Of a DNA stretch of 64,000 nucleotides, positions 1-64,000 are shown piece by piece (within the stretch, counting starts at the first letter, position 1; each line of letters opens with the position of its first letter). The DNA lies in assembly GCA_026710435.1 (NCBI GenBank), contig JAPOQZ010000259.1, positions 1 to 64,000 of the forward strand. The letters run 5' to 3'. The notes under the pieces are model-generated. The model was not told the DNA's origin. It saw only the letters and a list, made by a program, of their open reading frames with translations, and made no database searches. The translations under genes were made by a program, and so were the position numbers. The stretch comes from a bacterium. Its GTDB lineage: Bacteria; Actinomycetota; Acidimicrobiia; Spongiisociales; Spongiisociaceae.

Positions 1-17
1 CGCCACGAGCAGGCTGT

Positions 18-284
18 ATCTGTCACAGGCACGTTGCACAATGGTAGATAGCCGTATACACCGGCGGTTCGTTTCCGACGTCGAGCGGACCGTGGCAGGG
101 TTCATACTGTCCAGAACCGGCCCGCACAGGGGATAGAAGGTCGCGTCCGTGACCCTCGGAGGTGGCGGCGGGGGTGGGATCCCAAGGAAAGAGGCACCTT
201 CCGGTGATTTTCGCGATCTCGGGGTTCGGTGGGGTGGAGGTGTAGCCCGCTCTTCTGTGACGAATTTCCGACTCGGGACACTAG
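18..284 (+). ncRNA. Unclassified conserved non-coding element, copy 1 of 3 (S1)
   Basis: Aligns end to end by eye with 30627-30895 (+) and 40183-40459 (-): TCTGTCAyAGGC start, GGCGGCnGGGGGTGGGA core, TTTCryGdTCTCGG block, GGGACaCTAG end. No shared reading frame. Confidence 0.6.
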
Positions 285-397
285 CTTGCCAGGAGGCTGC
301 CCCGCCCGCGGCAGTCCCACGACTCGATCGCGAACGAGGGTCGATAGAGTAGGGAGCCACCACGTATCCGGTGTCGAGAACTGGGAACCCTTTCACT

Positions 398-2335
398 ATG
401 GATGTACAACAGGTTGTCTGGCAGGCCTCCGAGCAGGACATTGCCCGCTCCCGAACCGCGGAGTTCATGGCCCTTCACGGGATCGAAAGCTACGGGGAGT
501 TGGTGCGTCGCTCGAGCGATGACATCGAGTGGTTCTGGGATGCGGCCATCGACTATATGGGAATCCACTTCTCGACCCCGTACCACAGCGTCCTCGATGC
601 TTCCGACGGCCCGGCCTACCCGAGGTGGTTTCTAGGAGGGCGTCTCAACCTTTCGGAGGTGTGCGTGGACAGGTGGGCCGCCCAGGACCCCGACCGGGTG
701 GCGATGGTCGCCGAGCGGGAGGACGGTTCCCAGCGCACGTACACCTTCGGCAAACTGCTCGAGTTGGTGGAGCGGGCCGCCGGAGCTCTCGCCCGGGCGG
801 GCGCATCCAAGGGCGACATCGTTGCGGTCTACCTTTCGATGGTGCCCGAGGCTGTGGTGGCCATGCTGGCGGCTGCCCGGATCGGTGCCATCTACGTACC
901 CATCTTCTCCGGCTTCGGAGCCGAAGCGGTCGCTTCCAGGCTGGCGGCGTCCGATCCGGCCGTGGTTGTCACGGCCGACGGTTACACCCGCCGCGGAAGG
1001 CCCATCGCTATGAAGGAAGTGGCGGACGCAGCCATCCGGATGGCGGGCCTGGCGCCGTCCGTCCTTGTGGTCTCCAATCTGGGACGGACCGACATCCCAT
1101 GGACCCCGGAACGCGATAGATGGTGGGACGAGGCCCTCGGGAAGGCCGACAGGTTGCCGGCGCTTGCTACGGCCAGCGAAGACCCGGTTCTGCTCGCCTA
1201 TACGTCCGGCACAACGGGCAAACCGAAGGGCGTAGTTCATGTCCAGGCAGGGTTGACCGTGAAACTCGCCGCCGAAGGCGCCTTCCAGTTCGAGATGCAG
1301 CCCGACGACCGTGTGATGTGGATGACCGACATGGGCTGGATCATGGGACCTTGGGTGGTCGTCGCCGGGATGGCGAACGGCGCCTCGATCGGATGCTATG
1401 ACGGAGCGCCCGACTACCCGACACCGGGCCGACCGTGGGAGTTGGTCGAATCGATGGGCATCACCATCCTCGGGATCTCCCCAACTCTCGTGCGTGCTCT
1501 GCAGCCTCACGGTGCCCAGGAGGCGGCAGCCGCGGACTTCTCCACCCTGAGGGCCTTCGGGTCCACCGGCGAACCATGGAACCCGGCTCCGTGGTGGTGG
1601 CTATTCCGCGACGTGGGTGGTGAGCGGCACCCCATCATCAACATCTCCGGCGGGACGGAGGTCGGTGCCTGCCTGCTGTCGGTCAACATCCTCCAGGGAA
1701 TCAAGCCGGTCTCACTAGGCAGTCCCTCGCTGGGCATGGCCGTGGATGTATACGACCAGGAGGGACTTCCGATCCGGGGAGAGGTCGGCGAATTGGTGTG
1801 TAGGAAGACCTGGCCGGGCATCACGCGGGACTTCTGGGGAGGCGACGACCGCTACTTCGACACCTACTGGAGTCGCTGGCCTGACGTGTGGGTGCACGGA
1901 GACTGGGCCTCTGTCGACAGCGACGGCTTCTGGTTCCTCCATGGACGATCGGACGACACTCTCAACATCGCGGGTAAGCGGATCGGACCGGCCGAGGTCG
2001 AATCGGCGGTCGTTGCGCACCCGGATGTGGTCGTGGCCGCGGCGATAGGTATTCCCCACCAGGTCAAGGGTGAGGTGATAGCCGTATTCGTGGTACCGAC
2101 GCGTGACGGGGACGGCGACCGGCTAGCAGGCGAACTGTCCCAGTTAGTGGTAAGGGCCCTCGGCAAACCCTTCCGTCCCGCCGCCATCACGTTCGTTGAC
2201 GACCTTCCCCGGACTCGATCGGCCAAGATCATGCGGCGGGTCGTACGAGCCCGTGCCCTGGGAAAGGACCCGGGCGATCTCACCAGCCTAGAGAACCCCG
2301 CTGCGGTGGAGGCCATCGGCCGGCTCCAGTTGTAA
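398..2335 (+). CDS. AMP-dependent acyl-CoA synthetase (acetyl/acetoacetyl-CoA synthetase-like)
   Basis: AYTSGTTGKPKGVVH AMP-binding motif, NISGGTEVGA, HGRSDDTLNIAGKRIGPAEVES, C-terminal RTRSAKIMRR. ATG at 398; ORF open from GTG 371. Confidence 0.9.
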   Translation: MDVQQVVWQASEQDIARSRTAEFMALHGIESYGELVRRSSDDIEWFWDAAIDYMGIHFSTPYHSVLDASDGPAYPRWFLGGRLNLSEVCVDRWAAQDPDRVAMVAEREDGSQRTYTFGKLLELVERAAGALARAGASKGDIVAVYLSMVPEAVVAMLAAARIGAIYVPIFSGFGAEAVASRLAASDPAVVVTADGYTRRGRPIAMKEVADAAIRMAGLAPSVLVVSNLGRTDIPWTPERDRWWDEALGKADRLPALATASEDPVLLAYTSGTTGKPKGVVHVQAGLTVKLAAEGAFQFEMQPDDRVMWMTDMGWIMGPWVVVAGMANGASIGCYDGAPDYPTPGRPWELVESMGITILGISPTLVRALQPHGAQEAAAADFSTLRAFGSTGEPWNPAPWWWLFRDVGGERHPIINISGGTEVGACLLSVNILQGIKPVSLGSPSLGMAVDVYDQEGLPIRGEVGELVCRKTWPGITRDFWGGDDRYFDTYWSRWPDVWVHGDWASVDSDGFWFLHGRSDDTLNIAGKRIGPAEVESAVVAHPDVVVAAAIGIPHQVKGEVIAVFVVPTRDGDGDRLAGELSQLVVRALGKPFRPAAITFVDDLPRTRSAKIMRRVVRARALGKDPGDLTSLENPAAVEAIGRLQL

Positions 2336-2373
2336 ACACCAGCAAGGTGGGGCACCACGGCTATCCTGGTGCA

Positions 2374-3471
2374 ATGGCAACACTCACGACGGTGATCAAG
2401 GAGGTCCTTAGCCGCGCAGCGTCAGGACCAATGAACGAAATGAACACGCGTGTTCTCCTGATTGAGCCTTTGCTCGACGCTCTGGGATGGGACACTCGCG
2501 ATCTGAGAGTTGTAACCCGAGAATACAAGGTATTCGATGGCAAGTTTCTCGACTACGCACTCAAGATCTCCGGCCGACCGGCTCTGTTTCTTGAAGCGAA
2601 GGCGCTGGGTACCAAGCTTGACGACCCCAAGGTCGTAGCTCAAACCATAAACTACGCCAACAACGAGGGTGTGACTTGGTGTGTGCTCAGCGATGGGCAA
2701 CATTACAGGGTGTTCAAGGCTACTGAACCAGTTGCAATGGACAGGAAGCTTGTCTTCGAAGTTGATTTGACCGATGTGGTAGAAGATCCCCAGGATTCAA
2801 ATGTTATTGAGATGCTTCACCTTCTCTCTAGTGAATCAATAGCGACCAACTCCCTTGCGGACTACATCAGTGATAGACGAGTTTCCAGAGCGTTGAGGAC
2901 CTTGATTATAGAGCCACCCCAGCCATTTTGTGATCTAATAAGTAGTCTTATCCCAAGATCAGAGCGCAATTTGTCGACGGCACAGATTCGAGCTTCGATT
3001 AAGCGAATCTTAGTTTCACTCCATGAGAAGCCTTCCACACCTACTAACCTGATTAACGACGACGGCCCGGACGAGATTAGTCAAGCGGACCCTAAGAAGA
3101 ATCTCCCACCTCTCTATACATTCGAGTATCACTTTGGGAAGAAGCCAGCTCTTGTTACTGACTTATACAAACGGCTTCATGAGCAGGTCATGTCTCTTAG
3201 TGTAGACATAGAGCGATCGTTTAGAAAGTACTACGTTAGCTACAAGATCGGCAGACGTTCTGTCTTATGTGTTGAGCCACAACAGAAGCGGATGAAACTG
3301 TTTCTGTCACTAGATCCGAAGCAACATGTTCATCATCTCGTTCGTGACGTTACGCACATCGGGCATGCTGGTACAGGTAACATGGAAGTAATTTTCGAAT
3401 CTGTGGAGCACTTAGATCAAATACTGGAGTGGATTACGAAGGCCGTAGCGGACTTGAGTAACTCTCGTTAG
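2374..3471 (+). CDS. HsdR N-terminal-like protein with DUF5655-like C-terminus
   Basis: NEMNTRVLLIEPLLDALGWDTRDLRVVTREYKV...DYALKISGRPALFLEAKALG is HSDR_N-like; the C-terminal ~100 aa resembles DUF5655. No helicase domain. Confidence 0.7.
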   Translation: MATLTTVIKEVLSRAASGPMNEMNTRVLLIEPLLDALGWDTRDLRVVTREYKVFDGKFLDYALKISGRPALFLEAKALGTKLDDPKVVAQTINYANNEGVTWCVLSDGQHYRVFKATEPVAMDRKLVFEVDLTDVVEDPQDSNVIEMLHLLSSESIATNSLADYISDRRVSRALRTLIIEPPQPFCDLISSLIPRSERNLSTAQIRASIKRILVSLHEKPSTPTNLINDDGPDEISQADPKKNLPPLYTFEYHFGKKPALVTDLYKRLHEQVMSLSVDIERSFRKYYVSYKIGRRSVLCVEPQQKRMKLFLSLDPKQHVHHLVRDVTHIGHAGTGNMEVIFESVEHLDQILEWITKAVADLSNSR

Positions 3472-3645
3472 AAACAAGAGGACTTGAACACGAGTCCCTT
3501 CTCCCGATTGTACTCTTCTATCTCATGCACGCTGCATGATTCTCACGAAAGTGTCGCCCAAGATGAGAAGCATCGATGACCCTTTCGTCAGGGCGGTCAG
3601 AACTACCACCAACGATCCGGACTGACAACAGACGGTCCACTGACC

Positions 3646-3969
3646 TCACCTGCCCTGCTGTTTCATGATGTAACGGGTGACCCGCAGGATCTGCTCCTCG
3701 GAAAGGGTTCCCCGGAAGGAGGGCATCCGGCCGATCCCGGCGGTGATCGACTGCTGGAAGTAGCGTTCGGGTTTGTCGATCGACCGGGCGTCCTCCCCTA
3801 CCAGAGCCACACCGGTGCCTCCGCGCAGGTCCCTACCGTGGCATTGGACGCACAACTGGACGTAGATCTCCTCGCCGGTGGCGTCCTCCGCCACTCCTGA
3901 GCCTCCGCACGCAAGGAGCGCCGTCAGCAGGGCACTGACGAGGACTGCTCGGACCAACCGTCCGATCAA
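3646..3969 (-). CDS. c-type cytochrome, lipoprotein-like
   Basis: LLTALLACGGSG lipobox; CVQCH heme motif; GRMPSFRGTLSEEQILRVTRYI. Likely TTG start overlapping the upstream stop (TTGA). Confidence 0.7.
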   Translation of the reverse strand: MIGRLVRAVLVSALLTALLACGGSGVAEDATGEEIYVQLCVQCHGRDLRGGTGVALVGEDARSIDKPERYFQQSITAGIGRMPSFRGTLSEEQILRVTRYIMKQQGR

Positions 3970-4337
3970 GAACCCGACCCGTCGCGGATCGAGTTCAGAT
4001 AGTTGTAGATGGTGATGCGACTCACACCCATCTGGTCCGCAACCTCGTTGATGGACTTCCGCAAGCGGAAGGCTCCTCTCTCGTCCAGCAACCTGACGGC
4101 TATCTGCTTCTGCACCCGGCCGAGTTCGGTCAGCTTTCCGCCCAGTTCGCGCTCCACCTGAGTCACCATGTGATCGAGCACATCGTGAAGGGAGAGGATC
4201 CTGACCATGGCCAGGACCTCCCCTTCCCACTCCAACGGAATGCAGTGACCGTCCTTCTCGTCGGGTCCCACGATCTCCGCGCCCACTGCACCGACCAGGG
4301 GTCGAACGGCCGCGATCACAGGATGCTCGGTCGTCAT
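3966..4337 (-). CDS. HTH transcriptional regulator (YheO/DauR-like C-terminal HTH)
   Basis: RLLDERGAFRLRKSINEVADQMGVSRITIYNYLN helix-turn-helix. Confidence 0.6.
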   Translation of the reverse strand: MTTEHPVIAAVRPLVGAVGAEIVGPDEKDGHCIPLEWEGEVLAMVRILSLHDVLDHMVTQVERELGGKLTELGRVQKQIAVRLLDERGAFRLRKSINEVADQMGVSRITIYNYLNSIRDGSGS

Positions 4338-4564
4338 GGTGTCACGACCATGCTGACCGACACCCTTGTCGCCCCGGCCTCCATAGCGGCACGGATGCCG
4401 CTCGCAACCGCCGAGAGCACTTCGTCGAGCGAACCCTCAACAGAAGTACCGAACGGTCCGATATCCGACTCCTTCGGGGCCAGGGCGTTGATCGCTGCCT
4501 CGACGTGGGGTCCAGGGTTCCCCTCTTCGAACGGTTCCACGGTGAGTTCAGCGCGGACCAGCAA
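4334..4564 (-). CDS. thiamine-binding / MTH1187-YkoF-like small protein
   Basis: MLVRAELTVEPFEEGNPGPHV...IGPFGTSVEGSLDEVLSAV...GATRVSVSM pattern. Confidence 0.6.
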   Translation of the reverse strand: MLVRAELTVEPFEEGNPGPHVEAAINALAPKESDIGPFGTSVEGSLDEVLSAVASGIRAAMEAGATRVSVSMVVTP

Positions 4565-4718
4565 TCATGCTCCTCTTCCGGATAGGTCAAGGGTATACGA
4601 GATCGCTCGATTCGAGGAAGTTCCGACGTTGCGCCAACGGACCAACGCTGACAGAATGTAAAATAATCGACTTCCAACTGACCGAGGAATGCTAGGTCCA
4701 TCCGGTGGAGGACTTCTC

Positions 4719-7301
4719 ATGACGCTGATCGCCCAGCAAACAATCGAATTCAGGCTCAACGGGCGGACCGTCTCGGTAAGCGCCGACCATCCGCACCTGC
4801 TGTCGGCGCTCCGAGAGGAACTCGACATCACTTCGGCGAAGGACGGCTGCGCGCCATCCGGCCAGTGCGGTTGCTGCACCGTCCTTGTGAACGGAAAGGC
4901 CCTGGTGGCCTGTGTTCTGGCCTTGGAGAAGGTGGCCGGCAAGGACGTAGTCACCTTGGAGGGATTCGACTCCGCCGAGCGGGACCGCCTGGCATCCGCC
5001 TTCGCGGTGACCGGCGCCCTGCAATGCGGGTTCTGCACCCCGGGCATTCTGGTCAGGGCCAAGGCGTTGATCGACCAGAAGGGCTCCCGGCTCACCAAGC
5101 GGGTAACCGCCGGCCGGCTCGGAGCTCACCTCTGCCGGTGCACGGGCTACACCAAGATATTCGACGCCATCGACATGCTGACCTCCGGGGAGATCCCACC
5201 TCTCGAGACCTCCGGCGGAGTCGGTAAGTCAGGCATCAAGTACGAGGCTTACGAACTGGCCCTCGGGGACCGCGACTACATCGACGACATCCGTTTCGAC
5301 GGGATCCTCCACGCCGCTCTCCGTCTCACCGACCACGCCCGCGCCGACGTGGTGAGGATCGACACCGCAGCGGCCGAGGCCGTACCCGGCGTCCATGCCG
5401 TGTTCACCGGCGCAGACGTGCCGGGCGACCTCAAGGTGGGCCTGATCCACAAGGACTGGCCGGTGTTCATCCCCGAGGGTGGAAGGACCTCCTACTACGG
5501 GGACGTACTAGCGGTGGTGGTGGCTGACGACCGGCTGACAGCCCGGAAGGCAGCCGAGGTGATAGAGGTCGAGTACCGGGTGCTGCAGCCGTTCACCGAT
5601 CCTGCCGAGGCGGTCGCATCCTCGGAGAACGCGGTATGGGGACTCGACGGCAACGTCCTCTCCGTCTCCGAGTACGCCAGGGGAAACTTCGAGTCCGCCT
5701 ACGAGGCGTCGCCGCACAAGGTGCACGAAACGTTCATCACCCAGCGGGTGGAGCACGCCTTCCTGGAACCGGAGTCGACGCTGGTCGTGCCGGTGGGCGG
5801 CGGACGGCTGATGCTCTACTCGGGGGGTCAAGGAGTGTGGGACGACCGCGACCAGGTGGCCTCGGTACTCGGTATCGATCCCTCTCTGGTCACCGTCGAA
5901 CTCGTGTCGAACGGGGGCGCCTTCGGCGGCAAGGAGGACATGGCCAACCAGGCGCAGACGGCCCTCGCCGCACATCTACTGGGCCGCCCGGTGAAGTGCA
6001 CCCTGTCGCGGGAGGAGTCCCTACGCATCCATTCCAAACGCCACCCGATTCGTATGGAACTCTGGGCGGCCTGCGACCAAGCCGGGAGGTTGACCGCGCT
6101 CAGAGCCCGGATGCTGGGTGACTCGGGCGCCTACGCATCGGTGGGCATGAAGGTTCTGGAGCGGGCCGCCGGCCACGCCAGCGGGCCCTATGTGGTTCCC
6201 AACATCGATGTGAGAGCTATCGCGGCCCGTACCAACAACCCCGTGTGCGGGGCTTTCCGCGGCTTCGGGGCCAACCAGGCCCAGTTCGCCATGGAAGGCG
6301 TTATGGACCGGCTTGCCGAACGGGTAGGAATAACCGGATGGGAGATGCGAAGCCGCAACGTCATCGAACCGGGGACCGTGTGGGGTCCCGGCCAAATAAT
6401 GGACGACGGATGCCGGGGCGCTCGCGAGTCTCTCAACGCGGTCAAACCCCACTACGACGCAGCCCGGGCGGCCGGGAAGGCGGTCGGTGTCGGTCTCGGC
6501 CTCAAGAACAGCGGCCTCGGGAACGGTTTCAAGGAGGTGGCCCGGGCCGTGGTCCGCTTCACCCGTGAGGGCACCGTGGAGGTACGTCATTGCTGGACCG
6601 AGATGGGCCAGGGCATCCACACGGTGGCCCAGCAGGTAGCCGCCGAGGAACTCGGCCTCGATCCCAAGTCCATCAGGGTGATCGTCGACACCAGCCGGGA
6701 GCTCGGAGCCGGACAGACCACCGGATCACGAGGAACCCTGATGGGAGCGGGAGCGGTCCAAGCCGCCTGCCGGGCAGCCGACGAGGGAGGACGCTTGCCC
6801 AATGTCGACTACCACGGCGAGTACCGGATCGACTGGACGAACTCTCTCAAAGAGGGCTTGGCGAACCCGACCATACACTCGGCGTTCGGATACGCGTCCC
6901 AATTGGTGATCGCGGACAAGCGGACCGGCAAGGTCGAACGGGTGGTAGCCGCCCACGATGTGGGCCGGGCAATGCACCCCGTGCTGTGCGAGGGCCAGAT
7001 CGAGGGCTCGGTACACATGGGTCTGGGGTACGCCCTTACCGAGGATTTCCCTGCCGACGACCAGGCCCGTCCCACCAACATGACGTTGCGAAGCCTCGGG
7101 ATCATACGGCCGAAGGACATGCCGGATGTGGACGTGATCCTGGTCGAAGTCCCCCAGCCCCGCGCACCCTACGGCATCAAGGGTGTGGGCGAGATAGGGC
7201 TCGTCCCCACAGCCGGGGCGGTGGCGGCCGCCCTTCACGAGGTAGACGGCCAGTGGCGGAACCGGCTTCCCATGAACGTTCACGGACCGATTGCCAAGTG
7301 A
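4719..7301 (+). CDS. XdhD-like molybdenum hydroxylase: fused 2Fe-2S and molybdopterin domains, no FAD domain
   Basis: CAPSGQCGCCTVLVNG and CGFCTPG...CRCTGYTKI Fe-S motifs; GGAFGGKED, CGAFRGFGANQ, GIKGVGEIGLVPTAGA molybdenum hydroxylase motifs. Confidence 0.85.
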   Translation: MTLIAQQTIEFRLNGRTVSVSADHPHLLSALREELDITSAKDGCAPSGQCGCCTVLVNGKALVACVLALEKVAGKDVVTLEGFDSAERDRLASAFAVTGALQCGFCTPGILVRAKALIDQKGSRLTKRVTAGRLGAHLCRCTGYTKIFDAIDMLTSGEIPPLETSGGVGKSGIKYEAYELALGDRDYIDDIRFDGILHAALRLTDHARADVVRIDTAAAEAVPGVHAVFTGADVPGDLKVGLIHKDWPVFIPEGGRTSYYGDVLAVVVADDRLTARKAAEVIEVEYRVLQPFTDPAEAVASSENAVWGLDGNVLSVSEYARGNFESAYEASPHKVHETFITQRVEHAFLEPESTLVVPVGGGRLMLYSGGQGVWDDRDQVASVLGIDPSLVTVELVSNGGAFGGKEDMANQAQTALAAHLLGRPVKCTLSREESLRIHSKRHPIRMELWAACDQAGRLTALRARMLGDSGAYASVGMKVLERAAGHASGPYVVPNIDVRAIAARTNNPVCGAFRGFGANQAQFAMEGVMDRLAERVGITGWEMRSRNVIEPGTVWGPGQIMDDGCRGARESLNAVKPHYDAARAAGKAVGVGLGLKNSGLGNGFKEVARAVVRFTREGTVEVRHCWTEMGQGIHTVAQQVAAEELGLDPKSIRVIVDTSRELGAGQTTGSRGTLMGAGAVQAACRAADEGGRLPNVDYHGEYRIDWTNSLKEGLANPTIHSAFGYASQLVIADKRTGKVERVVAAHDVGRAMHPVLCEGQIEGSVHMGLGYALTEDFPADDQARPTNMTLRSLGIIRPKDMPDVDVILVEVPQPRAPYGIKGVGEIGLVPTAGAVAAALHEVDGQWRNRLPMNVHGPIAK

Positions 7302-8380
7302 CCGCTGGTCTGCCTGTGAAGGGGCGTCGCTCGCAAGCCGGACACGGCAGATCACCCCACAGCCGGACAACGCCGGGCTTGGTGTGCGCCCACCATCACC
7401 TGTACTCGACGCTCGCGCGGGGAATGCCCGCCCCTCCGGCCGTGCCTACGAGCTTCCAGGGCATCCTGGAGCAGATCTGGTGGCGGCTCGACACGGCCCT
7501 CGACCTGGAAATGATCCGCTGGTCAGCCATGCTGGGGGCCCTGGAGGCACTCGAGTCGGGCACCACCGGGATCGTCGACCATCACGAGTCACCCAACGCC
7601 ATCGAGGGTAGCCTGTCGGTGATCGCCGACGCCTGTGCCGAGGTGGGTGTGCGGATCAGTACCTGCTACGGGGTGACCGACCGGCACGGCCCGGACGGTG
7701 CCAGGCGCGGCCTGGAGGAGAACCGCCGTTTCCTGACCGAGGACGGCCGCGGAATGGTAGGGATACACGCTGCCTTCACCTGCGAGCAGGGGACCCTCGA
7801 AGCGGCGGCCGGCCTCGCCCAGGACCTCGGGGCCGGTGTCCACGTTCATGTGTGCGAGGGACCGGAGGACCGGGACGCGCCCGAGCGACTCCATGGATTG
7901 ACCCAAGATTCCTGGTTGCTCGCCCATTGCGTTCACCTGGCCACCGACCACCGGATGCGCGGGACGGTCCTGCACAACCCCCGCTCCAACCTCAACAACT
8001 CGGTCGGATACGCCGACCCGGCGCGCTTCTCCAACCCGGTTGCCCTCGGGACCGACGGTATCGGCGCCAACATGATCGAGTCCTTCCGGCTCGCCTACGT
8101 GATGCACCGTTCCGCCGATGTCACCGCCACTCCCGACACGGCTTGGGCCTGGATGGAAGCAGGGTGGGACCTCATGCCCGAGTGCCGGGATGACCGGGTC
8201 ACCTGGAGCTACGACCCGATGGATCCATGGCATGTGGCGTTCACGGCCGGGATACGCCCCCTCGAAGTGGAGGTTGGCGGGAAGGTCGTGTATGCGGACG
8301 GCGCCCCCACGCGGGTGGACGCCGCTGAAGTGCGCGCGAAGGCGCGCGTGCAGTCGGCCCGCCTGCACGCCAGGCTATGA
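7298..8380 (+). CDS. SsnA-like amidohydrolase, apparently N-terminally shortened
   Basis: GLVCAHHHLYSTLARGMPAPP, HVHVCEG, LAHCVHL, LGTDGIGANMIESF. GTG 7298 overlaps the xdh stop (GTGA). The usual N-terminal beta-sandwich segment is not visible. Confidence 0.7.
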   Translation: MTAGLPVKGRRSQAGHGRSPHSRTTPGLVCAHHHLYSTLARGMPAPPAVPTSFQGILEQIWWRLDTALDLEMIRWSAMLGALEALESGTTGIVDHHESPNAIEGSLSVIADACAEVGVRISTCYGVTDRHGPDGARRGLEENRRFLTEDGRGMVGIHAAFTCEQGTLEAAAGLAQDLGAGVHVHVCEGPEDRDAPERLHGLTQDSWLLAHCVHLATDHRMRGTVLHNPRSNLNNSVGYADPARFSNPVALGTDGIGANMIESFRLAYVMHRSADVTATPDTAWAWMEAGWDLMPECRDDRVTWSYDPMDPWHVAFTAGIRPLEVEVGGKVVYADGAPTRVDAAEVRAKARVQSARLHARL

Positions 8381-8383
8381 GCG

Positions 8384-10165
8384 ATGCCTGAGACGCACGA
8401 GCCCCTCACCCCGTTCGGACTCTCCGATCTGCTGGACCGCATCGACTACGAGTGGGAGAGCCGGCGGCGCGTCTTCGACCTGCCGATCGCCCGCTTCTTC
8501 AACGTGTCCGAAGGCCCGGACCTGTCGATCGACTTCCTGGGCCGGCCCGCCGCCACCCCGGTAGGGCCCGCGGCCGGACCGCACAGCCAGATGGCCCAGA
8601 ACATCGTCCTGTCCTGGCTCGGTGGCGGCCGGCTGATGGAACTCAAGACGGTGCAGATCATGGACGAACTCGAGATCGGCCGGCCCTGCATCGACATGGA
8701 GACCATCGGGTACAACATCGAGTGGAGCCAGGAACTCAAGATCCCCCAGTCGCTGGAGGAGTACGTCAAGGCCTGGATGATCCTCGGGATCCTCCAGGAG
8801 TGGGGCGAACTCGCCCCCTACATCGGGACCGATCCCGGACCCTGCATCTTCGATCTATCGGTCGGCTACGACCTGGAGGGCATCTCGACCCCGCAGGTGG
8901 CCTGGTTCATCGACTCGATGATGGACGCCTCCGAGGAGATAGAACGCCTGAGACCGCAGATCGACGGGGCGTTCGCCGGGTACCGCGACCTGGAGTTCCC
9001 GTCCCGGATAGCGGACACCGTGACCCTCTCCACCTTCCACGGGTGTCCCCCCGACGAGATCGAGTCGATCACCAAACACCTGATAACCCGCCACGGCCTC
9101 GATGTGATCGTGAAGCTCAACCCCACCCTGCTCGGCTTCGAGAGGGTCGAGGAGATCGTGCACCAGACCCTGGGGTACGGATTCACGGTACTGCGGCGAG
9201 AGGACTTCGACAACGACCTCCAGTTCGATCGCGGGCTGGAGTTGATCGGGGAACTAGAGGGCTTCGCCGCCGACCACGGGCGCCGTTTCGGTATCAAGCT
9301 CACCAACACCCTGGTGGTGGAGAACACCAAGGGCTTCATGCCCGACCAGACCATGTACCTGTCGGGGCCTCCCCTGCACGTGGTGTCCACCACGCTGCTG
9401 GGCGAACTGCACAAGGCGCTGCCCGGAAGGCTGAGGATCGACGGTCAGGACGGCCCGGTCCAGGTGTCGTTCTCGGCCGGCATCACCAAGGAGAACCTCC
9501 CCGACGCCGCCGCACTGGGGTTAGCACCCCTGACCATCTGCTCCGACCTCCTCAAGCCCGGTGGCTACGGACGCCTGAAGCCGATGCTCAAGGCCCTGCA
9601 AAAGGTCATGGTCGGCGCGGGGGCGGCCTCGCTGTCCGACTGGCAGGCCCATCGGGGGACCCTGTCCAACGGGCAGGGGGCGGTAGCGGCCTACATCGCC
9701 CAACTCCACGACCCGGCGACCAACGGGCGCTACACCCTCGAGGGCAACTCGAAGCTGCCCAGAGCCGTGGACAACGACCTGCAGATGTGGGGATGCGTGG
9801 CATGCAATTTCTGCGTGACCGTCTGTCCCAACGATGCCTTCTTCCGGATACCCACCCCACCCGAACTCGACGCGGTCGGCCTGCAGCAGTACCTGGTCCT
9901 CGCCGAGTTGTGCAACGAATGCGGCAACTGCATGGTGTTCTGTCCCGAGGTGGGTGACCCGGCCGTCATCAAACCGCGCCTCTACATGACCGAGCATCGC
10001 TTCCAGGAGGAGACCGAGCAGGCTTTCCTCGTCCACCAGGATCCGGACGGTTACTGGGTGCAGCCCAACAGCGCCGGCGCCGAGTGGACCGGCGACCTGC
10101 TCCTGCTGCTGAACGGAGCGGAAGGGTTCGTGCTGCCCCCGTCCGACAAGCAGGCCAGGAAGTAG
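8384..10165 (+). CDS. YgfK-like (putative selenate reductase subunit) DHOD-like / 4Fe-4S protein, short form
   Basis: DHOD-like body with C-terminal CVACNFCVTVCPNDAF and CNECGNCMVFCPEVGDP ferredoxin motifs; directly downstream of xdhD/ssnA-like genes. Confidence 0.75.
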   Translation: MPETHEPLTPFGLSDLLDRIDYEWESRRRVFDLPIARFFNVSEGPDLSIDFLGRPAATPVGPAAGPHSQMAQNIVLSWLGGGRLMELKTVQIMDELEIGRPCIDMETIGYNIEWSQELKIPQSLEEYVKAWMILGILQEWGELAPYIGTDPGPCIFDLSVGYDLEGISTPQVAWFIDSMMDASEEIERLRPQIDGAFAGYRDLEFPSRIADTVTLSTFHGCPPDEIESITKHLITRHGLDVIVKLNPTLLGFERVEEIVHQTLGYGFTVLRREDFDNDLQFDRGLELIGELEGFAADHGRRFGIKLTNTLVVENTKGFMPDQTMYLSGPPLHVVSTTLLGELHKALPGRLRIDGQDGPVQVSFSAGITKENLPDAAALGLAPLTICSDLLKPGGYGRLKPMLKALQKVMVGAGAASLSDWQAHRGTLSNGQGAVAAYIAQLHDPATNGRYTLEGNSKLPRAVDNDLQMWGCVACNFCVTVCPNDAFFRIPTPPELDAVGLQQYLVLAELCNECGNCMVFCPEVGDPAVIKPRLYMTEHRFQEETEQAFLVHQDPDGYWVQPNSAGAEWTGDLLLLLNGAEGFVLPPSDKQARK

Positions 10166-10201
10166 GCAGCGGCCCCAGCCCGACTACCCATGGAGTAACC
10201 G

Positions 10202-10654
10202 ATGGCCCGTACGATGCAAGAAGTTCGCCGCTTCGTCGGCGCCGACCACGGCCTGTCGGTGGTCTCGTTCGGGCGTCCCGACCAGTCGGTGCACTCCACC
10301 GTCGTCAATGCGGGCGTGATGGACCATCCCGTCACCGGCGAGGAGGTGGTGGCCCTGGTGGTGCGCGGCAACACCGTCAAGCTCCGGCACTGGCGCCACA
10401 CGCCGAGAGCCACCATCGTGTTCCGGTCGGGTTGGTTCTGGGTCGGCGTGGAGGGAACCACCAGCATCATCGGCCCGGATGACCCTGACGAAGGCTTCGA
10501 CCCGGCCGCGGTGCCGCAGTTGCTGCGGGACGTGTTCACGGCCGCCGGAGGCACCCACGACGACTGGGACGAGTACGACCGGGTGATGGCAACCGAACGC
10601 CGCGCGGCTATCTTCATCCACCCCACCCGCATCACCGGAGTCGGCCAACCCTGA
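10202..10654 (+). CDS. PPOX-class / pyridoxamine 5'-phosphate oxidase-like F420-dependent protein
   Basis: VVALVVRGNTVKLRHWRHTPRATIVF...FWVGVEGTTSI; C-terminal RAAIFIHPTRITG. Confidence 0.65.
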   Translation: MARTMQEVRRFVGADHGLSVVSFGRPDQSVHSTVVNAGVMDHPVTGEEVVALVVRGNTVKLRHWRHTPRATIVFRSGWFWVGVEGTTSIIGPDDPDEGFDPAAVPQLLRDVFTAAGGTHDDWDEYDRVMATERRAAIFIHPTRITGVGQP

Positions 10655-10699
10655 GCGGAGCCAGGAAGTACATCCGATCCGGAACTCGGCACCCCCAGA

Positions 10700-11395
10700 T
10701 CAGGTCACGTGTCTAATGGTGCGCCCGTTGAGCGGCTGTATCGCACGATTGTTGGGTCCCCGAGTCGCTGAAGTCAAGGCTGCTAACTGGTCCGCCGAGA
10801 CTGTCAATGACCCCTCCATGATGAACCAGTCAACAGGTTCGATACAGGGAGGAGTGGTCGTGGAGCCGATATAGTGGAAGTATCCATTAGCTCTTGGCTT
10901 GAGGAATCTACTGTGCAGCATGGGATGGGTTCCATACGGAGACCTTTTGGACTCGGAGGTTGTGATTAGGCCATCAACCAACGTATTGGCGTCCCCGACT
11001 TCTACCATAAGAGCGACTACCGCCAGATCGCTTTCGCTATTCTCATGTACGATATGTATCTCTGCGGAGTACCGTCGATTGTCGATCAGGTGTTCTGACG
11101 GTGCATGGTAGTGTGCTTGCACCAACTCGAACACGCCGGTGGAGGTAACTACATAACTGTCTGGATGATACCAAACAGTTATCGTCCTCCCATTGTTATA
11201 TACACCAATGGGTTTGCTGTTATACAAGAACTCGATATGTGTTTCGGTAGCTCTCTCATAGCCCGTGATGTCGATGGGAGACTGCCGCAGACCGCTATCG
11301 CATGGTTGGAAGGAGTCCGATAGCGACGACCAACGATCCGGGCCGGTCACTCCTTTGTAAGACCATATCGGACGTTTCGTATCGATTTCTCGCAC
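10700..11395 (-). CDS. alpha-class carbonic anhydrase without an obvious signal peptide
   Basis: WSYKGVTGPDRWSSL, QSPIDI, QAHYHAPSEH, AEIHIVH, YIGSTTTPPCIEPVDWFI. Confidence 0.85.
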   Translation of the reverse strand: MREIDTKRPIWSYKGVTGPDRWSSLSDSFQPCDSGLRQSPIDITGYERATETHIEFLYNSKPIGVYNNGRTITVWYHPDSYVVTSTGVFELVQAHYHAPSEHLIDNRRYSAEIHIVHENSESDLAVVALMVEVGDANTLVDGLITTSESKRSPYGTHPMLHSRFLKPRANGYFHYIGSTTTPPCIEPVDWFIMEGSLTVSADQLAALTSATRGPNNRAIQPLNGRTIRHVT

Positions 11396-11440
11396 GTCAT
11401 ATCTCCAAAAGACTCAGAACGTTGCCAGTTCGTGATCCAG

Positions 11441-11539
11441 GAGGGTGCTGAACAATGACGATTGCTCGGGCCTGCCGCCCGCCAGCCCAGGCATTTTGCC
11501 GGCGGTTGGCAGGCCGCTGGTGGATTGCTCAGCACCCTC
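11441..11539 (+). repeat. MITE-like palindromic element, full copy E1
   Basis: GAGGGTGCTGAACAATGACGATTGC...GATTGCTCAGCACCCTC, 99 bp; flanks CCAG/CTAG. Confidence 0.85.
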
Positions 11540-11701
11540 CTAGAGCCTTGACCCTATCCGGCGCTCCCGTTGCTGCCTCTCATCTGAGATCAGCTACCTC
11601 GATGAAGGCGTACACAACCCCGGAGATCGCGAACAGGCCGGCGGATAGAACGCGATCACGGGACGACCGGGTCGGATCCAGCCCGTTGCGGTGCATGAAG
11701 G

Positions 11702-12568
11702 TCAGGCCTGCAGTAGGTGGGCGAATGAGGCCCGGGCCTCCTCGGTAGCCAGGAACAACGGGGCGCGGGCACGTCCGGCGCGCAATCCCACCATCTCCGC
11801 GGCGGCCTTGACGCCCGGGATCCCGTAGCGGGCCACCCCGTCGTTGGCAGCCGTCAGACGATGCTGCATCTCCATGTCCCCGGGGGGAGTCTCCAGGGCG
11901 GCGGCCACCACTTCGAGGCTCAACTCCGGCACGTAGTTGGCGGCTGCCAGGATGGCGCCATGCGCTCCCGCGGCAAGGGTCAGGGTCACCGCCGGGGCCG
12001 CCCCGTTGTAGAGGGCGAAATCGTCCGGTAGCCGCGCCAGCATCCGCTGGATGCGGATGGCGTCTCCACTGGAGTCCTTCATGCCTACCACATTCGGGTG
12101 TTGGGCCAGTTCCCAGACAACCTCCAGCGGCATCGAGTACGCGGTAACCACCGGGACAGAATAGAGGAATACCGGTAGGGGGGATTCATCGGCCACCTCC
12201 CGGAAGAAGGCGGCCACGAAGTCGGTGCGGTTGCGGGACAGGGTGGTGGGCGTCAGCACCAGCACTGCGTCAGCACCGCCTTCGGCCGCTTCGGCGATCT
12301 GGCCGGTGGCGATCCGGTTGGTCTCGGCGTTGATCCCGCACAGCAGGAACGCGTCGTCACCCGCGCTTTCCCGTGAGGCAGAAGCCAACTGTCGTCGCTC
12401 TCCCGGCTCCAGGAGGGGACCTTCACCGGTGGAGCCGGCGAGTACGAAGCCGCCATAGCCCAGGCCGCCGAGTAAGGACACGTTGTGGCGGTGTGCCTCG
12501 AGATCGATGTCTTGGCTGTCGTCGAAGGGTGTGATGATGGCGGGCATAGCCCTTGGCAGTGCTCTCAT
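11702..12568 (-). CDS. DapA/NAL-family aldolase-lyase
   Basis: MPAIITPFD...GSTGEGPLLEPGERRQL, FLYSVPVVTAYSMPLEVVWELAQHPNVVGMKDSSGD. Confidence 0.85.
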   Translation of the reverse strand: MRALPRAMPAIITPFDDSQDIDLEAHRHNVSLLGGLGYGGFVLAGSTGEGPLLEPGERRQLASASRESAGDDAFLLCGINAETNRIATGQIAEAAEGGADAVLVLTPTTLSRNRTDFVAAFFREVADESPLPVFLYSVPVVTAYSMPLEVVWELAQHPNVVGMKDSSGDAIRIQRMLARLPDDFALYNGAAPAVTLTLAAGAHGAILAAANYVPELSLEVVAAALETPPGDMEMQHRLTAANDGVARYGIPGVKAAAEMVGLRAGRARAPLFLATEEARASFAHLLQA

Positions 12569-12659
12569 GAGGCCCGGATCATAGCTTCCCGGCAGCCGGC
12601 GGTCGGGTTATCTCTAGCGGAGCAAGCATCGAATCTCGCATGGCTATGCCGGCACTGAC

Positions 12660-13033
12660 CTACGGCCAACGGCGAATGGTGGACGCTGCCGAACCCAACA
12701 CAGATGCCAGATACCCGAGATCGTCCGGGTCGCCTGTCAGTACTTCCTCACTCAGCCGGAGTGCCACGAGAACGAGGTGAGCGTCGACCACATCGGAGGT
12801 TGAGGTGAGTGCCAGAAGACGGCCGACAGCCATGCCATCGTCGAAGGGGTGTACGGTGAGCGTCTTGACGAATGCTGCAAGCCGAGCCTGGCGGGCCCCA
12901 CCCCGCCATACCTGTGCGACCACGGGATGCGTTGTATGCAGTTGGATCTCGGAGGATGGGCCACCGGCGATGAAGCGTCGTGCAATGTCGTAGCCGCGGT
13001 CGACCGAGATCAATACCCTGCATCAAGGATCAC
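12660..13033 (-). pseudogene. VapC-like PIN toxin, frameshifted near the N-terminus
   Basis: GTG 13033 gives VILDAG then TGA; a one-base shift at ~13017 continues LISVDRGYDIARRF...HTTHPVVAQVWRGGARQARLAAF...DAHLVLVAL. Confidence 0.65.
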
Positions 13034-13257
13034 AATCCGTGTCGCTCGGCCAGGGCCGCCACGCCGTCCGGGTCGACCGGGCCATCCTCGGCGTTCCAAG
13101 CCTTGATGAAAGCGTCGAAGGCCGCACGCCGCTCTCGATCAGCAGCGAGCATGCGAAGTGCTTGACGAATAGCGCTGGTCTTGCTGCCGAACTCCAGCGC
13201 GAGCTTGTCGAGAATCCGCTCATCTTCGCCCCTAAGACGGATAGTTACGATAGCCAT
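13030..13257 (-). CDS. ribbon-helix-helix (CopG/VapB-like) antitoxin
   Basis: MAIVTIRLRGEDERILDKLALEFGSKTSAIRQALRMLAADRERRAAF; GTGA overlap with the downstream PIN gene. Confidence 0.7.
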   Translation of the reverse strand: MAIVTIRLRGEDERILDKLALEFGSKTSAIRQALRMLAADRERRAAFDAFIKAWNAEDGPVDPDGVAALAERHGL

Positions 13258-13265
13258 CTCGCTAC

Positions 13266-13286
13266 TATACCACATATATTGGTATA
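13266..13286. promoter_or_regulatory. Palindromic operator candidate upstream of the RHH antitoxin
   Basis: TATACCA-CATATAT-TGGTATA, perfect 7-bp arms, 8 bp upstream of ATG 13257. Confidence 0.55.
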
Positions 13287-13376
13287 CATCAGTGCATAAC
13301 CTTCACACACATACGCTCAGGTGTAGTGACACTTCCGTTTCCACGCCTGGTTCTCTTCGAAGGGGTCAACCGAGAA

Positions 13377-14384
13377 CTAGGGCCCGGTTGACTCCTCGAT
13401 CGTCACGGAATGGACGATCACGTCCCTCGACGGGGCGCCTCCCAGAGCGCCGGTGGGCGTGTGGAGATCCATTATGGAACGCGCTACCGCCAGGCCCGCC
13501 TCGTCGGTCACACCGAACACGACGTAGATGCCCTGGGAGTCCAGGAGGGCGGCGTCAGGGCCGGTCGTGATGAAGAACTGAGCGCTCCCGGAGTCGAACC
13601 CCGACGACCGGGCCATCACGAGTTGGCCGGGTTGGTAGCGGTAGGGACCGACCGGTTGACCGGTGTCGGGGTCCATCTCGAACTGGGGCTCGTCGGGGAT
13701 GTTGTAGCCCGGACCCGGGTCGGAGGGGCTGTTGGTGTGGGGAGAACCGCCCTGGATAATGTCGATCGAGGGATCGGTGCGGAAGAGCAGGGTGCCGTCG
13801 TAGTAGCCCCAGCGGGCGAGGGTCACGAAGTTGTTGACCGTCCCGGGCGTGTCGGCCGGCGTCAATTCGAAGCGCATCTCCCCTTCGCTCGTGTCGAACA
13901 CCGCGGTGTATCGGGCCGCAGGGTCGATACACATCGGATGGGGACCCTCGAAGTCGATCCTGGGCCCGTCGCTTCCATCCGTCGCCGGACACCCTTCCGG
14001 CGGCGCCACAGGGGAGGGAGCGGTCGTATCGTCGGCGACCGATTGTTCCGATCCCTCCGGGGCCGGCGAAGTGTCCACGGAGGACGCCAGAGTGTCCGCG
14101 GGAGGGTCGAGGCTCTCGGCGAGCTCGGGCTCGGGAACACTGTCTTCCATGACGGCGTCCGGCGACGTGGTGGTGGCGCTATCGAGGGCGACCGTGTCGT
14201 CGCCAGCCGGATCCTGGGACAGGATCAAGAACAGCGCCGCCGCGGCTAGCGCCGCCAGCGCGGGCAGGGCGATCATCAGGTATCTGCGCCGGGCGGCCCG
14301 CGTCTGTTCGGCAGCCCGTGCCTCCTCCAGCCTACGTTGGCGGTTCTCCTGCTTGCGGCGTTGTGCCCTGCCCACGATTCCCAA
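13377..14384 (-). CDS. cyclophilin-type peptidyl-prolyl cis-trans isomerase, membrane-anchored
   Basis: YTAVFDTSEGEMRFELTPADTPGTVNNFVTLARWGYYDGTLLFR...GSAQFFIT; N-terminal TM segment. Confidence 0.85.
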   Translation of the reverse strand: MGIVGRAQRRKQENRQRRLEEARAAEQTRAARRRYLMIALPALAALAAAALFLILSQDPAGDDTVALDSATTTSPDAVMEDSVPEPELAESLDPPADTLASSVDTSPAPEGSEQSVADDTTAPSPVAPPEGCPATDGSDGPRIDFEGPHPMCIDPAARYTAVFDTSEGEMRFELTPADTPGTVNNFVTLARWGYYDGTLLFRTDPSIDIIQGGSPHTNSPSDPGPGYNIPDEPQFEMDPDTGQPVGPYRYQPGQLVMARSSGFDSGSAQFFITTGPDAALLDSQGIYVVFGVTDEAGLAVARSIMDLHTPTGALGGAPSRDVIVHSVTIEESTGP

Positions 14385-14454
14385 TCACGTCTTCGGACCT
14401 TCCGGCACGCCATTCTACGCCGCCCGCGCTGACACAGGATTCGTGCGTCACCGC

Positions 14455-14817
14455 CAGGGTGAACCCACGGGCCCGCCCCATCGAGCACGGCAACCAACTT
14501 GGTGGAATGGTCCGGATCGCCGGTCAGGATGTCGTCCCGCAACAGGGCCAGACGGACGAGATGGCCGTCGACGACATCCGAGAAGTGCGAGAGAGCCAGA
14601 AGCCGGCCAACGGATGGACCGTCATCTAGCGAGTGCGCCGTGACCGTCTTGGAAACGCAACCAGGCGGGCTTGCCGGGACCCACTCCTCCACACCTGCGC
14701 TACCACCGGATGTCTCGCATGCACCTGCGTATCCGACCGAGCTACAGCGGCGAAGAAGGCGCGTGCGGACTCGTCTCCGCGGTTGACCAAGATCAACACC
14801 CCGGCGTCAAGGCTCAC
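14455..14817 (-). pseudogene. VapC-like PIN toxin, paralog of 12660-13033, frameshifted
   Basis: Frame 1 SLDAGVLILVNRGDESARAFF...RHPVVAQVWRSGSRQARLVAF; after ~14651 frame 2 KTVTAHSLDDGPSVGRLLALSHFSDVVDGHLVRLALLRDDILTGDPDH. Confidence 0.65.
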
Positions 14818-15038
14818 AGCCCGTAGCGCCGCGCTATTGCTGTCACCGCTTCCTCGTCCACCGCGGCTTCGGCGTTTCAAGCGTAGAGGAAAGACTCGAG
14901 GGCGAGGTGTCGTCGCCGGTCGGCCGCCAGCGATCGTCGGGCGTGACGGATGGCAGCCAATCTGCTTCCGAACAGCGGCGCCAACCCGTCGAGGGTCTCC
15001 TTGTCGTCGGCATTGAGCCGAACGGTTGTGGTGCTCAC
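14814..15038 (-). pseudogene. RHH antitoxin paralog with in-frame TGA
   Basis: VSTTTVRLNADDKETLDGLAPLFGSRLAAIRHARRSLAADRRRHLALESFLYA*NAEAAVDEEAVTAIARRYGL; the stop falls at the Trp of FIKAWNAE in the intact paralog. Confidence 0.6.
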
Positions 15039-15341
15039 GACCAACTACTGTCCACACGCGTGCTACAGCATTGACAGCCAACAAGGCTGGCTACACGCAT
15101 CACCACGCAGCGTCGGGGAAAGTGGGGGCGGGCCGACGCGCAGGGTCCTGCCGTCAGCACAACCGCCCCTAAGGCGGCTTCCTGGACGTGCCCAGGGTTG
15201 TAGGTGCACTCGCGCTCGGCCATCCGGGTTGAGAATCACACCTCTTGAAGCGGGCTGCGGCTCAGCGTACGTTCGTCTTATGAGCGAGACCGACCACGCT
15301 CGGAGAGCTCCGGACGATACGCCACAGCCCGCGAGATCCAC

Positions 15342-15605
15342 TTGAACAAAGGACCTGGACTCCGAGGATCCGATCGAGAGCGACTCCGTTTCAGCCATCA
15401 TGCATTGAAGCGAATGGGCGAGCAGGTTATCACCCAGGAGATGGTGGAGACCGTACTGACACGTCCACGCAGGTGGTTCGAAGGAGACACCGCGAACGAG
15501 TATGAGTCCATAGTGAGGGGCCGCCGTTTACATGTTGTGGGTCTCCGTAGGCCCTCGACCGTTTATCGTCATTGTTCAGCACCCTCCTATTGGGTTGCAC
15601 GTTGA
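15342..15605 (+). CDS. DUF4258-like toxin with altered C-terminus
   Basis: LRFSHHALKRMGEQVITQEMVETVLTRPRRWFEGDTANEYESIVRGRRLHVV; final residues encoded by a MITE-end remnant. TTG start. Confidence 0.5.
   Translation: MNKGPGLRGSDRERLRFSHHALKRMGEQVITQEMVETVLTRPRRWFEGDTANEYESIVRGRRLHVVGLRRPSTVYRHCSAPSYWVAR
15567..15590 (+). repeat. MITE end remnant E2
   Basis: CGTCATTGTTCAGCACCCTCCTAT equals the right end of the full element at 36382-36480. Confidence 0.75.
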
Positions 15606-15616
15606 AGGAGAACCGG

Positions 15617-15862
15617 ATGCACGTTCGTTATGACTCGGACGCCGATGCGATCTTCCTCGTGTTGCGCGCCGCTCGCGGCGGGGAAGCCGGTGGGAGGCGA
15701 CTGGACAGTACCCGCATCGCCCATCTCGACCGCTCGGGCCGCGTCTTCGCGTACGAGTTCCTGTCCGTAAGCCAAGGGGTTTCCCTCGACGGAATCGGAA
15801 CCGACGGCGCAGCCCTGATCCGCGAAACGCTCCAGCCTATGAGCCAGATCGCCGTCGCCTGA
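15617..15862 (+). CDS. DUF2283-family protein (antitoxin-like)
   Basis: MHVRYDSDADAIFLVLR...RIAHLDRSGRVFAYEFLSVSQGV. Confidence 0.7.
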   Translation: MHVRYDSDADAIFLVLRAARGGEAGGRRLDSTRIAHLDRSGRVFAYEFLSVSQGVSLDGIGTDGAALIRETLQPMSQIAVA

Positions 15863-16424
15863 CGGCGGGTTGTCCATCCGCCTCGCTCCGAACCAAGCCC
15901 TGGGTCTGCGTCGAGAAGATCACCGTCTCAGGACAGCAGGTCACAACCCGGAGCACTACCCGCCCAACACCATTGCACCCACCGACCGCCACCACCAGAC
16001 CGCCATACCTTTCCGGACTCCGCGCCTTGCATGCCGAGCCCAAGAGCGACAGGACCTAACCGGTAGATCAGTCGGTCCCACTGACTGGGTTTGAAGCGTG
16101 TCGCTATATCGACACCGGCGAGGACGGCACCGTGAGCCAGCGGTCCTTTCGCCGGCTGTTATACTCCGGACGGCCTCATCGATCCGAGGACTCTTCCCCA
16201 GGCTTGCGCTCTCGTGCGTCCGAAGTCCGTTCTCTGGCTCCAGGACCGAAATCAAGTATCTAGATGACCGACGTAACTTTATTTGAGCAACGACTCAGGG
16301 TCGCTTCGCCACGCGGCTGCCATGTAGTGAACCATATGGCCAGGCACGGGCATCGCTGCCTTGGTCCGTTCCGAAACCTTGTCGCGAGCGCAGGCGTTGG
16401 AGGCAATCCGGTTGGAGACGGGTC

Positions 16425-19400
16425 ATGGTAGTTCCGATGCCCGGCGGGCCGGCATCCAAGGCCGCTGACCAGTACGAGTACCTCTGGACAGTGCTACGTT
16501 TGTGCGATTTGTTGGAGGGGCGAGTTGGTTCGATCCGTCTGGAGCCTCCGGGTCAAGCAGGGGTCGGAATCGAGATGGAAGTCGAGATCGACGGTGCCAT
16601 CTGGGTGGAACAGGCGAAGTCGTCGGCGACCAAATGGACAATACACAGGCTGAAGAATGAGGGTGTATTGAGGGCCGCCAAAGCGCAGATCGACCGCGGG
16701 CGCCGTTTCCGTTTAGTTGCTTCCGCGCCCGCTTCTGATCTGGGCACACTCGCTGATCGCTCCCGGAAGACGGAGACATACGAAGAGTTCACAGAGTCAC
16801 TTACACAACAGCGTCGCCCGCATCTCGCTCAGGTTGCTCAGGCATGGGGCATCGGGAATGAGCATTGTTGGCCTCTGATTCGGAAGGTCACAGTCGAGCA
16901 ATACTCTCTCGACGAGTTGAGGCGGATTGTCAGAACGACCCTGCGGCAGTTATTCGTGGACGATCCTGATCTGGTGGTCGGTGTGCTATGGAACTTCTGT
17001 GACGGACACCTGAGTCTTCGTTTCACAGCACCTCAGGTCTGGTCCTACGTCGAGTCAAAGGGTCTCCGCCGACGCCTCATCGTGGGGGATCGCAACATCA
17101 TCCGAGGGTTGCGTGGAACAGTCGATCGGCAACGGCACCGTGTAGAGAGCGCGGCACCTTCGGTGGGGTTCGTACGCCGATCCGACGTTGACGATATCGT
17201 TGGCAAACTTCGCGAGCCGGACGGGGCACAGCTGATGGTCGTGGACGGTCGGGCAGGCACCGGTAAGTCGAAAGTGGCGTTCGATGTCGCAACTCAACTC
17301 GACAGCGACGGCTGGTATGTCGGGCTCGCCAGGATGGACAGCAACGCTGCTACGTCTACCGCTATTGAACTCGGGCATCGGATGGGCCTGACGGAGTCAC
17401 CGTCGGTGCTCCTAGCGGGTGTTACCGACGGGACACCGGCCCTCCTAGTTGTAGATCAACTCGATGCCGTCAGTACGTACAGCGGTCGCATGGGTGACAA
17501 CTTCACAGCGGTGACTGAAGCCATTTCCGAAGCCAGAAGAGCGAAGAACCTCAAGATTATGCTCGTGGTCCGCACAGTCGACCTCGAGGCTGACCCCCGG
17601 ATGGTTTCGCTGCTCCGCCGTGAGGAACAGGTGGGACGGCAGACAGTCGGGCTCTTGGATGTCGAGGACATCAAGGCGCATCTAGCTCATAGCAACATGC
17701 CTGTTCCGGCGTCGGCAACAACGTTGGAACTACTCCGGACACCGCTGCACTTTTCCGTGTTCACCCGTCTTGATGGCCGTTCCCGGGCTGAACGGTACAG
17801 AACTCTGCAGGATCTCTATCAGGAGTACACAGCACAGGTTCGCAGAGACATCGAGCGCCGAGTTGGCCACCTCGACTGGGTCTCAATCACGGCCCTGCTA
17901 GTCACTCACATGAGTGGCAACGAGGTGTTGACGGCTCCTGCCCATCTCCTCGATACCACCAACCAGTCAGAAGTTGATGCTCTAGTGTCCGATGGAGTGC
18001 TGGTCAAGGACGACAGTGGTATTGCCTTCTTCCATGAATCCTATTTCGACTACCTGTTCGCCAGATCGTTCGTCGCTGACGGAGACGATCTATGCGACTT
18101 TCTGGTGGAGTCCCGCCAGTACCTGTTCCGACGCTCCCAAACGCGCCAGGTCATGGAGTATCTGGCCGGTGTCGATAGGGTCCGCTTCCGGGAAACGGTC
18201 ACTGCACTGCTCGCCCATGACGACATTAGGTCCCACCTGAAGGCTGTCGCTGTCAGTGTGTTGCGCCAGATCCAGCCCACTCCAGAAGACTGGCAGGCCC
18301 TCGAGGAGGTTGCGTGGAGAGACTCTCCCGTCGGCAAGAAGCTGCTCGGGTTGTTGGACCTGCCGGGATGGTTCGAGGCAGTTGATCGACTTGGACGGTG
18401 GGACCAGTGGCTCAACGACCCCGAGCGGGTCAACAGTGTGTTTGGCACGTTGACTTTGGCAGCACGAGAACAGCCTGTCCGCGTCTCAGATCTGGTCCGA
18501 CCCTTTATTGGCAAATCCGAGGAGTGGCGAGTGCGTCTACGTTCGCTCGTCTCCTGGTCCCTGAGCAGCGGGCTCGTTGATCTCACTGCTGAACTCATTG
18601 ATGAGGGCCAACTCGACGATGTCCGAAGTCCGATTGCGGTGAATAGCGACTTCTGGTCGCTTCTCTATTCCCTGAGCAGGAAAGATCCCGCAGGCGCGGC
18701 GCGCCTCGTCGGCGCCTACCTTCTCCGTGGTTTTGAGCGGGCTCGTCAAGACAGTTCTGACAACCCATTCGAGTCTGGACACCTGTCGCGTGCTTCACCG
18801 TCCCAATCCCAATCTGTCATCATTGAAATCGCCTCGCGGACTCCGGCCGAGTTTCTCCACCATGTGATGCCCTTCGTGATCCAACTCGCGGGGCGTACTG
18901 AGAGCGAACCCCTCCCCGGCCGGCTACCTCGAAGTCAACCCTGGGCTCTACTGCACCGGTCAACGGTGCACACCGTGCCAGCCGCTGTATTTGCCGGAAC
19001 CGAGCGAGCTTTGACAGCCCTAGCCAAGGATAACCAGGAAGCGTGTTTAGCAGTTCTACGCGATATCAGGAACGCTGAGAATTACCACCTTCGGTTCCTG
19101 ACGTGCCGGGCCCTAACCGCCATCGACGACGCCGACGCCGCTATCGGCTGGTTGCTCTCCGACACTCGCAACTTTGCGCTAGGGTGGGCCGACAGTTCGA
19201 ATTGGGCATCGCGGGAACTGATCGAGCGACACTCCGCCGACTGTTCGCCCGACGTATTCGACAAGCTCCAGGCCGCTCTACTCGGCTATACACCACCGTG
19301 GGATGATCGTCGGTTCCGAGGCCGGGATCGGTACGAGCTGATGTCGGCCTTGGACATGACCCGTCTGTCGGATCTCGCCAGACTTAAACTCCAGGAACTC

Positions 19401-20813
19401 GAGCGACGCTTCGAGTCGGCCCCGCCAACGCCACCAAGACCTCTTGAGGCGTTCCAGGTCATGTCTCCGATACCAGAAGACTCTTCGAAACGCATGTCTG
19501 ATGACGATTGGATACGCGCCCTCGAGAAGCATGCGGGAACGAAGACACGGTGGGTCGCGGACGACCGTCCGGTCGGAGGTGAAACTGAACTCGCCCGGCA
19601 GGTAGGCACTCGAGCGAAGGAAGACCCGGAGCGGTTCGCAAGGCTGGCGTTGCGGTTTACGCCTGGAATCCCGGCTGAGGCGATGAACCAGATTCTCCAA
19701 CAAACCGAAGGAGCCCTGGGCACCGACATTCTTGCCGATCTGTGCGAACATGCCCACCGCACATATGGTGCCGCGGTAGGCCGATGGGTGTGCAGCAGTA
19801 TAGCCAGGGCCAAGACGGTTAACTCACGTCTTACTCACCTCATCCGTGTGTATGCCCGAGACGCCGATCCGAGTACTTCTTCACAAGATGACTACAATGG
19901 AGACTTATTGCTCGCCGGTATTAACTCGACACGTGGGGAAGCAGCTCGCGCTGTGGCTAAGACGTTCTTCGCTAGCGACTCCTATGTCGAGGCCCTCCTT
20001 CCAGCACTATCATCTCTCGCAGTTGATGAAGCCCTGTCGGTTCGTGCTTGTGCCGCTGAGGCTGTCCTTGCTCTCTTCAACCATAATCGTGAATACGCGC
20101 TTGATCTCGCTGAACGTCTGTTGGACGCTCCGATTGAAGTCCTAGACGCCCAAACCAGTGAACGGCTTCTCATGTTCGCCATGCTATGGGAACCGAACCG
20201 TTTCGGGCTGACGATGGTGAGGGCACTGTCTAGCTCGTCTCAGATAGCCAGACGAGGAGGTCATATATGGGCAATAGCATTTGAGCAGGATAGGCTTAGT
20301 GACGGTGTTACCACGGATGTACAGGAACTCCCGACGGCAGCCAGACAAGGAGCCGCGGAAGTCTTCGTACAAGGGGTACCCAACAGCTTGAAGATCCTTC
20401 CTATTCTGTTCAACGATGACGACAAGGAGGTCCGTGAGATATCTGCTAGGGCACTCCTTAAACTTGAAGATATCCCCGGACGGTCGGACCGTGAATATCT
20501 GCTAGGTGCCTACCTCCGAAGTGCGGCCTTCCCAGTCCATCTAGATCTGGTCATTCATAAACTGACTGAAATAGCTACAAACCTACCATCAAACACGATA
20601 GATCTCTGTGAGGGAGCGATAGAGGTCACCGCCAGTGATCTCGGAGATATGACTTCTGCTTATTTCGGTGCTGGACGCGATATCACAACCATCATCGTCA
20701 GGCTCTACCGACAAGCAGGCCCTGAGATGCGGGGCCGCTGTCTGGATGTTATCGATCGGCTCACAGAACTTAATGCATATAACGTAGCCGAGGCACTAGA
20801 CAACGAACGCTGA
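16425..20813 (+). CDS. Large STAND-type NTPase with putative nuclease-like N-terminus and helical-repeat C-terminus; candidate antiphage protein (Avs-like architecture)
   Basis: N-terminal GIEMEVEIDGAIWVEQAKSSATKWTIHRL (DUF4297/Cap4-like E..QAK pattern); Walker A GRAGTGKS; Walker B ALLVVDQLDAVS; ~1000-aa helical C-terminus. Beside an R-M operon. Confidence 0.65.
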   Translation: MVVPMPGGPASKAADQYEYLWTVLRLCDLLEGRVGSIRLEPPGQAGVGIEMEVEIDGAIWVEQAKSSATKWTIHRLKNEGVLRAAKAQIDRGRRFRLVASAPASDLGTLADRSRKTETYEEFTESLTQQRRPHLAQVAQAWGIGNEHCWPLIRKVTVEQYSLDELRRIVRTTLRQLFVDDPDLVVGVLWNFCDGHLSLRFTAPQVWSYVESKGLRRRLIVGDRNIIRGLRGTVDRQRHRVESAAPSVGFVRRSDVDDIVGKLREPDGAQLMVVDGRAGTGKSKVAFDVATQLDSDGWYVGLARMDSNAATSTAIELGHRMGLTESPSVLLAGVTDGTPALLVVDQLDAVSTYSGRMGDNFTAVTEAISEARRAKNLKIMLVVRTVDLEADPRMVSLLRREEQVGRQTVGLLDVEDIKAHLAHSNMPVPASATTLELLRTPLHFSVFTRLDGRSRAERYRTLQDLYQEYTAQVRRDIERRVGHLDWVSITALLVTHMSGNEVLTAPAHLLDTTNQSEVDALVSDGVLVKDDSGIAFFHESYFDYLFARSFVADGDDLCDFLVESRQYLFRRSQTRQVMEYLAGVDRVRFRETVTALLAHDDIRSHLKAVAVSVLRQIQPTPEDWQALEEVAWRDSPVGKKLLGLLDLPGWFEAVDRLGRWDQWLNDPERVNSVFGTLTLAAREQPVRVSDLVRPFIGKSEEWRVRLRSLVSWSLSSGLVDLTAELIDEGQLDDVRSPIAVNSDFWSLLYSLSRKDPAGAARLVGAYLLRGFERARQDSSDNPFESGHLSRASPSQSQSVIIEIASRTPAEFLHHVMPFVIQLAGRTESEPLPGRLPRSQPWALLHRSTVHTVPAAVFAGTERALTALAKDNQEACLAVLRDIRNAENYHLRFLTCRALTAIDDADAAIGWLLSDTRNFALGWADSSNWASRELIERHSADCSPDVFDKLQAALLGYTPPWDDRRFRGRDRYELMSALDMTRLSDLARLKLQELERRFESAPPTPPRPLEAFQVMSPIPEDSSKRMSDDDWIRALEKHAGTKTRWVADDRPVGGETELARQVGTRAKEDPERFARLALRFTPGIPAEAMNQILQQTEGALGTDILADLCEHAHRTYGAAVGRWVCSSIARAKTVNSRLTHLIRVYARDADPSTSSQDDYNGDLLLAGINSTRGEAARAVAKTFFASDSYVEALLPALSSLAVDEALSVRACAAEAVLALFNHNREYALDLAERLLDAPIEVLDAQTSERLLMFAMLWEPNRFGLTMVRALSSSSQIARRGGHIWAIAFEQDRLSDGVTTDVQELPTAARQGAAEVFVQGVPNSLKILPILFNDDDKEVREISARALLKLEDIPGRSDREYLLGAYLRSAAFPVHLDLVIHKLTEIATNLPSNTIDLCEGAIEVTASDLGDMTSAYFGAGRDITTIIVRLYRQAGPEMRGRCLDVIDRLTELNAYNVAEALDNER

Positions 20814-20856
20814 TCGTCCATTCCCGCAGCCATTGCTGGCGAACCCCATACATGTG

Positions 20857-21990
20857 TCAGCGCTCGAAATGGCGGGTGACGGTCATTTCTATGCCGGTTT
20901 CGGTGATGATCTTTATGGCTATTTGGCCGGTCTTGGGGGTTCGGAAGGGGGCGGACTTGGTGGAAAGGGTGGCGTCCCATCGGAGTTGGTCTATGCCTCG
21001 ACCCAAGGCCTTCTTGAGGCGTTTAACCTGGCGGTCGTTGGCGGCGTTGGGGAAGTGGATGCGGCGGGCGAAGAAGCTATGACCGTCGTGATCGGTGTCG
21101 ATCATCCTGCAGGCCACGTCCCGAGCGGTGCCGCTGTCCAGGCCACCGGTTCGGGGGTTGAAGGTGTCGAAGCCGCGTAGCTCCACTTGGAACTGACCGT
21201 CGGGGTCGGTTGTGATGTCAAGGTCGGGCTCGGCCAGCATCACAAACGCCTCGGATTTGCGGTCGGGATCCAGCTCGCCGATCTGGAGGTCGCGGTTCAT
21301 AATGACCCGTAGGACACGGACCCGGCCGATCCGGGTGTCGTCGGTAGTGGCTGGGTCGAACGAGAATGCGGCGGCGATCAGGATCTGCGTGCCGTGAATC
21401 TGGCGGGGGGCTTCGGTGGCTGCGGCGGTAAGCATCGCCGGGGTAACCGTCACGTCCTCGGCGGCGATCATCACGGCGGCGTCCTGTTCGGACGACCCTT
21501 TGACTGAGCAACGGGCCTTGTGCGTAACCAGGCTGCCGCGCTTGCCGGGCCACGGCTCGATCTCGTGGACCTCGATGGTCGAGGCGGAGAGCGTGTCGTT
21601 GATTCCGGTCTGGAGCAGGGTGTCCACTACCCGTTCGACGAATACGCCCGAGGCCGTAGCCTGTTGTGATCGGGCACTCTCGCTTTCTTCGATTCGAGAA
21701 AGCGGTATGTAGGTATAGGGCGTCTCGGATTCGACGGTGAACGGAGAGCAGACCCGCACAACCCCCTTGGTCTGCTCAGGACGGTCGGCCAACTCAATGA
21801 ACTCCGGGGGTAGGTCGTAGGCGAGCCGGGCCGCCGACACATGGCGGACCTTCTCATAGATGAACCCGCCAGCAGGATCAATACTGCTATAATGGTTCTG
21901 TTCTGTTCTGTTCTGTTCTGTTCTGTTCTGTTCTGTTCTGTTGTGATCTGTTCTGTTCTGTTGTGATCTGATCTGATCTGATCTGATCTG
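20857..21990 (-). other. C-terminal part of the R-M methyltransferase, out of frame with the catalytic part in this assembly
   Basis: Post-tract frame NHYSSIDPAGGFIYEKVRHVSAARLAYDLPPEFIELADRPEQTKGVVRVCSPFTVESETPYTY... runs to 20857. Confidence 0.75.
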
Positions 21991-23450
21991 ATCGTCCAGA
22001 AGGGGTGAATAGCGGTCGTAAGACGTTGCCGGGCAACTGCTACGGACACCGTGGATGTATCGCAGGTGATCCACCGACGGCCCCACTTCTCGGCAGCGAA
22101 TGCGGTAGTGCCGGCACCGCAGGTGGGGTCAAGGACAAGATCACCTGGATCTGTGGCCATAAGAAGGCAACGCTCGATGACGCTGTCTGCGGTCTGCACG
22201 ACATACCGTTTATCCGATGTGGACATCTGTTGATGCCAGATGTTGTTTATCCGCCGACCGGGTATCTCCTCCTCGTACCACTTCCAGGCCAGTTCCGACG
22301 TGGGATTTGCGCTGTCGAGACGGCCCAACTCGGCCATCCAATCCAACCCCTCCATCGAAACGGCCCACTGTCGCGTCTCAGGACAGGGGTACTCGACACC
22401 GTTCCAAACGTACGATTCAGACCTGCCCGTGGTGGACCGACCCTGCGACGTGAGCCTCATGCGACGGTACAGGCGAGCTCCATCAGGCAGCAGATCAGGG
22501 TTTGCGCGTTCCTCCCCGGTCAACTTGCGGGTTGTGCCCTCAGCTTCCTCAACCATTACGTACGATGACATATGCTTGATCTTCCCCACACGGTCGAGCG
22601 GTTCATACAACTGCCGGTACTTGGCATGTGAACGATCCTTGGCATACCAAAGGAGAAAGTCCGCGACGCTGGGAAGGGTTTTGGACGAGGCTGAACCTGA
22701 TGTGGCGAACGGGATAGTGGCTAACCGGTTCTCGTGACCGAACACCTCATCAAGGAGTACGGCCATGCGGTGCACGTTCTCGTCGCCGATCTGAACGAAG
22801 ACCGAGCCGGACTCCGTAAGGAGGTCGCGGGCCAGGGTCAGCTTCTCAAGCATCTGGTCGAGGTAGCTGTCGATGCCGCGTTCGTAGGTGTCGCGGAAGG
22901 CGCGGATCATCTTGGGGTCGGCGGGCAGGCCTTGGCGGTTCTCCTTGGTCTCCCGCTGACGTACGGCAACCTGGAAGTTCGATTTGAAGCCGATGCCGTA
23001 GGGCGGATCGAAGAAGATCATCTGTACCTGTCCGGCCAGGCCCTCGCGCTGGGCTAGAGAGGCCATGACGCGGGCAGATTCGCCGTGGATCAGGCGGTTC
23101 TGCCAGTTGCCGGTGTGGCGGTACCACTCGTAGGACGCATCGGGAGGTAGGCCGTTGAAGTCCTCGAACAGGCCCCGCTGGTCGGGGCCGAACGATTGGA
23201 GCGACTTGACGAAGGCGCCCGGGTGCACTTTCTCGCGGATGTACAGCGGGTAGGCGTCGAACTCGTCCGGCTTCCTGCGGCGGTCCCAGGCCAGGGTGGG
23301 GGGCTCCCCCTTGCGGCGCCGCGTGGTCCAGGTCTGGGGTTGCTGCTCCTCGTCGGGCAGGAGCGCTTGCGTCTCCGAAGTTGGGATGTTGGTTCGCTCG
23401 GCGCTGTCGTGGGTGTAGTGGGCTGTGGGCGGCGGCTTCTTCTTGGCCAT
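21627..23450 (-). CDS. Type III-like beta-class DNA adenine methyltransferase; catalytic part plus frameshifted tail
   Basis: IFFDPPYGIGFKS (DPPY) precedes LVLDPTCGAGTTAFAAEKWGRRWITCDTS (motif I); passes through the pentamer tract (IRSDQIRSDHNRTEQ...) into an 88-aa unrelated tail. Confidence 0.85.
   Translation of the reverse strand: MAKKKPPPTAHYTHDSAERTNIPTSETQALLPDEEQQPQTWTTRRRKGEPPTLAWDRRRKPDEFDAYPLYIREKVHPGAFVKSLQSFGPDQRGLFEDFNGLPPDASYEWYRHTGNWQNRLIHGESARVMASLAQREGLAGQVQMIFFDPPYGIGFKSNFQVAVRQRETKENRQGLPADPKMIRAFRDTYERGIDSYLDQMLEKLTLARDLLTESGSVFVQIGDENVHRMAVLLDEVFGHENRLATIPFATSGSASSKTLPSVADFLLWYAKDRSHAKYRQLYEPLDRVGKIKHMSSYVMVEEAEGTTRKLTGEERANPDLLPDGARLYRRMRLTSQGRSTTGRSESYVWNGVEYPCPETRQWAVSMEGLDWMAELGRLDSANPTSELAWKWYEEEIPGRRINNIWHQQMSTSDKRYVVQTADSVIERCLLMATDPGDLVLDPTCGAGTTAFAAEKWGRRWITCDTSTVSVAVARQRLTTAIHPFWTIRSDQIRSDHNRTEQITTEQNRTEQNRTEQNRTIIAVLILLAGSSMRRSAMCRRPGSPTTYPRSSLSWPTVLSRPRGLCGSALRSPSNPRRPIPTYRFLESKKARVPDHNRLRPRAYSSNG
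21896..21990. repeat. Pentanucleotide tract, 19 in-register units
   Basis: Plus strand: TTCTG x9, TTGTG, ATCTG, TTCTG x2, TTGTG, ATCTG x5 (95 bp). Confidence 0.97.
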
Positions 23451-23451
23451 A

Positions 23452-26400
23452 TCAGTTGCTCTCCGTCGTGGGGTTCGTAGTCGAGCCGGATCGGACTATC
23501 CGTTTGATCTCGTCTGATATGAGGTGGTATCCGACCGCGGCGTCGGTGATCTCGACAAACCTCCAACTGCGGAGGTGTGCCGGGATTTGGGGTGAGTTGG
23601 CCACTGCGGGTATCCACCACTCCGTCACGTAGCGAGCCTTGGTTTCCGATTCCTCGTCGGGACGGCCCTTGCATTCCACGATCAGGTGAACCGGATCACC
23701 GTCCCGGTTGCGGATGCGGGCGACGAAGTCCGGCTCGTAGCTGCGCCAGACTCCGTCTTCCAGGTAGGGGATGTCCCATCCCAGGCGGAAGTTCCGCACC
23801 CACGCCTCCACATCGTTGGAGTCCGCATCGAGCATCTTCGCAATGGTGGCTTCGAGGCCGCTGTGGCAGGCCGCTATGTTGAGTTCCGATCGTTCCGACG
23901 CGCGGTGGACGGGATCATCATCCGGGGGATAGCGGTCGGCCAAGGTGGTCTCGAAATCGATGGCTGAGGTGTCGAGCGTGGTCGGGCCGTCCGAGTCGAA
24001 CATGCCTACGAGCACGGGGCCCTGCATGTCGCCGGAGCAGGCGTCCAGAACGTGGCCGACCACTTCTTCGAGGTGGGGTCGCTGCAGCACAACCCGCGGG
24101 TCCGGACAGTGGACATCCGGATGCTGCAACCAGTCCGACACGGCCTGCCGGAGATCCGCGAACAGCTGTCCCTTCCCCGTCGATGTCTGGCCATTGCCGG
24201 TGGCGATCACACGACGGACGCACGCGGCCGCTAGCCGCCATGCAGCCTGCTGGAAACGCACGTCGTCGATACCCACGAGCTCGGTCTCACCGGTCACGCC
24301 TCCGAGCTCGACCAGAGTAGGGCGGTCGAGAACCGACGCCTCATAGGGCTGCACCTTGGCGGGATCAAGCCTGATCCGGTTGGCGCCGGGTTGCCACGCA
24401 TAGCCGGCCAGGCGCGGTAGCTCGATCCGCAGATCGGCCCGGTCGGCCACGGTCCGGACCGTGTAGGGCGGGTTGGGCGGTGGCACGTGTCCACGCCGAC
24501 CGGTGGGCATGAAGTCGAACGGTATTCCCAGCACCTGGGAGTACTCGGGCGTGAGGCGTCCGTAGGAATCGACGCTCTCGTAATCGGTGCGCCGCAGGGC
24601 TCGGCCGGTAACCTGCTCGCACAACAGCTGGGTGCTGAAAGCGCGATAACCCAGCACGTGAGTGACAGTACGGGTGTCCCAGCCTTCGGTGAGCATCGAC
24701 ACCGAGATGACGCAGCGGATGTGCTCCCCCGGCTCGCCCACCCTCCCGACGGTGTTCAGGACGTTACGCAACAGCGAGATGTCGTCCGTAGCACCTACGC
24801 CACGGCGGGCAGCCGACAGCCGGGTGGCCTGCGCCTTCACTAGTTTGGCGAGCGCTCCCGTTATCTTGTCATCGCTGTCCAGCTTGGAGTGCATGAGCAG
24901 CGTGACCGGTGTTTCCTTCCACCCGGCGCTGCTCAGCCGGACATTGGATAACTCCGCCAAGGCACCTACTACGTACTCTGTGCGGCCCGACTCATCGGTG
25001 CGCTCGTATCCTCCTATGTAGTCGTACAGAGCACGGGCGTTGAAGATGCTGTTAGCCACAACGATCAAGACAGGGGGGGTGCGCCGACCGGCGTCCCGCC
25101 ACCTCTTCCATTCGAGCACCCAGTCGAAATAGAGAGAGTGGAGGGAGTCCTCCAAGAGCCCGGGCAACTCCTCGCGGGTGACCTTCTTGGGTTTGGCGTT
25201 GGCATAGATGGCCCGCCATTTGACGTCGAAGCTCTCGGCGTCATCGTCGACGGGGAGCCGAGGGATCTTGACCAGCCCGGATTCGATGGCTTCCAGCAAT
25301 GGGAAGTCCGAAACCACCCACGGGAACAACTCGCCGCCGTGCTTCTTGGCTGCGGTGCTGATGAACATGGGTGTGGCCGAGAAGTCGTAGATGGCCAGCA
25401 GGCGGTTCTGGTTCTGCAGGTCCCGGATGGCGTTGAACCACACCCCTGCCACCTTCTGGTCAGCCCGAGTCGTGGAAGCAAGACTGGGGTTGTAACAATG
25501 GTGTGCCTCGTCGTTCAGCACCAGGAGCCTGTCTCGCCCCTTCAGACTCCGCAGCACCCGATCGAGCATCACCGCAGCATCCTCGACTCCAGATTCGCCC
25601 AGAGGGTCGAGCACCTTGCGACCGTCGCCGGACACTCCTGACAGCAGGTCGCGGCGCTGGAAGGCCTGGAAGTTGACCACCGCAACCTGGGCGCGGTTGA
25701 GCCGCGCCCTCAGGTTGGGCGGCACCAGGTCCATACGGTCGTAGACGTTGCCCGGATGGGAGGGCGCCAGTTCCCCGAGCCGTTCCCGCACCGTATGACC
25801 CGGAGTGATGGCTAGAAAGGCGCTGGTGTATGGACTTGGCCCTCTCCGGCTGGTCGAAGAACGGCGGATGTCGTTCAGGGTGTGCCAGACGATCAACATG
25901 GCCATGACCATGGTCTTGCCTGTACCGGTCGCCATCTTGATCGCCCAGCGGACCATGTCCTCGTTCATCTCCTCGGAGCGGGGGGCGACCCGGTTCTTCG
26001 CATACTGGCGGCCTTGCCTGGTTTCGGTTAGCCAGATCACGGTCTCGACCGCCTCCAGTTGGGCAAAGAAGGGTCGGATGTGGCGGTTCTCGCGGGTCCA
26101 GTAGGCGAGAAGCCGCCGCGTCTGATCGGTCGCTCCCTCCCAGCGCCGTCTCCGCCAGCCACGTAGGTGAACACGAATCTCTTCGACGGTTTCGTTGAGG
26201 TCATCCGGGTTGAGTTCGAGGACCGCTTGGACGGGTTTGCCCTTGTGGGGAGTGGGCACCGGAAGGATCCCGTGCGACGGTCTCCGCCCTTTCTTTGGCG
26301 GCTGCCCTTCGATGGCTCGGCCATGGGCGTCGAGCTCCCAGTGGCGTCGAGGCTCCTCGTAGGGGGTGTTGATTACCGGGTTCGTTCGAGGATCGAGGTT

Positions 26401-26463
26401 CTCCGAATCGGACATCTGTTGGGCAGGATTCGGTGGCAAAGACTCGGCGGAGGATGCACTCAT
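23452..26463 (-). CDS. Type III-like restriction subunit (SF2 helicase plus PD-(D/E)xK)
   Basis: MATGTGKTMVMAMLIVWHTL, VLNDEAHHCYN, SMLTEGWD, C-terminal YEPDFVARIRNRDGDPVHLIVECKGRPDE. 1 nt from the methyltransferase start. Confidence 0.85.
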   Translation of the reverse strand: MSASSAESLPPNPAQQMSDSENLDPRTNPVINTPYEEPRRHWELDAHGRAIEGQPPKKGRRPSHGILPVPTPHKGKPVQAVLELNPDDLNETVEEIRVHLRGWRRRRWEGATDQTRRLLAYWTRENRHIRPFFAQLEAVETVIWLTETRQGRQYAKNRVAPRSEEMNEDMVRWAIKMATGTGKTMVMAMLIVWHTLNDIRRSSTSRRGPSPYTSAFLAITPGHTVRERLGELAPSHPGNVYDRMDLVPPNLRARLNRAQVAVVNFQAFQRRDLLSGVSGDGRKVLDPLGESGVEDAAVMLDRVLRSLKGRDRLLVLNDEAHHCYNPSLASTTRADQKVAGVWFNAIRDLQNQNRLLAIYDFSATPMFISTAAKKHGGELFPWVVSDFPLLEAIESGLVKIPRLPVDDDAESFDVKWRAIYANAKPKKVTREELPGLLEDSLHSLYFDWVLEWKRWRDAGRRTPPVLIVVANSIFNARALYDYIGGYERTDESGRTEYVVGALAELSNVRLSSAGWKETPVTLLMHSKLDSDDKITGALAKLVKAQATRLSAARRGVGATDDISLLRNVLNTVGRVGEPGEHIRCVISVSMLTEGWDTRTVTHVLGYRAFSTQLLCEQVTGRALRRTDYESVDSYGRLTPEYSQVLGIPFDFMPTGRRGHVPPPNPPYTVRTVADRADLRIELPRLAGYAWQPGANRIRLDPAKVQPYEASVLDRPTLVELGGVTGETELVGIDDVRFQQAAWRLAAACVRRVIATGNGQTSTGKGQLFADLRQAVSDWLQHPDVHCPDPRVVLQRPHLEEVVGHVLDACSGDMQGPVLVGMFDSDGPTTLDTSAIDFETTLADRYPPDDDPVHRASERSELNIAACHSGLEATIAKMLDADSNDVEAWVRNFRLGWDIPYLEDGVWRSYEPDFVARIRNRDGDPVHLIVECKGRPDEESETKARYVTEWWIPAVANSPQIPAHLRSWRFVEITDAAVGYHLISDEIKRIVRSGSTTNPTTESN

Positions 26464-27462
26464 GGCCAGAGCGTACCGCGGCGGTGTGACACAATCCGGC
26501 ATCCGATTCCGAACCCAGTGAGAACCTTCCACCGGTCGTGGTACCGGCTCACTAATCGCAACGGACGGGTCTCGGTCTCTCGGCTGCACCGACACGGATC
26601 AACGACGAACCCGTGGGCTCGCGCCAAGGCAGACACCACCCGTTCTTGATCGGCCGACCATCTCCCGGTGCGTGGCCCCCGTCCTCTATCCTTTGTCAGG
26701 TTCAACGATTGTTCGTGATAACAGTGTTGTCTTAACACAAGCGCGTTCCAGAATGACCGATATAGAGATCGGGGTCGGCGCATCGGCTGAGGGTGGCCTT
26801 TCTTCGGATCGCCACAGGAAGGAAGCGTGATGGTGATCGAATGGGGAACTGCCATAGCCACACTGGTCCCTGTTGCCGGGCTCGTGGACGGTGTATTCCG
26901 GGTGCTTGACGGCAGGCTCACTGGGACCGACCGACGGGCCAAGGAACGCTACACCGAGAGCGACCATCGGGCCGTGGCGCGCTAAAAGGAGATGGAGCGT
27001 CGGGCTGAGGAGCCCTACGAAGATCTTGTGACGCTGATCCGTCGCCACCACCCATCGGTCGCTGCTCATTGTGATCCCGGAATTGGGTTCCTATCCATCG
27101 GTGACGGGATCGGCTAGGTGCTGGATGCCGGACCAGTTGTCATCGTCATACGACTGGGCCTCGCGTGCTGAGGATGATCCGGTAGGTGGTCACGCAGAAG
27201 CCGCGTAGATGTGTCAGCTACGCCGGCGGCCGTGTCCAGCCAGGAAGAACACCACCCCGACCAGCCAGGTGATCGAGCCCCACAGAAGGAGGATGTCCCC
27301 ATCCCGTAGGGCGGCGAGCAGGAACACGATGCCCGAGATCGTGAACAGGACCCAACCGATCAGGTCGAAGCGGCCGCCCAAAGTCAGTCTCCGGTCAGCC
27401 GGTCGAACTCGTCGATGCGCTTACCAACGGGATCGGCCAGCGCCTGGAGACCGGTCCAGTGG

Positions 27463-28023
27463 TCACCCGTCGAAGACTGCGCTCACCGCACAGGAGAAGC
27501 CGGGTAGGACGTCGGCGCCGTCCAGGAAGGCGTCGTCGCCGAGCGTGGCTACGGCAAAGTCGGGTCGATACACGTCGACGGTGCGCGAATCCGGATGGAG
27601 CACCCAGACCAGACGCACACCGTGGCTGAGCCACATCCATGCCTTGTCCCGGACCTTGCGCGGACTGTCGCTGGGCGACACGATCTCCGCCACCAAGTCG
27701 GGGACCGTCTCCGAGTACCCTCTGACCCGCACGCCTGGCGGTACCTTCTCTACTGAGAAAAACGCAACATCGGGCTCCCGAACCGTGTCCGGATCGCGTT
27801 CCAGCCAGACACCTGCGTCCGGGCCGGTCAGGCGTCCCAGCCGCCGGGGCTTGACGAAACCACCCAGTTCAATCCCCAGGTTCATAACTATCTCGCCGTG
27901 TTCCTGTCCGGTCGGCATCGTCTCGTGCAGCACCCCCCGGATGAGTTCACCGCGCACGCCCCGGCTGTAGAGTCGCAGCAACTCATCCGCAGTCAGCAGC
28001 TCGGTGTCGGTATCTGTCGTCAT
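27463..28023 (-). CDS. Uma2-family (DUF820) endonuclease
   Basis: RGELIRGVLHETMPTGQEHGEIVMNL...REPDVAFFS...PDLVAEIVSPSDSPRKVRDKAWMWLSHGVRLVWVLHPDSRTVDVY. Confidence 0.85.
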   Translation of the reverse strand: MTTDTDTELLTADELLRLYSRGVRGELIRGVLHETMPTGQEHGEIVMNLGIELGGFVKPRRLGRLTGPDAGVWLERDPDTVREPDVAFFSVEKVPPGVRVRGYSETVPDLVAEIVSPSDSPRKVRDKAWMWLSHGVRLVWVLHPDSRTVDVYRPDFAVATLGDDAFLDGADVLPGFSCAVSAVFDG

Positions 28024-28189
28024 GTCCGATCACTTTCTCACCGTGTCATTGTGCACAATACGATAGTTTACGTAAGTGGCCAGGTTTCACAGGGCCCCGG
28101 CTGGTACACGGCGTCGGGGATCGGTACGACTTGTCTGCGTGGGCTCGACCGGTCCTACACAAGGTCCGCTGGAGTGAGGCACCGACCAC

Positions 28190-29650
28190 TCAGCCCAGTC
28201 CCGTCAGTCGGTTGAACTCGCCGATGAGCTCATCGATGGGATCGGCGAGAGCCTGGATGCCGGTCCAGTAGTCGTCGTCGTACCACTGGGCCTGGATCTC
28301 CTCGTAGGTCTTTCCCTGCTGCTCCACCCACGTGTAGTACTTCAGGTTGTGGATCCGCTTGCGGTCGTAATAACCGAGTTCGTGCACGTGTTCGGTGGAA
28401 GCCCCCAGCAGGTGGCGGTGGTAGGCGGCCACCGCGTCGTGGGTGGTGAAGCTGCCCAGATCCTCGGTCAGTTCGTGCAGGCGGCTCCGGTACATCTCCA
28501 TCGAGTCGGTGGCGATGGTGACGACCACGTCACGGGAGGTCATCTCGTAGTACTTGGCGAGCTTGATGGCGGCCAGCAGGTTGGCGGAGCCGGAGATGCC
28601 AAGCAGCGGAAGACCGTCGATCACCTCCGGGTCGACTCCCCGGGTGGCCAGGTACTCGCGTCCGGCCGGCTCGTTGAACAGCCGGGTGAGGGACATTGCG
28701 GCTTCGTCGTCGAGGCCGATCGCGAAGTCGGTGTTCTTCACGTTGTGGACCCACGGTATGTGCTTGTCGCCGATCCCCTCGATGCGGTGCTCCCCGAAAC
28801 CGTTCAGCAGCATGGTGGGGCACTGGACAGCCTCGCCCCCGGCGATCACCGAGCCCGGGAACCGCTGCTTGAGGTAGTCACCGGCCGCGATCGTCCCTGC
28901 CGAGCCGGTCGTGACCGCGAACCCCCGGAACCGGTCCCGCTCCCCCATCACCTCGGCGAGCGCCTCCTCGACGGCCGGGCCGGTCACCGACACATGCCAC
29001 AGGTAGTTGCCGAACTCGTCGAACTGGTTGAAGATCACCAGATCCTCGCCCGACGCGGCCAGTTCGTTGCACTTGTCGAAGATCTCCTTGACGTTGGACT
29101 CCGAGCCCGGAGTCTTGATGATCTCTCCGGCCACCGACTGCAACCACTCGAACCGCTCGCGGCTCATGCCCTCAGGCAGGATCGCCACCGACTCGCAACC
29201 CAGCAGGTTGGAGTCGTAGGCCCCGCCCCGGCAGTAGTTCCCCGTGGAGGGCCAAACCGCCTTCTGCGAAGCCGGGTCGAACTGCCCGGTGACGAGCCGG
29301 GGAACGAGGCATCCGAAGGCGGCTCCCACCTTGTGGGCTCCGGTCGGGAACCACTTGCCGATCAGCGACACGATCCGGGCGTCGGTGCCCGTGAGTGCGG
29401 ACGGCCACTCGACGTAGTTGACACCGCCGAACCCGCCCCCGTGGGCGACAGGCTCGTTGTGCCATGTGATCCGGTACAGGTTGAGGGGATGGAGGTCCCA
29501 CAGGCCGATATGCTCCAGACCGGCGCGGACGTCCGCGGGCACCAGCGCCGGGTCCCGCATCTGGGCCAGGGTCGGGATCCGTACCCCGCGCCGGGCGGTG
29601 TAGGCAGCCACCCCTTCTAGGGCGATCGCATCAACGGTCAGATCGATCAT
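28190..29650 (-). CDS. PLP-dependent enzyme (cysteine synthase-like fold)
   Basis: GAHKVGAAFGC, WPSTGNYCRGGAYDSNLLGCESVAILPEGMS, TGSAGTIAAGDYLKQRFPG. ATG 29650. Confidence 0.75.
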   Translation of the reverse strand: MIDLTVDAIALEGVAAYTARRGVRIPTLAQMRDPALVPADVRAGLEHIGLWDLHPLNLYRITWHNEPVAHGGGFGGVNYVEWPSALTGTDARIVSLIGKWFPTGAHKVGAAFGCLVPRLVTGQFDPASQKAVWPSTGNYCRGGAYDSNLLGCESVAILPEGMSRERFEWLQSVAGEIIKTPGSESNVKEIFDKCNELAASGEDLVIFNQFDEFGNYLWHVSVTGPAVEEALAEVMGERDRFRGFAVTTGSAGTIAAGDYLKQRFPGSVIAGGEAVQCPTMLLNGFGEHRIEGIGDKHIPWVHNVKNTDFAIGLDDEAAMSLTRLFNEPAGREYLATRGVDPEVIDGLPLLGISGSANLLAAIKLAKYYEMTSRDVVVTIATDSMEMYRSRLHELTEDLGSFTTHDAVAAYHRHLLGASTEHVHELGYYDRKRIHNLKYYTWVEQQGKTYEEIQAQWYDDDYWTGIQALADPIDELIGEFNRLTGLG

Positions 29651-29667
29651 GGAGACTTCCTTCGGTA

Positions 29668-29689
29668 CTAGGAGGGTGCTGAAGACGAA
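29668..29689 (+). repeat. MITE/TIR end E3
   Basis: CTAG-GAGGGTGCTGAAGACGAAT; only one end recognised. Confidence 0.6.
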
Positions 29690-29869
29690 TCTAGTTTGAT
29701 CGTGGGCCCCGCGGTACCGTAACGACTGCACACAGCGTGATCGCGCCCCAGCATGACTCGCTAGTCGGCAAACCAGCCGCTCGAACTCCCCGCCAGGTGG
29801 ACAAATCCCTTCACAGGGGTCTTTGAGCACCCTCGTAACGAAGACCGAGAAGCGGTGGTGCAGCAGGGC

Positions 29870-30088
29870 TCATGACCACACCGTCTCGTTGACCACGATT
29901 GTTCCAACATCAGTCTCGTCTATGTCGAGCGAGCAGGCGATCAGATCGCGTGCTACCTCCTCCACTTCATCGAAGTTTGCGGCCTGGGTGTATCCGAACT
30001 TCAACCCGACGACCTTGATTGCCCACCAGCCATCGTCTGTGTCGAATGCCTCGACACGGTAGATGTCGGTAGCACCGAGGGTTGTCAT
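29870..30088 (-). CDS. HicB/DUF1902-like antitoxin
   Basis: DIYRVEAFDTDDGWWAIKVVG...QAANFDEVEEVARDLIACSLDID. Confidence 0.65.
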   Translation of the reverse strand: MTTLGATDIYRVEAFDTDDGWWAIKVVGLKFGYTQAANFDEVEEVARDLIACSLDIDETDVGTIVVNETVWS

Positions 30089-30282
30089 CTCACCGCCTCC
30101 CTGGCTTCCTCAAGAATGGCTCTGGCTGTGTGTTCGGTTATCTTACGGTGGCGGGGAATGTACACCCGCTCGCCACCGATCATCCATATCTCGTGGCGAC
30201 GACCCTCACGGACGAACCTGAACTCTGTGTCCCCCGATCTGGCGATGATACGGAGCTGTCGCACGAGGTTCCGCCGCTTCAC
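30085..30282 (-). CDS. HicA-like mRNA interferase
   Basis: LVRQLRIIARSGDTEFRFVREGRRHEIWMIGGERVYIPRHRKITEHTARAIL. Confidence 0.75.
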   Translation of the reverse strand: MKRRNLVRQLRIIARSGDTEFRFVREGRRHEIWMIGGERVYIPRHRKITEHTARAILEEAREAVR

Positions 30283-30626
30283 GGGAGACTGACGGTCGTC
30301 ATGATCGGTCTAGAACGCCACCTGCCGCACCTGCACAGTGGTGATAGCGATGCCGATCCGCCACGTGTGTGTGTCATCATGAGTCCGTTGTGCCAACCAA
30401 ACGCGTCGCTATCAATCCCCTTGTTTCGATATCCATGCGGATCTGGCAGGGCATGGGGCTAAGCTCCCCCACCCGAGGAGCATCTGGAAAACGACCGGTT
30501 GACCCGACGGTGGTTGACTGATCTGCAACCCGGCCGACGGAGGGACAACCCTTACCGTCGTTCTTCGAATGCCCGAGACTTGCTTCTGTTGCGTTTGGGG
30601 GCCGGTACCGTGACACGAGGATTGGT

Positions 30627-30895
30627 TCTGTCATAGGCCTGTTGCATACTGGTGGGTAACCGCAAAGTACCAAGCGGTCGGTCTTGGGCACCGAGCGGGC
30701 CGGGGCTGGGATCATGCCGACCGTAGAACCATGGTAGGGCGATGGCGGGACGCGTTTCGGCACCGAGAATGCGGCGGCCGGGGGTGGGAACCCGCCGGAG
30801 GCGACAGGTCCGGCGGATTTCACGTTCTCGGGCCCCCGGGCGTAGTCCCGTGGTGGTTACGGATCGTCAGTGAGTCTGCGAGTCGGGACGCCTGG
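30627..30895 (+). ncRNA. Unclassified conserved non-coding element, copy 2 of 3 (S2)
   Basis: TCTGTCATAGGCCTGTTGCATACTGG...GCGGCGGCCGGGGGTGGGAACCCGCCGGAGGCGAC...TTTCACGTTCTCGGG...GTCGGGACGCCTGG. Confidence 0.65.
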
Positions 30896-30913
30896 GAGGG
30901 TGCTGAACAACGA
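30892..30913 (+). repeat. MITE/TIR end E4
   Basis: CTGG-GAGGGTGCTGAACAACGAAT, abutting the 3' end of S2. Confidence 0.6.
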
Positions 30914-31034
30914 ATCTTGGGGGTTCGACGGCTGGCCCTCTACCAACTCCTCGAGTCGCGGTCTAGCCGGATAACCCATTTGTACGGGGTTTTCCAGCAA
31001 CCTTGGAGGGGCGGTCCAGTCGATTGCAGATTGA

Positions 31035-32342
31035 TCATGTCTGCTTCCTTAGGTTCTCGATCCAGCGTTCCATTCTGGCGGAAATCTCGGTCGGGTCCAG
31101 TCCGTCCGGACCCGGCCGGGTGGGCAAGGGCACGGCGCCGATCCGGTCGACTCCCCGCATGACCCCGCGGATGTCCTTCAGCCCCGATCCGCTCGAGATG
31201 ACCACCACCCGGTCGGACGCCCCCACCTCCGGGACGCCGTCCTGTGGCCCGTCTGCTGCTCGGGCCAGCCCGGCGAAGGCCGCCGCGGCGGCAGGTTCCG
31301 GGAAGACTCCGGAATCGGCCGACACCGTAGGGATCATGCTAAGGATGGCCTCGTCGTCGACCACCACCCATCCACCCCCCGTGTCAACCACCGCCGCCAT
31401 CGCCTTGACCCGGTCGCGGGGCAGGTCGGCACTGATCGAGTCGGCGGCGGTATCGGCGCTGACCGGCGGTTTCGTGAGTACATCCTCCCCCTTCAGCCAG
31501 GCCTCGGCCAGATAGGAACTGCCGGCGGCCTGTACTCCGTAGATGCGGGGCATGCGGTCGATCCATCCCAACTCCAGCGCATCCCGGAAGCCCTTGTGCA
31601 CCCCTCCGATGATCGATCCGTCACCCACGCTGACGAAGATGGCATCGGGTGCCTCCCAACGCATTTGCTCGGCGATCTCCAGCGCCACCGTTTTCTTGCC
31701 CTCCCCCACGTAGGGATTGATCCCGGTGTTCCTGTTGTACCAGCCGAACCGGCCTACCGTCTCCTGGCACATCCGGAAGGCGTCGTCGTAGGTGCCTTCC
31801 ACGAGTATCACGAAAGCCCCGTAGGCGAGCAGCTGGGCCACCTTCGCCTCGGGTGCTGTCTCAGGGACGAAGATCACCGCGTTCTGGCCGGTTCCGGCCG
31901 CCAGGCCGGCCAAGGCAGCGGCCGCGTTGCCCGTCGACGCGGTGGTCACCGTCTCGGCCCCCTCCTGGGCGGCCCTGGCCAGTGCCACCGCGGAGGCCCG
32001 GTCCTTGAGGGAAGCCGTAGGTTGCCGGCCTTCATCCTTGATCCAGAGTTGCCCCACACCCCAGCGGTGCGCCAGCCTCTCCGCCTCGGCGAGCGGCGTT
32101 CCTCCAACTCCCAACTGGGACACGGGCGTCGCGGAGTCGATCGGCAGCAGGGGCCGGTACCTCCACATGGACCGCTCGGGGTCGGCCGCCAGCGAGGCCT
32201 GTGTCAGTACCTTGCCGATCGCCGCGTAGTCGTAAACGGCATCGAGCGTCCCCACGTCCCCGCACCGGTCGCACACGTATCGACCCGGCTCGGACGCATA
32301 GGATCTGGCGCAGACCGTGCAGCGGAGCCCGGTCAGGAACAT
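31035..32342 (-). CDS. threonine synthase-like PLP enzyme
   Basis: N-terminal CTVCARSY...CDRCG, KDEGRQPTASLKDRASAVALA, TASTGNAAAALAGLAA. Confidence 0.8.
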   Translation of the reverse strand: MFLTGLRCTVCARSYASEPGRYVCDRCGDVGTLDAVYDYAAIGKVLTQASLAADPERSMWRYRPLLPIDSATPVSQLGVGGTPLAEAERLAHRWGVGQLWIKDEGRQPTASLKDRASAVALARAAQEGAETVTTASTGNAAAALAGLAAGTGQNAVIFVPETAPEAKVAQLLAYGAFVILVEGTYDDAFRMCQETVGRFGWYNRNTGINPYVGEGKKTVALEIAEQMRWEAPDAIFVSVGDGSIIGGVHKGFRDALELGWIDRMPRIYGVQAAGSSYLAEAWLKGEDVLTKPPVSADTAADSISADLPRDRVKAMAAVVDTGGGWVVVDDEAILSMIPTVSADSGVFPEPAAAAAFAGLARAADGPQDGVPEVGASDRVVVISSGSGLKDIRGVMRGVDRIGAVPLPTRPGPDGLDPTEISARMERWIENLRKQT

Positions 32343-32349
32343 GGTTTAG

Positions 32350-32449
32350 GAGGGTGCTGGGCAATCCACCAGCGGCCTGCCGATCGCCGGCATGATTCCT
32401 GGATCGGCGGGCGGCAGGCCCGAGCAATCGTCATCGGTTGGCAGCCTCC
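32350..32449 (-). repeat. MITE-like palindromic element, full copy E5
   Basis: GAGGGTGCTGGGCAATCCACCAGCGGCCTGCC...GGCGGGCGGCAGGCCCGAGCAATCGTCAT...; flanked by TTAG on both sides. Confidence 0.85.
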
Positions 32450-33388
32450 TTAGGAAGGTGGGATCGCGCCCGTCCGTTCGGTTACGAGCCCGTAGTGCTC
32501 GGGCATCCTGTAGTAGTCGAAGTTGAAGAGGGTCTTCTTGTATGTATCGCAGAAGTCCAGGTCGATCGTGGCGGAGATGACCTCGTCGGCGGTCGTGACG
32601 GCCTGGGCGATGATCTGGCCCGAAGGGGCGATTATGACGCTCTGGGCCAGGCTGTCCACCTCCTCCTCGATCCCCCCCTTGGCGACACCCACCACGTAGG
32701 CCCCGTTCTGGTAGGCGCCCGCCTGCATCACCAGATGGTTGTGGAACCCGGACAGGGCGTTCTGGGTGGGATCGGGGGCGTAATGGAGGGGCGTGTTGTA
32801 ACCGATAAGGATCAGTTCGGCGCCCTGCAGGCCGAGAACCCGGTAGGTCTCCGGCCATCTGCGATCGTTGCAGATGGCCATGCCGACCACACCGCCGAAG
32901 GCCCGCCAGGCCCCAAACCCGTCAGGACCGGGTTCGAAGTAGTGCCGCTCGGCGTGCTGGAACTTCCTCCACGGCTCGTACTGGGCATGGCCGGGAATGT
33001 GCACCTTCCTGAACTTGGCCACCATCTCGCCCTCGCCGTCCATGAGGATGTAGGTGTTGTAACGATGGTCGACTCCCTCGTCGTCGGTTTCGATCTCCGC
33101 GTATCCCAGTGCGAAGCCGATCCCGAGCCGGCTGGCTTCGTCGAACAGGGCCTTGGTGTCGGAGTCGGGCATCTCCCGGTGGTAGTAGTGGTCGAATTCG
33201 GCCGGGTCCTCGACGAACCACCGGGGGAAGAATGTCGTCATGGCCAGTTCGGGGTAGACGAGCAGGTCGACCCCCTGGTCGTGGGCCTCGTGGAGCATGG
33301 CCATCAGCCGGTCCACCACCTCGCTCTTCGATTCGTCCCGTGCAATGGGCCCCATCTGGCCGGCACCCACAGTGAGTCTCCGTGACAT
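32450..33388 (-). CDS. Carbon-nitrogen hydrolase, N-carbamoyl-D-amino acid hydrolase-like
   Basis: DLLVYPELAMTTFFPRWFVEDP, KFRKVHIPGH, GMAICNDRRWPETYRVLGLQGAEL (E-K-C triad). Confidence 0.8.
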   Translation of the reverse strand: MSRRLTVGAGQMGPIARDESKSEVVDRLMAMLHEAHDQGVDLLVYPELAMTTFFPRWFVEDPAEFDHYYHREMPDSDTKALFDEASRLGIGFALGYAEIETDDEGVDHRYNTYILMDGEGEMVAKFRKVHIPGHAQYEPWRKFQHAERHYFEPGPDGFGAWRAFGGVVGMAICNDRRWPETYRVLGLQGAELILIGYNTPLHYAPDPTQNALSGFHNHLVMQAGAYQNGAYVVGVAKGGIEEEVDSLAQSVIIAPSGQIIAQAVTTADEVISATIDLDFCDTYKKTLFNFDYYRMPEHYGLVTERTGAIPPS

Positions 33389-33481
33389 CGTGCAAACCTT
33401 CCTCGTCGCAGTGCTGGTATTTTACGGTTTGTAAATAGGGTTGGGTTCCCCCACCCGGATCATGTCGTCCAAGGAGGACAG

Positions 33482-34324
33482 ATGGCAAACGTAGTGCGGG
33501 CGGCGCTCGTCCAGAGCGAGTGGACCGGCGACAAGCAGTCCATGATCGACAAGAACATCGAGTACGCCCGCCAGGCGGCTGCCCAGGGCGCTCAGATACT
33601 CTGCTTCCAGGAGATCTTCAACACCCCCTACTTCTGCACGCATCAGGAGAACGAGCACTTCTCCACAGCCGAGCCGATCCCGGATGGCCCCACCGTGTCG
33701 CGCATGATGGAGTTGGCCCGCGAGACGGGGATGGTGCTGATCGTGCCCATCTTCGAGATGGAGGACGCCGGCCACTACTACAACGCCGCTGCGGTCATAG
33801 ACTCCGACGGCACTTACCTCGGCAAATACCGCAAGACCCACATCCCCCAGGTGGCGGGCTTCTGGGAGAAGTTCTACTTCCGCCCCGGGAACCTCGGATA
33901 CCCGGTCTTCGATACCGCGATAGGACGGGTCGGCGTCTACATCTGCTACGACCGCCACTTCCCCGAGGGTTGGCGGGAGTTGGGACTGGCCGGGGCCAAG
34001 ATCGTGTTCAACCCGTCCGCGACAACTCGGGGGCACTCCAAGTATTTGTGGGAACTCGAGCAGCCGGCTGCCGCGGTCGCGAACGAGTACTTCGTCGGGG
34101 CCATCAACCGGGTGGGCAGCGAGGACTTGGTGGACACCGACTACTACGGGAGTTCGTACTTCGCGTCGCCCCGCGGCGAGATCATCGACGGGACCGCTTC
34201 CGACACCGCGGACGAGGTTGTGGTCCGGGATCTGGATCTCGACCTGATCGAAGAGGTCCGCCACCACTGGGCCTTCTACCGCGATCGGCGTCCCGAGATC
34301 TACGAGAAGATAGGGGCTCCCTAA
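33482..34324 (+). CDS. Carbon-nitrogen hydrolase, beta-ureidopropionase / N-carbamoylputrescine amidase-like
   Basis: ILCFQEIFNTPYFC, KYRKTHIP, VGVYICYDRHFPEGWRELGLAGAKIVFNPSAT. Confidence 0.85.
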   Translation: MANVVRAALVQSEWTGDKQSMIDKNIEYARQAAAQGAQILCFQEIFNTPYFCTHQENEHFSTAEPIPDGPTVSRMMELARETGMVLIVPIFEMEDAGHYYNAAAVIDSDGTYLGKYRKTHIPQVAGFWEKFYFRPGNLGYPVFDTAIGRVGVYICYDRHFPEGWRELGLAGAKIVFNPSATTRGHSKYLWELEQPAAAVANEYFVGAINRVGSEDLVDTDYYGSSYFASPRGEIIDGTASDTADEVVVRDLDLDLIEEVRHHWAFYRDRRPEIYEKIGAP

Positions 34325-34554
34325 TAGCTCCCCATTGCAGCGTCAGCGACCTGGAATATGTGGAAGGCGATAAGGGGAACCGGTAACGGCAAAACCAAGC
34401 CTGCCGTATACGACCCAGTTACTGCCAGTTGCCACACAGGGCACCCTTTCCGACTCGTAGATACCGTATCCGACCAACGCCCACATCTCAGGCGCCCTAC
34501 CTACCGGTGTGTCAGTCAAGACCAGACGTTGGCTTCGGAGAAGGGTGAGGCATG

Positions 34555-35019
34555 CTAACCAAACACAGCCCGGTAGTCAGTGCAGGCGTTTTCCAACGAT
34601 GCCGGTACTGGCTCGCGCAGGGTTAGCCTTCGGCACATGTCTGCGAGGTCCTTGACCATAGGGACACAGTCGCTTGGTCTGGTGAGCCTGGGATAGTCCT
34701 TCCGGGATTCGTTGACCGGATCGCCCGCGAGATAGGCGAGCCATGTCTCGATGTTCCAAGTCGGAACGCATACGAGTACGTTGTCGGAGTCTCGTGGCGG
34801 AGGCACCCCCTGTTCTGTACAGGCCTTCCATAAGGAGGCTTTGCGGGCCCTCACACCGCCGGCATCACCGTCAACCATGACGACAAGAAACACCCGCTCG
34901 CCTCCCCTCGAGCGCGATTCCGTAAGTTCCCTAGGGAATCTATCGCGTACGAACTGCTCGGCTGAACCCCGCCCCTGCCGGAGATACTTCTTGTCGCAGA
35001 GCACGTACAATCCAGCCAT
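34555..35019 (-). CDS. Small TOPRIM-like protein paired with AAA ATPase
   Basis: GERVFLVVMVDGDAGGVRARKASLWKAC...VLVCVPTWNIETWLAYLAGDPVNESRKDYP; 75 bp downstream of the ATPase gene. Confidence 0.5.
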   Translation of the reverse strand: MAGLYVLCDKKYLRQGRGSAEQFVRDRFPRELTESRSRGGERVFLVVMVDGDAGGVRARKASLWKACTEQGVPPPRDSDNVLVCVPTWNIETWLAYLAGDPVNESRKDYPRLTRPSDCVPMVKDLADMCRRLTLREPVPASLENACTDYRAVFG

Positions 35020-35094
35020 CAGCCCTTAGAAAACGACGAACAAACACTTCGTGCTGCTGATCCTCGCACAGCAGCACGACTCGGACGCTCCTAC

Positions 35095-36234
35095 TCAACT
35101 ATCCCAACCCCGTGCCACCAATTCCGACAGCTTGAGACCCCCTGTCGTTAGCTTGCCGACCGGCTGCGCAGTCGCCGCTCCCGAGGCGTTGCGCCGGAGG
35201 ACTTGTCCAGTGTTAGGCCCCAGGTAGTCGATCAACTCTGGATGGTGTGAACAGAGAACGGCCTGAGACGGCGTTTCCTCGCACAATTCGACCAGCGCCA
35301 TCAGCCAAGGTTGTATCTCCGGCAGTGCCACGTAGTTGTCCGGCTCGTCCAAGAACAACCAGACACCTTCTCCACTGTGGCCGAGATGCAGTAGTCCGTA
35401 GAGAACAACCAATGCCCGTTGCCCGTCGGACACTTCATCAATGCGAAGCTCGTAGCGTCCGTCGCCGTCTCGGCTGCCACTCGGGTGGACGAAACGAAGT
35501 ACCAGTTCCCGGGTCTCGGCGCCGACCTGCCTGAGGCGAAGATCGTCGAAACCGTCCATCACCAGGCGGAGTGCTTCAACGTGAGAGAGCGCCAACCCTG
35601 GGTTCTCCAGAACGGCGTTGCGGTACCAACCCACGAAGTTCTCCGCAAAGCGGCCGAGCAATCGCATCCCCCGGGACGAGGTAGAACGGATCTCGTGCGG
35701 TCGGATGGTGCAGATCACGATGTTGCGGATGGCGTTCAGGAAAGACGTAAGTCGCCTGTTTGCCGACTGTGGAACCACCCGCGCCAAGGCCGACTCGCCC
35801 CAATCTGTCTTGAATACGGGACCTGCAGAGCCATCATCACGGAACAACCGCACCTCGCCCATCTCGCAGTCGAACAGCACCGTTCCATCCTCACCTACCA
35901 ACCTCTCCGTGGCCACCCGGGAAGCTTCGATGTCCGCGGCGTGTTCGACCCTAAGCAGGTAGGAGAAGGACTCTCCGCCCACCCTGGCCTGGATCCTGAA
36001 CTCCTGATGCTGATGGGTCTGCCAACGAGTGAGCGTGGACGAGGGAAACGTTACGGGATCCGCGATCTTCGATTCGCCGGCCAGAAGCGTCCGAAGGCCA
36101 TATATGACGTCTAGGACGGCCGTCTTGCCCGCCCCATTAGCTCCGAGAAGCAGCGTCGTGTCCTTCAACCACAGGTCGAAGTCGACGAGGCATTTGTAGT
36201 TCTCGATGCGGATGCGCTCCAGCACAAGAGCCAT
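35095..36234 (-). CDS. AAA ATPase (AAA_15/AAA_21, OLD/RloA-like)
   Basis: LERIRIENYKCLVDFDLWLKDTTLLLGANGAGKTAVLDVI; DEVSDGQRALVVLYGLLHL; VWLFLDEPDNYVALPEIQPWL; LCSHHPELID. Confidence 0.8.
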   Translation of the reverse strand: MALVLERIRIENYKCLVDFDLWLKDTTLLLGANGAGKTAVLDVIYGLRTLLAGESKIADPVTFPSSTLTRWQTHQHQEFRIQARVGGESFSYLLRVEHAADIEASRVATERLVGEDGTVLFDCEMGEVRLFRDDGSAGPVFKTDWGESALARVVPQSANRRLTSFLNAIRNIVICTIRPHEIRSTSSRGMRLLGRFAENFVGWYRNAVLENPGLALSHVEALRLVMDGFDDLRLRQVGAETRELVLRFVHPSGSRDGDGRYELRIDEVSDGQRALVVLYGLLHLGHSGEGVWLFLDEPDNYVALPEIQPWLMALVELCEETPSQAVLCSHHPELIDYLGPNTGQVLRRNASGAATAQPVGKLTTGGLKLSELVARGWDS

Positions 36235-36381
36235 GCTACCCGACCTCTGGAGCATCCCAAGACAGCCTGAGGACGGTAGATAGGAGATGGGGATACTTCC
36301 CAACAAGTGCTGACGACAGTTCCGAGCCCCACGTCCGGGGCGATGTGATCAACACTGTCGGGCTTTCCATTCCTGCTCTAG

Positions 36382-36480
36382 GAGGGTGCTGAGCAATCCA
36401 CCAGCGGCCTGCCAACCGCCGGCATGATTCCTGGGCCGGCGGGCGGCAGGCCCGAGCAATCGTCATTGTTCAGCACCCTC
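36382..36480 (-). repeat. MITE-like palindromic element, full copy E6
   Basis: GAGGGTGCTGAGCAATCCACC...GTCATTGTTCAGCACCCTC, 99 bp, flanked by CTAG on both sides. Confidence 0.9.
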
Positions 36481-36596
36481 CTAGCCGTCGTTCGGCTCTT
36501 CGGACCAACATCGCCACGGCATAGGGATCGATGGAGAACAGAACCGGCAGGGCGAAGCTACATCCTGCCCGGTCACCTGCCGTACCATGGGCGGTC

Positions 36597-37517
36597 ATGA
36601 GGGCTAACCGGAAGAGCACCGCAAGGCACCTAGCGGGACTGGCCCTGCGGGGCTTCGCCATCGGGACCGCAGACCTGGTACCGGGCGTATCCGGCGGCAC
36701 GGTGGCGCTGGTGACCGGCATATACGGCCGGTTGGTGAGAGCTATCGGCAGGGGCGCCCTGGGTCTGGGCCGTCTCCTGAGGGGAGACTTCCGAGGATCG
36801 GCCCGATCTCTTAGAGGTGTCGAATGGCCCTTCGTGATCTCGATCGTCGCGGGGGCGGGTCTGGCCGTGGCAGTACTCGCCGGGGTGGTCGAGAACCTGT
36901 TGCGGGAGCAGCCCGTCAGGACCGCGGCCGTCTTCTTCGGTCTGATCGGAGGGGCGATCGTGGTGGCGTGGTGGTTGCTACGAGAGCCCGCAGTCGCGCA
37001 CGCCATCGCGGCCGGTGCGGTCGGCGCCGTCTCCTTCGTCCTGTTCGGATTCCGGGGTGCGGCTGTTCATGATCCCGATTGGTACGTATTCGTGGGCGCG
37101 GGCGCCCTCGCTATCTGCGCGTTCATCCTTCCGGGAGTGAGCGGGTCGTTCCTGCTGCTGGCTATAGGCATGTACCAGCATGTTCTGGGAGCGATAAGCG
37201 ACCTGGTACCTGGTTCACTGCTTCCGTTCGCGCTGGGCGCTGCCACCGGCCTTGGCCTGTTCGCCCGGCTCTTGGAATGGCTGCTCGACCGTTACCACGA
37301 CCTGGTAGTAGCGGCGATGATCGGCCTGATGATCGGGTCGTTCCGTATCCTCTGGCCTTGGCCTGCGGGACTCGGGGACGAGAGCGGGGTCGGTGCGACG
37401 ACACTCGGAAGGCCGGGTCCCGATGTCCTCGTCCCGGTGGCGCTGGCGATCGCCTCCGCGATCCTCGTGGTCGGCTTCGCCTCCTGGGCTGAGCGATCAG
37501 AAGCCGGCAACCGATAG
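36597..37517 (+). CDS. DUF368 membrane protein
   Basis: LRGFAIGTADLVPGVSGGTVALVTGIYGRLV; ICAFILPGVSGSFLLLAIGMY. Confidence 0.9.
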   Translation: MRANRKSTARHLAGLALRGFAIGTADLVPGVSGGTVALVTGIYGRLVRAIGRGALGLGRLLRGDFRGSARSLRGVEWPFVISIVAGAGLAVAVLAGVVENLLREQPVRTAAVFFGLIGGAIVVAWWLLREPAVAHAIAAGAVGAVSFVLFGFRGAAVHDPDWYVFVGAGALAICAFILPGVSGSFLLLAIGMYQHVLGAISDLVPGSLLPFALGAATGLGLFARLLEWLLDRYHDLVVAAMIGLMIGSFRILWPWPAGLGDESGVGATTLGRPGPDVLVPVALAIASAILVVGFASWAERSEAGNR

Positions 37518-37545
37518 CACCCACATCCGGTGAACGGCGGATGAT

Positions 37546-38598
37546 TCACACCGAGAACCTCACCAGCATCACATCGCCGTCCTGCACCAGGTAGTCCTTG
37601 CCTTCTATCCGGATCACTCCCCCGGTCGACCTCGTGCGAGCCCAGCCTCCGTGGCGGACAACTTCCTCGATTGGAGCGACCTCGGCCCGGATGAACCCGC
37701 GCTCCAGGTCCGAGTGGATCTTCCCGGCGGCCTGGCGAGCGGTGCTACCCCGGGACACCATCCAGGCGCGGGACTCCCTGGAGTTCATCGTGTAGAAGGT
37801 GAGAAGGTCGAGCGCGCCGGTCACGGCTCCCCGAGCTCCCTGCCCGAGCCCCAGCCCCTCGTATATCTCCTCTCGCTCCGCCGGGTCGAACCGGACCACC
37901 TCCTCCTCCAGGAGAGCGGAGACGGCCAGGACGGGATCGGTCGGGGGTACGACCTCTCTGAGCCTGCCTGCATGGGACTCCTGGTCGGGATCGTCCTCAC
38001 CGGTGTTGATTACCCAGATACACGGCAGCAGGCTCAGCGGAGACAGCCCGCGAAAGGCCCCCAACTCGGCTTCGGACCAGGGGAACTGGCGGAGAGGCGT
38101 GCCTTCAGCCAGCAGATCGGCCGCGCGGGCGATGGCCTCGGCCGCGGGACGTAACTCCGGATCGGCGGAGGCCTCCTTGGCGATCCGATCCCGGCGCCGG
38201 TGGAACACCTCGAAGTCGGACACTGCCAACTCCACGAGCAACTCCTCGGCCTGCTCGACCGCGTCGGTGCCGTGTGACCCGGCGGGCACCCAACCCGCCT
38301 CGTGACCTCTGAGCACCATGAGGATCGCCTCCGGTTCCCTTCCCGGTCCGAGACGCCGAACCGACCCGGGACGCACGGCGGGGAGGTCGTGCAGATCGAG
38401 AGTGGCCCGGGTTACCTTCCGGGACCCTTCCAACACTGCGATCCGGTCGAGCAACGGGTCGACCACCTTCAGGACCCCGACGTTGGGATCGGCAGTGGTA
38501 AACGGGTGGGGGGCGGTAGGCGCCTCCAAGCCGGTCAGGGCATTGAACAGGGTTGTCTTGCCAGAGTTCGAGAAGCCAAGGATCGCTATGCGGGTCAT
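37546..38598 (-). CDS. YchF/Obg-like GTPase-ATPase with TGS/DUF933 C-terminus
   Basis: AILGFSNSGKTTLFNALTGL; LTFYTMNSRESRAWMVSRGSTARQAAGKIHSDLERGFIRAEV...DYLVQDGDVMLVRF. Confidence 0.85.
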   Translation of the reverse strand: MTRIAILGFSNSGKTTLFNALTGLEAPTAPHPFTTADPNVGVLKVVDPLLDRIAVLEGSRKVTRATLDLHDLPAVRPGSVRRLGPGREPEAILMVLRGHEAGWVPAGSHGTDAVEQAEELLVELAVSDFEVFHRRRDRIAKEASADPELRPAAEAIARAADLLAEGTPLRQFPWSEAELGAFRGLSPLSLLPCIWVINTGEDDPDQESHAGRLREVVPPTDPVLAVSALLEEEVVRFDPAEREEIYEGLGLGQGARGAVTGALDLLTFYTMNSRESRAWMVSRGSTARQAAGKIHSDLERGFIRAEVAPIEEVVRHGGWARTRSTGGVIRIEGKDYLVQDGDVMLVRFSV

Positions 38599-38674
38599 CG
38601 GGAGGGAAGGCTAGCCAGCCGGGCGGCGATGGGGATTTCGGACCCATGCGGGAGTGCTGAACTACGATCCACCC

Positions 38675-39685
38675 ATGAGACTGGCGGTCATCGGAGCCGG
38701 ATCGTGGGGAACCACCGTCGCGGCGATAGCCTCCCCGAACACCGATGTGATCCTCTGGGCGCGACGACCCGACCTGGCCGAACGTATCAACCGTGATCGA
38801 GCCAACGCCGACTATCTGCCGGGATACACGCTGCCCTCAAGCCTGGCCGCTACTTCGGACATGGAAGAGGCACTAACCGGAGCCGACCTGGTGGTGGTGG
38901 GTGTTCCTTCCCACGGCTACCGGGCCGTTCTGGCGAAGGCCAAGGAGATGGTCCCACCCTCGACACCGGTTGTCAGCCTCACCAAAGGCATCGAGATGGA
39001 CACGGGCCTGCGCATGTCGGAGGTGACCCTGCAGGTTCTCCCGGGTCACGACCCGGGAGCGGTGGGAGTGCTGTCGGGTCCCAACCTTGCGGTGGAGATC
39101 ATGGAAGGCCAACCGGCCGCCACGGTCATCGCCATGGGCGACCCGCGTGCTGCTCGCCGGATACAGCCGGTGTTCACCACTCCCAGGTTCCGGGTCTACA
39201 CCAACCCGGATGTGATCGGCGTGGAGGTGGCCGGCGCCGCCAAGAACGTGATCGCGATCGCGGCCGGCGCCTCAACGGGGCTGGGCTTCGGCATGAACAC
39301 CACAGCCAGCCTCGTCACTCGTGGGCTGGCCGAGATGACCCGGCTCGGTATCGCAATGGGAGGCGAGGCCCTGACCTTCGGTGGCCTGGCCGGCGTAGGC
39401 GACCTGATGGCGACCTGTGGCAGTTCCCGAAGCCGCAATAACCGGGTCGGCCTCCAACTGGGCAAGGGACGGGGCATCGAGCAGATCGTCTCGGAGATGA
39501 ACATGGTGGCGGAAGGCGTCAAGACAACCCGGGCCGTCCTGAACCTGGCGGAGCGGCACGGGGTGGAGATGCCCATAGCCGAAGCGGTGGGGGGGATGCT
39601 CTACGAAGGTCAGACCGTCCACCATGCAATGGCGTCCCTGATGGGCCGGGAGCCCACATCGGAGGGTCACGGCATAGTCCTGTGA
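38675..39685 (+). CDS. gpsA: Glycerol-3-phosphate dehydrogenase [NAD(P)+]
   Basis: MRLAVIGAGSWGTTVAAIAS, SLTKGIEM, LSGPNLAVEIMEGQPAATVIA, GAAKNVIAIAAGASTGLGFGMNTTASLVTRGLAEMTRLG, GVGDLMATCGSSRSRNNRVG. Confidence 0.95.
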   Translation: MRLAVIGAGSWGTTVAAIASPNTDVILWARRPDLAERINRDRANADYLPGYTLPSSLAATSDMEEALTGADLVVVGVPSHGYRAVLAKAKEMVPPSTPVVSLTKGIEMDTGLRMSEVTLQVLPGHDPGAVGVLSGPNLAVEIMEGQPAATVIAMGDPRAARRIQPVFTTPRFRVYTNPDVIGVEVAGAAKNVIAIAAGASTGLGFGMNTTASLVTRGLAEMTRLGIAMGGEALTFGGLAGVGDLMATCGSSRSRNNRVGLQLGKGRGIEQIVSEMNMVAEGVKTTRAVLNLAERHGVEMPIAEAVGGMLYEGQTVHHAMASLMGREPTSEGHGIVL

Positions 39686-39794
39686 GAGCCGCCAAGCCGG
39701 TCGGAGCAGGTTGGCTGCCGCCTCGTGACGGGCGCCGGAGACCTGCCTCCCGCCCTTCAACTCTTGGCCCTTGCCGCGGGGGTACCATGCCGGC

Positions 39795-40085
39795 ATGAAT
39801 TCCCAACTCCGTATCTATGACATGAAGCCGGGCACGATGGAAGAGTTCGCGGCCAAGGTCGACGAGGAACTCATCCCCATCCGCCTGGATTACGGCTTCA
39901 CGCGCAGCGGCCCGTGGATCGTCGAAGAGACCTACCAGTACGTCTGGATCGTGCACTACGACGGTGAAGGAACCTTCGAGGAGGTCGACAAGCGCTACTA
40001 CGCCGACCCCCGTCGGGGCGAGATGTCCTTCAATCCCATGGACTACATCACCAAGGTCGACGCCCGGATGCTCACGCCACTGTAG
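39795..40085 (+). CDS. NIPSNAP-like protein
   Basis: MNSQLRIYDMKPGTMEEFAAKVDEELIPIRLDYGF...YVWIVHYDGEGTFEEVDKRYYADPRR. Confidence 0.65.
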   Translation: MNSQLRIYDMKPGTMEEFAAKVDEELIPIRLDYGFTRSGPWIVEETYQYVWIVHYDGEGTFEEVDKRYYADPRRGEMSFNPMDYITKVDARMLTPL

Positions 40086-40182
40086 GAGGGTGGCCTAAAC
40101 GGTGACGAGCAAGGTTCGTTTTCCTGTGACCAGGTCAATGTCATCGGTCGACGGCCCGCGAAGCGGTTTCAACACCACGCTC

Positions 40183-40459
40183 CTAGTGTCCTGTATCGGG
40201 AATTCGCTGGAGACAGCCTCCTCCGCCTGACACGCACCGGTTCCGGGGAGCCGAGACCGCGAAAACCGTCGAGGCGGTCTCCTCCGGCGGGTCCCACCCC
40301 CTGCCGCCGCCTCCTCGGCGCCTGAACGCGTCCCGCCGTCCCTCTTTCTACGAGGGGTCGAAGAAACAGCATGATCCCGGCCCCGGTCCGGTCGGTACCC
40401 AAACACGGACCGTCGGTGCTTTGCAGCTACTTTCCATTATGGAGCGAGCCTATGACAGA
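40183..40459 (-). ncRNA. Unclassified conserved non-coding element, copy 3 of 3 (S3)
   Basis: TCTGTCATAGGCTCGCTCCATAATGG...GGCGGCGGCAGGGGGTGGGACCCGCCGGAGGAGAC...TTTTCGCGGTCTCGG...CAGGACACTAG. Confidence 0.65.
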
Positions 40460-40608
40460 CCCGGCGCGCTACGACAGAAGGTCCCGTGAGCACAACCGAA
40501 ACAAGGATTCAGGACGCTAAGAGGGTGTTCACGCTGCGCGCAGTAGTCTCGTAGCACGGCTCCCGCGGTTGGTCTGTGTGGCGGCTGTGCAGACCGACCA
40601 CGATCAAA

Positions 40609-43600
40609 CTAGATCGCTCCGCCATGCACGAGCAAGGAGTCGCCGGTAGCAGGATGCTTGTCGAGCATCAGCAGGTCTTCGATTCGTTGGCGCAGCTCCG
40701 GCACATGGGAGACCACGACAACGAGTCGCTGTTCTCGGTGAGCTATCAGGGACTCGACACCTTCCATGGCGAGGTCCAAGTGCTCCGGGTCAAGCGTGCC
40801 GAAACCCTCGTCTAGGAAGAAAGCGTCGAGCCGCCCTCCCCTGCGACCGACCATCTCCGCCAGACCCAGCGCAAGTGCCAGCGAGGCGAGGAAAGTCTCG
40901 CCTCCGGAGAGACTGTCGGCTCTCCTGACCGCATCGGCCGAGTTGAGATCGACGACATCGAACTTGCCGTCCTCGGTAAAACGGTACCTACGCGATGAAA
41001 GGCGCTCGAAGTGTTCCGAACCCAGGTCGGCCAGAGTGGCCCTCTCCTCGTCGAGCAGGAATCGGATGAACCGGGAGTCGGTCAGGTCGCTTACCAGTCG
41101 CTGGTTCAGACGGGCTTCGTTCCGCCGTTTCCTGCGTTCGTTCAACAACTCCACCACCCCGGCGACCAGTTTCTCGTCCCGCTTGACGTCGGCCTCAATT
41201 TGTCTCGCTCGGGCTCTGACCTCGGCCAGCGAGGCTTCGATCGAATCCTCGACTTCGAATCTGGCCTTCTCCTTTCCGAGCCGGTCGACCGCCTCCTGAC
41301 GTTCGGCCCCGTGGTCCCGCACGGCGCTTTCGAGGTCGGCCGCGGTGCGGTTCCATCCGGTGTGCAGCCAAACGAGACCATCCCTAACCGCAGCAGGATC
41401 TCCCTGGTGCACCTGGAAATCAGGGTCCAGGAACGCGCCGAGCCTCCCCACACTTGCCCGGAGATCGGACAGATCGCGCCCGGCTACCTGCTCGATCGCA
41501 ACAGCGTTGTCGCGAACCCCGAGAGCCTTGTCGCGACCCACTCGAGCCTCGTTGGCTGCGGTCCGGAAGAGATCCACACGGGCTTGCTCCTCGACTTGCC
41601 GCACCCGTGCCACATCGATCTTCTGCTGCTCGGTGCGGAAGGTCTCCTCCAGGTGAGCGGTAGTCCGACGCCAGTCCGTGTGCAGGGATGCCAGCGCGGT
41701 GCGGACCGCATCGGGTTCGGGTTCCGGCACCTTGAAATCGGGGTCGAGTTTCGCACCGAGCGTCCCGATGCGGGTTCGAAGCTCTGACAAGGCATTCTCC
41801 GCGTTGCGCTCCTCCTCAATAGCCGAGTCAAGTTCGGCCCGCTTTTCCTCCCGCTCCTGGCGAGCCGCTAGCGCAGTGGCACGAAGTGCGCTCAGGGCAG
41901 CCCGTTCTTCATCCAGCCGACTCTTGGGATCGCCCTCCCCGAGCAATCCGACCAGTTCGTCAAGGCACCGTCCGAGCAGCGCGGCCTGCTGCATATCCTC
42001 TTCGCGGGAGATTTCCAAACGATCCCGCGACTCCGCGACGCGGGCCGCGGCAGCATCGAGTTTCTCCTCGGCAGCTCGTTCGCCTCCGATCGCCTCACGC
42101 AGCCGCTCTTCAGCGATGTTCCGTTCGGATCGGGCTCTATCCACGCCCCCCTCCGCAGCAGACACGTCACCCCGAGTAGCAGAGGGGACCCGATGTACGG
42201 GCTGCTCGCACACCGGACACGTTTCACCGCTCGAGAGTTGATCTCTGAGAGCTCCGGCCATGTCCGCGTGGCGGGCGTCCTGCAGCCGGCCTTCAGCCTC
42301 CCGAAGTCGAACGGCCGCGCCTGCAGCTCCCTCCTCGGCATCCTGGCGTTCGGCGGTCGCTACTAACAAGGCCGACCGGGTAACCCTTTCCGAGGTCTCA
42401 TCCGCCTTGAGCGTGGTGATCACTCTGACCACCTCCCGGGCCGCCCGGTCGGCTGCTTCGTGCCTGGCCTCCAGTTGGATGATCAGACCGGCTGCCCTCG
42501 CGGCTCGCTCTTCACGCCCCGTGAACGCCCTGGAGGCCAGTAGCGCCTCAGCCTCGTCGAGTCTGGCTCCGGAGTCCTCCCACTCTCGCCTGGCTTCGAC
42601 TGAGCGAGCCCAGGCGTATTCGGCCAGCGCGAGCGTCTTGATGCTCTTGATCCGCTCAGGTAGCGCTGCCTCCGCCTTCCTCAGACGTTCCAACCGGGAA
42701 CCTGTTCGGTCCCGCGCTGCTTCGATCTCGGCAAGCAGTTGTGCGGTCTTGTCAAGGTTCTTGACGGCTTGCCGGTAAACCTCCGATTCCAGGGCCGCCG
42801 CTGCCTTCTCCAGCCGGTCGGCGGCGACGCCGAGTTCCCGCTCAGCGGCGGCTGCACGAACCCGGGCCTGCTCGGCGATCTCCACGACGCGTTCTCCCGC
42901 GACTGCATCGGGTAGCTCGCGGGCGCGCTCGCGGAGGGCGGCCAGCCGGTCCCTGGCCCGTCCCCGACGTTCCTCTGCCTGGGTGATCCGACCTGTCAAT
43001 TCCTCGAACAAGGGTCGGGCCGATGCCAGAGTCTCGAGCCGGCGGCGGACCTGAGCCAGTTCGTCCTTGCGCTGGTCCAACCGTGCCTTGGCCTCCTCGG
43101 CGTGCTCGATGCGTACGTCCAGAACCTTGATCGCCTGGTTCGCCCGCCTCACGGCGTCCCGGGCCAGCTCGCGTATCTCACCCACCCGTTCGTAGCCGAA
43201 TACTCCTTTGAGTACCTTGTCCCGCTCCGCCGGGCGAGCGTTGAGGAACTGGGCGAACTGGCCCTGGGCCAGGAGGACCGACCGGCCGAAGCCGTGGAAG
43301 TCGAGCCCGAGCAGGTCCTCGATCCGCTGGTTGACATCACGTTCAAGAGCGACCTTCTCGTCCGGTTGCGCATCGGCTGTGTCCTCGGGTAGCCGGTAAA
43401 GAGCGTGCTGGCTGGAACCGGTTCGCCGGAGGTTCCTGACGGCTTCCCACACGTCTCCTTCGACCTCGAAGCGGAATGCCACCGCAGCGTTGTCAGCCCG
43501 TTGGTGTATGAGGGACTTGGTGGCGTGGCCGATTCGAGGGGTCCGCCCGTAGAGGGCGAAGGCGATGGCGTCGAGAATGGTGCTCTTGCCGGAACCGATC

Positions 43601-43701
43601 GGCCCCACGATCCCTATGAGGCGCCGGCCCCGGAAGTCGAACCGGTGGTGGTCTCCGTGGAAGGAACGGAAGTTTCTCAGGCGGAGTTCAAGCGGGCGCA
43701 C
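40609..43701 (-). CDS. sbcC: SbcC/Rad50-like SMC-family ATPase
   Basis: [61 protein letters not shown] zinc hook; [35 protein letters not shown]. Confidence 0.9.
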
Positions 43702-44857
43702 CCGCCACCTCCTCGTCCAGTTCCCTCAGGGTGGCGACGAGCTCGGCAGGCGGGTCGACCCCCTCCGTACGCAGGTAGTACTCGCTGTAGAGATCGGCAA
43801 TGCTCCGTCCCTCCCGGGAGCGCCGCTCGACTTCCGCCCGGGCGTATTCCGCCCGAACCTTGACGAGGTACTCGAAACGGTCCCTGGCCCGGTCGGCGAG
43901 ACCGGGGTCGGGTCCGTCGGTGAGCACGGTCAGATCGAGGTAGGCGTCGTCGAGGCTCTCTGTAGCCAGGATCTCCTCCCAGGTTCCGGAGGGGCGTAAC
44001 AGAGGACGGCCTCCCCGGATCGGCACCTCCCGTACCTGGGCGGGCATACCCGGCTCGACATCGACCAGCACCACCCGTTTCCGCTCCCCTGCCTCGCCGA
44101 AGTCGAGTTGCAGCAGCGAACCGGCGTACTCGGCGGGAACAAGGGCACCCGGTACCGGCTGGGGCGCGTGGATGTGACCGAGCGCCACGTACTGGGGTCC
44201 GGCCGGGATAGCCCGCGCGTCGGCGGCATAGACCTGGCCCATGTGCAATTCCCGCTCGCCCCGCGGAGCGCCGTGCCCGTGTACCTTGACGCCTCCCACC
44301 AGGAAGTGCGCCACGAGCACGGTCACCGCGTCGACCCCTGCCCGGCGCTCGGCCGCACGCGCGTAGGCGGTACTGATCGCCCGCAGGCGGTCGGCGTAGC
44401 TCTTGTAGTGCTCCTCGGGCGGTTGCCACACGTTGAAGGTCCTGCTCTCGCGCAGGAAGGGGAAGCAGGAGACCACGGCCCGGCCGGACGGAGTCTCTAG
44501 ATCCAGAATCCCGCCGGCGTCCGGAGCCTTGATTTCGCCTACCAGGTGAACGTTCTGGTGGGTCAGGAAGCGGGAGAGCGTCTCGAACAGGGCTGCCGAG
44601 TCGTGATTGCCGGCGATGGCGACCACCGGCCTCCGACCCCCGCCTGTGAGCCGTACCAGACCGTCGAGCCCCGACTCGAGAGCTTGGATCGGAGGTAGCG
44701 GTCGCTCGAACACGTCGCCGCTGTGCACCACGAGGTCCACCTGCTCGCGATCGGCGACATCCGCTACCTCGTCGATGACCTCCCGGTACTCGTCGGAGCG
44801 GTCGAAGGGTCCGATCTTCTTGCCGATGTGCCAGTCGGAAGTGTGGAGGATCAGCAT
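43688..44857 (-). CDS. sbcD: SbcD/Mre11-like exonuclease
   Basis: MLILHTSDWHIGKK, VDLVVHSGDVFERPLPP, VAIAGNHDS, YVALGHIHAPQPV. Confidence 0.9.
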   Translation of the reverse strand: MLILHTSDWHIGKKIGPFDRSDEYREVIDEVADVADREQVDLVVHSGDVFERPLPPIQALESGLDGLVRLTGGGRRPVVAIAGNHDSAALFETLSRFLTHQNVHLVGEIKAPDAGGILDLETPSGRAVVSCFPFLRESRTFNVWQPPEEHYKSYADRLRAISTAYARAAERRAGVDAVTVLVAHFLVGGVKVHGHGAPRGERELHMGQVYAADARAIPAGPQYVALGHIHAPQPVPGALVPAEYAGSLLQLDFGEAGERKRVVLVDVEPGMPAQVREVPIRGGRPLLRPSGTWEEILATESLDDAYLDLTVLTDGPDPGLADRARDRFEYLVKVRAEYARAEVERRSREGRSIADLYSEYYLRTEGVDPPAELVATLRELDEEVAGAPA

Positions 44858-46582
44858 TCAGAGACCCTCGAAGGGGTCCTCCTGCACTTCTACTTCTTCC
44901 TGGCGGGTGGCCCAGGGCGGGAACGGGAAGGTGAGAACCAGCGGGACGGGGATGGCGGGCTGGGAGAGGACCATCGTGCCCGGCTTGAGGAGGCGAGCCC
45001 TCGCGCGAGTCGATGGGAGCATCCAGCCGTATTCGGATCTCTCCGCCTCGGCGGCGTCTAGGCGCCCCGCCACTCGCAGGGCGGCATTCTCGAGTACCTC
45101 GGGCGCCACCCGCGACGCGGTCTGCTGGGCGCCCACCAGAAGGACCCCGAGCGAGCGGCCGCGCTGAGCGATGTCGATGAGCATCTCCTTGAGCGGGCTA
45201 CGGCCGTCTCTTGGTGCGTACTTGTTGAGTTCGTCCAGAACGATCACCGACAGTGGCAGCCGGTTGCCCCTCCGTTCCTTCTCCCGGAAGGTCTCCTCCA
45301 GCATGGCCCCCACCACGAAGCGCTGTCCCAGGTCGTGAAGGTTCTGGATGGAGATGACCGTTACCTGCGCCGCTTTGCGGTCCACCCGCCTGCTCACCCC
45401 TGCCTGGACCAGATGGCCGAGCCGGTGGGAGGCGGCGTGCAGCCGGCGCATGAACGCGGCGACCGTGCCGGCCTGGGTCCGGCCCGACCAGGCGATATCG
45501 GGTTCACCGTCGGGGGGATCCAGGTACTCCTCGAGCACATCCACCAGATCGGCCAGGTTCCTTACCACCGGCTCGCCGGGGGTGGGGACGACTTCGATAG
45601 GGCCCTGTCTGCCACCGGTCGCAGGCGGCCGCAGCACCACCGCGCCAGGCTCGCCAGCCACGTCAACCGCCCATCTCCGCAACTGGACGCGGACCCGTTC
45701 CTCGACGAAGGAGACCTGGTTGCGGTAGTCGATCGCATCGGTGAACAGGAAAGCCAGCAGGCCCTCGTCGATGAACTCCCGGGGAGTCCAGGCGAAGGCG
45801 GTCACTCCCTCCATGCGACCAGCCGTGTCCGGGATGGACACGTCAGCGGAGAAGCGCCGGGGCGGGGCCCAGAAGCGGACCGACGGGAACGGGGAAGGGG
45901 CCATGCCCAACTGGGTCCATGTGTCGACAGCGTCCTGATCCAGATACCGGTTGGGCTGGTCGAGCCACAGCAGGTCCTCCCCTTTGACGTTGAAGACCAG
46001 CACTCGCAGGTTGGCGGCGCCCTCCCCGAGGATGTGGGGATGGGCGGTGAGCATCCTGATGAAGAACAGGGCATAGGACGTCTTGGTGGCCACCCCCGAG
46101 ATCCCCGAGATGGACATGTGACCACCCTTCCGGCCGTCGAAGAAGTCGAGGTCGGCGAAGACCGGCTCCCCATCCCGGCCGACTCCCACGGGGAGGGGCC
46201 GGCCCATCTCGTCCTTGTACAGCGCCTTCTCCCTCTCTAGTCCGGCGGCCCGGTAGACCGCACCACCGGGATCGGGCGCTACCCAGATCTCGGGATCGAC
46301 CCGGGTGATGGAAACCCTGGCCGACCTCACCTTGGCTGCCGGGAGGATCCCCTCGTCGGCGATCCGGAAGGTGTCCGACTCGAATGAGGCTCCCTCGTAG
46401 ATCCCCTCCGATTCGGTCACCACGCCGTAGGTCCGCACCGTCCCGAGGCCGGGCACCTCGGTCGCAACCATCACCAGGTCGTCCAGTTGCAGGTAGTTTT
46501 CCTCATCGAGCACCACCCGGAACTCCTGGGTGGTGGAGTGCTCCGACGCGATCACCCTGCCGACGGGTTGTGGTCCCGCCAT
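44858..46582 (-). CDS. HerA-like ATPase
   Basis: GHMSISGISGVATKTSYALFF P-loop variant; PLSVIVLDELNKYAPRDGRSPLKEMLIDIAQRGRSLGVLLVGAQQTASRVAPEVLENAALRV. Confidence 0.85.
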   Translation of the reverse strand: MAGPQPVGRVIASEHSTTQEFRVVLDEENYLQLDDLVMVATEVPGLGTVRTYGVVTESEGIYEGASFESDTFRIADEGILPAAKVRSARVSITRVDPEIWVAPDPGGAVYRAAGLEREKALYKDEMGRPLPVGVGRDGEPVFADLDFFDGRKGGHMSISGISGVATKTSYALFFIRMLTAHPHILGEGAANLRVLVFNVKGEDLLWLDQPNRYLDQDAVDTWTQLGMAPSPFPSVRFWAPPRRFSADVSIPDTAGRMEGVTAFAWTPREFIDEGLLAFLFTDAIDYRNQVSFVEERVRVQLRRWAVDVAGEPGAVVLRPPATGGRQGPIEVVPTPGEPVVRNLADLVDVLEEYLDPPDGEPDIAWSGRTQAGTVAAFMRRLHAASHRLGHLVQAGVSRRVDRKAAQVTVISIQNLHDLGQRFVVGAMLEETFREKERRGNRLPLSVIVLDELNKYAPRDGRSPLKEMLIDIAQRGRSLGVLLVGAQQTASRVAPEVLENAALRVAGRLDAAEAERSEYGWMLPSTRARARLLKPGTMVLSQPAIPVPLVLTFPFPPWATRQEEVEVQEDPFEGL

Positions 46583-46584
46583 GC

Positions 46585-47574
46585 CTAACTGCCCCCCTGG
46601 ACTCCGACTGGGCGGCGGCCGTGCACCGCGCCGAGCAGGGCGCGGTGGGCCAGGTTCCGGTCACCCATACGGCGCCGTAGCTCCCGTTCCAGGGCGGAGA
46701 TGGGTACGAGGTTCTGGGGTGCACGCGGGTCGATGTGGCGCTCGGAAGCCAGCGTCGGCAGCAACGCCGTTGTGGAGTCCGCCAACTCGACCGCCGTATC
46801 GACTCCTACTGCGGTAGGCACCTCGCAGCGAACGATCCCGGTCCAGGAATGGCCCCACGGCAGATCCGCAAGCCTCAGGTACCAGGAGTAGCGGGCCACG
46901 AAGCGGGTGTCGATCAGGAAGAGCGGGGTTCTCTCCCCTGCTCGGAGTTCGCCTATGACCGACCGGTGCTCGCCGTTCAGGTACATCACCTGGTGCGTCT
47001 TGACGAACCCGACAATAGGCCGGGGACCAACCTCGTGGTTCCGGCCATCGGCGACCACCAAGCGTCCGGACGAAATGAGACCTGAGGCCAGCGACTGTTC
47101 GGCGGCCCGCATCCTACGCTGCAGATGGGAAAGCAAGTCGGCCGGGTCGTCGCCCGGTACCGACTCGGCGCTTACCCGGAGGTTCCCGAGTCTGGACATG
47201 TCTGCGTTGTATCCCCTGGCCATGACCACCATCCGTTCCACGGAGAGATCCGAAAAAGTCGACCGAGGGATGTCTCGTTGCCACTGCACAGCGCCTACCC
47301 CGAACGCCGCCATGATGCCAGGAACGGGACCATCGACCGGGTCGTCGACCGTGATCCTGGCCTCGATCCGCCGGACTCCGTCGACGAACGCCACCTCCGA
47401 GGCCACGTTCAGGTCCACCCCGCGGATCGGCCTCCAATCGGAGGTCTCGACTTCCGGGTGCACCGGCGCGGCCGGCTCGGATTCCTCGGAGAGGTCGAGC
47501 GGCGCGCCGTACTCGGGGGACCAACTCTCGACGTAGATCCGGGCAGCGAAATCGGGGTCCGGTGCGATGGGCAT
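46585..47574 (-). CDS. NurA-like nuclease
   Basis: SEVAFVDGVRRIEAR, IVGFVKTHQVMYL, RYSWYLRLADLPWGHSWTGIVRCEVP, SERHIDPRAPQNLVPISALERELRRRMGD; adjacent to herA. Confidence 0.75.
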   Translation of the reverse strand: MPIAPDPDFAARIYVESWSPEYGAPLDLSEESEPAAPVHPEVETSDWRPIRGVDLNVASEVAFVDGVRRIEARITVDDPVDGPVPGIMAAFGVGAVQWQRDIPRSTFSDLSVERMVVMARGYNADMSRLGNLRVSAESVPGDDPADLLSHLQRRMRAAEQSLASGLISSGRLVVADGRNHEVGPRPIVGFVKTHQVMYLNGEHRSVIGELRAGERTPLFLIDTRFVARYSWYLRLADLPWGHSWTGIVRCEVPTAVGVDTAVELADSTTALLPTLASERHIDPRAPQNLVPISALERELRRRMGDRNLAHRALLGAVHGRRPVGVQGGS

Positions 47575-47697
47575 CGGGCAACATGGTACTTACGCCATGC
47601 TGACCGGCCGCGCATCCAGGCACCGGGCAACCGTCAAAACCCTTGCGCACTGCAAGGTTGACCTCGCCATCCACCTCTGCATGCTTGTAGTGTCGCG

Positions 47698-47853
47698 ACG
47701 GCGGTTGTGGTCCCGATCGAGAAATGGCGGCGCATGGAACGTATGACCCGACGAAACATCAAGGAATGGCTCCTTGCACCGGAGGCACGTGCGGAAATAC
47801 CCGTGCCCGCAAGAGAGCAAGTCGACCGTCGTCCGCCACCTACCTTCGAGTAG
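47698..47853 (+). pseudogene. Phd/YefM-like antitoxin, C-terminal remnant
   Basis: TAVVVPIEKWRRMERMTRRNIKEWLLAPEARAEIPVPAREQVDRRPPPTFE*; N-terminal half not found upstream. Confidence 0.45.
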
Positions 47854-47860
47854 CCAAGCC

Positions 47861-48282
47861 GTGTACCTGCTGGACACCAACATCGTCTCCGAGTTGCGTC
47901 GACCGCGACCGCACCCGTCCGTAGTCAACTGGATCAACGACATACCAGCCGAACAGTTACTCGTGTCCGCTCTGACGATCGGCGAGATCCAGGCGGGCAT
48001 CGAAATCACCCGTGGCCAGGATCCGGCTAAAGCACGCGAACTGGAGTCTTGGCTCGACCAACGGGTGCTGGGCGGGTACGACGTACTGGCGCTTGATGCA
48101 GTCGTTTTCAGAGAGTGGGCGCGGCTGATGCACCGGAGATCCGCCACCCTGATACGAGACGCCATGATCGCCGCCGTAGCGGTCACTCAGCGCTGACCGT
48201 GGCAACTCGCAACGTCAGGGACTTCGAGACTCTGGGCGTGCCGGTATGCAATCCGTTCGCTCATCCCGACCGGACCAACTGA
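47861..48282 (+). pseudogene. VapC-like PIN toxin, frameshifted near the C-terminus
   Basis: VYLLDTNIVSELRRPRPHPSVVNWIN...ALTIGEIQAGIE...RSATLIRDAMIAAVAVTQR* then +1 frame ALTVATRNVRDFETLGVPVCNPFAH. Confidence 0.7.
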
Positions 48283-48345
48283 ACCCGGACCTCATCTGGT
48301 GGCGGAAGAACCTCCTATTCGTTCGGGTTCCCGCCTGATACGATT

Positions 48346-48639
48346 ATGCCCGTGCCCTATACACCTGAACAGGTCGAACTCATCGCTGAGATGGGTCCGG
48401 ACCCCAAGAACTGGCAATTGGCCGATCGGGAAGCCTGGGAGCTTGGCAAGAGGATGGCCGATGCTGTGGCTGACACCTATACAGACGACGATTGGCGCCA
48501 ACTATTGAACAGGTTGTCCCCTTCTCGCGCCGCCAAGCAGATCACCTCTCGCCCAAGGGAAGACCGCGGGAAGCTTCTGGGACTGCTCGCTTCCGAGCGC
48601 AGGCCAGACGTAGAGCGGCTCCTCCCTGTAACCGCATAA
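48346..48639 (+). CDS. Small hypothetical protein
   Basis: 97-aa ORF, 8 bp from the next small ORF. Confidence 0.45.
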   Translation: MPVPYTPEQVELIAEMGPDPKNWQLADREAWELGKRMADAVADTYTDDDWRQLLNRLSPSRAAKQITSRPREDRGKLLGLLASERRPDVERLLPVTA

Positions 48640-48646
48640 GAGGTCA

Positions 48647-48913
48647 TTGCAGGAACTGCCATGTATCGCCCGGTCGGCCTGTAAACACGGTGTGACGGCG
48701 TTTGATGTGCGGCTAGTTCTGAGCGACCCTTCAGTCGTCATAACCGTCTCGGACCTGGCAGGGGCCGAGTGCAGAGATCCAGAGCGGCCGAATGTTCTCG
48801 TCTATGCAGGATACCATGTCGATGATACGCCATTAGTGGTGTTCGTTGATCGGTTCGAGAGTGTAGCATTTCACTCTGAACCTGGCATGCGACGCTTCGG
48901 GTGGCTGTTCTGA
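48647..48913 (+). CDS. Small hypothetical protein, toxin-like size and pairing
   Basis: HGVTAFDVRLVLSDPSVV...NVLVYAGYHVDDTPLVVFVDRFE; forms a tight pair with 48346-48639. Confidence 0.4.
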   Translation: MQELPCIARSACKHGVTAFDVRLVLSDPSVVITVSDLAGAECRDPERPNVLVYAGYHVDDTPLVVFVDRFESVAFHSEPGMRRFGWLF

Positions 48914-49099
48914 CGGTCCCTGTGAAGGAACCTCCCCGGCGAAAGTGGCGAATCATCCTTTGCCTGAACCCGCGGTTGGTCCGTGCAAGCGATACCCAAT
49001 GCCCATCTCGCTCCGTCCTCCTCAAGCAGTCGCCTTCGGCCAGTGCTCGTACACCTCCGGCGCAGGAGCCATGGATCAACTGAGCGCAGCCTTCGTTGA

Positions 49100-50308
49100 T
49101 TAGACCCTTTCGACGATCATTGATATGCCCTGGCCTACACCTATACACATGGTGGCGAGACCGTAACGTCCTTCCCGCCTTCCTAACTCGTGGACCAGCG
49201 TGGTGAGAATGCGGGCGCCTGAACAGCCGAGCGGGTGGCCGAGGGCGATCGCCCCGCCGTTCACGTTGAGGATCTCCGGGTCGATGCCGAGTTCGTCGCG
49301 ACAGGCCACCGCTTGGGCGGCGAAGGCCTCGTTGAGTTCCACCAGGTCGAGGTCGGCCACTTCCAATCCGGCGCGATCGAGTGCCTTCCGGGTGGACGGC
49401 ACCGGTCCGATTCCCATCAGGTCGGGATGCACTCCGGCCACGCCTGAGGCGACCAGCCGGGCGATGGGTGTCAGGCCGGCAGTCGCCAGCCCCTTCTCGG
49501 TGGCGAGGATCAACCCGGCGGCGCCGTCGTTCATGGGCGACGAGTCCCCCGCCGTCACCGTTCCACCCTTCCTGAACACCGGCCGGAGCCTGGCCAGCGC
49601 TTCCATCGACGTGCCCGGACGGGGTCCTTCGTCGGATGCGATCAGGGCCAGAGTGCGACCTTTGGGTCCGGAAGGTGCCTCGATGGGGACGATCTCAGAA
49701 GCGAAACGTCCGGCTGCCTGGGCGCCGACCGCCCGGCGGTGGCTGGTCAGGGCGAAGTCGTCCTGGTCCCTGCGGGTGACCCCGTACTTGGTCGCCACCT
49801 CTTCGGCGGTCTCTCCCAGAGCGATGGGTGGGTACATCCGGCGCATCCGGGGGTTGGTGAGCCGCCAGCCCAGCACAGTGTCCACCATCCGGGGCGCTCC
49901 GACCGCGTAGCCCCGCTCGGGTTTGGCCATCACGTACGGTGCACGGCTCATGGATTCAGAGCCACCCGCGATCATGATCTCCCCCCAGCCCGAAACCAGG
50001 GCCTGAGCAGCGGAAACGACCGCCTGGAGTCCTGATCCGCACAGCCGGTTGACGGTCTGGCCGGTGACCTCGATCCCCAGCCCGGCAAGCAGTGGGGCCA
50101 TGCGGGCCACATTCCGGTTGTCCTCCCCCGCCTGGTTGGCTGCGCCCCACACCACATCTTCGACATCCGAGGGACTCAGACCGGGGCTTCGCTCCATGAG
50201 GGCACCGACCACATGGGCCGCCAGGTCGTCGGGCCGGACGGCCGCTAGCTGACCACCTAGCCGGCCCATCGGGGTCCGGCAGGCGTCAGCGATGTATATC
50301 TGTCTCAT
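49100..50308 (-). CDS. Acetyl-CoA acetyltransferase / thiolase
   Basis: QTVNRLCGSGLQAVVSAAQALVSG, IAGGSESMSRAPYV, NVNGGAIALGHPLGCSGARILTTLVHEL, MCIGVGQGISMIVERV. Confidence 0.93.
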   Translation of the reverse strand: MRQIYIADACRTPMGRLGGQLAAVRPDDLAAHVVGALMERSPGLSPSDVEDVVWGAANQAGEDNRNVARMAPLLAGLGIEVTGQTVNRLCGSGLQAVVSAAQALVSGWGEIMIAGGSESMSRAPYVMAKPERGYAVGAPRMVDTVLGWRLTNPRMRRMYPPIALGETAEEVATKYGVTRRDQDDFALTSHRRAVGAQAAGRFASEIVPIEAPSGPKGRTLALIASDEGPRPGTSMEALARLRPVFRKGGTVTAGDSSPMNDGAAGLILATEKGLATAGLTPIARLVASGVAGVHPDLMGIGPVPSTRKALDRAGLEVADLDLVELNEAFAAQAVACRDELGIDPEILNVNGGAIALGHPLGCSGARILTTLVHELGRREGRYGLATMCIGVGQGISMIVERV

Positions 50309-50478
50309 GGGCCCGGGTATCCACACATATTCGGTACCGTACTCTGCTTGGTGGAGCAAGGGAACCCCACAATGGCAGCGGACGAACCGGGTTGCGAGCG
50401 GGCTCGACGCGCTCCGGTACGGGGTGCTGTTTGCGTGGCTGACCTCCCACCTGCCACTCCCTCTCGCCTGGAGCCCCC

Positions 50479-51312
50479 ATGGCCATCTTCTTGGCTGGAC
50501 TGACATCTCTTCTATACGGCGTGTTCGACTTCGCCGGTGGGATGGCCACCCGCCGCGCCCCTGTCTTCGCGGTTGCCTTTTGGTCGAACTTCATGGGCCT
50601 GGTCCTCTCCGTTCTCATCGCGGTCACGTACCACCTGATATTCGGGGCTGCCTTCAGCATCGCAGACCTTGCCTGGGGAGCGTTGAGCGGCGCAGCCGCG
50701 GTCGTCGGGGTGCTCGCCTACTTCGAGGGTCTGGCCAAGGGTCAGATGGCGGTGGTCTCCCCGGTATCCGCTATCACCGTGTCGTTGATCCCCTTCCTGT
50801 TCGGGTTCCTGACTGGAGAGCGGTACGGTTTGTTGCCGTGGATGGGAGTCTTGCTTGCAGCCCCCGCCATGTGGCTGACCGTTGCAACCCGGAGCCGTGG
50901 AGACCGCCCGGGGAAGGCGGTATATGGTCTTGGAGCCGGTCTGGGCTTCTCTTTGGTGCTCATCGCCATGGCCCAGGTCTCGCCGGAGGCCGGAATGTGG
51001 CCGTTGATTCCCTTCAAGTGCGTCGGCCTCGCCTCAGCAGGAGTCCTCGTGAGAGTAAGGGGGATCCCACTTGGGCTGCTGAGGAAGGAACTCCTTCTGG
51101 CCTTCGGTGCCGGCGGAACCGTCTTGGCGAACCTCACCTACTTGCTGGCGGTGCAAATCGGGCCACTGGGACTCGTTGCGGTTGCGTCGTCCCTCTATCC
51201 GGCTGTGGTGGCCGTCATGGCGTTCTTGGTCTACAGAGAGAAGGCTCCTCCCCAACGCATAGCGGGCCTCCTCTTATCCTTCCTAGCCCTATCCCTGATC
51301 GCCCTGAACTAG
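50479..51312 (+). CDS. EamA/DMT-family transporter
   Basis: Ten hydrophobic segments; GLAKGQMAVVSPVSAITVSLIPFLFGFLTGER and LGLVAVASSLYPAVVAVMAFLVYREKAPPQRIAGLLL. Confidence 0.85.
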   Translation: MAIFLAGLTSLLYGVFDFAGGMATRRAPVFAVAFWSNFMGLVLSVLIAVTYHLIFGAAFSIADLAWGALSGAAAVVGVLAYFEGLAKGQMAVVSPVSAITVSLIPFLFGFLTGERYGLLPWMGVLLAAPAMWLTVATRSRGDRPGKAVYGLGAGLGFSLVLIAMAQVSPEAGMWPLIPFKCVGLASAGVLVRVRGIPLGLLRKELLLAFGAGGTVLANLTYLLAVQIGPLGLVAVASSLYPAVVAVMAFLVYREKAPPQRIAGLLLSFLALSLIALN

Positions 51313-51668
51313 CTGGCTGCGTGGGGGCGGGGTGGCGCGACGATGGGGATCCGCTCGTCGTCGAACACTGCCGTTATCTCAAGGCGGCCACCCAGGCTCT
51401 CTACAACTGAGCGGACAGTGGATATGAGATGGTCGTTGGTGTTTTCCATCTCTGAGATCGTGGGCTGGGCACGCTTCAGACGATCAGCCAACTCGATCTG
51501 GGTCATCGCCCGCGCCTGGCGGAGTTCACCAAGGCTGTAAGCGACAGCTTCACTGGCGGCCTCCGCCCGCAGATCTTCGAGTTCTTCTTCCTCTTCAGGA
51601 CTCAGCTCACCTCTGACCTCGTCCCACGCGTGGTACTTCTTCGTGGTCTTCTGCCGGGTTGTGGTCAT
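51309..51668 (-). CDS. XRE-family HTH antitoxin-like regulator
   Basis: LGELRQARAMTQIELADRLKRAQPTISEMENTNDHLISTVRSVVESLGGRLEITAVF. Confidence 0.8.
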   Translation of the reverse strand: MTTTRQKTTKKYHAWDEVRGELSPEEEEELEDLRAEAASEAVAYSLGELRQARAMTQIELADRLKRAQPTISEMENTNDHLISTVRSVVESLGGRLEITAVFDDERIPIVAPPRPHAAS

Positions 51669-51727
51669 GGCATCTTCTCCTTTCCCCTGGCCGCATCGTC
51701 TACTCGACCCGTGTCCAGATCATCTAG

Positions 51728-51826
51728 GAGGGTGCTGAGCAATCCACCAGCGGCCTGCCAACCGCCGGCATAATCCCTGGGCCGGCGGGCGGCAGGCCCG
51801 AGCAATCGTCATTGGTCAGCACCCTC
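51728..51826 (-). repeat. MITE-like palindromic element, full copy E7
   Basis: 99 bp, GAGGGTGCTGAGCAATCC...ATTGGTCAGCACCCTC, CTAG on both sides; between toxin and antitoxin genes. Confidence 0.9.
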
Positions 51827-52194
51827 CTAGGTACTCCTCGTACAGCTGTTCCGCCTCTGGAATCGCTCGCCGGTACCAAAACGACCATCTCCCCGTCTTG
51901 TCGCCCCCCAACAACAGCAACGCCTGCCGCTCCGGGTCGAAGACGAACAGGACCCGGACGTTGCGCGCTTCCGACCCTCGGGGCCGCAGTTCCTTCATGT
52001 TGTGGTACTTCGACCGTGCACCCGATCCCGTACGGGCGTCCTAGCCCCGGTCCCCGCTCCGCCAACAAATCAACGACGACTCGGACCGCTTGCCGCCGCG
52101 CGTGGTTGAGACCCTGATCGAACCAGTCCTTGAACACGGCGGTTGCGTTGACCTGCCACACCACAACCATTATAGGGCATACCCGATACACCAC
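51816..52194 (-). pseudogene. RelE/HigB-like (phage-derived Gp49-like) toxin, frameshifted
   Basis: WQVNATAVFKDWFDQGLNHARRQAVRVVVDLLAERGPGLGRPY then +1 frame SKYHNMKELRPRGSEARNVRVLFVFDPERQALLLLGGDKTGRWSFWYRRAIPEAEQLYEEYLGGC*. Confidence 0.65.
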
Positions 52195-52530
52195 GGCTCT
52201 TGAGGTCGCTGGAGCTAGCCGGCATCTGACGTTGAGTTTTCGGCCCCGAGTTAACGGACACCCAAGAGGCGATTACCGGGTTCTCTCCCGCCGCATCGTG
52301 GTACTAGACGCGGGACGCCACCACTCGGCTGTCGACTGCCACCGCCGGTTACCTGGTTGTTTGCCGCTGTGGGCAGCGGTCTACCCTCCGTAGCGAGGTA
52401 CGACGGTTGGGGCTTTGCCTCGAATTCTGTACCGCCGTGCCCACAGCGGGAACGCGGGTCGTGGGTTGAGTATCACGACCGTTGTTAGGGCCTGTTCACC
52501 CAAGTTACACCCATGTGATACCATTACCAT

Positions 52531-52756
52531 ATGGCAATAACACAAAACCAATACCAACTTATAGCAGACGCCGTTCCCTAAACAGCAGGGCAACATCAAA
52601 GTATCCAACCTCGACGCCCTCAACGCCATCCTCTACATGCTGGAGCAGGGCTACAAATGGCGGGTACTACCTGAACGGTTCGGACACTGGCACACCATCT
52701 ACATGCGGTTCAGCCGCTGGTCCCACAACGGAGTTCTCCAGCGGGTATTCGAACGT
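52531..52756 (+). mobile_element. IS5-family transposase 5' fragment (degenerate)
   Basis: MAITQNQYQLIADAV then one-base shift PKQQGNIKVSNLDALNAILYMLEQGYKWRVLPERFGHWHTIYMRFSRWSHNGVLQRVFE; ends at a CTAGGAGGGTGC element end. Confidence 0.7.
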
Positions 52757-52768
52757 CTAGGAGGGTGC
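52757..52768 (+). repeat. MITE end E8 (12 bp)
   Basis: CTAGGAGGGTGC directly after the IS5 fragment. Confidence 0.4.
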
Positions 52769-52894
52769 GACTCATCTCCGCTCATCCCCGCGACCCCGAA
52801 ACCGTGCCCTCAAGCACCTGGCGGAACCGGCGCACCGCGATCACCCGGACTCCCTTGCATACTCTCACTCCCCCGGTATGGAACCACATGCCGG

Positions 52895-54256
52895 TCACCC
52901 GCGTTCGGCCACCAGGCGCAGGACCGACCCGGCGGCGTTCATGACGTACACCTCTCCGGCGACGTCGGTCCCGAAAGCCACCACCTGGCCCGCGTTTCCC
53001 ACCTGGTCAGTCCAGTCGGTGGGCGGGTCGGTGGGACTGTCGAGCGGGAAGCTGCGCAGGTATCCGCCGCAGTAGTCGGAGAAGAGGTAGTGCCCGTAGA
53101 GTTCGGGGATCTCCGTTCCCCGGTAGACCACCCCCCCGGTTATGGAGCATGTACCGGCGTCGCCATGCTCCACTTCGAGTACCGGCAGGGTCAGGCCGGT
53201 GGCGTCGCATCCCGAGGCGGGCCGGAAGCAGTGGAGGCCTTCGGTGATCGGCCAGCCGTAGTTGAGGCCCGGCGTGTCGATGGGCGCCACGGACACCTCC
53301 TCGAAGTTGTTCTGGCCGACGTCGGCGATCACCACCAGGCCGGACTGGTGATCGATGGTGAAGCGCCAGGGATTCCGCAGACCGATCGCCCATGCGGACG
53401 GTTCCGGGAAGGGATTGCCGGGTGCCGGGGTGAGGACCCCGGGGACCGACACGTCGAATCTGAGCAGGGCAGCCAGCGGGGTACGGTCGTCCTGCCCGTG
53501 GCCGAACTGATCGTTTGCGCCTCCCCCGTCACCCATCCCCAGATACAGGTAGCCGTCCGGTCCGAAGGCGATCGTCCCACCGTTGTGGTTGGCGGCCGGC
53601 TGGTTGATCCGCATCAGAACGGCTTCGGTATCGGCACGAACAGCGCCGGCTTCGGCAACGTATTCGGCTAGGACCGTACGGCCCTCGAGATCGGAGTAGT
53701 GGACGAACATCCTCCCGGAATCCGTGTAATCAGGCGCGAAGGCGATGCCCAGCAGACCCTGCTCGCCCCGGTTGCGGACGCGATGGCTGATGTCCAGGAA
53801 GGGTTCGGTTGACAGCCCGTCGTCACTGTAGGTCCAGAGACGCCCTTCCTTCGAGGCGATCACCAGCAGGCCGCTGCCAGGCACAGCAGTGAGGTCCACC
53901 GGGAACTCGACCTCGGCCACCTCGACGTACGCGAGCGAGCGCAGGGCCGGCAATGTCGTGGTCGTCGCCAAGGTGGTGCTCGACGAAACCGTCGACGCGG
54001 AACCGGGTTCCGGCACTCCCGGGACCGAAGTAGCCGCCGTGGTCGGCTCTACCGCCGATGTGTCCGGGACCGTCGGTGTGGCCGGGACTGTGGGTGTGGC
54101 CGGGACCGTGGTTGTTGCAAGCTCGGGACCAGCGGTGGTGGTCGTAGCCTCCAGCGGGTCCGGAGGGGGAAACGTAGCAGCGACCGGTTCCTCCGGCGCG
54201 CTGCAAGAAGCAGTAAGCAGGCCGGCCAGAGCGAGCGAGAACAACCGGCGGCGCAT
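52895..54256 (-). CDS. PQQ-dependent sugar dehydrogenase-like lipoprotein
   Basis: LAGLLTASCSAP lipobox; FLDISHRVRNRGEQGLLGIAFAPDY, NHNGGTIAFGPDGYLYLGMGDGG, GLRNPWRFTID, ADVGQNNFEEV, GLNYGWPITEGLHCF. Confidence 0.85.
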   Translation of the reverse strand: MRRRLFSLALAGLLTASCSAPEEPVAATFPPPDPLEATTTTAGPELATTTVPATPTVPATPTVPDTSAVEPTTAATSVPGVPEPGSASTVSSSTTLATTTTLPALRSLAYVEVAEVEFPVDLTAVPGSGLLVIASKEGRLWTYSDDGLSTEPFLDISHRVRNRGEQGLLGIAFAPDYTDSGRMFVHYSDLEGRTVLAEYVAEAGAVRADTEAVLMRINQPAANHNGGTIAFGPDGYLYLGMGDGGGANDQFGHGQDDRTPLAALLRFDVSVPGVLTPAPGNPFPEPSAWAIGLRNPWRFTIDHQSGLVVIADVGQNNFEEVSVAPIDTPGLNYGWPITEGLHCFRPASGCDATGLTLPVLEVEHGDAGTCSITGGVVYRGTEIPELYGHYLFSDYCGGYLRSFPLDSPTDPPTDWTDQVGNAGQVVAFGTDVAGEVYVMNAAGSVLRLVAERG

Positions 54257-54337
54257 CGGTTGCATCTTATCGGCGAGCACCGGAAAGGCTGCCGTGCGCT
54301 GCTACCGTCCCGCCCGGCAGCCGCTGTGGAGCCGACT

Positions 54338-55669
54338 TTGACCAGCCTCGTACGGAACGACCGCAAGACCATATTCGGGTGGGCCATGTACGACTGGGCC
54401 AACTCGGCGTTCGCCGTCACTCTCGGCGCGATCATCGCTCCCTTCTTCGCCGACGTGATCGTGCCCGAGGGAGGATGGAACGGCTGGTCGGCCGAGACCC
54501 TCTGGGCCGCTGTGGTGTCGATCGGCTCAACGGTCCTCTTCTTGATGATGCCGGTCCTCGGAGCGATCGCCGACTTCAACTCGGCCAGGCGCCGTTTCCT
54601 GCGCAACTGCGCCCTGGGCGGCGGCGTGATGGTGCTCCTACTGCCCTTCGTGCCAGACGGGACGGTGCCATGGTTCCTGGTGATAGCAATCACGGCCCAC
54701 ATCGGGTTCGTGGCCTCCAACGTGTTCTACGATGCCTTCCTCCCCGGCCTGACCACCGACGACACCGTCGACCGGGTCTCCTCGAAGGGGTTCGCCTTCG
54801 GATACGTGGGAGGCGGCCTGTACCTGGTACTGGCCCTTGCCCTGCTGCTGCTGAGCGGCGACGACGGCATAACCGGGTTGTCGGACAGTGGCGCCGCCCG
54901 CGTGGCCATCCTCGGCTCGGGACTGTGGTGGATGGGCTTCACCCTCTACTCCCTGCGCCACCTGCCGGAGGTCGGAGAGGAATCCCCGATCCCTGCCCGC
55001 TACCGGCATATGCGTCCGTGGCGGGCCTACACGGCCATCGGCTTCGGCCGTAGCTTCACGACGGCGAAGAAGCTGGTCGGGTACCCGCAACTCCTGCTGT
55101 TCGTGCTGGCGTTCATCTTCTACAACGACGGAGTCCAGACGGTGATCAACATCTCGGGTTCCTACGCGTCGGAGACGCTCGGGTTGGAGATCGCCGAGAT
55201 AGCCATCGCCTTCCTCGTGGTGCAGTTCGTGGCTTTCGGCGGGGCTCTCTTCTTCGGGATGCTGGCCGACCGGATCGGCGCCAAGCAGGCCATCCTCTGG
55301 TCGCTCGTGGTCTGGTCGTTGATCTCGGTGGTCGCGAACTTCCTGCCGGCCGGGGAGGCGATGCCTTTCTACCTGCTCGCGGTGGTGGTCGGCTGGGTGA
55401 TGGGAGGCGTGCAGGCGCTGAGCCGCAGCCTGTACTCGACGATGATCCCCGAAGAAGCCTCCGCGGAGTTCTTCGGTTTCTACAGCGTGTTCTCGAAGTT
55501 CTCGGCCATCTGGGGACCGCTGGTGTTCAGCATCGTCAGCCACCGTACCGGCTCTGGCCGCCCCGCCGTGCTCTCCATCGTGGTCTTCTTCATCATCGGT
55601 GGGATCCTGCTAGCCAGGGTCAACGTCGCCGAAGCCCGGGAATCCCGGGCCAGATGGTCGGCGGGTTGA
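54338..55669 (+). CDS. MFS transporter, UMF1/Atg22-like
   Basis: RKTIFGWAMYDWANSAFAVTLGAIIAPFF; 12 TM; GGVQALSRSLYSTMIPEEASAEFFGFYSVFSKFSAIWGP. Start uncertain (TTG assumed). Confidence 0.85.
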   Translation: MTSLVRNDRKTIFGWAMYDWANSAFAVTLGAIIAPFFADVIVPEGGWNGWSAETLWAAVVSIGSTVLFLMMPVLGAIADFNSARRRFLRNCALGGGVMVLLLPFVPDGTVPWFLVIAITAHIGFVASNVFYDAFLPGLTTDDTVDRVSSKGFAFGYVGGGLYLVLALALLLLSGDDGITGLSDSGAARVAILGSGLWWMGFTLYSLRHLPEVGEESPIPARYRHMRPWRAYTAIGFGRSFTTAKKLVGYPQLLLFVLAFIFYNDGVQTVINISGSYASETLGLEIAEIAIAFLVVQFVAFGGALFFGMLADRIGAKQAILWSLVVWSLISVVANFLPAGEAMPFYLLAVVVGWVMGGVQALSRSLYSTMIPEEASAEFFGFYSVFSKFSAIWGPLVFSIVSHRTGSGRPAVLSIVVFFIIGGILLARVNVAEARESRARWSAG

Positions 55670-55983
55670 AAGTGGCCGAGGAACGGACCGATCCGGGCGA
55701 GGTAACTCCGGCGGAGCCCCAACGCCCGCGTACCCCGGTCCACTGGGGCAGGCTGGTTGCCCTGCTCCTGCTGGCCGCGGCCGCCGGGTTTCTCATCTAC
55801 CAGAACCTGGAGGACGTGCCCCTGCGGGCGTTCTGGTGGGAGTTCAGTATCCCCCTGGTGGTGGTGGTTATCGCCACCGTGCTGCTTACCCTGGTCGTCG
55901 AAGTGCTCGTCAAGACGGTCATCGGATGGCGGCGCCGGCGCCCCCGCCGACCGTTCCGTCGTCGCCACTTCCCAAACAGGTAG
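55654..55983 (+). CDS. Small membrane protein, LapA-like
   Basis: LVALLLLAAAAGFLIYQNLEDVPLRAFWWEFSIPLVVVVIATVLLTLVV. Confidence 0.55.
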   Translation: MVGGLKVAEERTDPGEVTPAEPQRPRTPVHWGRLVALLLLAAAAGFLIYQNLEDVPLRAFWWEFSIPLVVVVIATVLLTLVVEVLVKTVIGWRRRRPRRPFRRRHFPNR

Positions 55984-56047
55984 AACGACGCACTCCCAGG
56001 TATCGGGGTTCATTCACTACGATGCGTAGCGCATCCGGGAGGTACAG

Positions 56048-56611
56048 ATGAAGGTCACGCAAGAGATACAGGTAGCGAGCAGCGCTGAGAGCGTCTTCGA
56101 GTTCTTCCAGGACGTTCCTGCAGTTGCCCAATGCATGCCGGGCGCCAAGCTCACCGAGGACCGAGGGGATGGCAGCTACAGGGGCACTGTCTCCGTGAGG
56201 CTCGGACCCATGACGGCCGGGTTCGAGGGAGAGGCAACCGTGGCCTCCGACCCGGACACGATGACCGGCCAGATTTCGGGTAAGGGAGTCGACCGGAGAG
56301 GTGGCTCCCGCGGTCAGGTCAACGTCAAGTACGCGGTAGTGGCTGCAGACGACGGTTCAACGGTATCGGTGGACGCCGACATCACCATCTCCGGAGCCGC
56401 CGCCCAGTTCGGGCGTACCGGGCTGATCAACCAGATATCCCAGCGCCTCATCAGGGACTTCGTGCGCTGCATCGAAGCGAAGCTCCAAGCCGAGAGCGAG
56501 TCGTCGGCCGCCGAGATCAGCGCCGGCGAGGTGAAGGGCATCTCGCTGGTGGCTTCCACCGTCGGATCGGAAATATCGTCAGGCGTCAAGAAGCTCTTCA
56601 AGAAGGACTGA
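56048..56611 (+). CDS. SRPBCC / CoxG-like protein
   Basis: VASSAESVFEFFQDVPAVAQCMPGAKLTE...VSVRLGPMTAGFEGEATV...GRTGLINQISQRLIRDF. Confidence 0.85.
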   Translation: MKVTQEIQVASSAESVFEFFQDVPAVAQCMPGAKLTEDRGDGSYRGTVSVRLGPMTAGFEGEATVASDPDTMTGQISGKGVDRRGGSRGQVNVKYAVVAADDGSTVSVDADITISGAAAQFGRTGLINQISQRLIRDFVRCIEAKLQAESESSAAEISAGEVKGISLVASTVGSEISSGVKKLFKKD

Positions 56612-56621
56612 CCGCGACCCC

Positions 56622-57746
56622 TCAGTCGAGAGTCTGTTCGATCACGTAGTCGAGGCACGCGACCAGCGCCTCGACATCCGATGGCGGGATCGTCGGCCAG
56701 ATCCCGATTCGCAGCTGGTTGCGGCCCAGCTTCCGGTAGGACTCGGTGTCCACCACCCCGTTCGCTCGCAGGGTGGCAGCCAGATGGTCCCCTGACACCG
56801 GTCGCTCGAAGTCGATGGTCGCAGTGACCTGGGAGCGGATGGAAGGGTCGGAGACGAACGGATAGGCCATCGGATGGGCTTCTGCCCATCCGTACAGGAT
56901 CGAGGCGTTCCGGGCACAACGCTCCGAAACCCAGGCGAATCCGCCCTGCTGGTTGATCCACTCCAGGCTGTGGGCCAGCATGAAGATGGTGGCCAGGGCC
57001 GGGGTGTTGTACGTCTGGTCCTTGCGGGAGTTGGAGACCGCCGAGGACAGGGACAGGAACGGCGGGATCCACCGGCCCGATGTGGCGATCCGCTCGATCC
57101 GCTCGATCGCTCGGGGCGAGCACAGGGCCACGAACAGACCGCCATCCCCACCGAAGGCCTTCTGGGGCGAGAAGTAGTAGACGTCGAACTCCTCCGGGGC
57201 GACGGGGATGCCTCCGGCCGCCGACGTGGCGTCCACCACCGTCAGCCCGGCCGCTTCGACACGCTTCACGGGCATCGTCACACCGGTGGAGGTCTCGTTG
57301 TGGGTCAGCGCGTACAGGTCTATGCCATCCGACGGAACCGGCAACGGATGGGTGCCGGGCACGGCCTCGATGACCTGGGGAGGCTCCAGATGAGGTGCGC
57401 CTGCCACGGCCCGCGCGAACTTCGAGGAGAACTCACCGAACGCGAGGTGCTGGCTGGCCCGCTCGATGAGGCCGAAGGTGGCCGCGTCCCAGAAACCGGT
57501 GGCGCCGCCGTTGCCGAGAACCACCTCGTAGCCGTCCGGCAGGTCGTAGAGATCCGCAAGCCCTTGCCGGACCCGTCCCACCATGGCCCGCACCGTCGTC
57601 CGCCGGTGGGAGGTTCCCATGTAGCTGCTGCCGATCCCGGCGAGGTCCCCAAGGGTCTCGTCTCGCACCCTGGTCGGGCCGCATCCGAAGCGCCCGTCGG
57701 CCGGAAGCAGGTTCGCCGGAATCCGGATCGAGATGTCGTCAGTCAT
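56622..57746 (-). CDS. serC: Phosphoserine aminotransferase
   Basis: PADGRFGCGPTRVR, MGTSHRRTTVR, LTHNETSTGVTMPVKRV, DATSAAGGIPVAPEEFDVYYFSPQKAFGGDGGLFVALCSP. Confidence 0.9.
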   Translation of the reverse strand: MTDDISIRIPANLLPADGRFGCGPTRVRDETLGDLAGIGSSYMGTSHRRTTVRAMVGRVRQGLADLYDLPDGYEVVLGNGGATGFWDAATFGLIERASQHLAFGEFSSKFARAVAGAPHLEPPQVIEAVPGTHPLPVPSDGIDLYALTHNETSTGVTMPVKRVEAAGLTVVDATSAAGGIPVAPEEFDVYYFSPQKAFGGDGGLFVALCSPRAIERIERIATSGRWIPPFLSLSSAVSNSRKDQTYNTPALATIFMLAHSLEWINQQGGFAWVSERCARNASILYGWAEAHPMAYPFVSDPSIRSQVTATIDFERPVSGDHLAATLRANGVVDTESYRKLGRNQLRIGIWPTIPPSDVEALVACLDYVIEQTLD

Positions 57747-57788
57747 GTCTATCGTTCCACCCCAGTAACCCGATAGGGAGAGCGTTCA

Positions 57789-58985
57789 ATGCCCGGAGTA
57801 TCGCAGCGAATCGAATCGATGTCCGAATCGGCGACCATGGCCATAACCGCCAAGGCCAGGGCTCTTCGAGCGGCCGGCAATCCGGTCATCGGTTACGGAG
57901 CGGGCGAGCCCGACTTCCCCACCCCCGAACCGATCGTGGCGGCGGCGATCGAGGCCGCAGCCGATCCGGCGATGCACAAATACACCCCTGCTCCGGGACT
58001 CCCTGTCCTGAGGGAAGGGGTGGCTGCGAAGACGCTGCGCGACTCCGGCTACGAGATCGAGCCCTCGCAGGTGCTCATCACCAACGGAGGCAAGCATGCG
58101 GTGTACACCGCCATCCACTGCCTGGTCGATCCCGGCGACGAGGTGCTCTTGCCGGCGCCCTACTGGGTCACGTACCCGTCGGTGGTCGATCTGGCCGGCG
58201 GAACCACGGTTCCGATCGACACGGATGAGAACAGCGGTTTCAAGGTGACCGTGGAGCAACTCGAGGACGCTTTCACCGCCCGCACGAAGATGCTGATCTT
58301 CGTATCCCCGTCCAATCCCACCGGCGCGGTGTACAGCGCCGAGGAGGTAGCCGCCATCGGCAACTGGGCTGCCGAGCGCGGTGTCTGGATACTCACCGAC
58401 GAGATATACGAACATCTCGTCTACGGCGATGCAGCCTTCTCCTCGCTGCCGGTGGAGACACCCGAGTTGGCCGAACGGTGCGTCATAGTCAACGGGGTGG
58501 CCAAGACCTACGCCATGACAGGATGGAGGGTCGGCTGGATGATCGCACCCGCCGAAGTGGTTGCAGGCGCCATCAAGCTACAGGGCCACCTGACCTCCAA
58601 CGTGTCGAACGTCGCTCAGATGGCGGCCCTGGCGGCGGTCTCCGGCCCTCTGGACGACGTAGCCATGATGAGAGAAGCCTTCGACCGGAGGCGCCGGATC
58701 ATGCACCGGATGCTCAACCAGACCAGGGGTATCGACTGCGTGGAGCCCCAGGGCGCCTTCTACTGCTTCGCCTCCGTTCGCGGGGTCCTCGGCACCGAAG
58801 TGGGCAGCCGGCGGCTAGCGACTGCCCTCGAGCTGGCCGACATGTGTCTCGACGAGATCGGCGTGGCGTTCGTCCCCGGTGAGGCCTTCGGTGCACCGGG
58901 CTACGTACGGTTCTCCTACGCGCTGGGAGACGACGACCTGGTCACCGGCCTCACCAGACTCCAGGATCTCCTGGGAACCGTTTAG
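57789..58985 (+). CDS. Aspartate aminotransferase-like class I aminotransferase
   Basis: [60 protein letters not shown]. Confidence 0.92.
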
Positions 58986-59003
58986 AAACGACCTAGCAAC
59001 AGA

Positions 59004-59047
59004 TTACTCAGTATATTGAGTAATTTTACTCAGTAAACTGAGTAAAA
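59004..59047. promoter_or_regulatory. Two tandem dyad operators abutting a start codon
   Basis: TTACTCA-GTATAT-TGAGTAA (59004-59023) and TTTTACTCAGT-AA-ACTGAGTAAAA (59024-59047); centres 22 bp apart; ATG at 59047. Confidence 0.7.
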
Positions 59048-60288
59048 TGTTGGACACGGTGACCACGTCGGCTGGCTCCAAAGGATTCGTACGGCCTCAG
59101 GCCCGGGACCTGATCCGTCGATTGATCGGACCGCGGCACTTCATCCAGGTCGTCGCGGGCCCCCGGCAGGTGGGAAAGACGACGATGGTTCTCCAAGTCG
59201 TCGAGCAGGCCGGCCTTCCCACCCACTATGCCGATGCCGATCATCCGAGCCTGCGAAGTGTGACCTGGGTCGAACAGCAGTGGGAGACGGGTCGCCTCCT
59301 CGCGGCCAGATCGGGCCGGCAAGGCGCCGTCTTGGTGATCGACGAGGTTCAGAAGGTCCCCGAATGGTCGGACATGGTCAAGTATCTATGGGATGAGGAC
59401 ACCCGCATGGGTCGGCGTCTCAAGGTGGTTCTCCTAGGCTCCGCTCCCCTTCTGGTCCAGCGCGGTCTCGGCGACAGTCTGGCTGGACGCTTCCAATCCA
59501 TCCACCTTCCGCACTGGACCTTCGGGGAAATGCGAGAGGCCTTCGGATGGTCCGTTGACGAGTACGTCTACTACGGCGCCTACCCGGGCGCGGTACCGCT
59601 CGTCAAGCGGCCGGATGAGTGGGCGCGCTACATACGGGACTCGCTGGTCGAGCCGGTACTCGGCCGGGACATCCTGCTGCTCTCACGGGTCCACAAGCCG
59701 GCTCTCCTGCGGCAGGTCTTCGACCTGAGCTGTGCCTACTCGGGCCGGATTCTGTCCTACAACAAGATGCTCGGACAACTGCAAGACGCAGGCAACACCA
59801 CCACCATCGCCCACTACCTCCACCTGCTACACGGAGCCGGATTCCTGGCCGGTCTTCAGAAGTACTCGGGAGGAGCCCTTCGGCGCCGTGCCTCCAGCCC
59901 GAAACTCCAGGTCCTGAATACAGCCCTCATCACCGCCCGAGAAGGAACAGGCCTCCACCAAGCCCGCCAAGATCAGGACTCCTGGGGACGGCTCGTGGAG
60001 TCGGCGGTGGGCGCTCATCTGGCCAACGCCGCCGCGGCGGGCAGATGCGAGGTCTACTACTGGCGGGACCGTAACCGGGAGGTCGATTTCGTCGTCCGCT
60101 CCGGGCAACGGCTCGCGGCAATCGAGGTTAAGAGTGGCCGCGCACCCACGACCCGGCAAGGTATGGCCGCCTTCTCAGCAGCCTACAAACCAGACCGCAC
60201 CCTACTCGTGGGCGGGGGAGGAATCGACATCGGATGGTTCCTTTCCACACCCGTCGAAGAGTGGCTGCAGGCGGGTGCTGAACAATGA
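59047..60288 (+). CDS. AAA_14 / DUF4143 ATPase
   Basis: VVAGPRQVGKTTMVLQV, GAVLVIDEVQKVPEWSDMVK, LGSAPLLVQRGLGDSLAGRF, WRDRNREVDFVVRSGQRLAAIEVKSG. Confidence 0.88.
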   Translation: MLDTVTTSAGSKGFVRPQARDLIRRLIGPRHFIQVVAGPRQVGKTTMVLQVVEQAGLPTHYADADHPSLRSVTWVEQQWETGRLLAARSGRQGAVLVIDEVQKVPEWSDMVKYLWDEDTRMGRRLKVVLLGSAPLLVQRGLGDSLAGRFQSIHLPHWTFGEMREAFGWSVDEYVYYGAYPGAVPLVKRPDEWARYIRDSLVEPVLGRDILLLSRVHKPALLRQVFDLSCAYSGRILSYNKMLGQLQDAGNTTTIAHYLHLLHGAGFLAGLQKYSGGALRRRASSPKLQVLNTALITAREGTGLHQARQDQDSWGRLVESAVGAHLANAAAAGRCEVYYWRDRNREVDFVVRSGQRLAAIEVKSGRAPTTRQGMAAFSAAYKPDRTLLVGGGGIDIGWFLSTPVEEWLQAGAEQ

Positions 60289-60346
60289 CGATTGCTCGAG
60301 CCTGCCGTCCGCCGACCCGGGAAGCATGCCGCCGATTGACAATCGC
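60271..60346 (+). repeat. MITE-like element, partial copy E9
   Basis: GCGGGTGCTGAACAATGACGATTGCTCGAGCCTGCCGTCCGCCGACCCGGGAAGCATGCCGCCGATTGACAATCGC matches the first ~70 bp of E1. Confidence 0.8.
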
Positions 60347-61967
60347 GCCTGTCCTGCTCCTTACCTTCCTGTTAGCGGCTTGTAGCCAACTCGACGAATC
60401 AGTAACGCCGCGGACGACGGTGGCTTTCACTGAATCACCACCTAGCGGGTCACCTGTCGCGACTCCATACCCCGAAACGACGACCAGCCCCGCACCGGTT
60501 GTCACATCACGCCCGCCGACTGGGTCGACTACCGCGGGCACGAGCGCCGAGACACGCACGCCGGCTTCCTCGACGGCCAGTCCGTCGACCTCCACATTCC
60601 CGTCTACGACTGTTCCCGAATCCCCGGACATCGATGTGCAGGACGACGACCCGCCATCCCTGGATGGTCGGTTCATCTCGGTAATCGTGTCGGCTGTCTC
60701 CGAGAAGGCCGCTGAGGAGGCACTCGCAGATCTGGAAGAACGGTTCGGGCCGCAATTCGGGGTTCTCCTCAGTGACGAGTTCCCCAGTCTGAACCCGGGC
60801 TACTGGGTCGTCTACGCCGGACCGTTCACCACCGCCGCGGAGGCGCAAGACACCTGCTGGTCGGAGTTGGGCATGCGAAGCGGTTCGCTGTGCTACGGAA
60901 GGCGCCTGTCGCAGGACCCGGCCGACCGCGAGGTCGTGTTTCCACCCAGAGAGGCGGATGAGGAACCGGAACCCGCGGTCGCCACTACCGCGAGGCACCC
61001 GTCCGGGCTGGCCGCCAACGACGTCTACCAACTGGTTGCCCCGTCGGTCGCTCACATAGTGAATGGCGGCAGCACGGGGGCGGGCAGCGGGATCCTCATT
61101 GAAGGGGGTTACGTGGTCACCAATTACCATGTTGTGGAGCCGTATCGGTCCGCTTGGAGGATCGTCTTCGCGGATGGAACGGAATTCTTCGACGTGCCCG
61201 TCGTGGGTTGGGCGCCGGTAGCTGATCTTGCCTTGCTCGGACCTATCGACACCCTCACCGCAGCATTGGAGTTGGTGGACGGAGAAGGAATGCTCCCCGG
61301 CACTGAGCTCTTCCTGGTGGGTTACCCGGCCGAACCGGACCTGTACCTACCGCAGCCGTCGGTCACCCAAGGCATCCTGTCACGCTCGTACGAGGAACCG
61401 GAAACAGGTCTGACCGTGTTCCGGACCGACGCGGCTGCGGTCGGCGGGCAGAGTGGCGGTGCGATGGTCAACTCCCGGGGTGAGGTCGTCGGTGTGACGA
61501 TGAGAGGGATCACCCCCCGGTTCAGTGATCAGGTTATCTTCACCGAGGCGTACTCCGCGGTCGATTACGCGGCCATCATCGACAGGTTGATCGCAACGGC
61601 CGGACCGGAGGCACCCACCGGAACGGGCAGGTCGGCCGTTCGTACGACCGAGCCTGGCGATCCGGCGTCCTTTGAGGGGATGTTCATCGCGGTTCTCCGA
61701 TCGGAGACATCGCAGGCGGATGCTGAGCGGGCGCGGGACAACCTCGAAGGACGACATGGGAGAAGGTTCGGGATCCTTCTGAGCACTTACTTCAGGAGCC
61801 TCAACCCGGGCTACTGGGTCGTTTACGCAGGACCGTTCCCCACCGCCGTGGAAGCCCAGGAAGCCTGCTCCCGGCTGAACATGCGAACGGCTTCACTCTG
61901 CTACGGACGGCGATTGTCGCAGGATCCCTCGGATCGTGAGATCGTCTATCCGCCTGTACCTAGCTGA
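60285..61967 (+). CDS. Lipoprotein-like trypsin-family protease flanked by a duplicated SPOR-like module
   Basis: LLTFLLAACSQ lipobox; VVTNYHVVE, LALLGPID, VGGQSGGAMVNSRGEVVGV triad; LNPGYWVVYAGPF...SLCYGRRLSQDP twice. Confidence 0.75.
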   Translation: MTIARACRPPTREACRRLTIAPVLLLTFLLAACSQLDESVTPRTTVAFTESPPSGSPVATPYPETTTSPAPVVTSRPPTGSTTAGTSAETRTPASSTASPSTSTFPSTTVPESPDIDVQDDDPPSLDGRFISVIVSAVSEKAAEEALADLEERFGPQFGVLLSDEFPSLNPGYWVVYAGPFTTAAEAQDTCWSELGMRSGSLCYGRRLSQDPADREVVFPPREADEEPEPAVATTARHPSGLAANDVYQLVAPSVAHIVNGGSTGAGSGILIEGGYVVTNYHVVEPYRSAWRIVFADGTEFFDVPVVGWAPVADLALLGPIDTLTAALELVDGEGMLPGTELFLVGYPAEPDLYLPQPSVTQGILSRSYEEPETGLTVFRTDAAAVGGQSGGAMVNSRGEVVGVTMRGITPRFSDQVIFTEAYSAVDYAAIIDRLIATAGPEAPTGTGRSAVRTTEPGDPASFEGMFIAVLRSETSQADAERARDNLEGRHGRRFGILLSTYFRSLNPGYWVVYAGPFPTAVEAQEACSRLNMRTASLCYGRRLSQDPSDREIVYPPVPS

Positions 61968-62009
61968 GCCGACGCTGCCTATCCGGAGCAGTTCATACTG
62001 CCGGCGGCA

Positions 62010-63215
62010 TTACCGACCCCGGCCTCGATCTCGTCGGGGTCTCTTCTCGGCAACTGACCATTGCTCATTCACGGGTGTGATGGCAGGGTCGGCACGGCGA
62101 CGTAGCCAGAGAACCGCCCCCAGTACCGTGGCCGCCAGTCCGGTCCACATCATCTCGAGGACCCTCTTGGATCGGTTGGAGGGAGCTTCGGAGTTCCCGC
62201 TCACCGAAGGGGCCGGCGCTACGGCGATGTCCGGGGCTGCCCCGGAGGACACCGCAGAAGATGCCGGGATGGACGTCTCGTAGCGTTCCGTGGTGGTTGG
62301 CGTTGCCGGTGCAGTGGCCGGCAAGGCTGCAATGTCACCGGCGTCACTCGGAGGCTCGACAGCCCCCTGCGTTGTTTCTACCCCCTCCGAGGTGAGTGGG
62401 GTTGGCGCCGTCGTCGGCGGCGGTGTAGCCGGCACGGTGGATGTCGGCCCGGTTGTTGCGGATGCCGATCCGATCGTCGACCGGGCAGCTGTGACCTCCC
62501 GCGGGAAGGTCTCCTCAACGAGTTTGAAGGCCTGGTCGCCCGGACATGTCGTCCTGGACATGGTCCGGTGCCCGGTGATGGTGGGGGTTACCACCGTCTT
62601 TCCTTCGGGATGCAGATTCGAACCGCGGGAGATGAACTCGACCGTCGAATCCGGCCGGGTCTCGATCCCGTACGTACCGGCCAGCCACGCCAGCAACGCC
62701 ACCATCGCCGACTGTGCCTCGAGCGTGGGCGCCACCTCCCGGTGGTCGCCGATGAAGCAGGCGAGTAGAGCGAAACCCTGGCTCCCGCCAGTGGCGTCAC
62801 CCCGCACCGGCGACTCGATGCTCCCCTCCCTACCCTCGAAAATCCGCCCGTAACGGTCAACGAGGAAGTTGTAGGCGATGTCGGGCCATCCCTTCTCGGA
62901 CGAGGTGTGGTACCGGTAGAAGCTGCGCAGGAATTGGACGGACTGGTCGGCTTGGTAGTCGTTGGGCGAGGCGCTGTGGTGTACCAGCAGGAAAAGCACG
63001 TCTTCGGGTGTCTCCGGAGCCATCTCCCCCACCGGTGGCAAGCCTGCGCCCCACACGTCCCGGCGCAGGATGGTGTGTCCAGCCCCGATGGGGACTCCCT
63101 CGGGCTGGGCAGCGACCGCCGGTAGGGAAGTTCTCGGTAGGAGCAAGCCGGCCCCGACCCCGAGTCCGCCGAGGGCGAGGAAGCGGCGGCGGGAAACCGG
63201 GCCCGATTCGGCCAT
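62010..63215 (-). CDS. Tat-exported N-acetylmuramoyl-L-alanine amidase / PGRP-like protein with C-terminal TM
   Basis: SRRRFLALGGLGVGAGLLLP Tat signal; LLVHHSASPND, SEKGWPDIAYNFLVDRYGRIFEGR, GHRTMSRTTCPGDQAF. Confidence 0.85.
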   Translation of the reverse strand: MAESGPVSRRRFLALGGLGVGAGLLLPRTSLPAVAAQPEGVPIGAGHTILRRDVWGAGLPPVGEMAPETPEDVLFLLVHHSASPNDYQADQSVQFLRSFYRYHTSSEKGWPDIAYNFLVDRYGRIFEGREGSIESPVRGDATGGSQGFALLACFIGDHREVAPTLEAQSAMVALLAWLAGTYGIETRPDSTVEFISRGSNLHPEGKTVVTPTITGHRTMSRTTCPGDQAFKLVEETFPREVTAARSTIGSASATTGPTSTVPATPPPTTAPTPLTSEGVETTQGAVEPPSDAGDIAALPATAPATPTTTERYETSIPASSAVSSGAAPDIAVAPAPSVSGNSEAPSNRSKRVLEMMWTGLAATVLGAVLWLRRRADPAITPVNEQWSVAEKRPRRDRGRGR

Positions 63216-63221
63216 CGGCCG

Positions 63222-63992
63222 CTACTTGCTGAGGGCTACGTGCTCCGGCCTGACCGGGGTGCGGTGCAGTTCCAGGCCGGTGGCCTCGCGGATGGCAGAC
63301 ACCACCGCCGCAGTGGAGGACACGGTGGGCGGCTCCCCCACCCCCTTGGCGCCGAAGGGACCGAAGGAACTCGGCTCCTCGATGACCTCGATCTCTATGG
63401 GCGGCGCATCGAGGAACGTGGGAAGCAGGTAGTCGGTGAAGGTGGAGTTCATTATCACTCCGTCCTCCACGATGAGTTCCTCCAGGGTGGCAAGGCCGAT
63501 CCCCTGCATCGTGCCCCCCTCGATCTGGCCTATCACGGAACGGGGGTTGATCATGAATCCGACATCCTGGACCGTGTCGATCTGCACCACCCGGAACAGG
63601 CCCAGTTCCTGATCGACGTCCACCACTGCCCGGTGGGCCGCGAACGCGAAATCAACATGAAGCTTCCCCTGACCGTTCTCCCCCGGCGGTTCGGTCTGCG
63701 GATGGTGGAACCTGGTGTGGTACTCGATGCTCTCCTCGCCCACCAGTTGCTGCATCGGGGTTACCAGTGCCCCGTCGCTCCACACTCCGGCATCGTCGAG
63801 TTCGTCACCCCCACCCCGCCGGAGAGCGATCTCGCGGACCATCCCGGCCGCTTCGAGCACCGCGCCACCGGTCATCTGGGTCTGGCGGGAGGCGGAGGTC
63901 GATCCGGCCGATCCGATCTTGGACGTGTCGTCGTAGTAGACGACCACATCCTCTATCCCGAGAACGGTGCGGGCGATCTGGGCACAGACCAT
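63222..63992 (-). CDS. Xanthine dehydrogenase-family molybdopterin-binding subunit, C-terminal part (runs off window)
   Basis: GSTSASRQTQMTGGAVLEAAG, IDTVQDVGFMINPRSVIGQIEGGTMQGIGLATLEE, FGPFGAKGVGEPPTVSSTAAVVSAI. Confidence 0.85.
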   Translation of the reverse strand: MVCAQIARTVLGIEDVVVYYDDTSKIGSAGSTSASRQTQMTGGAVLEAAGMVREIALRRGGGDELDDAGVWSDGALVTPMQQLVGEESIEYHTRFHHPQTEPPGENGQGKLHVDFAFAAHRAVVDVDQELGLFRVVQIDTVQDVGFMINPRSVIGQIEGGTMQGIGLATLEELIVEDGVIMNSTFTDYLLPTFLDAPPIEIEVIEEPSSFGPFGAKGVGEPPTVSSTAAVVSAIREATGLELHRTPVRPEHVALSK

Positions 63993-64000
63993 GCCGAGGC

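Follow-up and report, generated by a model that had tools for sequence, protein, structure and literature searches.

The window, by which we mean the whole stretch of 64,000 nucleotides that was analysed, carries a gene for a candidate Avs-like STAND NTPase, which meets a type III restriction-modification (R-M) system tail to tail (Table 1). The reading frame of the receptor gene is open throughout without internal stop codons, and a ribosome-binding site precedes its ATG; a promoter scan upstream of the gene gave nothing above chance. The preliminary description had claimed a QxK-type nuclease motif and Walker A and B motifs, and all of these were located at the expected places. The nuclease motif EMEVEIDGAIWVEQAKSS occupies residues 50-67. 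Among 77 relatives with the same N-terminus, E18 was conserved in 95%, E40 in 96%, E50 in 94%, Q63 in 87% and K65 in 92%, and the three glutamates were invariant in A2. Across the receptor family G280, K281, D344, D347, R383 and H537 were 100% conserved, and P440 99%. Because these residues are conserved across relatives, the motifs are not chance matches.

Table 1. Positions of the receptor gene, its domains and motifs, the neighbouring R-M genes, and two related loci in other genomes
Feature	Position	Strand	Basis or remark
Candidate Avs-like STAND NTPase, single-gene defence protein, 1462 aa	16425..20813	+	ORF from ATG; 212 relatives in genome scan; intact conserved motifs
GGAG ribosome-binding site, 7 nt before ATG of receptor gene	16414..16417	+	Sequence
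Predicted N-terminal PD-(D/E)XK nuclease domain, Cap4/DUF4297-like, about residues 1-225	16425..17100	+	AF2, Foldseek, 10/51 relatives matching PF14130
Nuclease motif residues E18, E40, E50, Q63-x-K65	16476..16619	+	Conservation in 77 relatives
STAND NTPase core, about residues 250-440, with sensor Arg383 and P440 motif	17172..17744	+	Pfam, invariance, hhalign
Walker A GRAGTGKS, residues 275-282	17247-17270	+	Motif
Walker B LLVVDQLDAVS, residues 340-350	17442-17474	+	Motif
Helical/winged-helix part of STAND module, invariant H537 (FFHESYFDYLFAR)	17742..18104	+	Conservation and AF2 model
C-terminal HEAT-type helical solenoid, presumed sensor, about residues 600-1462	18222..20813	+	AF2, HEAT_2, Foldseek
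Neighbouring type III Mod, split in the assembly into overlapping frames (ORFs of 607 and 409 aa), not part of receptor	20857..23450	-	PADLOC MTase_III 2.3e-113 and 9.4e-41
Neighbouring Res, BPTD_3080-type restriction endonuclease, not part of receptor	23452..26595	-	NCBIfam NF046055 2.5e-229, slightly under curated cut-off
Two-TM protein and receptor, locus L039	9329-9703 and 9710-13642		Receptor 43% identical to window protein over NTPase and sensor
Two-TM protein and receptor, locus L024	73-489 and 486-4433		Receptor 41% identical to window protein over NTPase and sensor

The nature of the N-terminus, described beforehand as nuclease-type and DUF4297/Cap4-like, was examined by structure prediction. 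The AF2 model of residues 1-250, based on an alignment with 50 relatives, reached a pLDDT of 91.7. In a Foldseek search of the PDB the best match was Avs3 (8dgc; E 2.5e-7, TMq 0.64), with HamA of Hachiman, LmuA of Lamassu and Cap4 in the next places, all four at probability 1.00, indicating the PD-(D/E)XK fold. The window protein itself gave no match to Pfam Cap4_nuclease (PF14130), and the link to Cap4 therefore rests on the fold and on the relatives, as 10 of the 51 family N-termini matched this model (best 3.9e-6). We thus predict the N-terminus to be a Cap4-like PD-(D/E)XK nuclease. LmuA, HamA and Cap4 belong to the same fold class but are separate subunits or SAVED-domain proteins without a STAND NTPase, whereas the domain of the window protein is fused to one.

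For the remainder of the protein (residues 262-1459), the AF2 model had a pLDDT of 90.5. Foldseek placed portal-bound Avs4 (8dgf) first (E 3e-14), then the importin-type HEAT solenoids of karyopherins, with NLRC4 at rank 37. The TM-scores of these comparisons were moderate, 0.64 for the N-terminus and 0.41 for NTPase plus sensor, and the solenoid resembles importins as well. Pfam gave HEAT_2 (5e-6) and nSTAND_NTPase5 (1e-5), both weak and under their gathering scores, and AAA_16 at 1.4e-4; no NACHT domain was matched by Pfam at E up to 1. All features of the STAND NTPase superfamily were present, namely Walker A, Walker B, the sensor arginine, the proline motif after the NTPase, and the helical/winged-helix domain with its conserved histidine. 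Lack of a nuclease fold at the N-terminus and a clear match to a non-defence NTPase family had each been named as grounds for abandoning the Avs-like reading; the N-terminal model has such a fold, and no match of that kind was found. The C-terminus had been described as helical and without an obvious known family. The first part holds, and the second is revised, as HEAT_2 and the karyopherin matches point to a HEAT/ARM-type solenoid.

Related defence systems and distribution

Avs proteins couple an N-terminal effector to a STAND ATPase and a C-terminal repeat sensor for conserved phage proteins. As judged from the AF2 models and Foldseek, the window protein has the same layout of effector, STAND NTPase and repeat sensor in one chain as Avs1-5 (AVAST). 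The Avs models of NCBIfam and PADLOC did not match it at E up to 1, however, and those of NCBIfam did not match four relatives, so that membership of Avs1-5 was rejected. The term Avs-like is accordingly retained for architecture and folds and dropped for membership. Given Avs-like folds without a match to an Avs model, we suppose that the protein works in the manner of Avs but stands outside Avs1-5.

Individual Avs types were then compared. Avs3 (AVAST type 3; 8dgc) shares with the window protein a Cap4-like PD-(D/E)XK nuclease fused to a STAND NTPase with a long, helical sensor behind it, but its chain is about 2000 residues long as against 1462, and the sensor of the window protein is of HEAT type. 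Avs4 (AVAST type 4; 8dgf) likewise combines an NTPase with a helical sensor, but identity in the structural alignment was just 11% and no Avs4 model matched. A direct sequence match to the solved Avs structures, Avs3 included, was rejected, as neither a PDB search at E 1 or better nor a profile search at 0.1 gave one. With Avs2 (PADLOC PDLC02164, NCBIfam NF041813) the likeness is confined to the NTPase: hhalign against two Avs2-like proteins gave 95.4% probability over 194 columns of this domain, and 10 of 40 relatives matched Avs2 models (best 7e-8), but the window protein itself did not. In the genomes of the class to which one relative, a Pseudomonadales MAG (L079), belongs, no Avs4 reference sequence was found.

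The nearest family in the libraries was PDC-M54A, a phage-defence candidate of PADLOC, which matched the core of the window protein at 3.5e-10. It was matched by 36 of 40 relatives (best 4.5e-27), one of which aligned from residue 5 through nuclease and NTPase. The two PDC-M54A models span 1621 and 1657 positions; the window protein covers parts of them only, the NTPase and part of the sensor, whereas relatives match more strongly. No paper on PDC-M54 was found in the library searched. A solved 'AAA family ATPase' of 1523 aa (9n00/9n01/9yix) gave a profile match of 1.5e-58 over NTPase and sensor, but its N-terminus was unmatched by the nuclease profile of the window protein family; for 9n00 the same library yielded no publication.

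The genome scan confirmed 212 relatives, of which the best 80, mostly full length, were kept. These 80 come from about 15 phyla, including Actinomycetota, Chloroflexota, Cyanobacteriota, Acidobacteriota, Planctomycetota, Verrucomicrobiota and Pseudomonadota, and Streptomyces and filamentous cyanobacteria often carry a relative. No relative of the receptor was found in phage records or viral contigs, and a phage- or virus-borne gene was rejected. Apparently the window protein belongs to a widespread and uncharacterised receptor family related to the Avs systems. As this broad family conserves its HEAT-type sensor over the full length, a conserved ligand is implied, probably a viral one.

Effector exchange and proposed mode of action

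The nuclease is not a constant part of the family. It was absent in eight actinobacterial relatives with NTPase-sensor cores 38-44% identical, and in more distant cyanobacterial relatives a caspase or SEFIR domain stands in its position, indicating that DNA cleavage is not the universal output. On the core tree, in which the placement of distant plasmid members is unsure, about five changes of effector label were needed, at least four of them forced by well-supported branches. Three Glycomyces receptors (L023:9449, L025:9347 and L026:9230) have in place of the nuclease a common N-terminal domain of about 180-250 residues without a Pfam name.

At two loci the effector appears to be replaced by a small membrane protein. 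The receptor of L039 begins with IELSASKGVQVGDRNTQTNNF, while a two-TM protein of 124 aa encoded directly upstream ends with IELQDNKGVQIGDNNTQSNDF; the corresponding pair in receptor and adjacent two-TM protein of L024 is STISGPNVQVGG and STIMGPNIQVGG. None of 200 shuffles was as good for either pair. Pairs of NLR and effector with a BASS amyloid motif in common are described as arranged in the same way (PMC7889193). The tag of L039 and L024 looks RHIM/BASS-like, with an assignment to BASS3 made by resemblance only, and amyloid signalling apparently takes the place of the nuclease there. A search for amyloid tags shared with a flanking ORF gave no significant match in L023, L025, L026, L027, L028 and L031. 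Within the family, the same switch-sensor is coupled in some members to a DNA nuclease and in others apparently, via a RHIM/BASS-like tag, to a small membrane protein. The family offers a natural test set for the interchangeability of NLR outputs, and for the question of whether amyloid-signalling and Avs-type nuclease NLRs answer the same trigger.

The genes next to the relatives were also surveyed. In a small comparison, strong PADLOC hits were obtained for at least 10 of 66 near neighbours as against about 4 of 66 genes lying more than 5.5 kb away. The near-neighbour hits include type I, IIG, III and IV R-M, HmaA, Hhe, HerA and candidate systems. In L064:6387-10004 the end of an HmaA-type helicase gene (6.5e-156) touches or overlaps the receptor start, and the two are possibly translationally coupled.

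The top fold matches to Avs3 and Avs4, the conserved motifs, the PDC-M54A relatives, the effector swaps and the defence neighbours together support the reading of the window gene as an intact, single-protein, Avs-like immune receptor with a nuclease effector directed against phage, which we hold to be probable. A conserved phage protein would be the ligand of the HEAT-type solenoid. The invariant STAND motifs suggest that the central NTPase would then exchange or bind ATP and oligomerise. By analogy with Avs3, Cap4 and LmuA, oligomerisation may bring the Cap4-like domains together as an active dsDNA nuclease, which would destroy phage and/or host DNA and halt the infection.

The adjacent R-M system and other readings of the gene

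The gap to the R-M operon had been put at about 45 bp, tail to tail; the distance to the Mod-end ORF is 43 bp and the genes are convergent. Within Mod, 19.2 copies of the 5-nt repeat GTTCT lie at 21895-21990. The Mod homologues of two relatives, G034 and G026, are intact (876 and 846 aa), and no such repeat array was found there; in a third, G031, the Mod frame is 534 aa long and a CTGTT repeat is present in 8.6 copies. We read the window Mod as phase-variable and as off in this assembly.

The genome G034 is syntenic with the window on both sides (8384-10644 and 20873-32270), with an R-M system 83% identical, but in place of positions 10645-20872, receptor gene included, it has 3.9 kb with different genes. 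Since this syntenic relative has the R-M system without the receptor gene, R-M is taken as the older resident of the locus. Consistent with a horizontal gain of the receptor gene are its GC3 of 0.61 (0.71-0.89 in the other genes measured), a Chloroflexi MAG among its closest relatives at 49% identity versus 47% for a relative of the same order, and its absence from the syntenic site. Few genomes of its own class carry the gene (3 of 395). The genome of the window belongs to one class with Acidimicrobiia MAGs: G108, from the order of the window, and G908, from the class to which the L017 genome belongs, are one and the same contig. The segment 10645-16424 is missing from the G034 site, and pieces of it, such as a cyclophilin gene near 13377-14384 and the stretch 15160-15880, occur elsewhere in related genomes; the segment has the look of a local rearrangement, on the edge of which the receptor gene lies.

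PrrC guards a type I R-M system, and the STAND nuclease might similarly serve as a second line, triggered once the adjacent type III system is inactivated by a phage or restriction is switched off at the DNA level. An R-M system of the same type, Mod with a BPTD_3080-like Res, also directly adjoins the receptor in L017/L018, L061 and L087, where the two are co-directional, tail to tail and divergent, respectively; at no other distance was it found in the flanks of other relatives. The pairings look independent in origin, because the Res proteins of L017 and the window share no more than about 34% identity, as against 83% for the R-M systems of G034 and the window, and because the STAND tree puts L061 and L087 into distant clades. 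With an R-M frequency of 26 in 395 genomes of the class, we estimate that direct adjacency arising independently four times in about 75 receptor loci lies far above random placement, even allowing for defence islands. However, such a neighbour is missing in most relatives, among them six further Chloroflexi loci, and the close relatives G034, G031 and G026 have the R-M system without the STAND gene. Gene order and strand of the pair are not conserved, which argues against an operon, and for this locus an operon or obligate partnership was rejected. As the adjacencies are a minority of loci, a functional link is possible at most, and we think it unlikely that the nuclease is such a guard. If it were, the locus would hold a two-layer defence, a phase-variable R-M system backed by a suicide nuclease. 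Similarly doubtful is the wider proposal that R-M-adjacent receptors guard restriction or sense the phage factor disabling it, while the same chassis elsewhere works by amyloid templating to a membrane effector.

The anti-phage receptor was also weighed against a signalling NTPase that answers plasmids, stress or self/non-self signals, its nuclease serving programmed cell death. STAND proteins of multicellular bacteria act in other conflicts too, and the abundance of relatives in Streptomyces and filamentous cyanobacteria fits such a role; the defence-gene neighbourhood, the exchange of effectors and the fold matches to Avs3 and Avs4 speak for phage, and we give this alternative little credence. 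That the receptor gene is degenerate or inactive, as its atypical base composition and its rarity in the class might suggest, is hardly credible for a full-length open frame with all catalytic and Walker residues intact and a ribosome-binding site in place.
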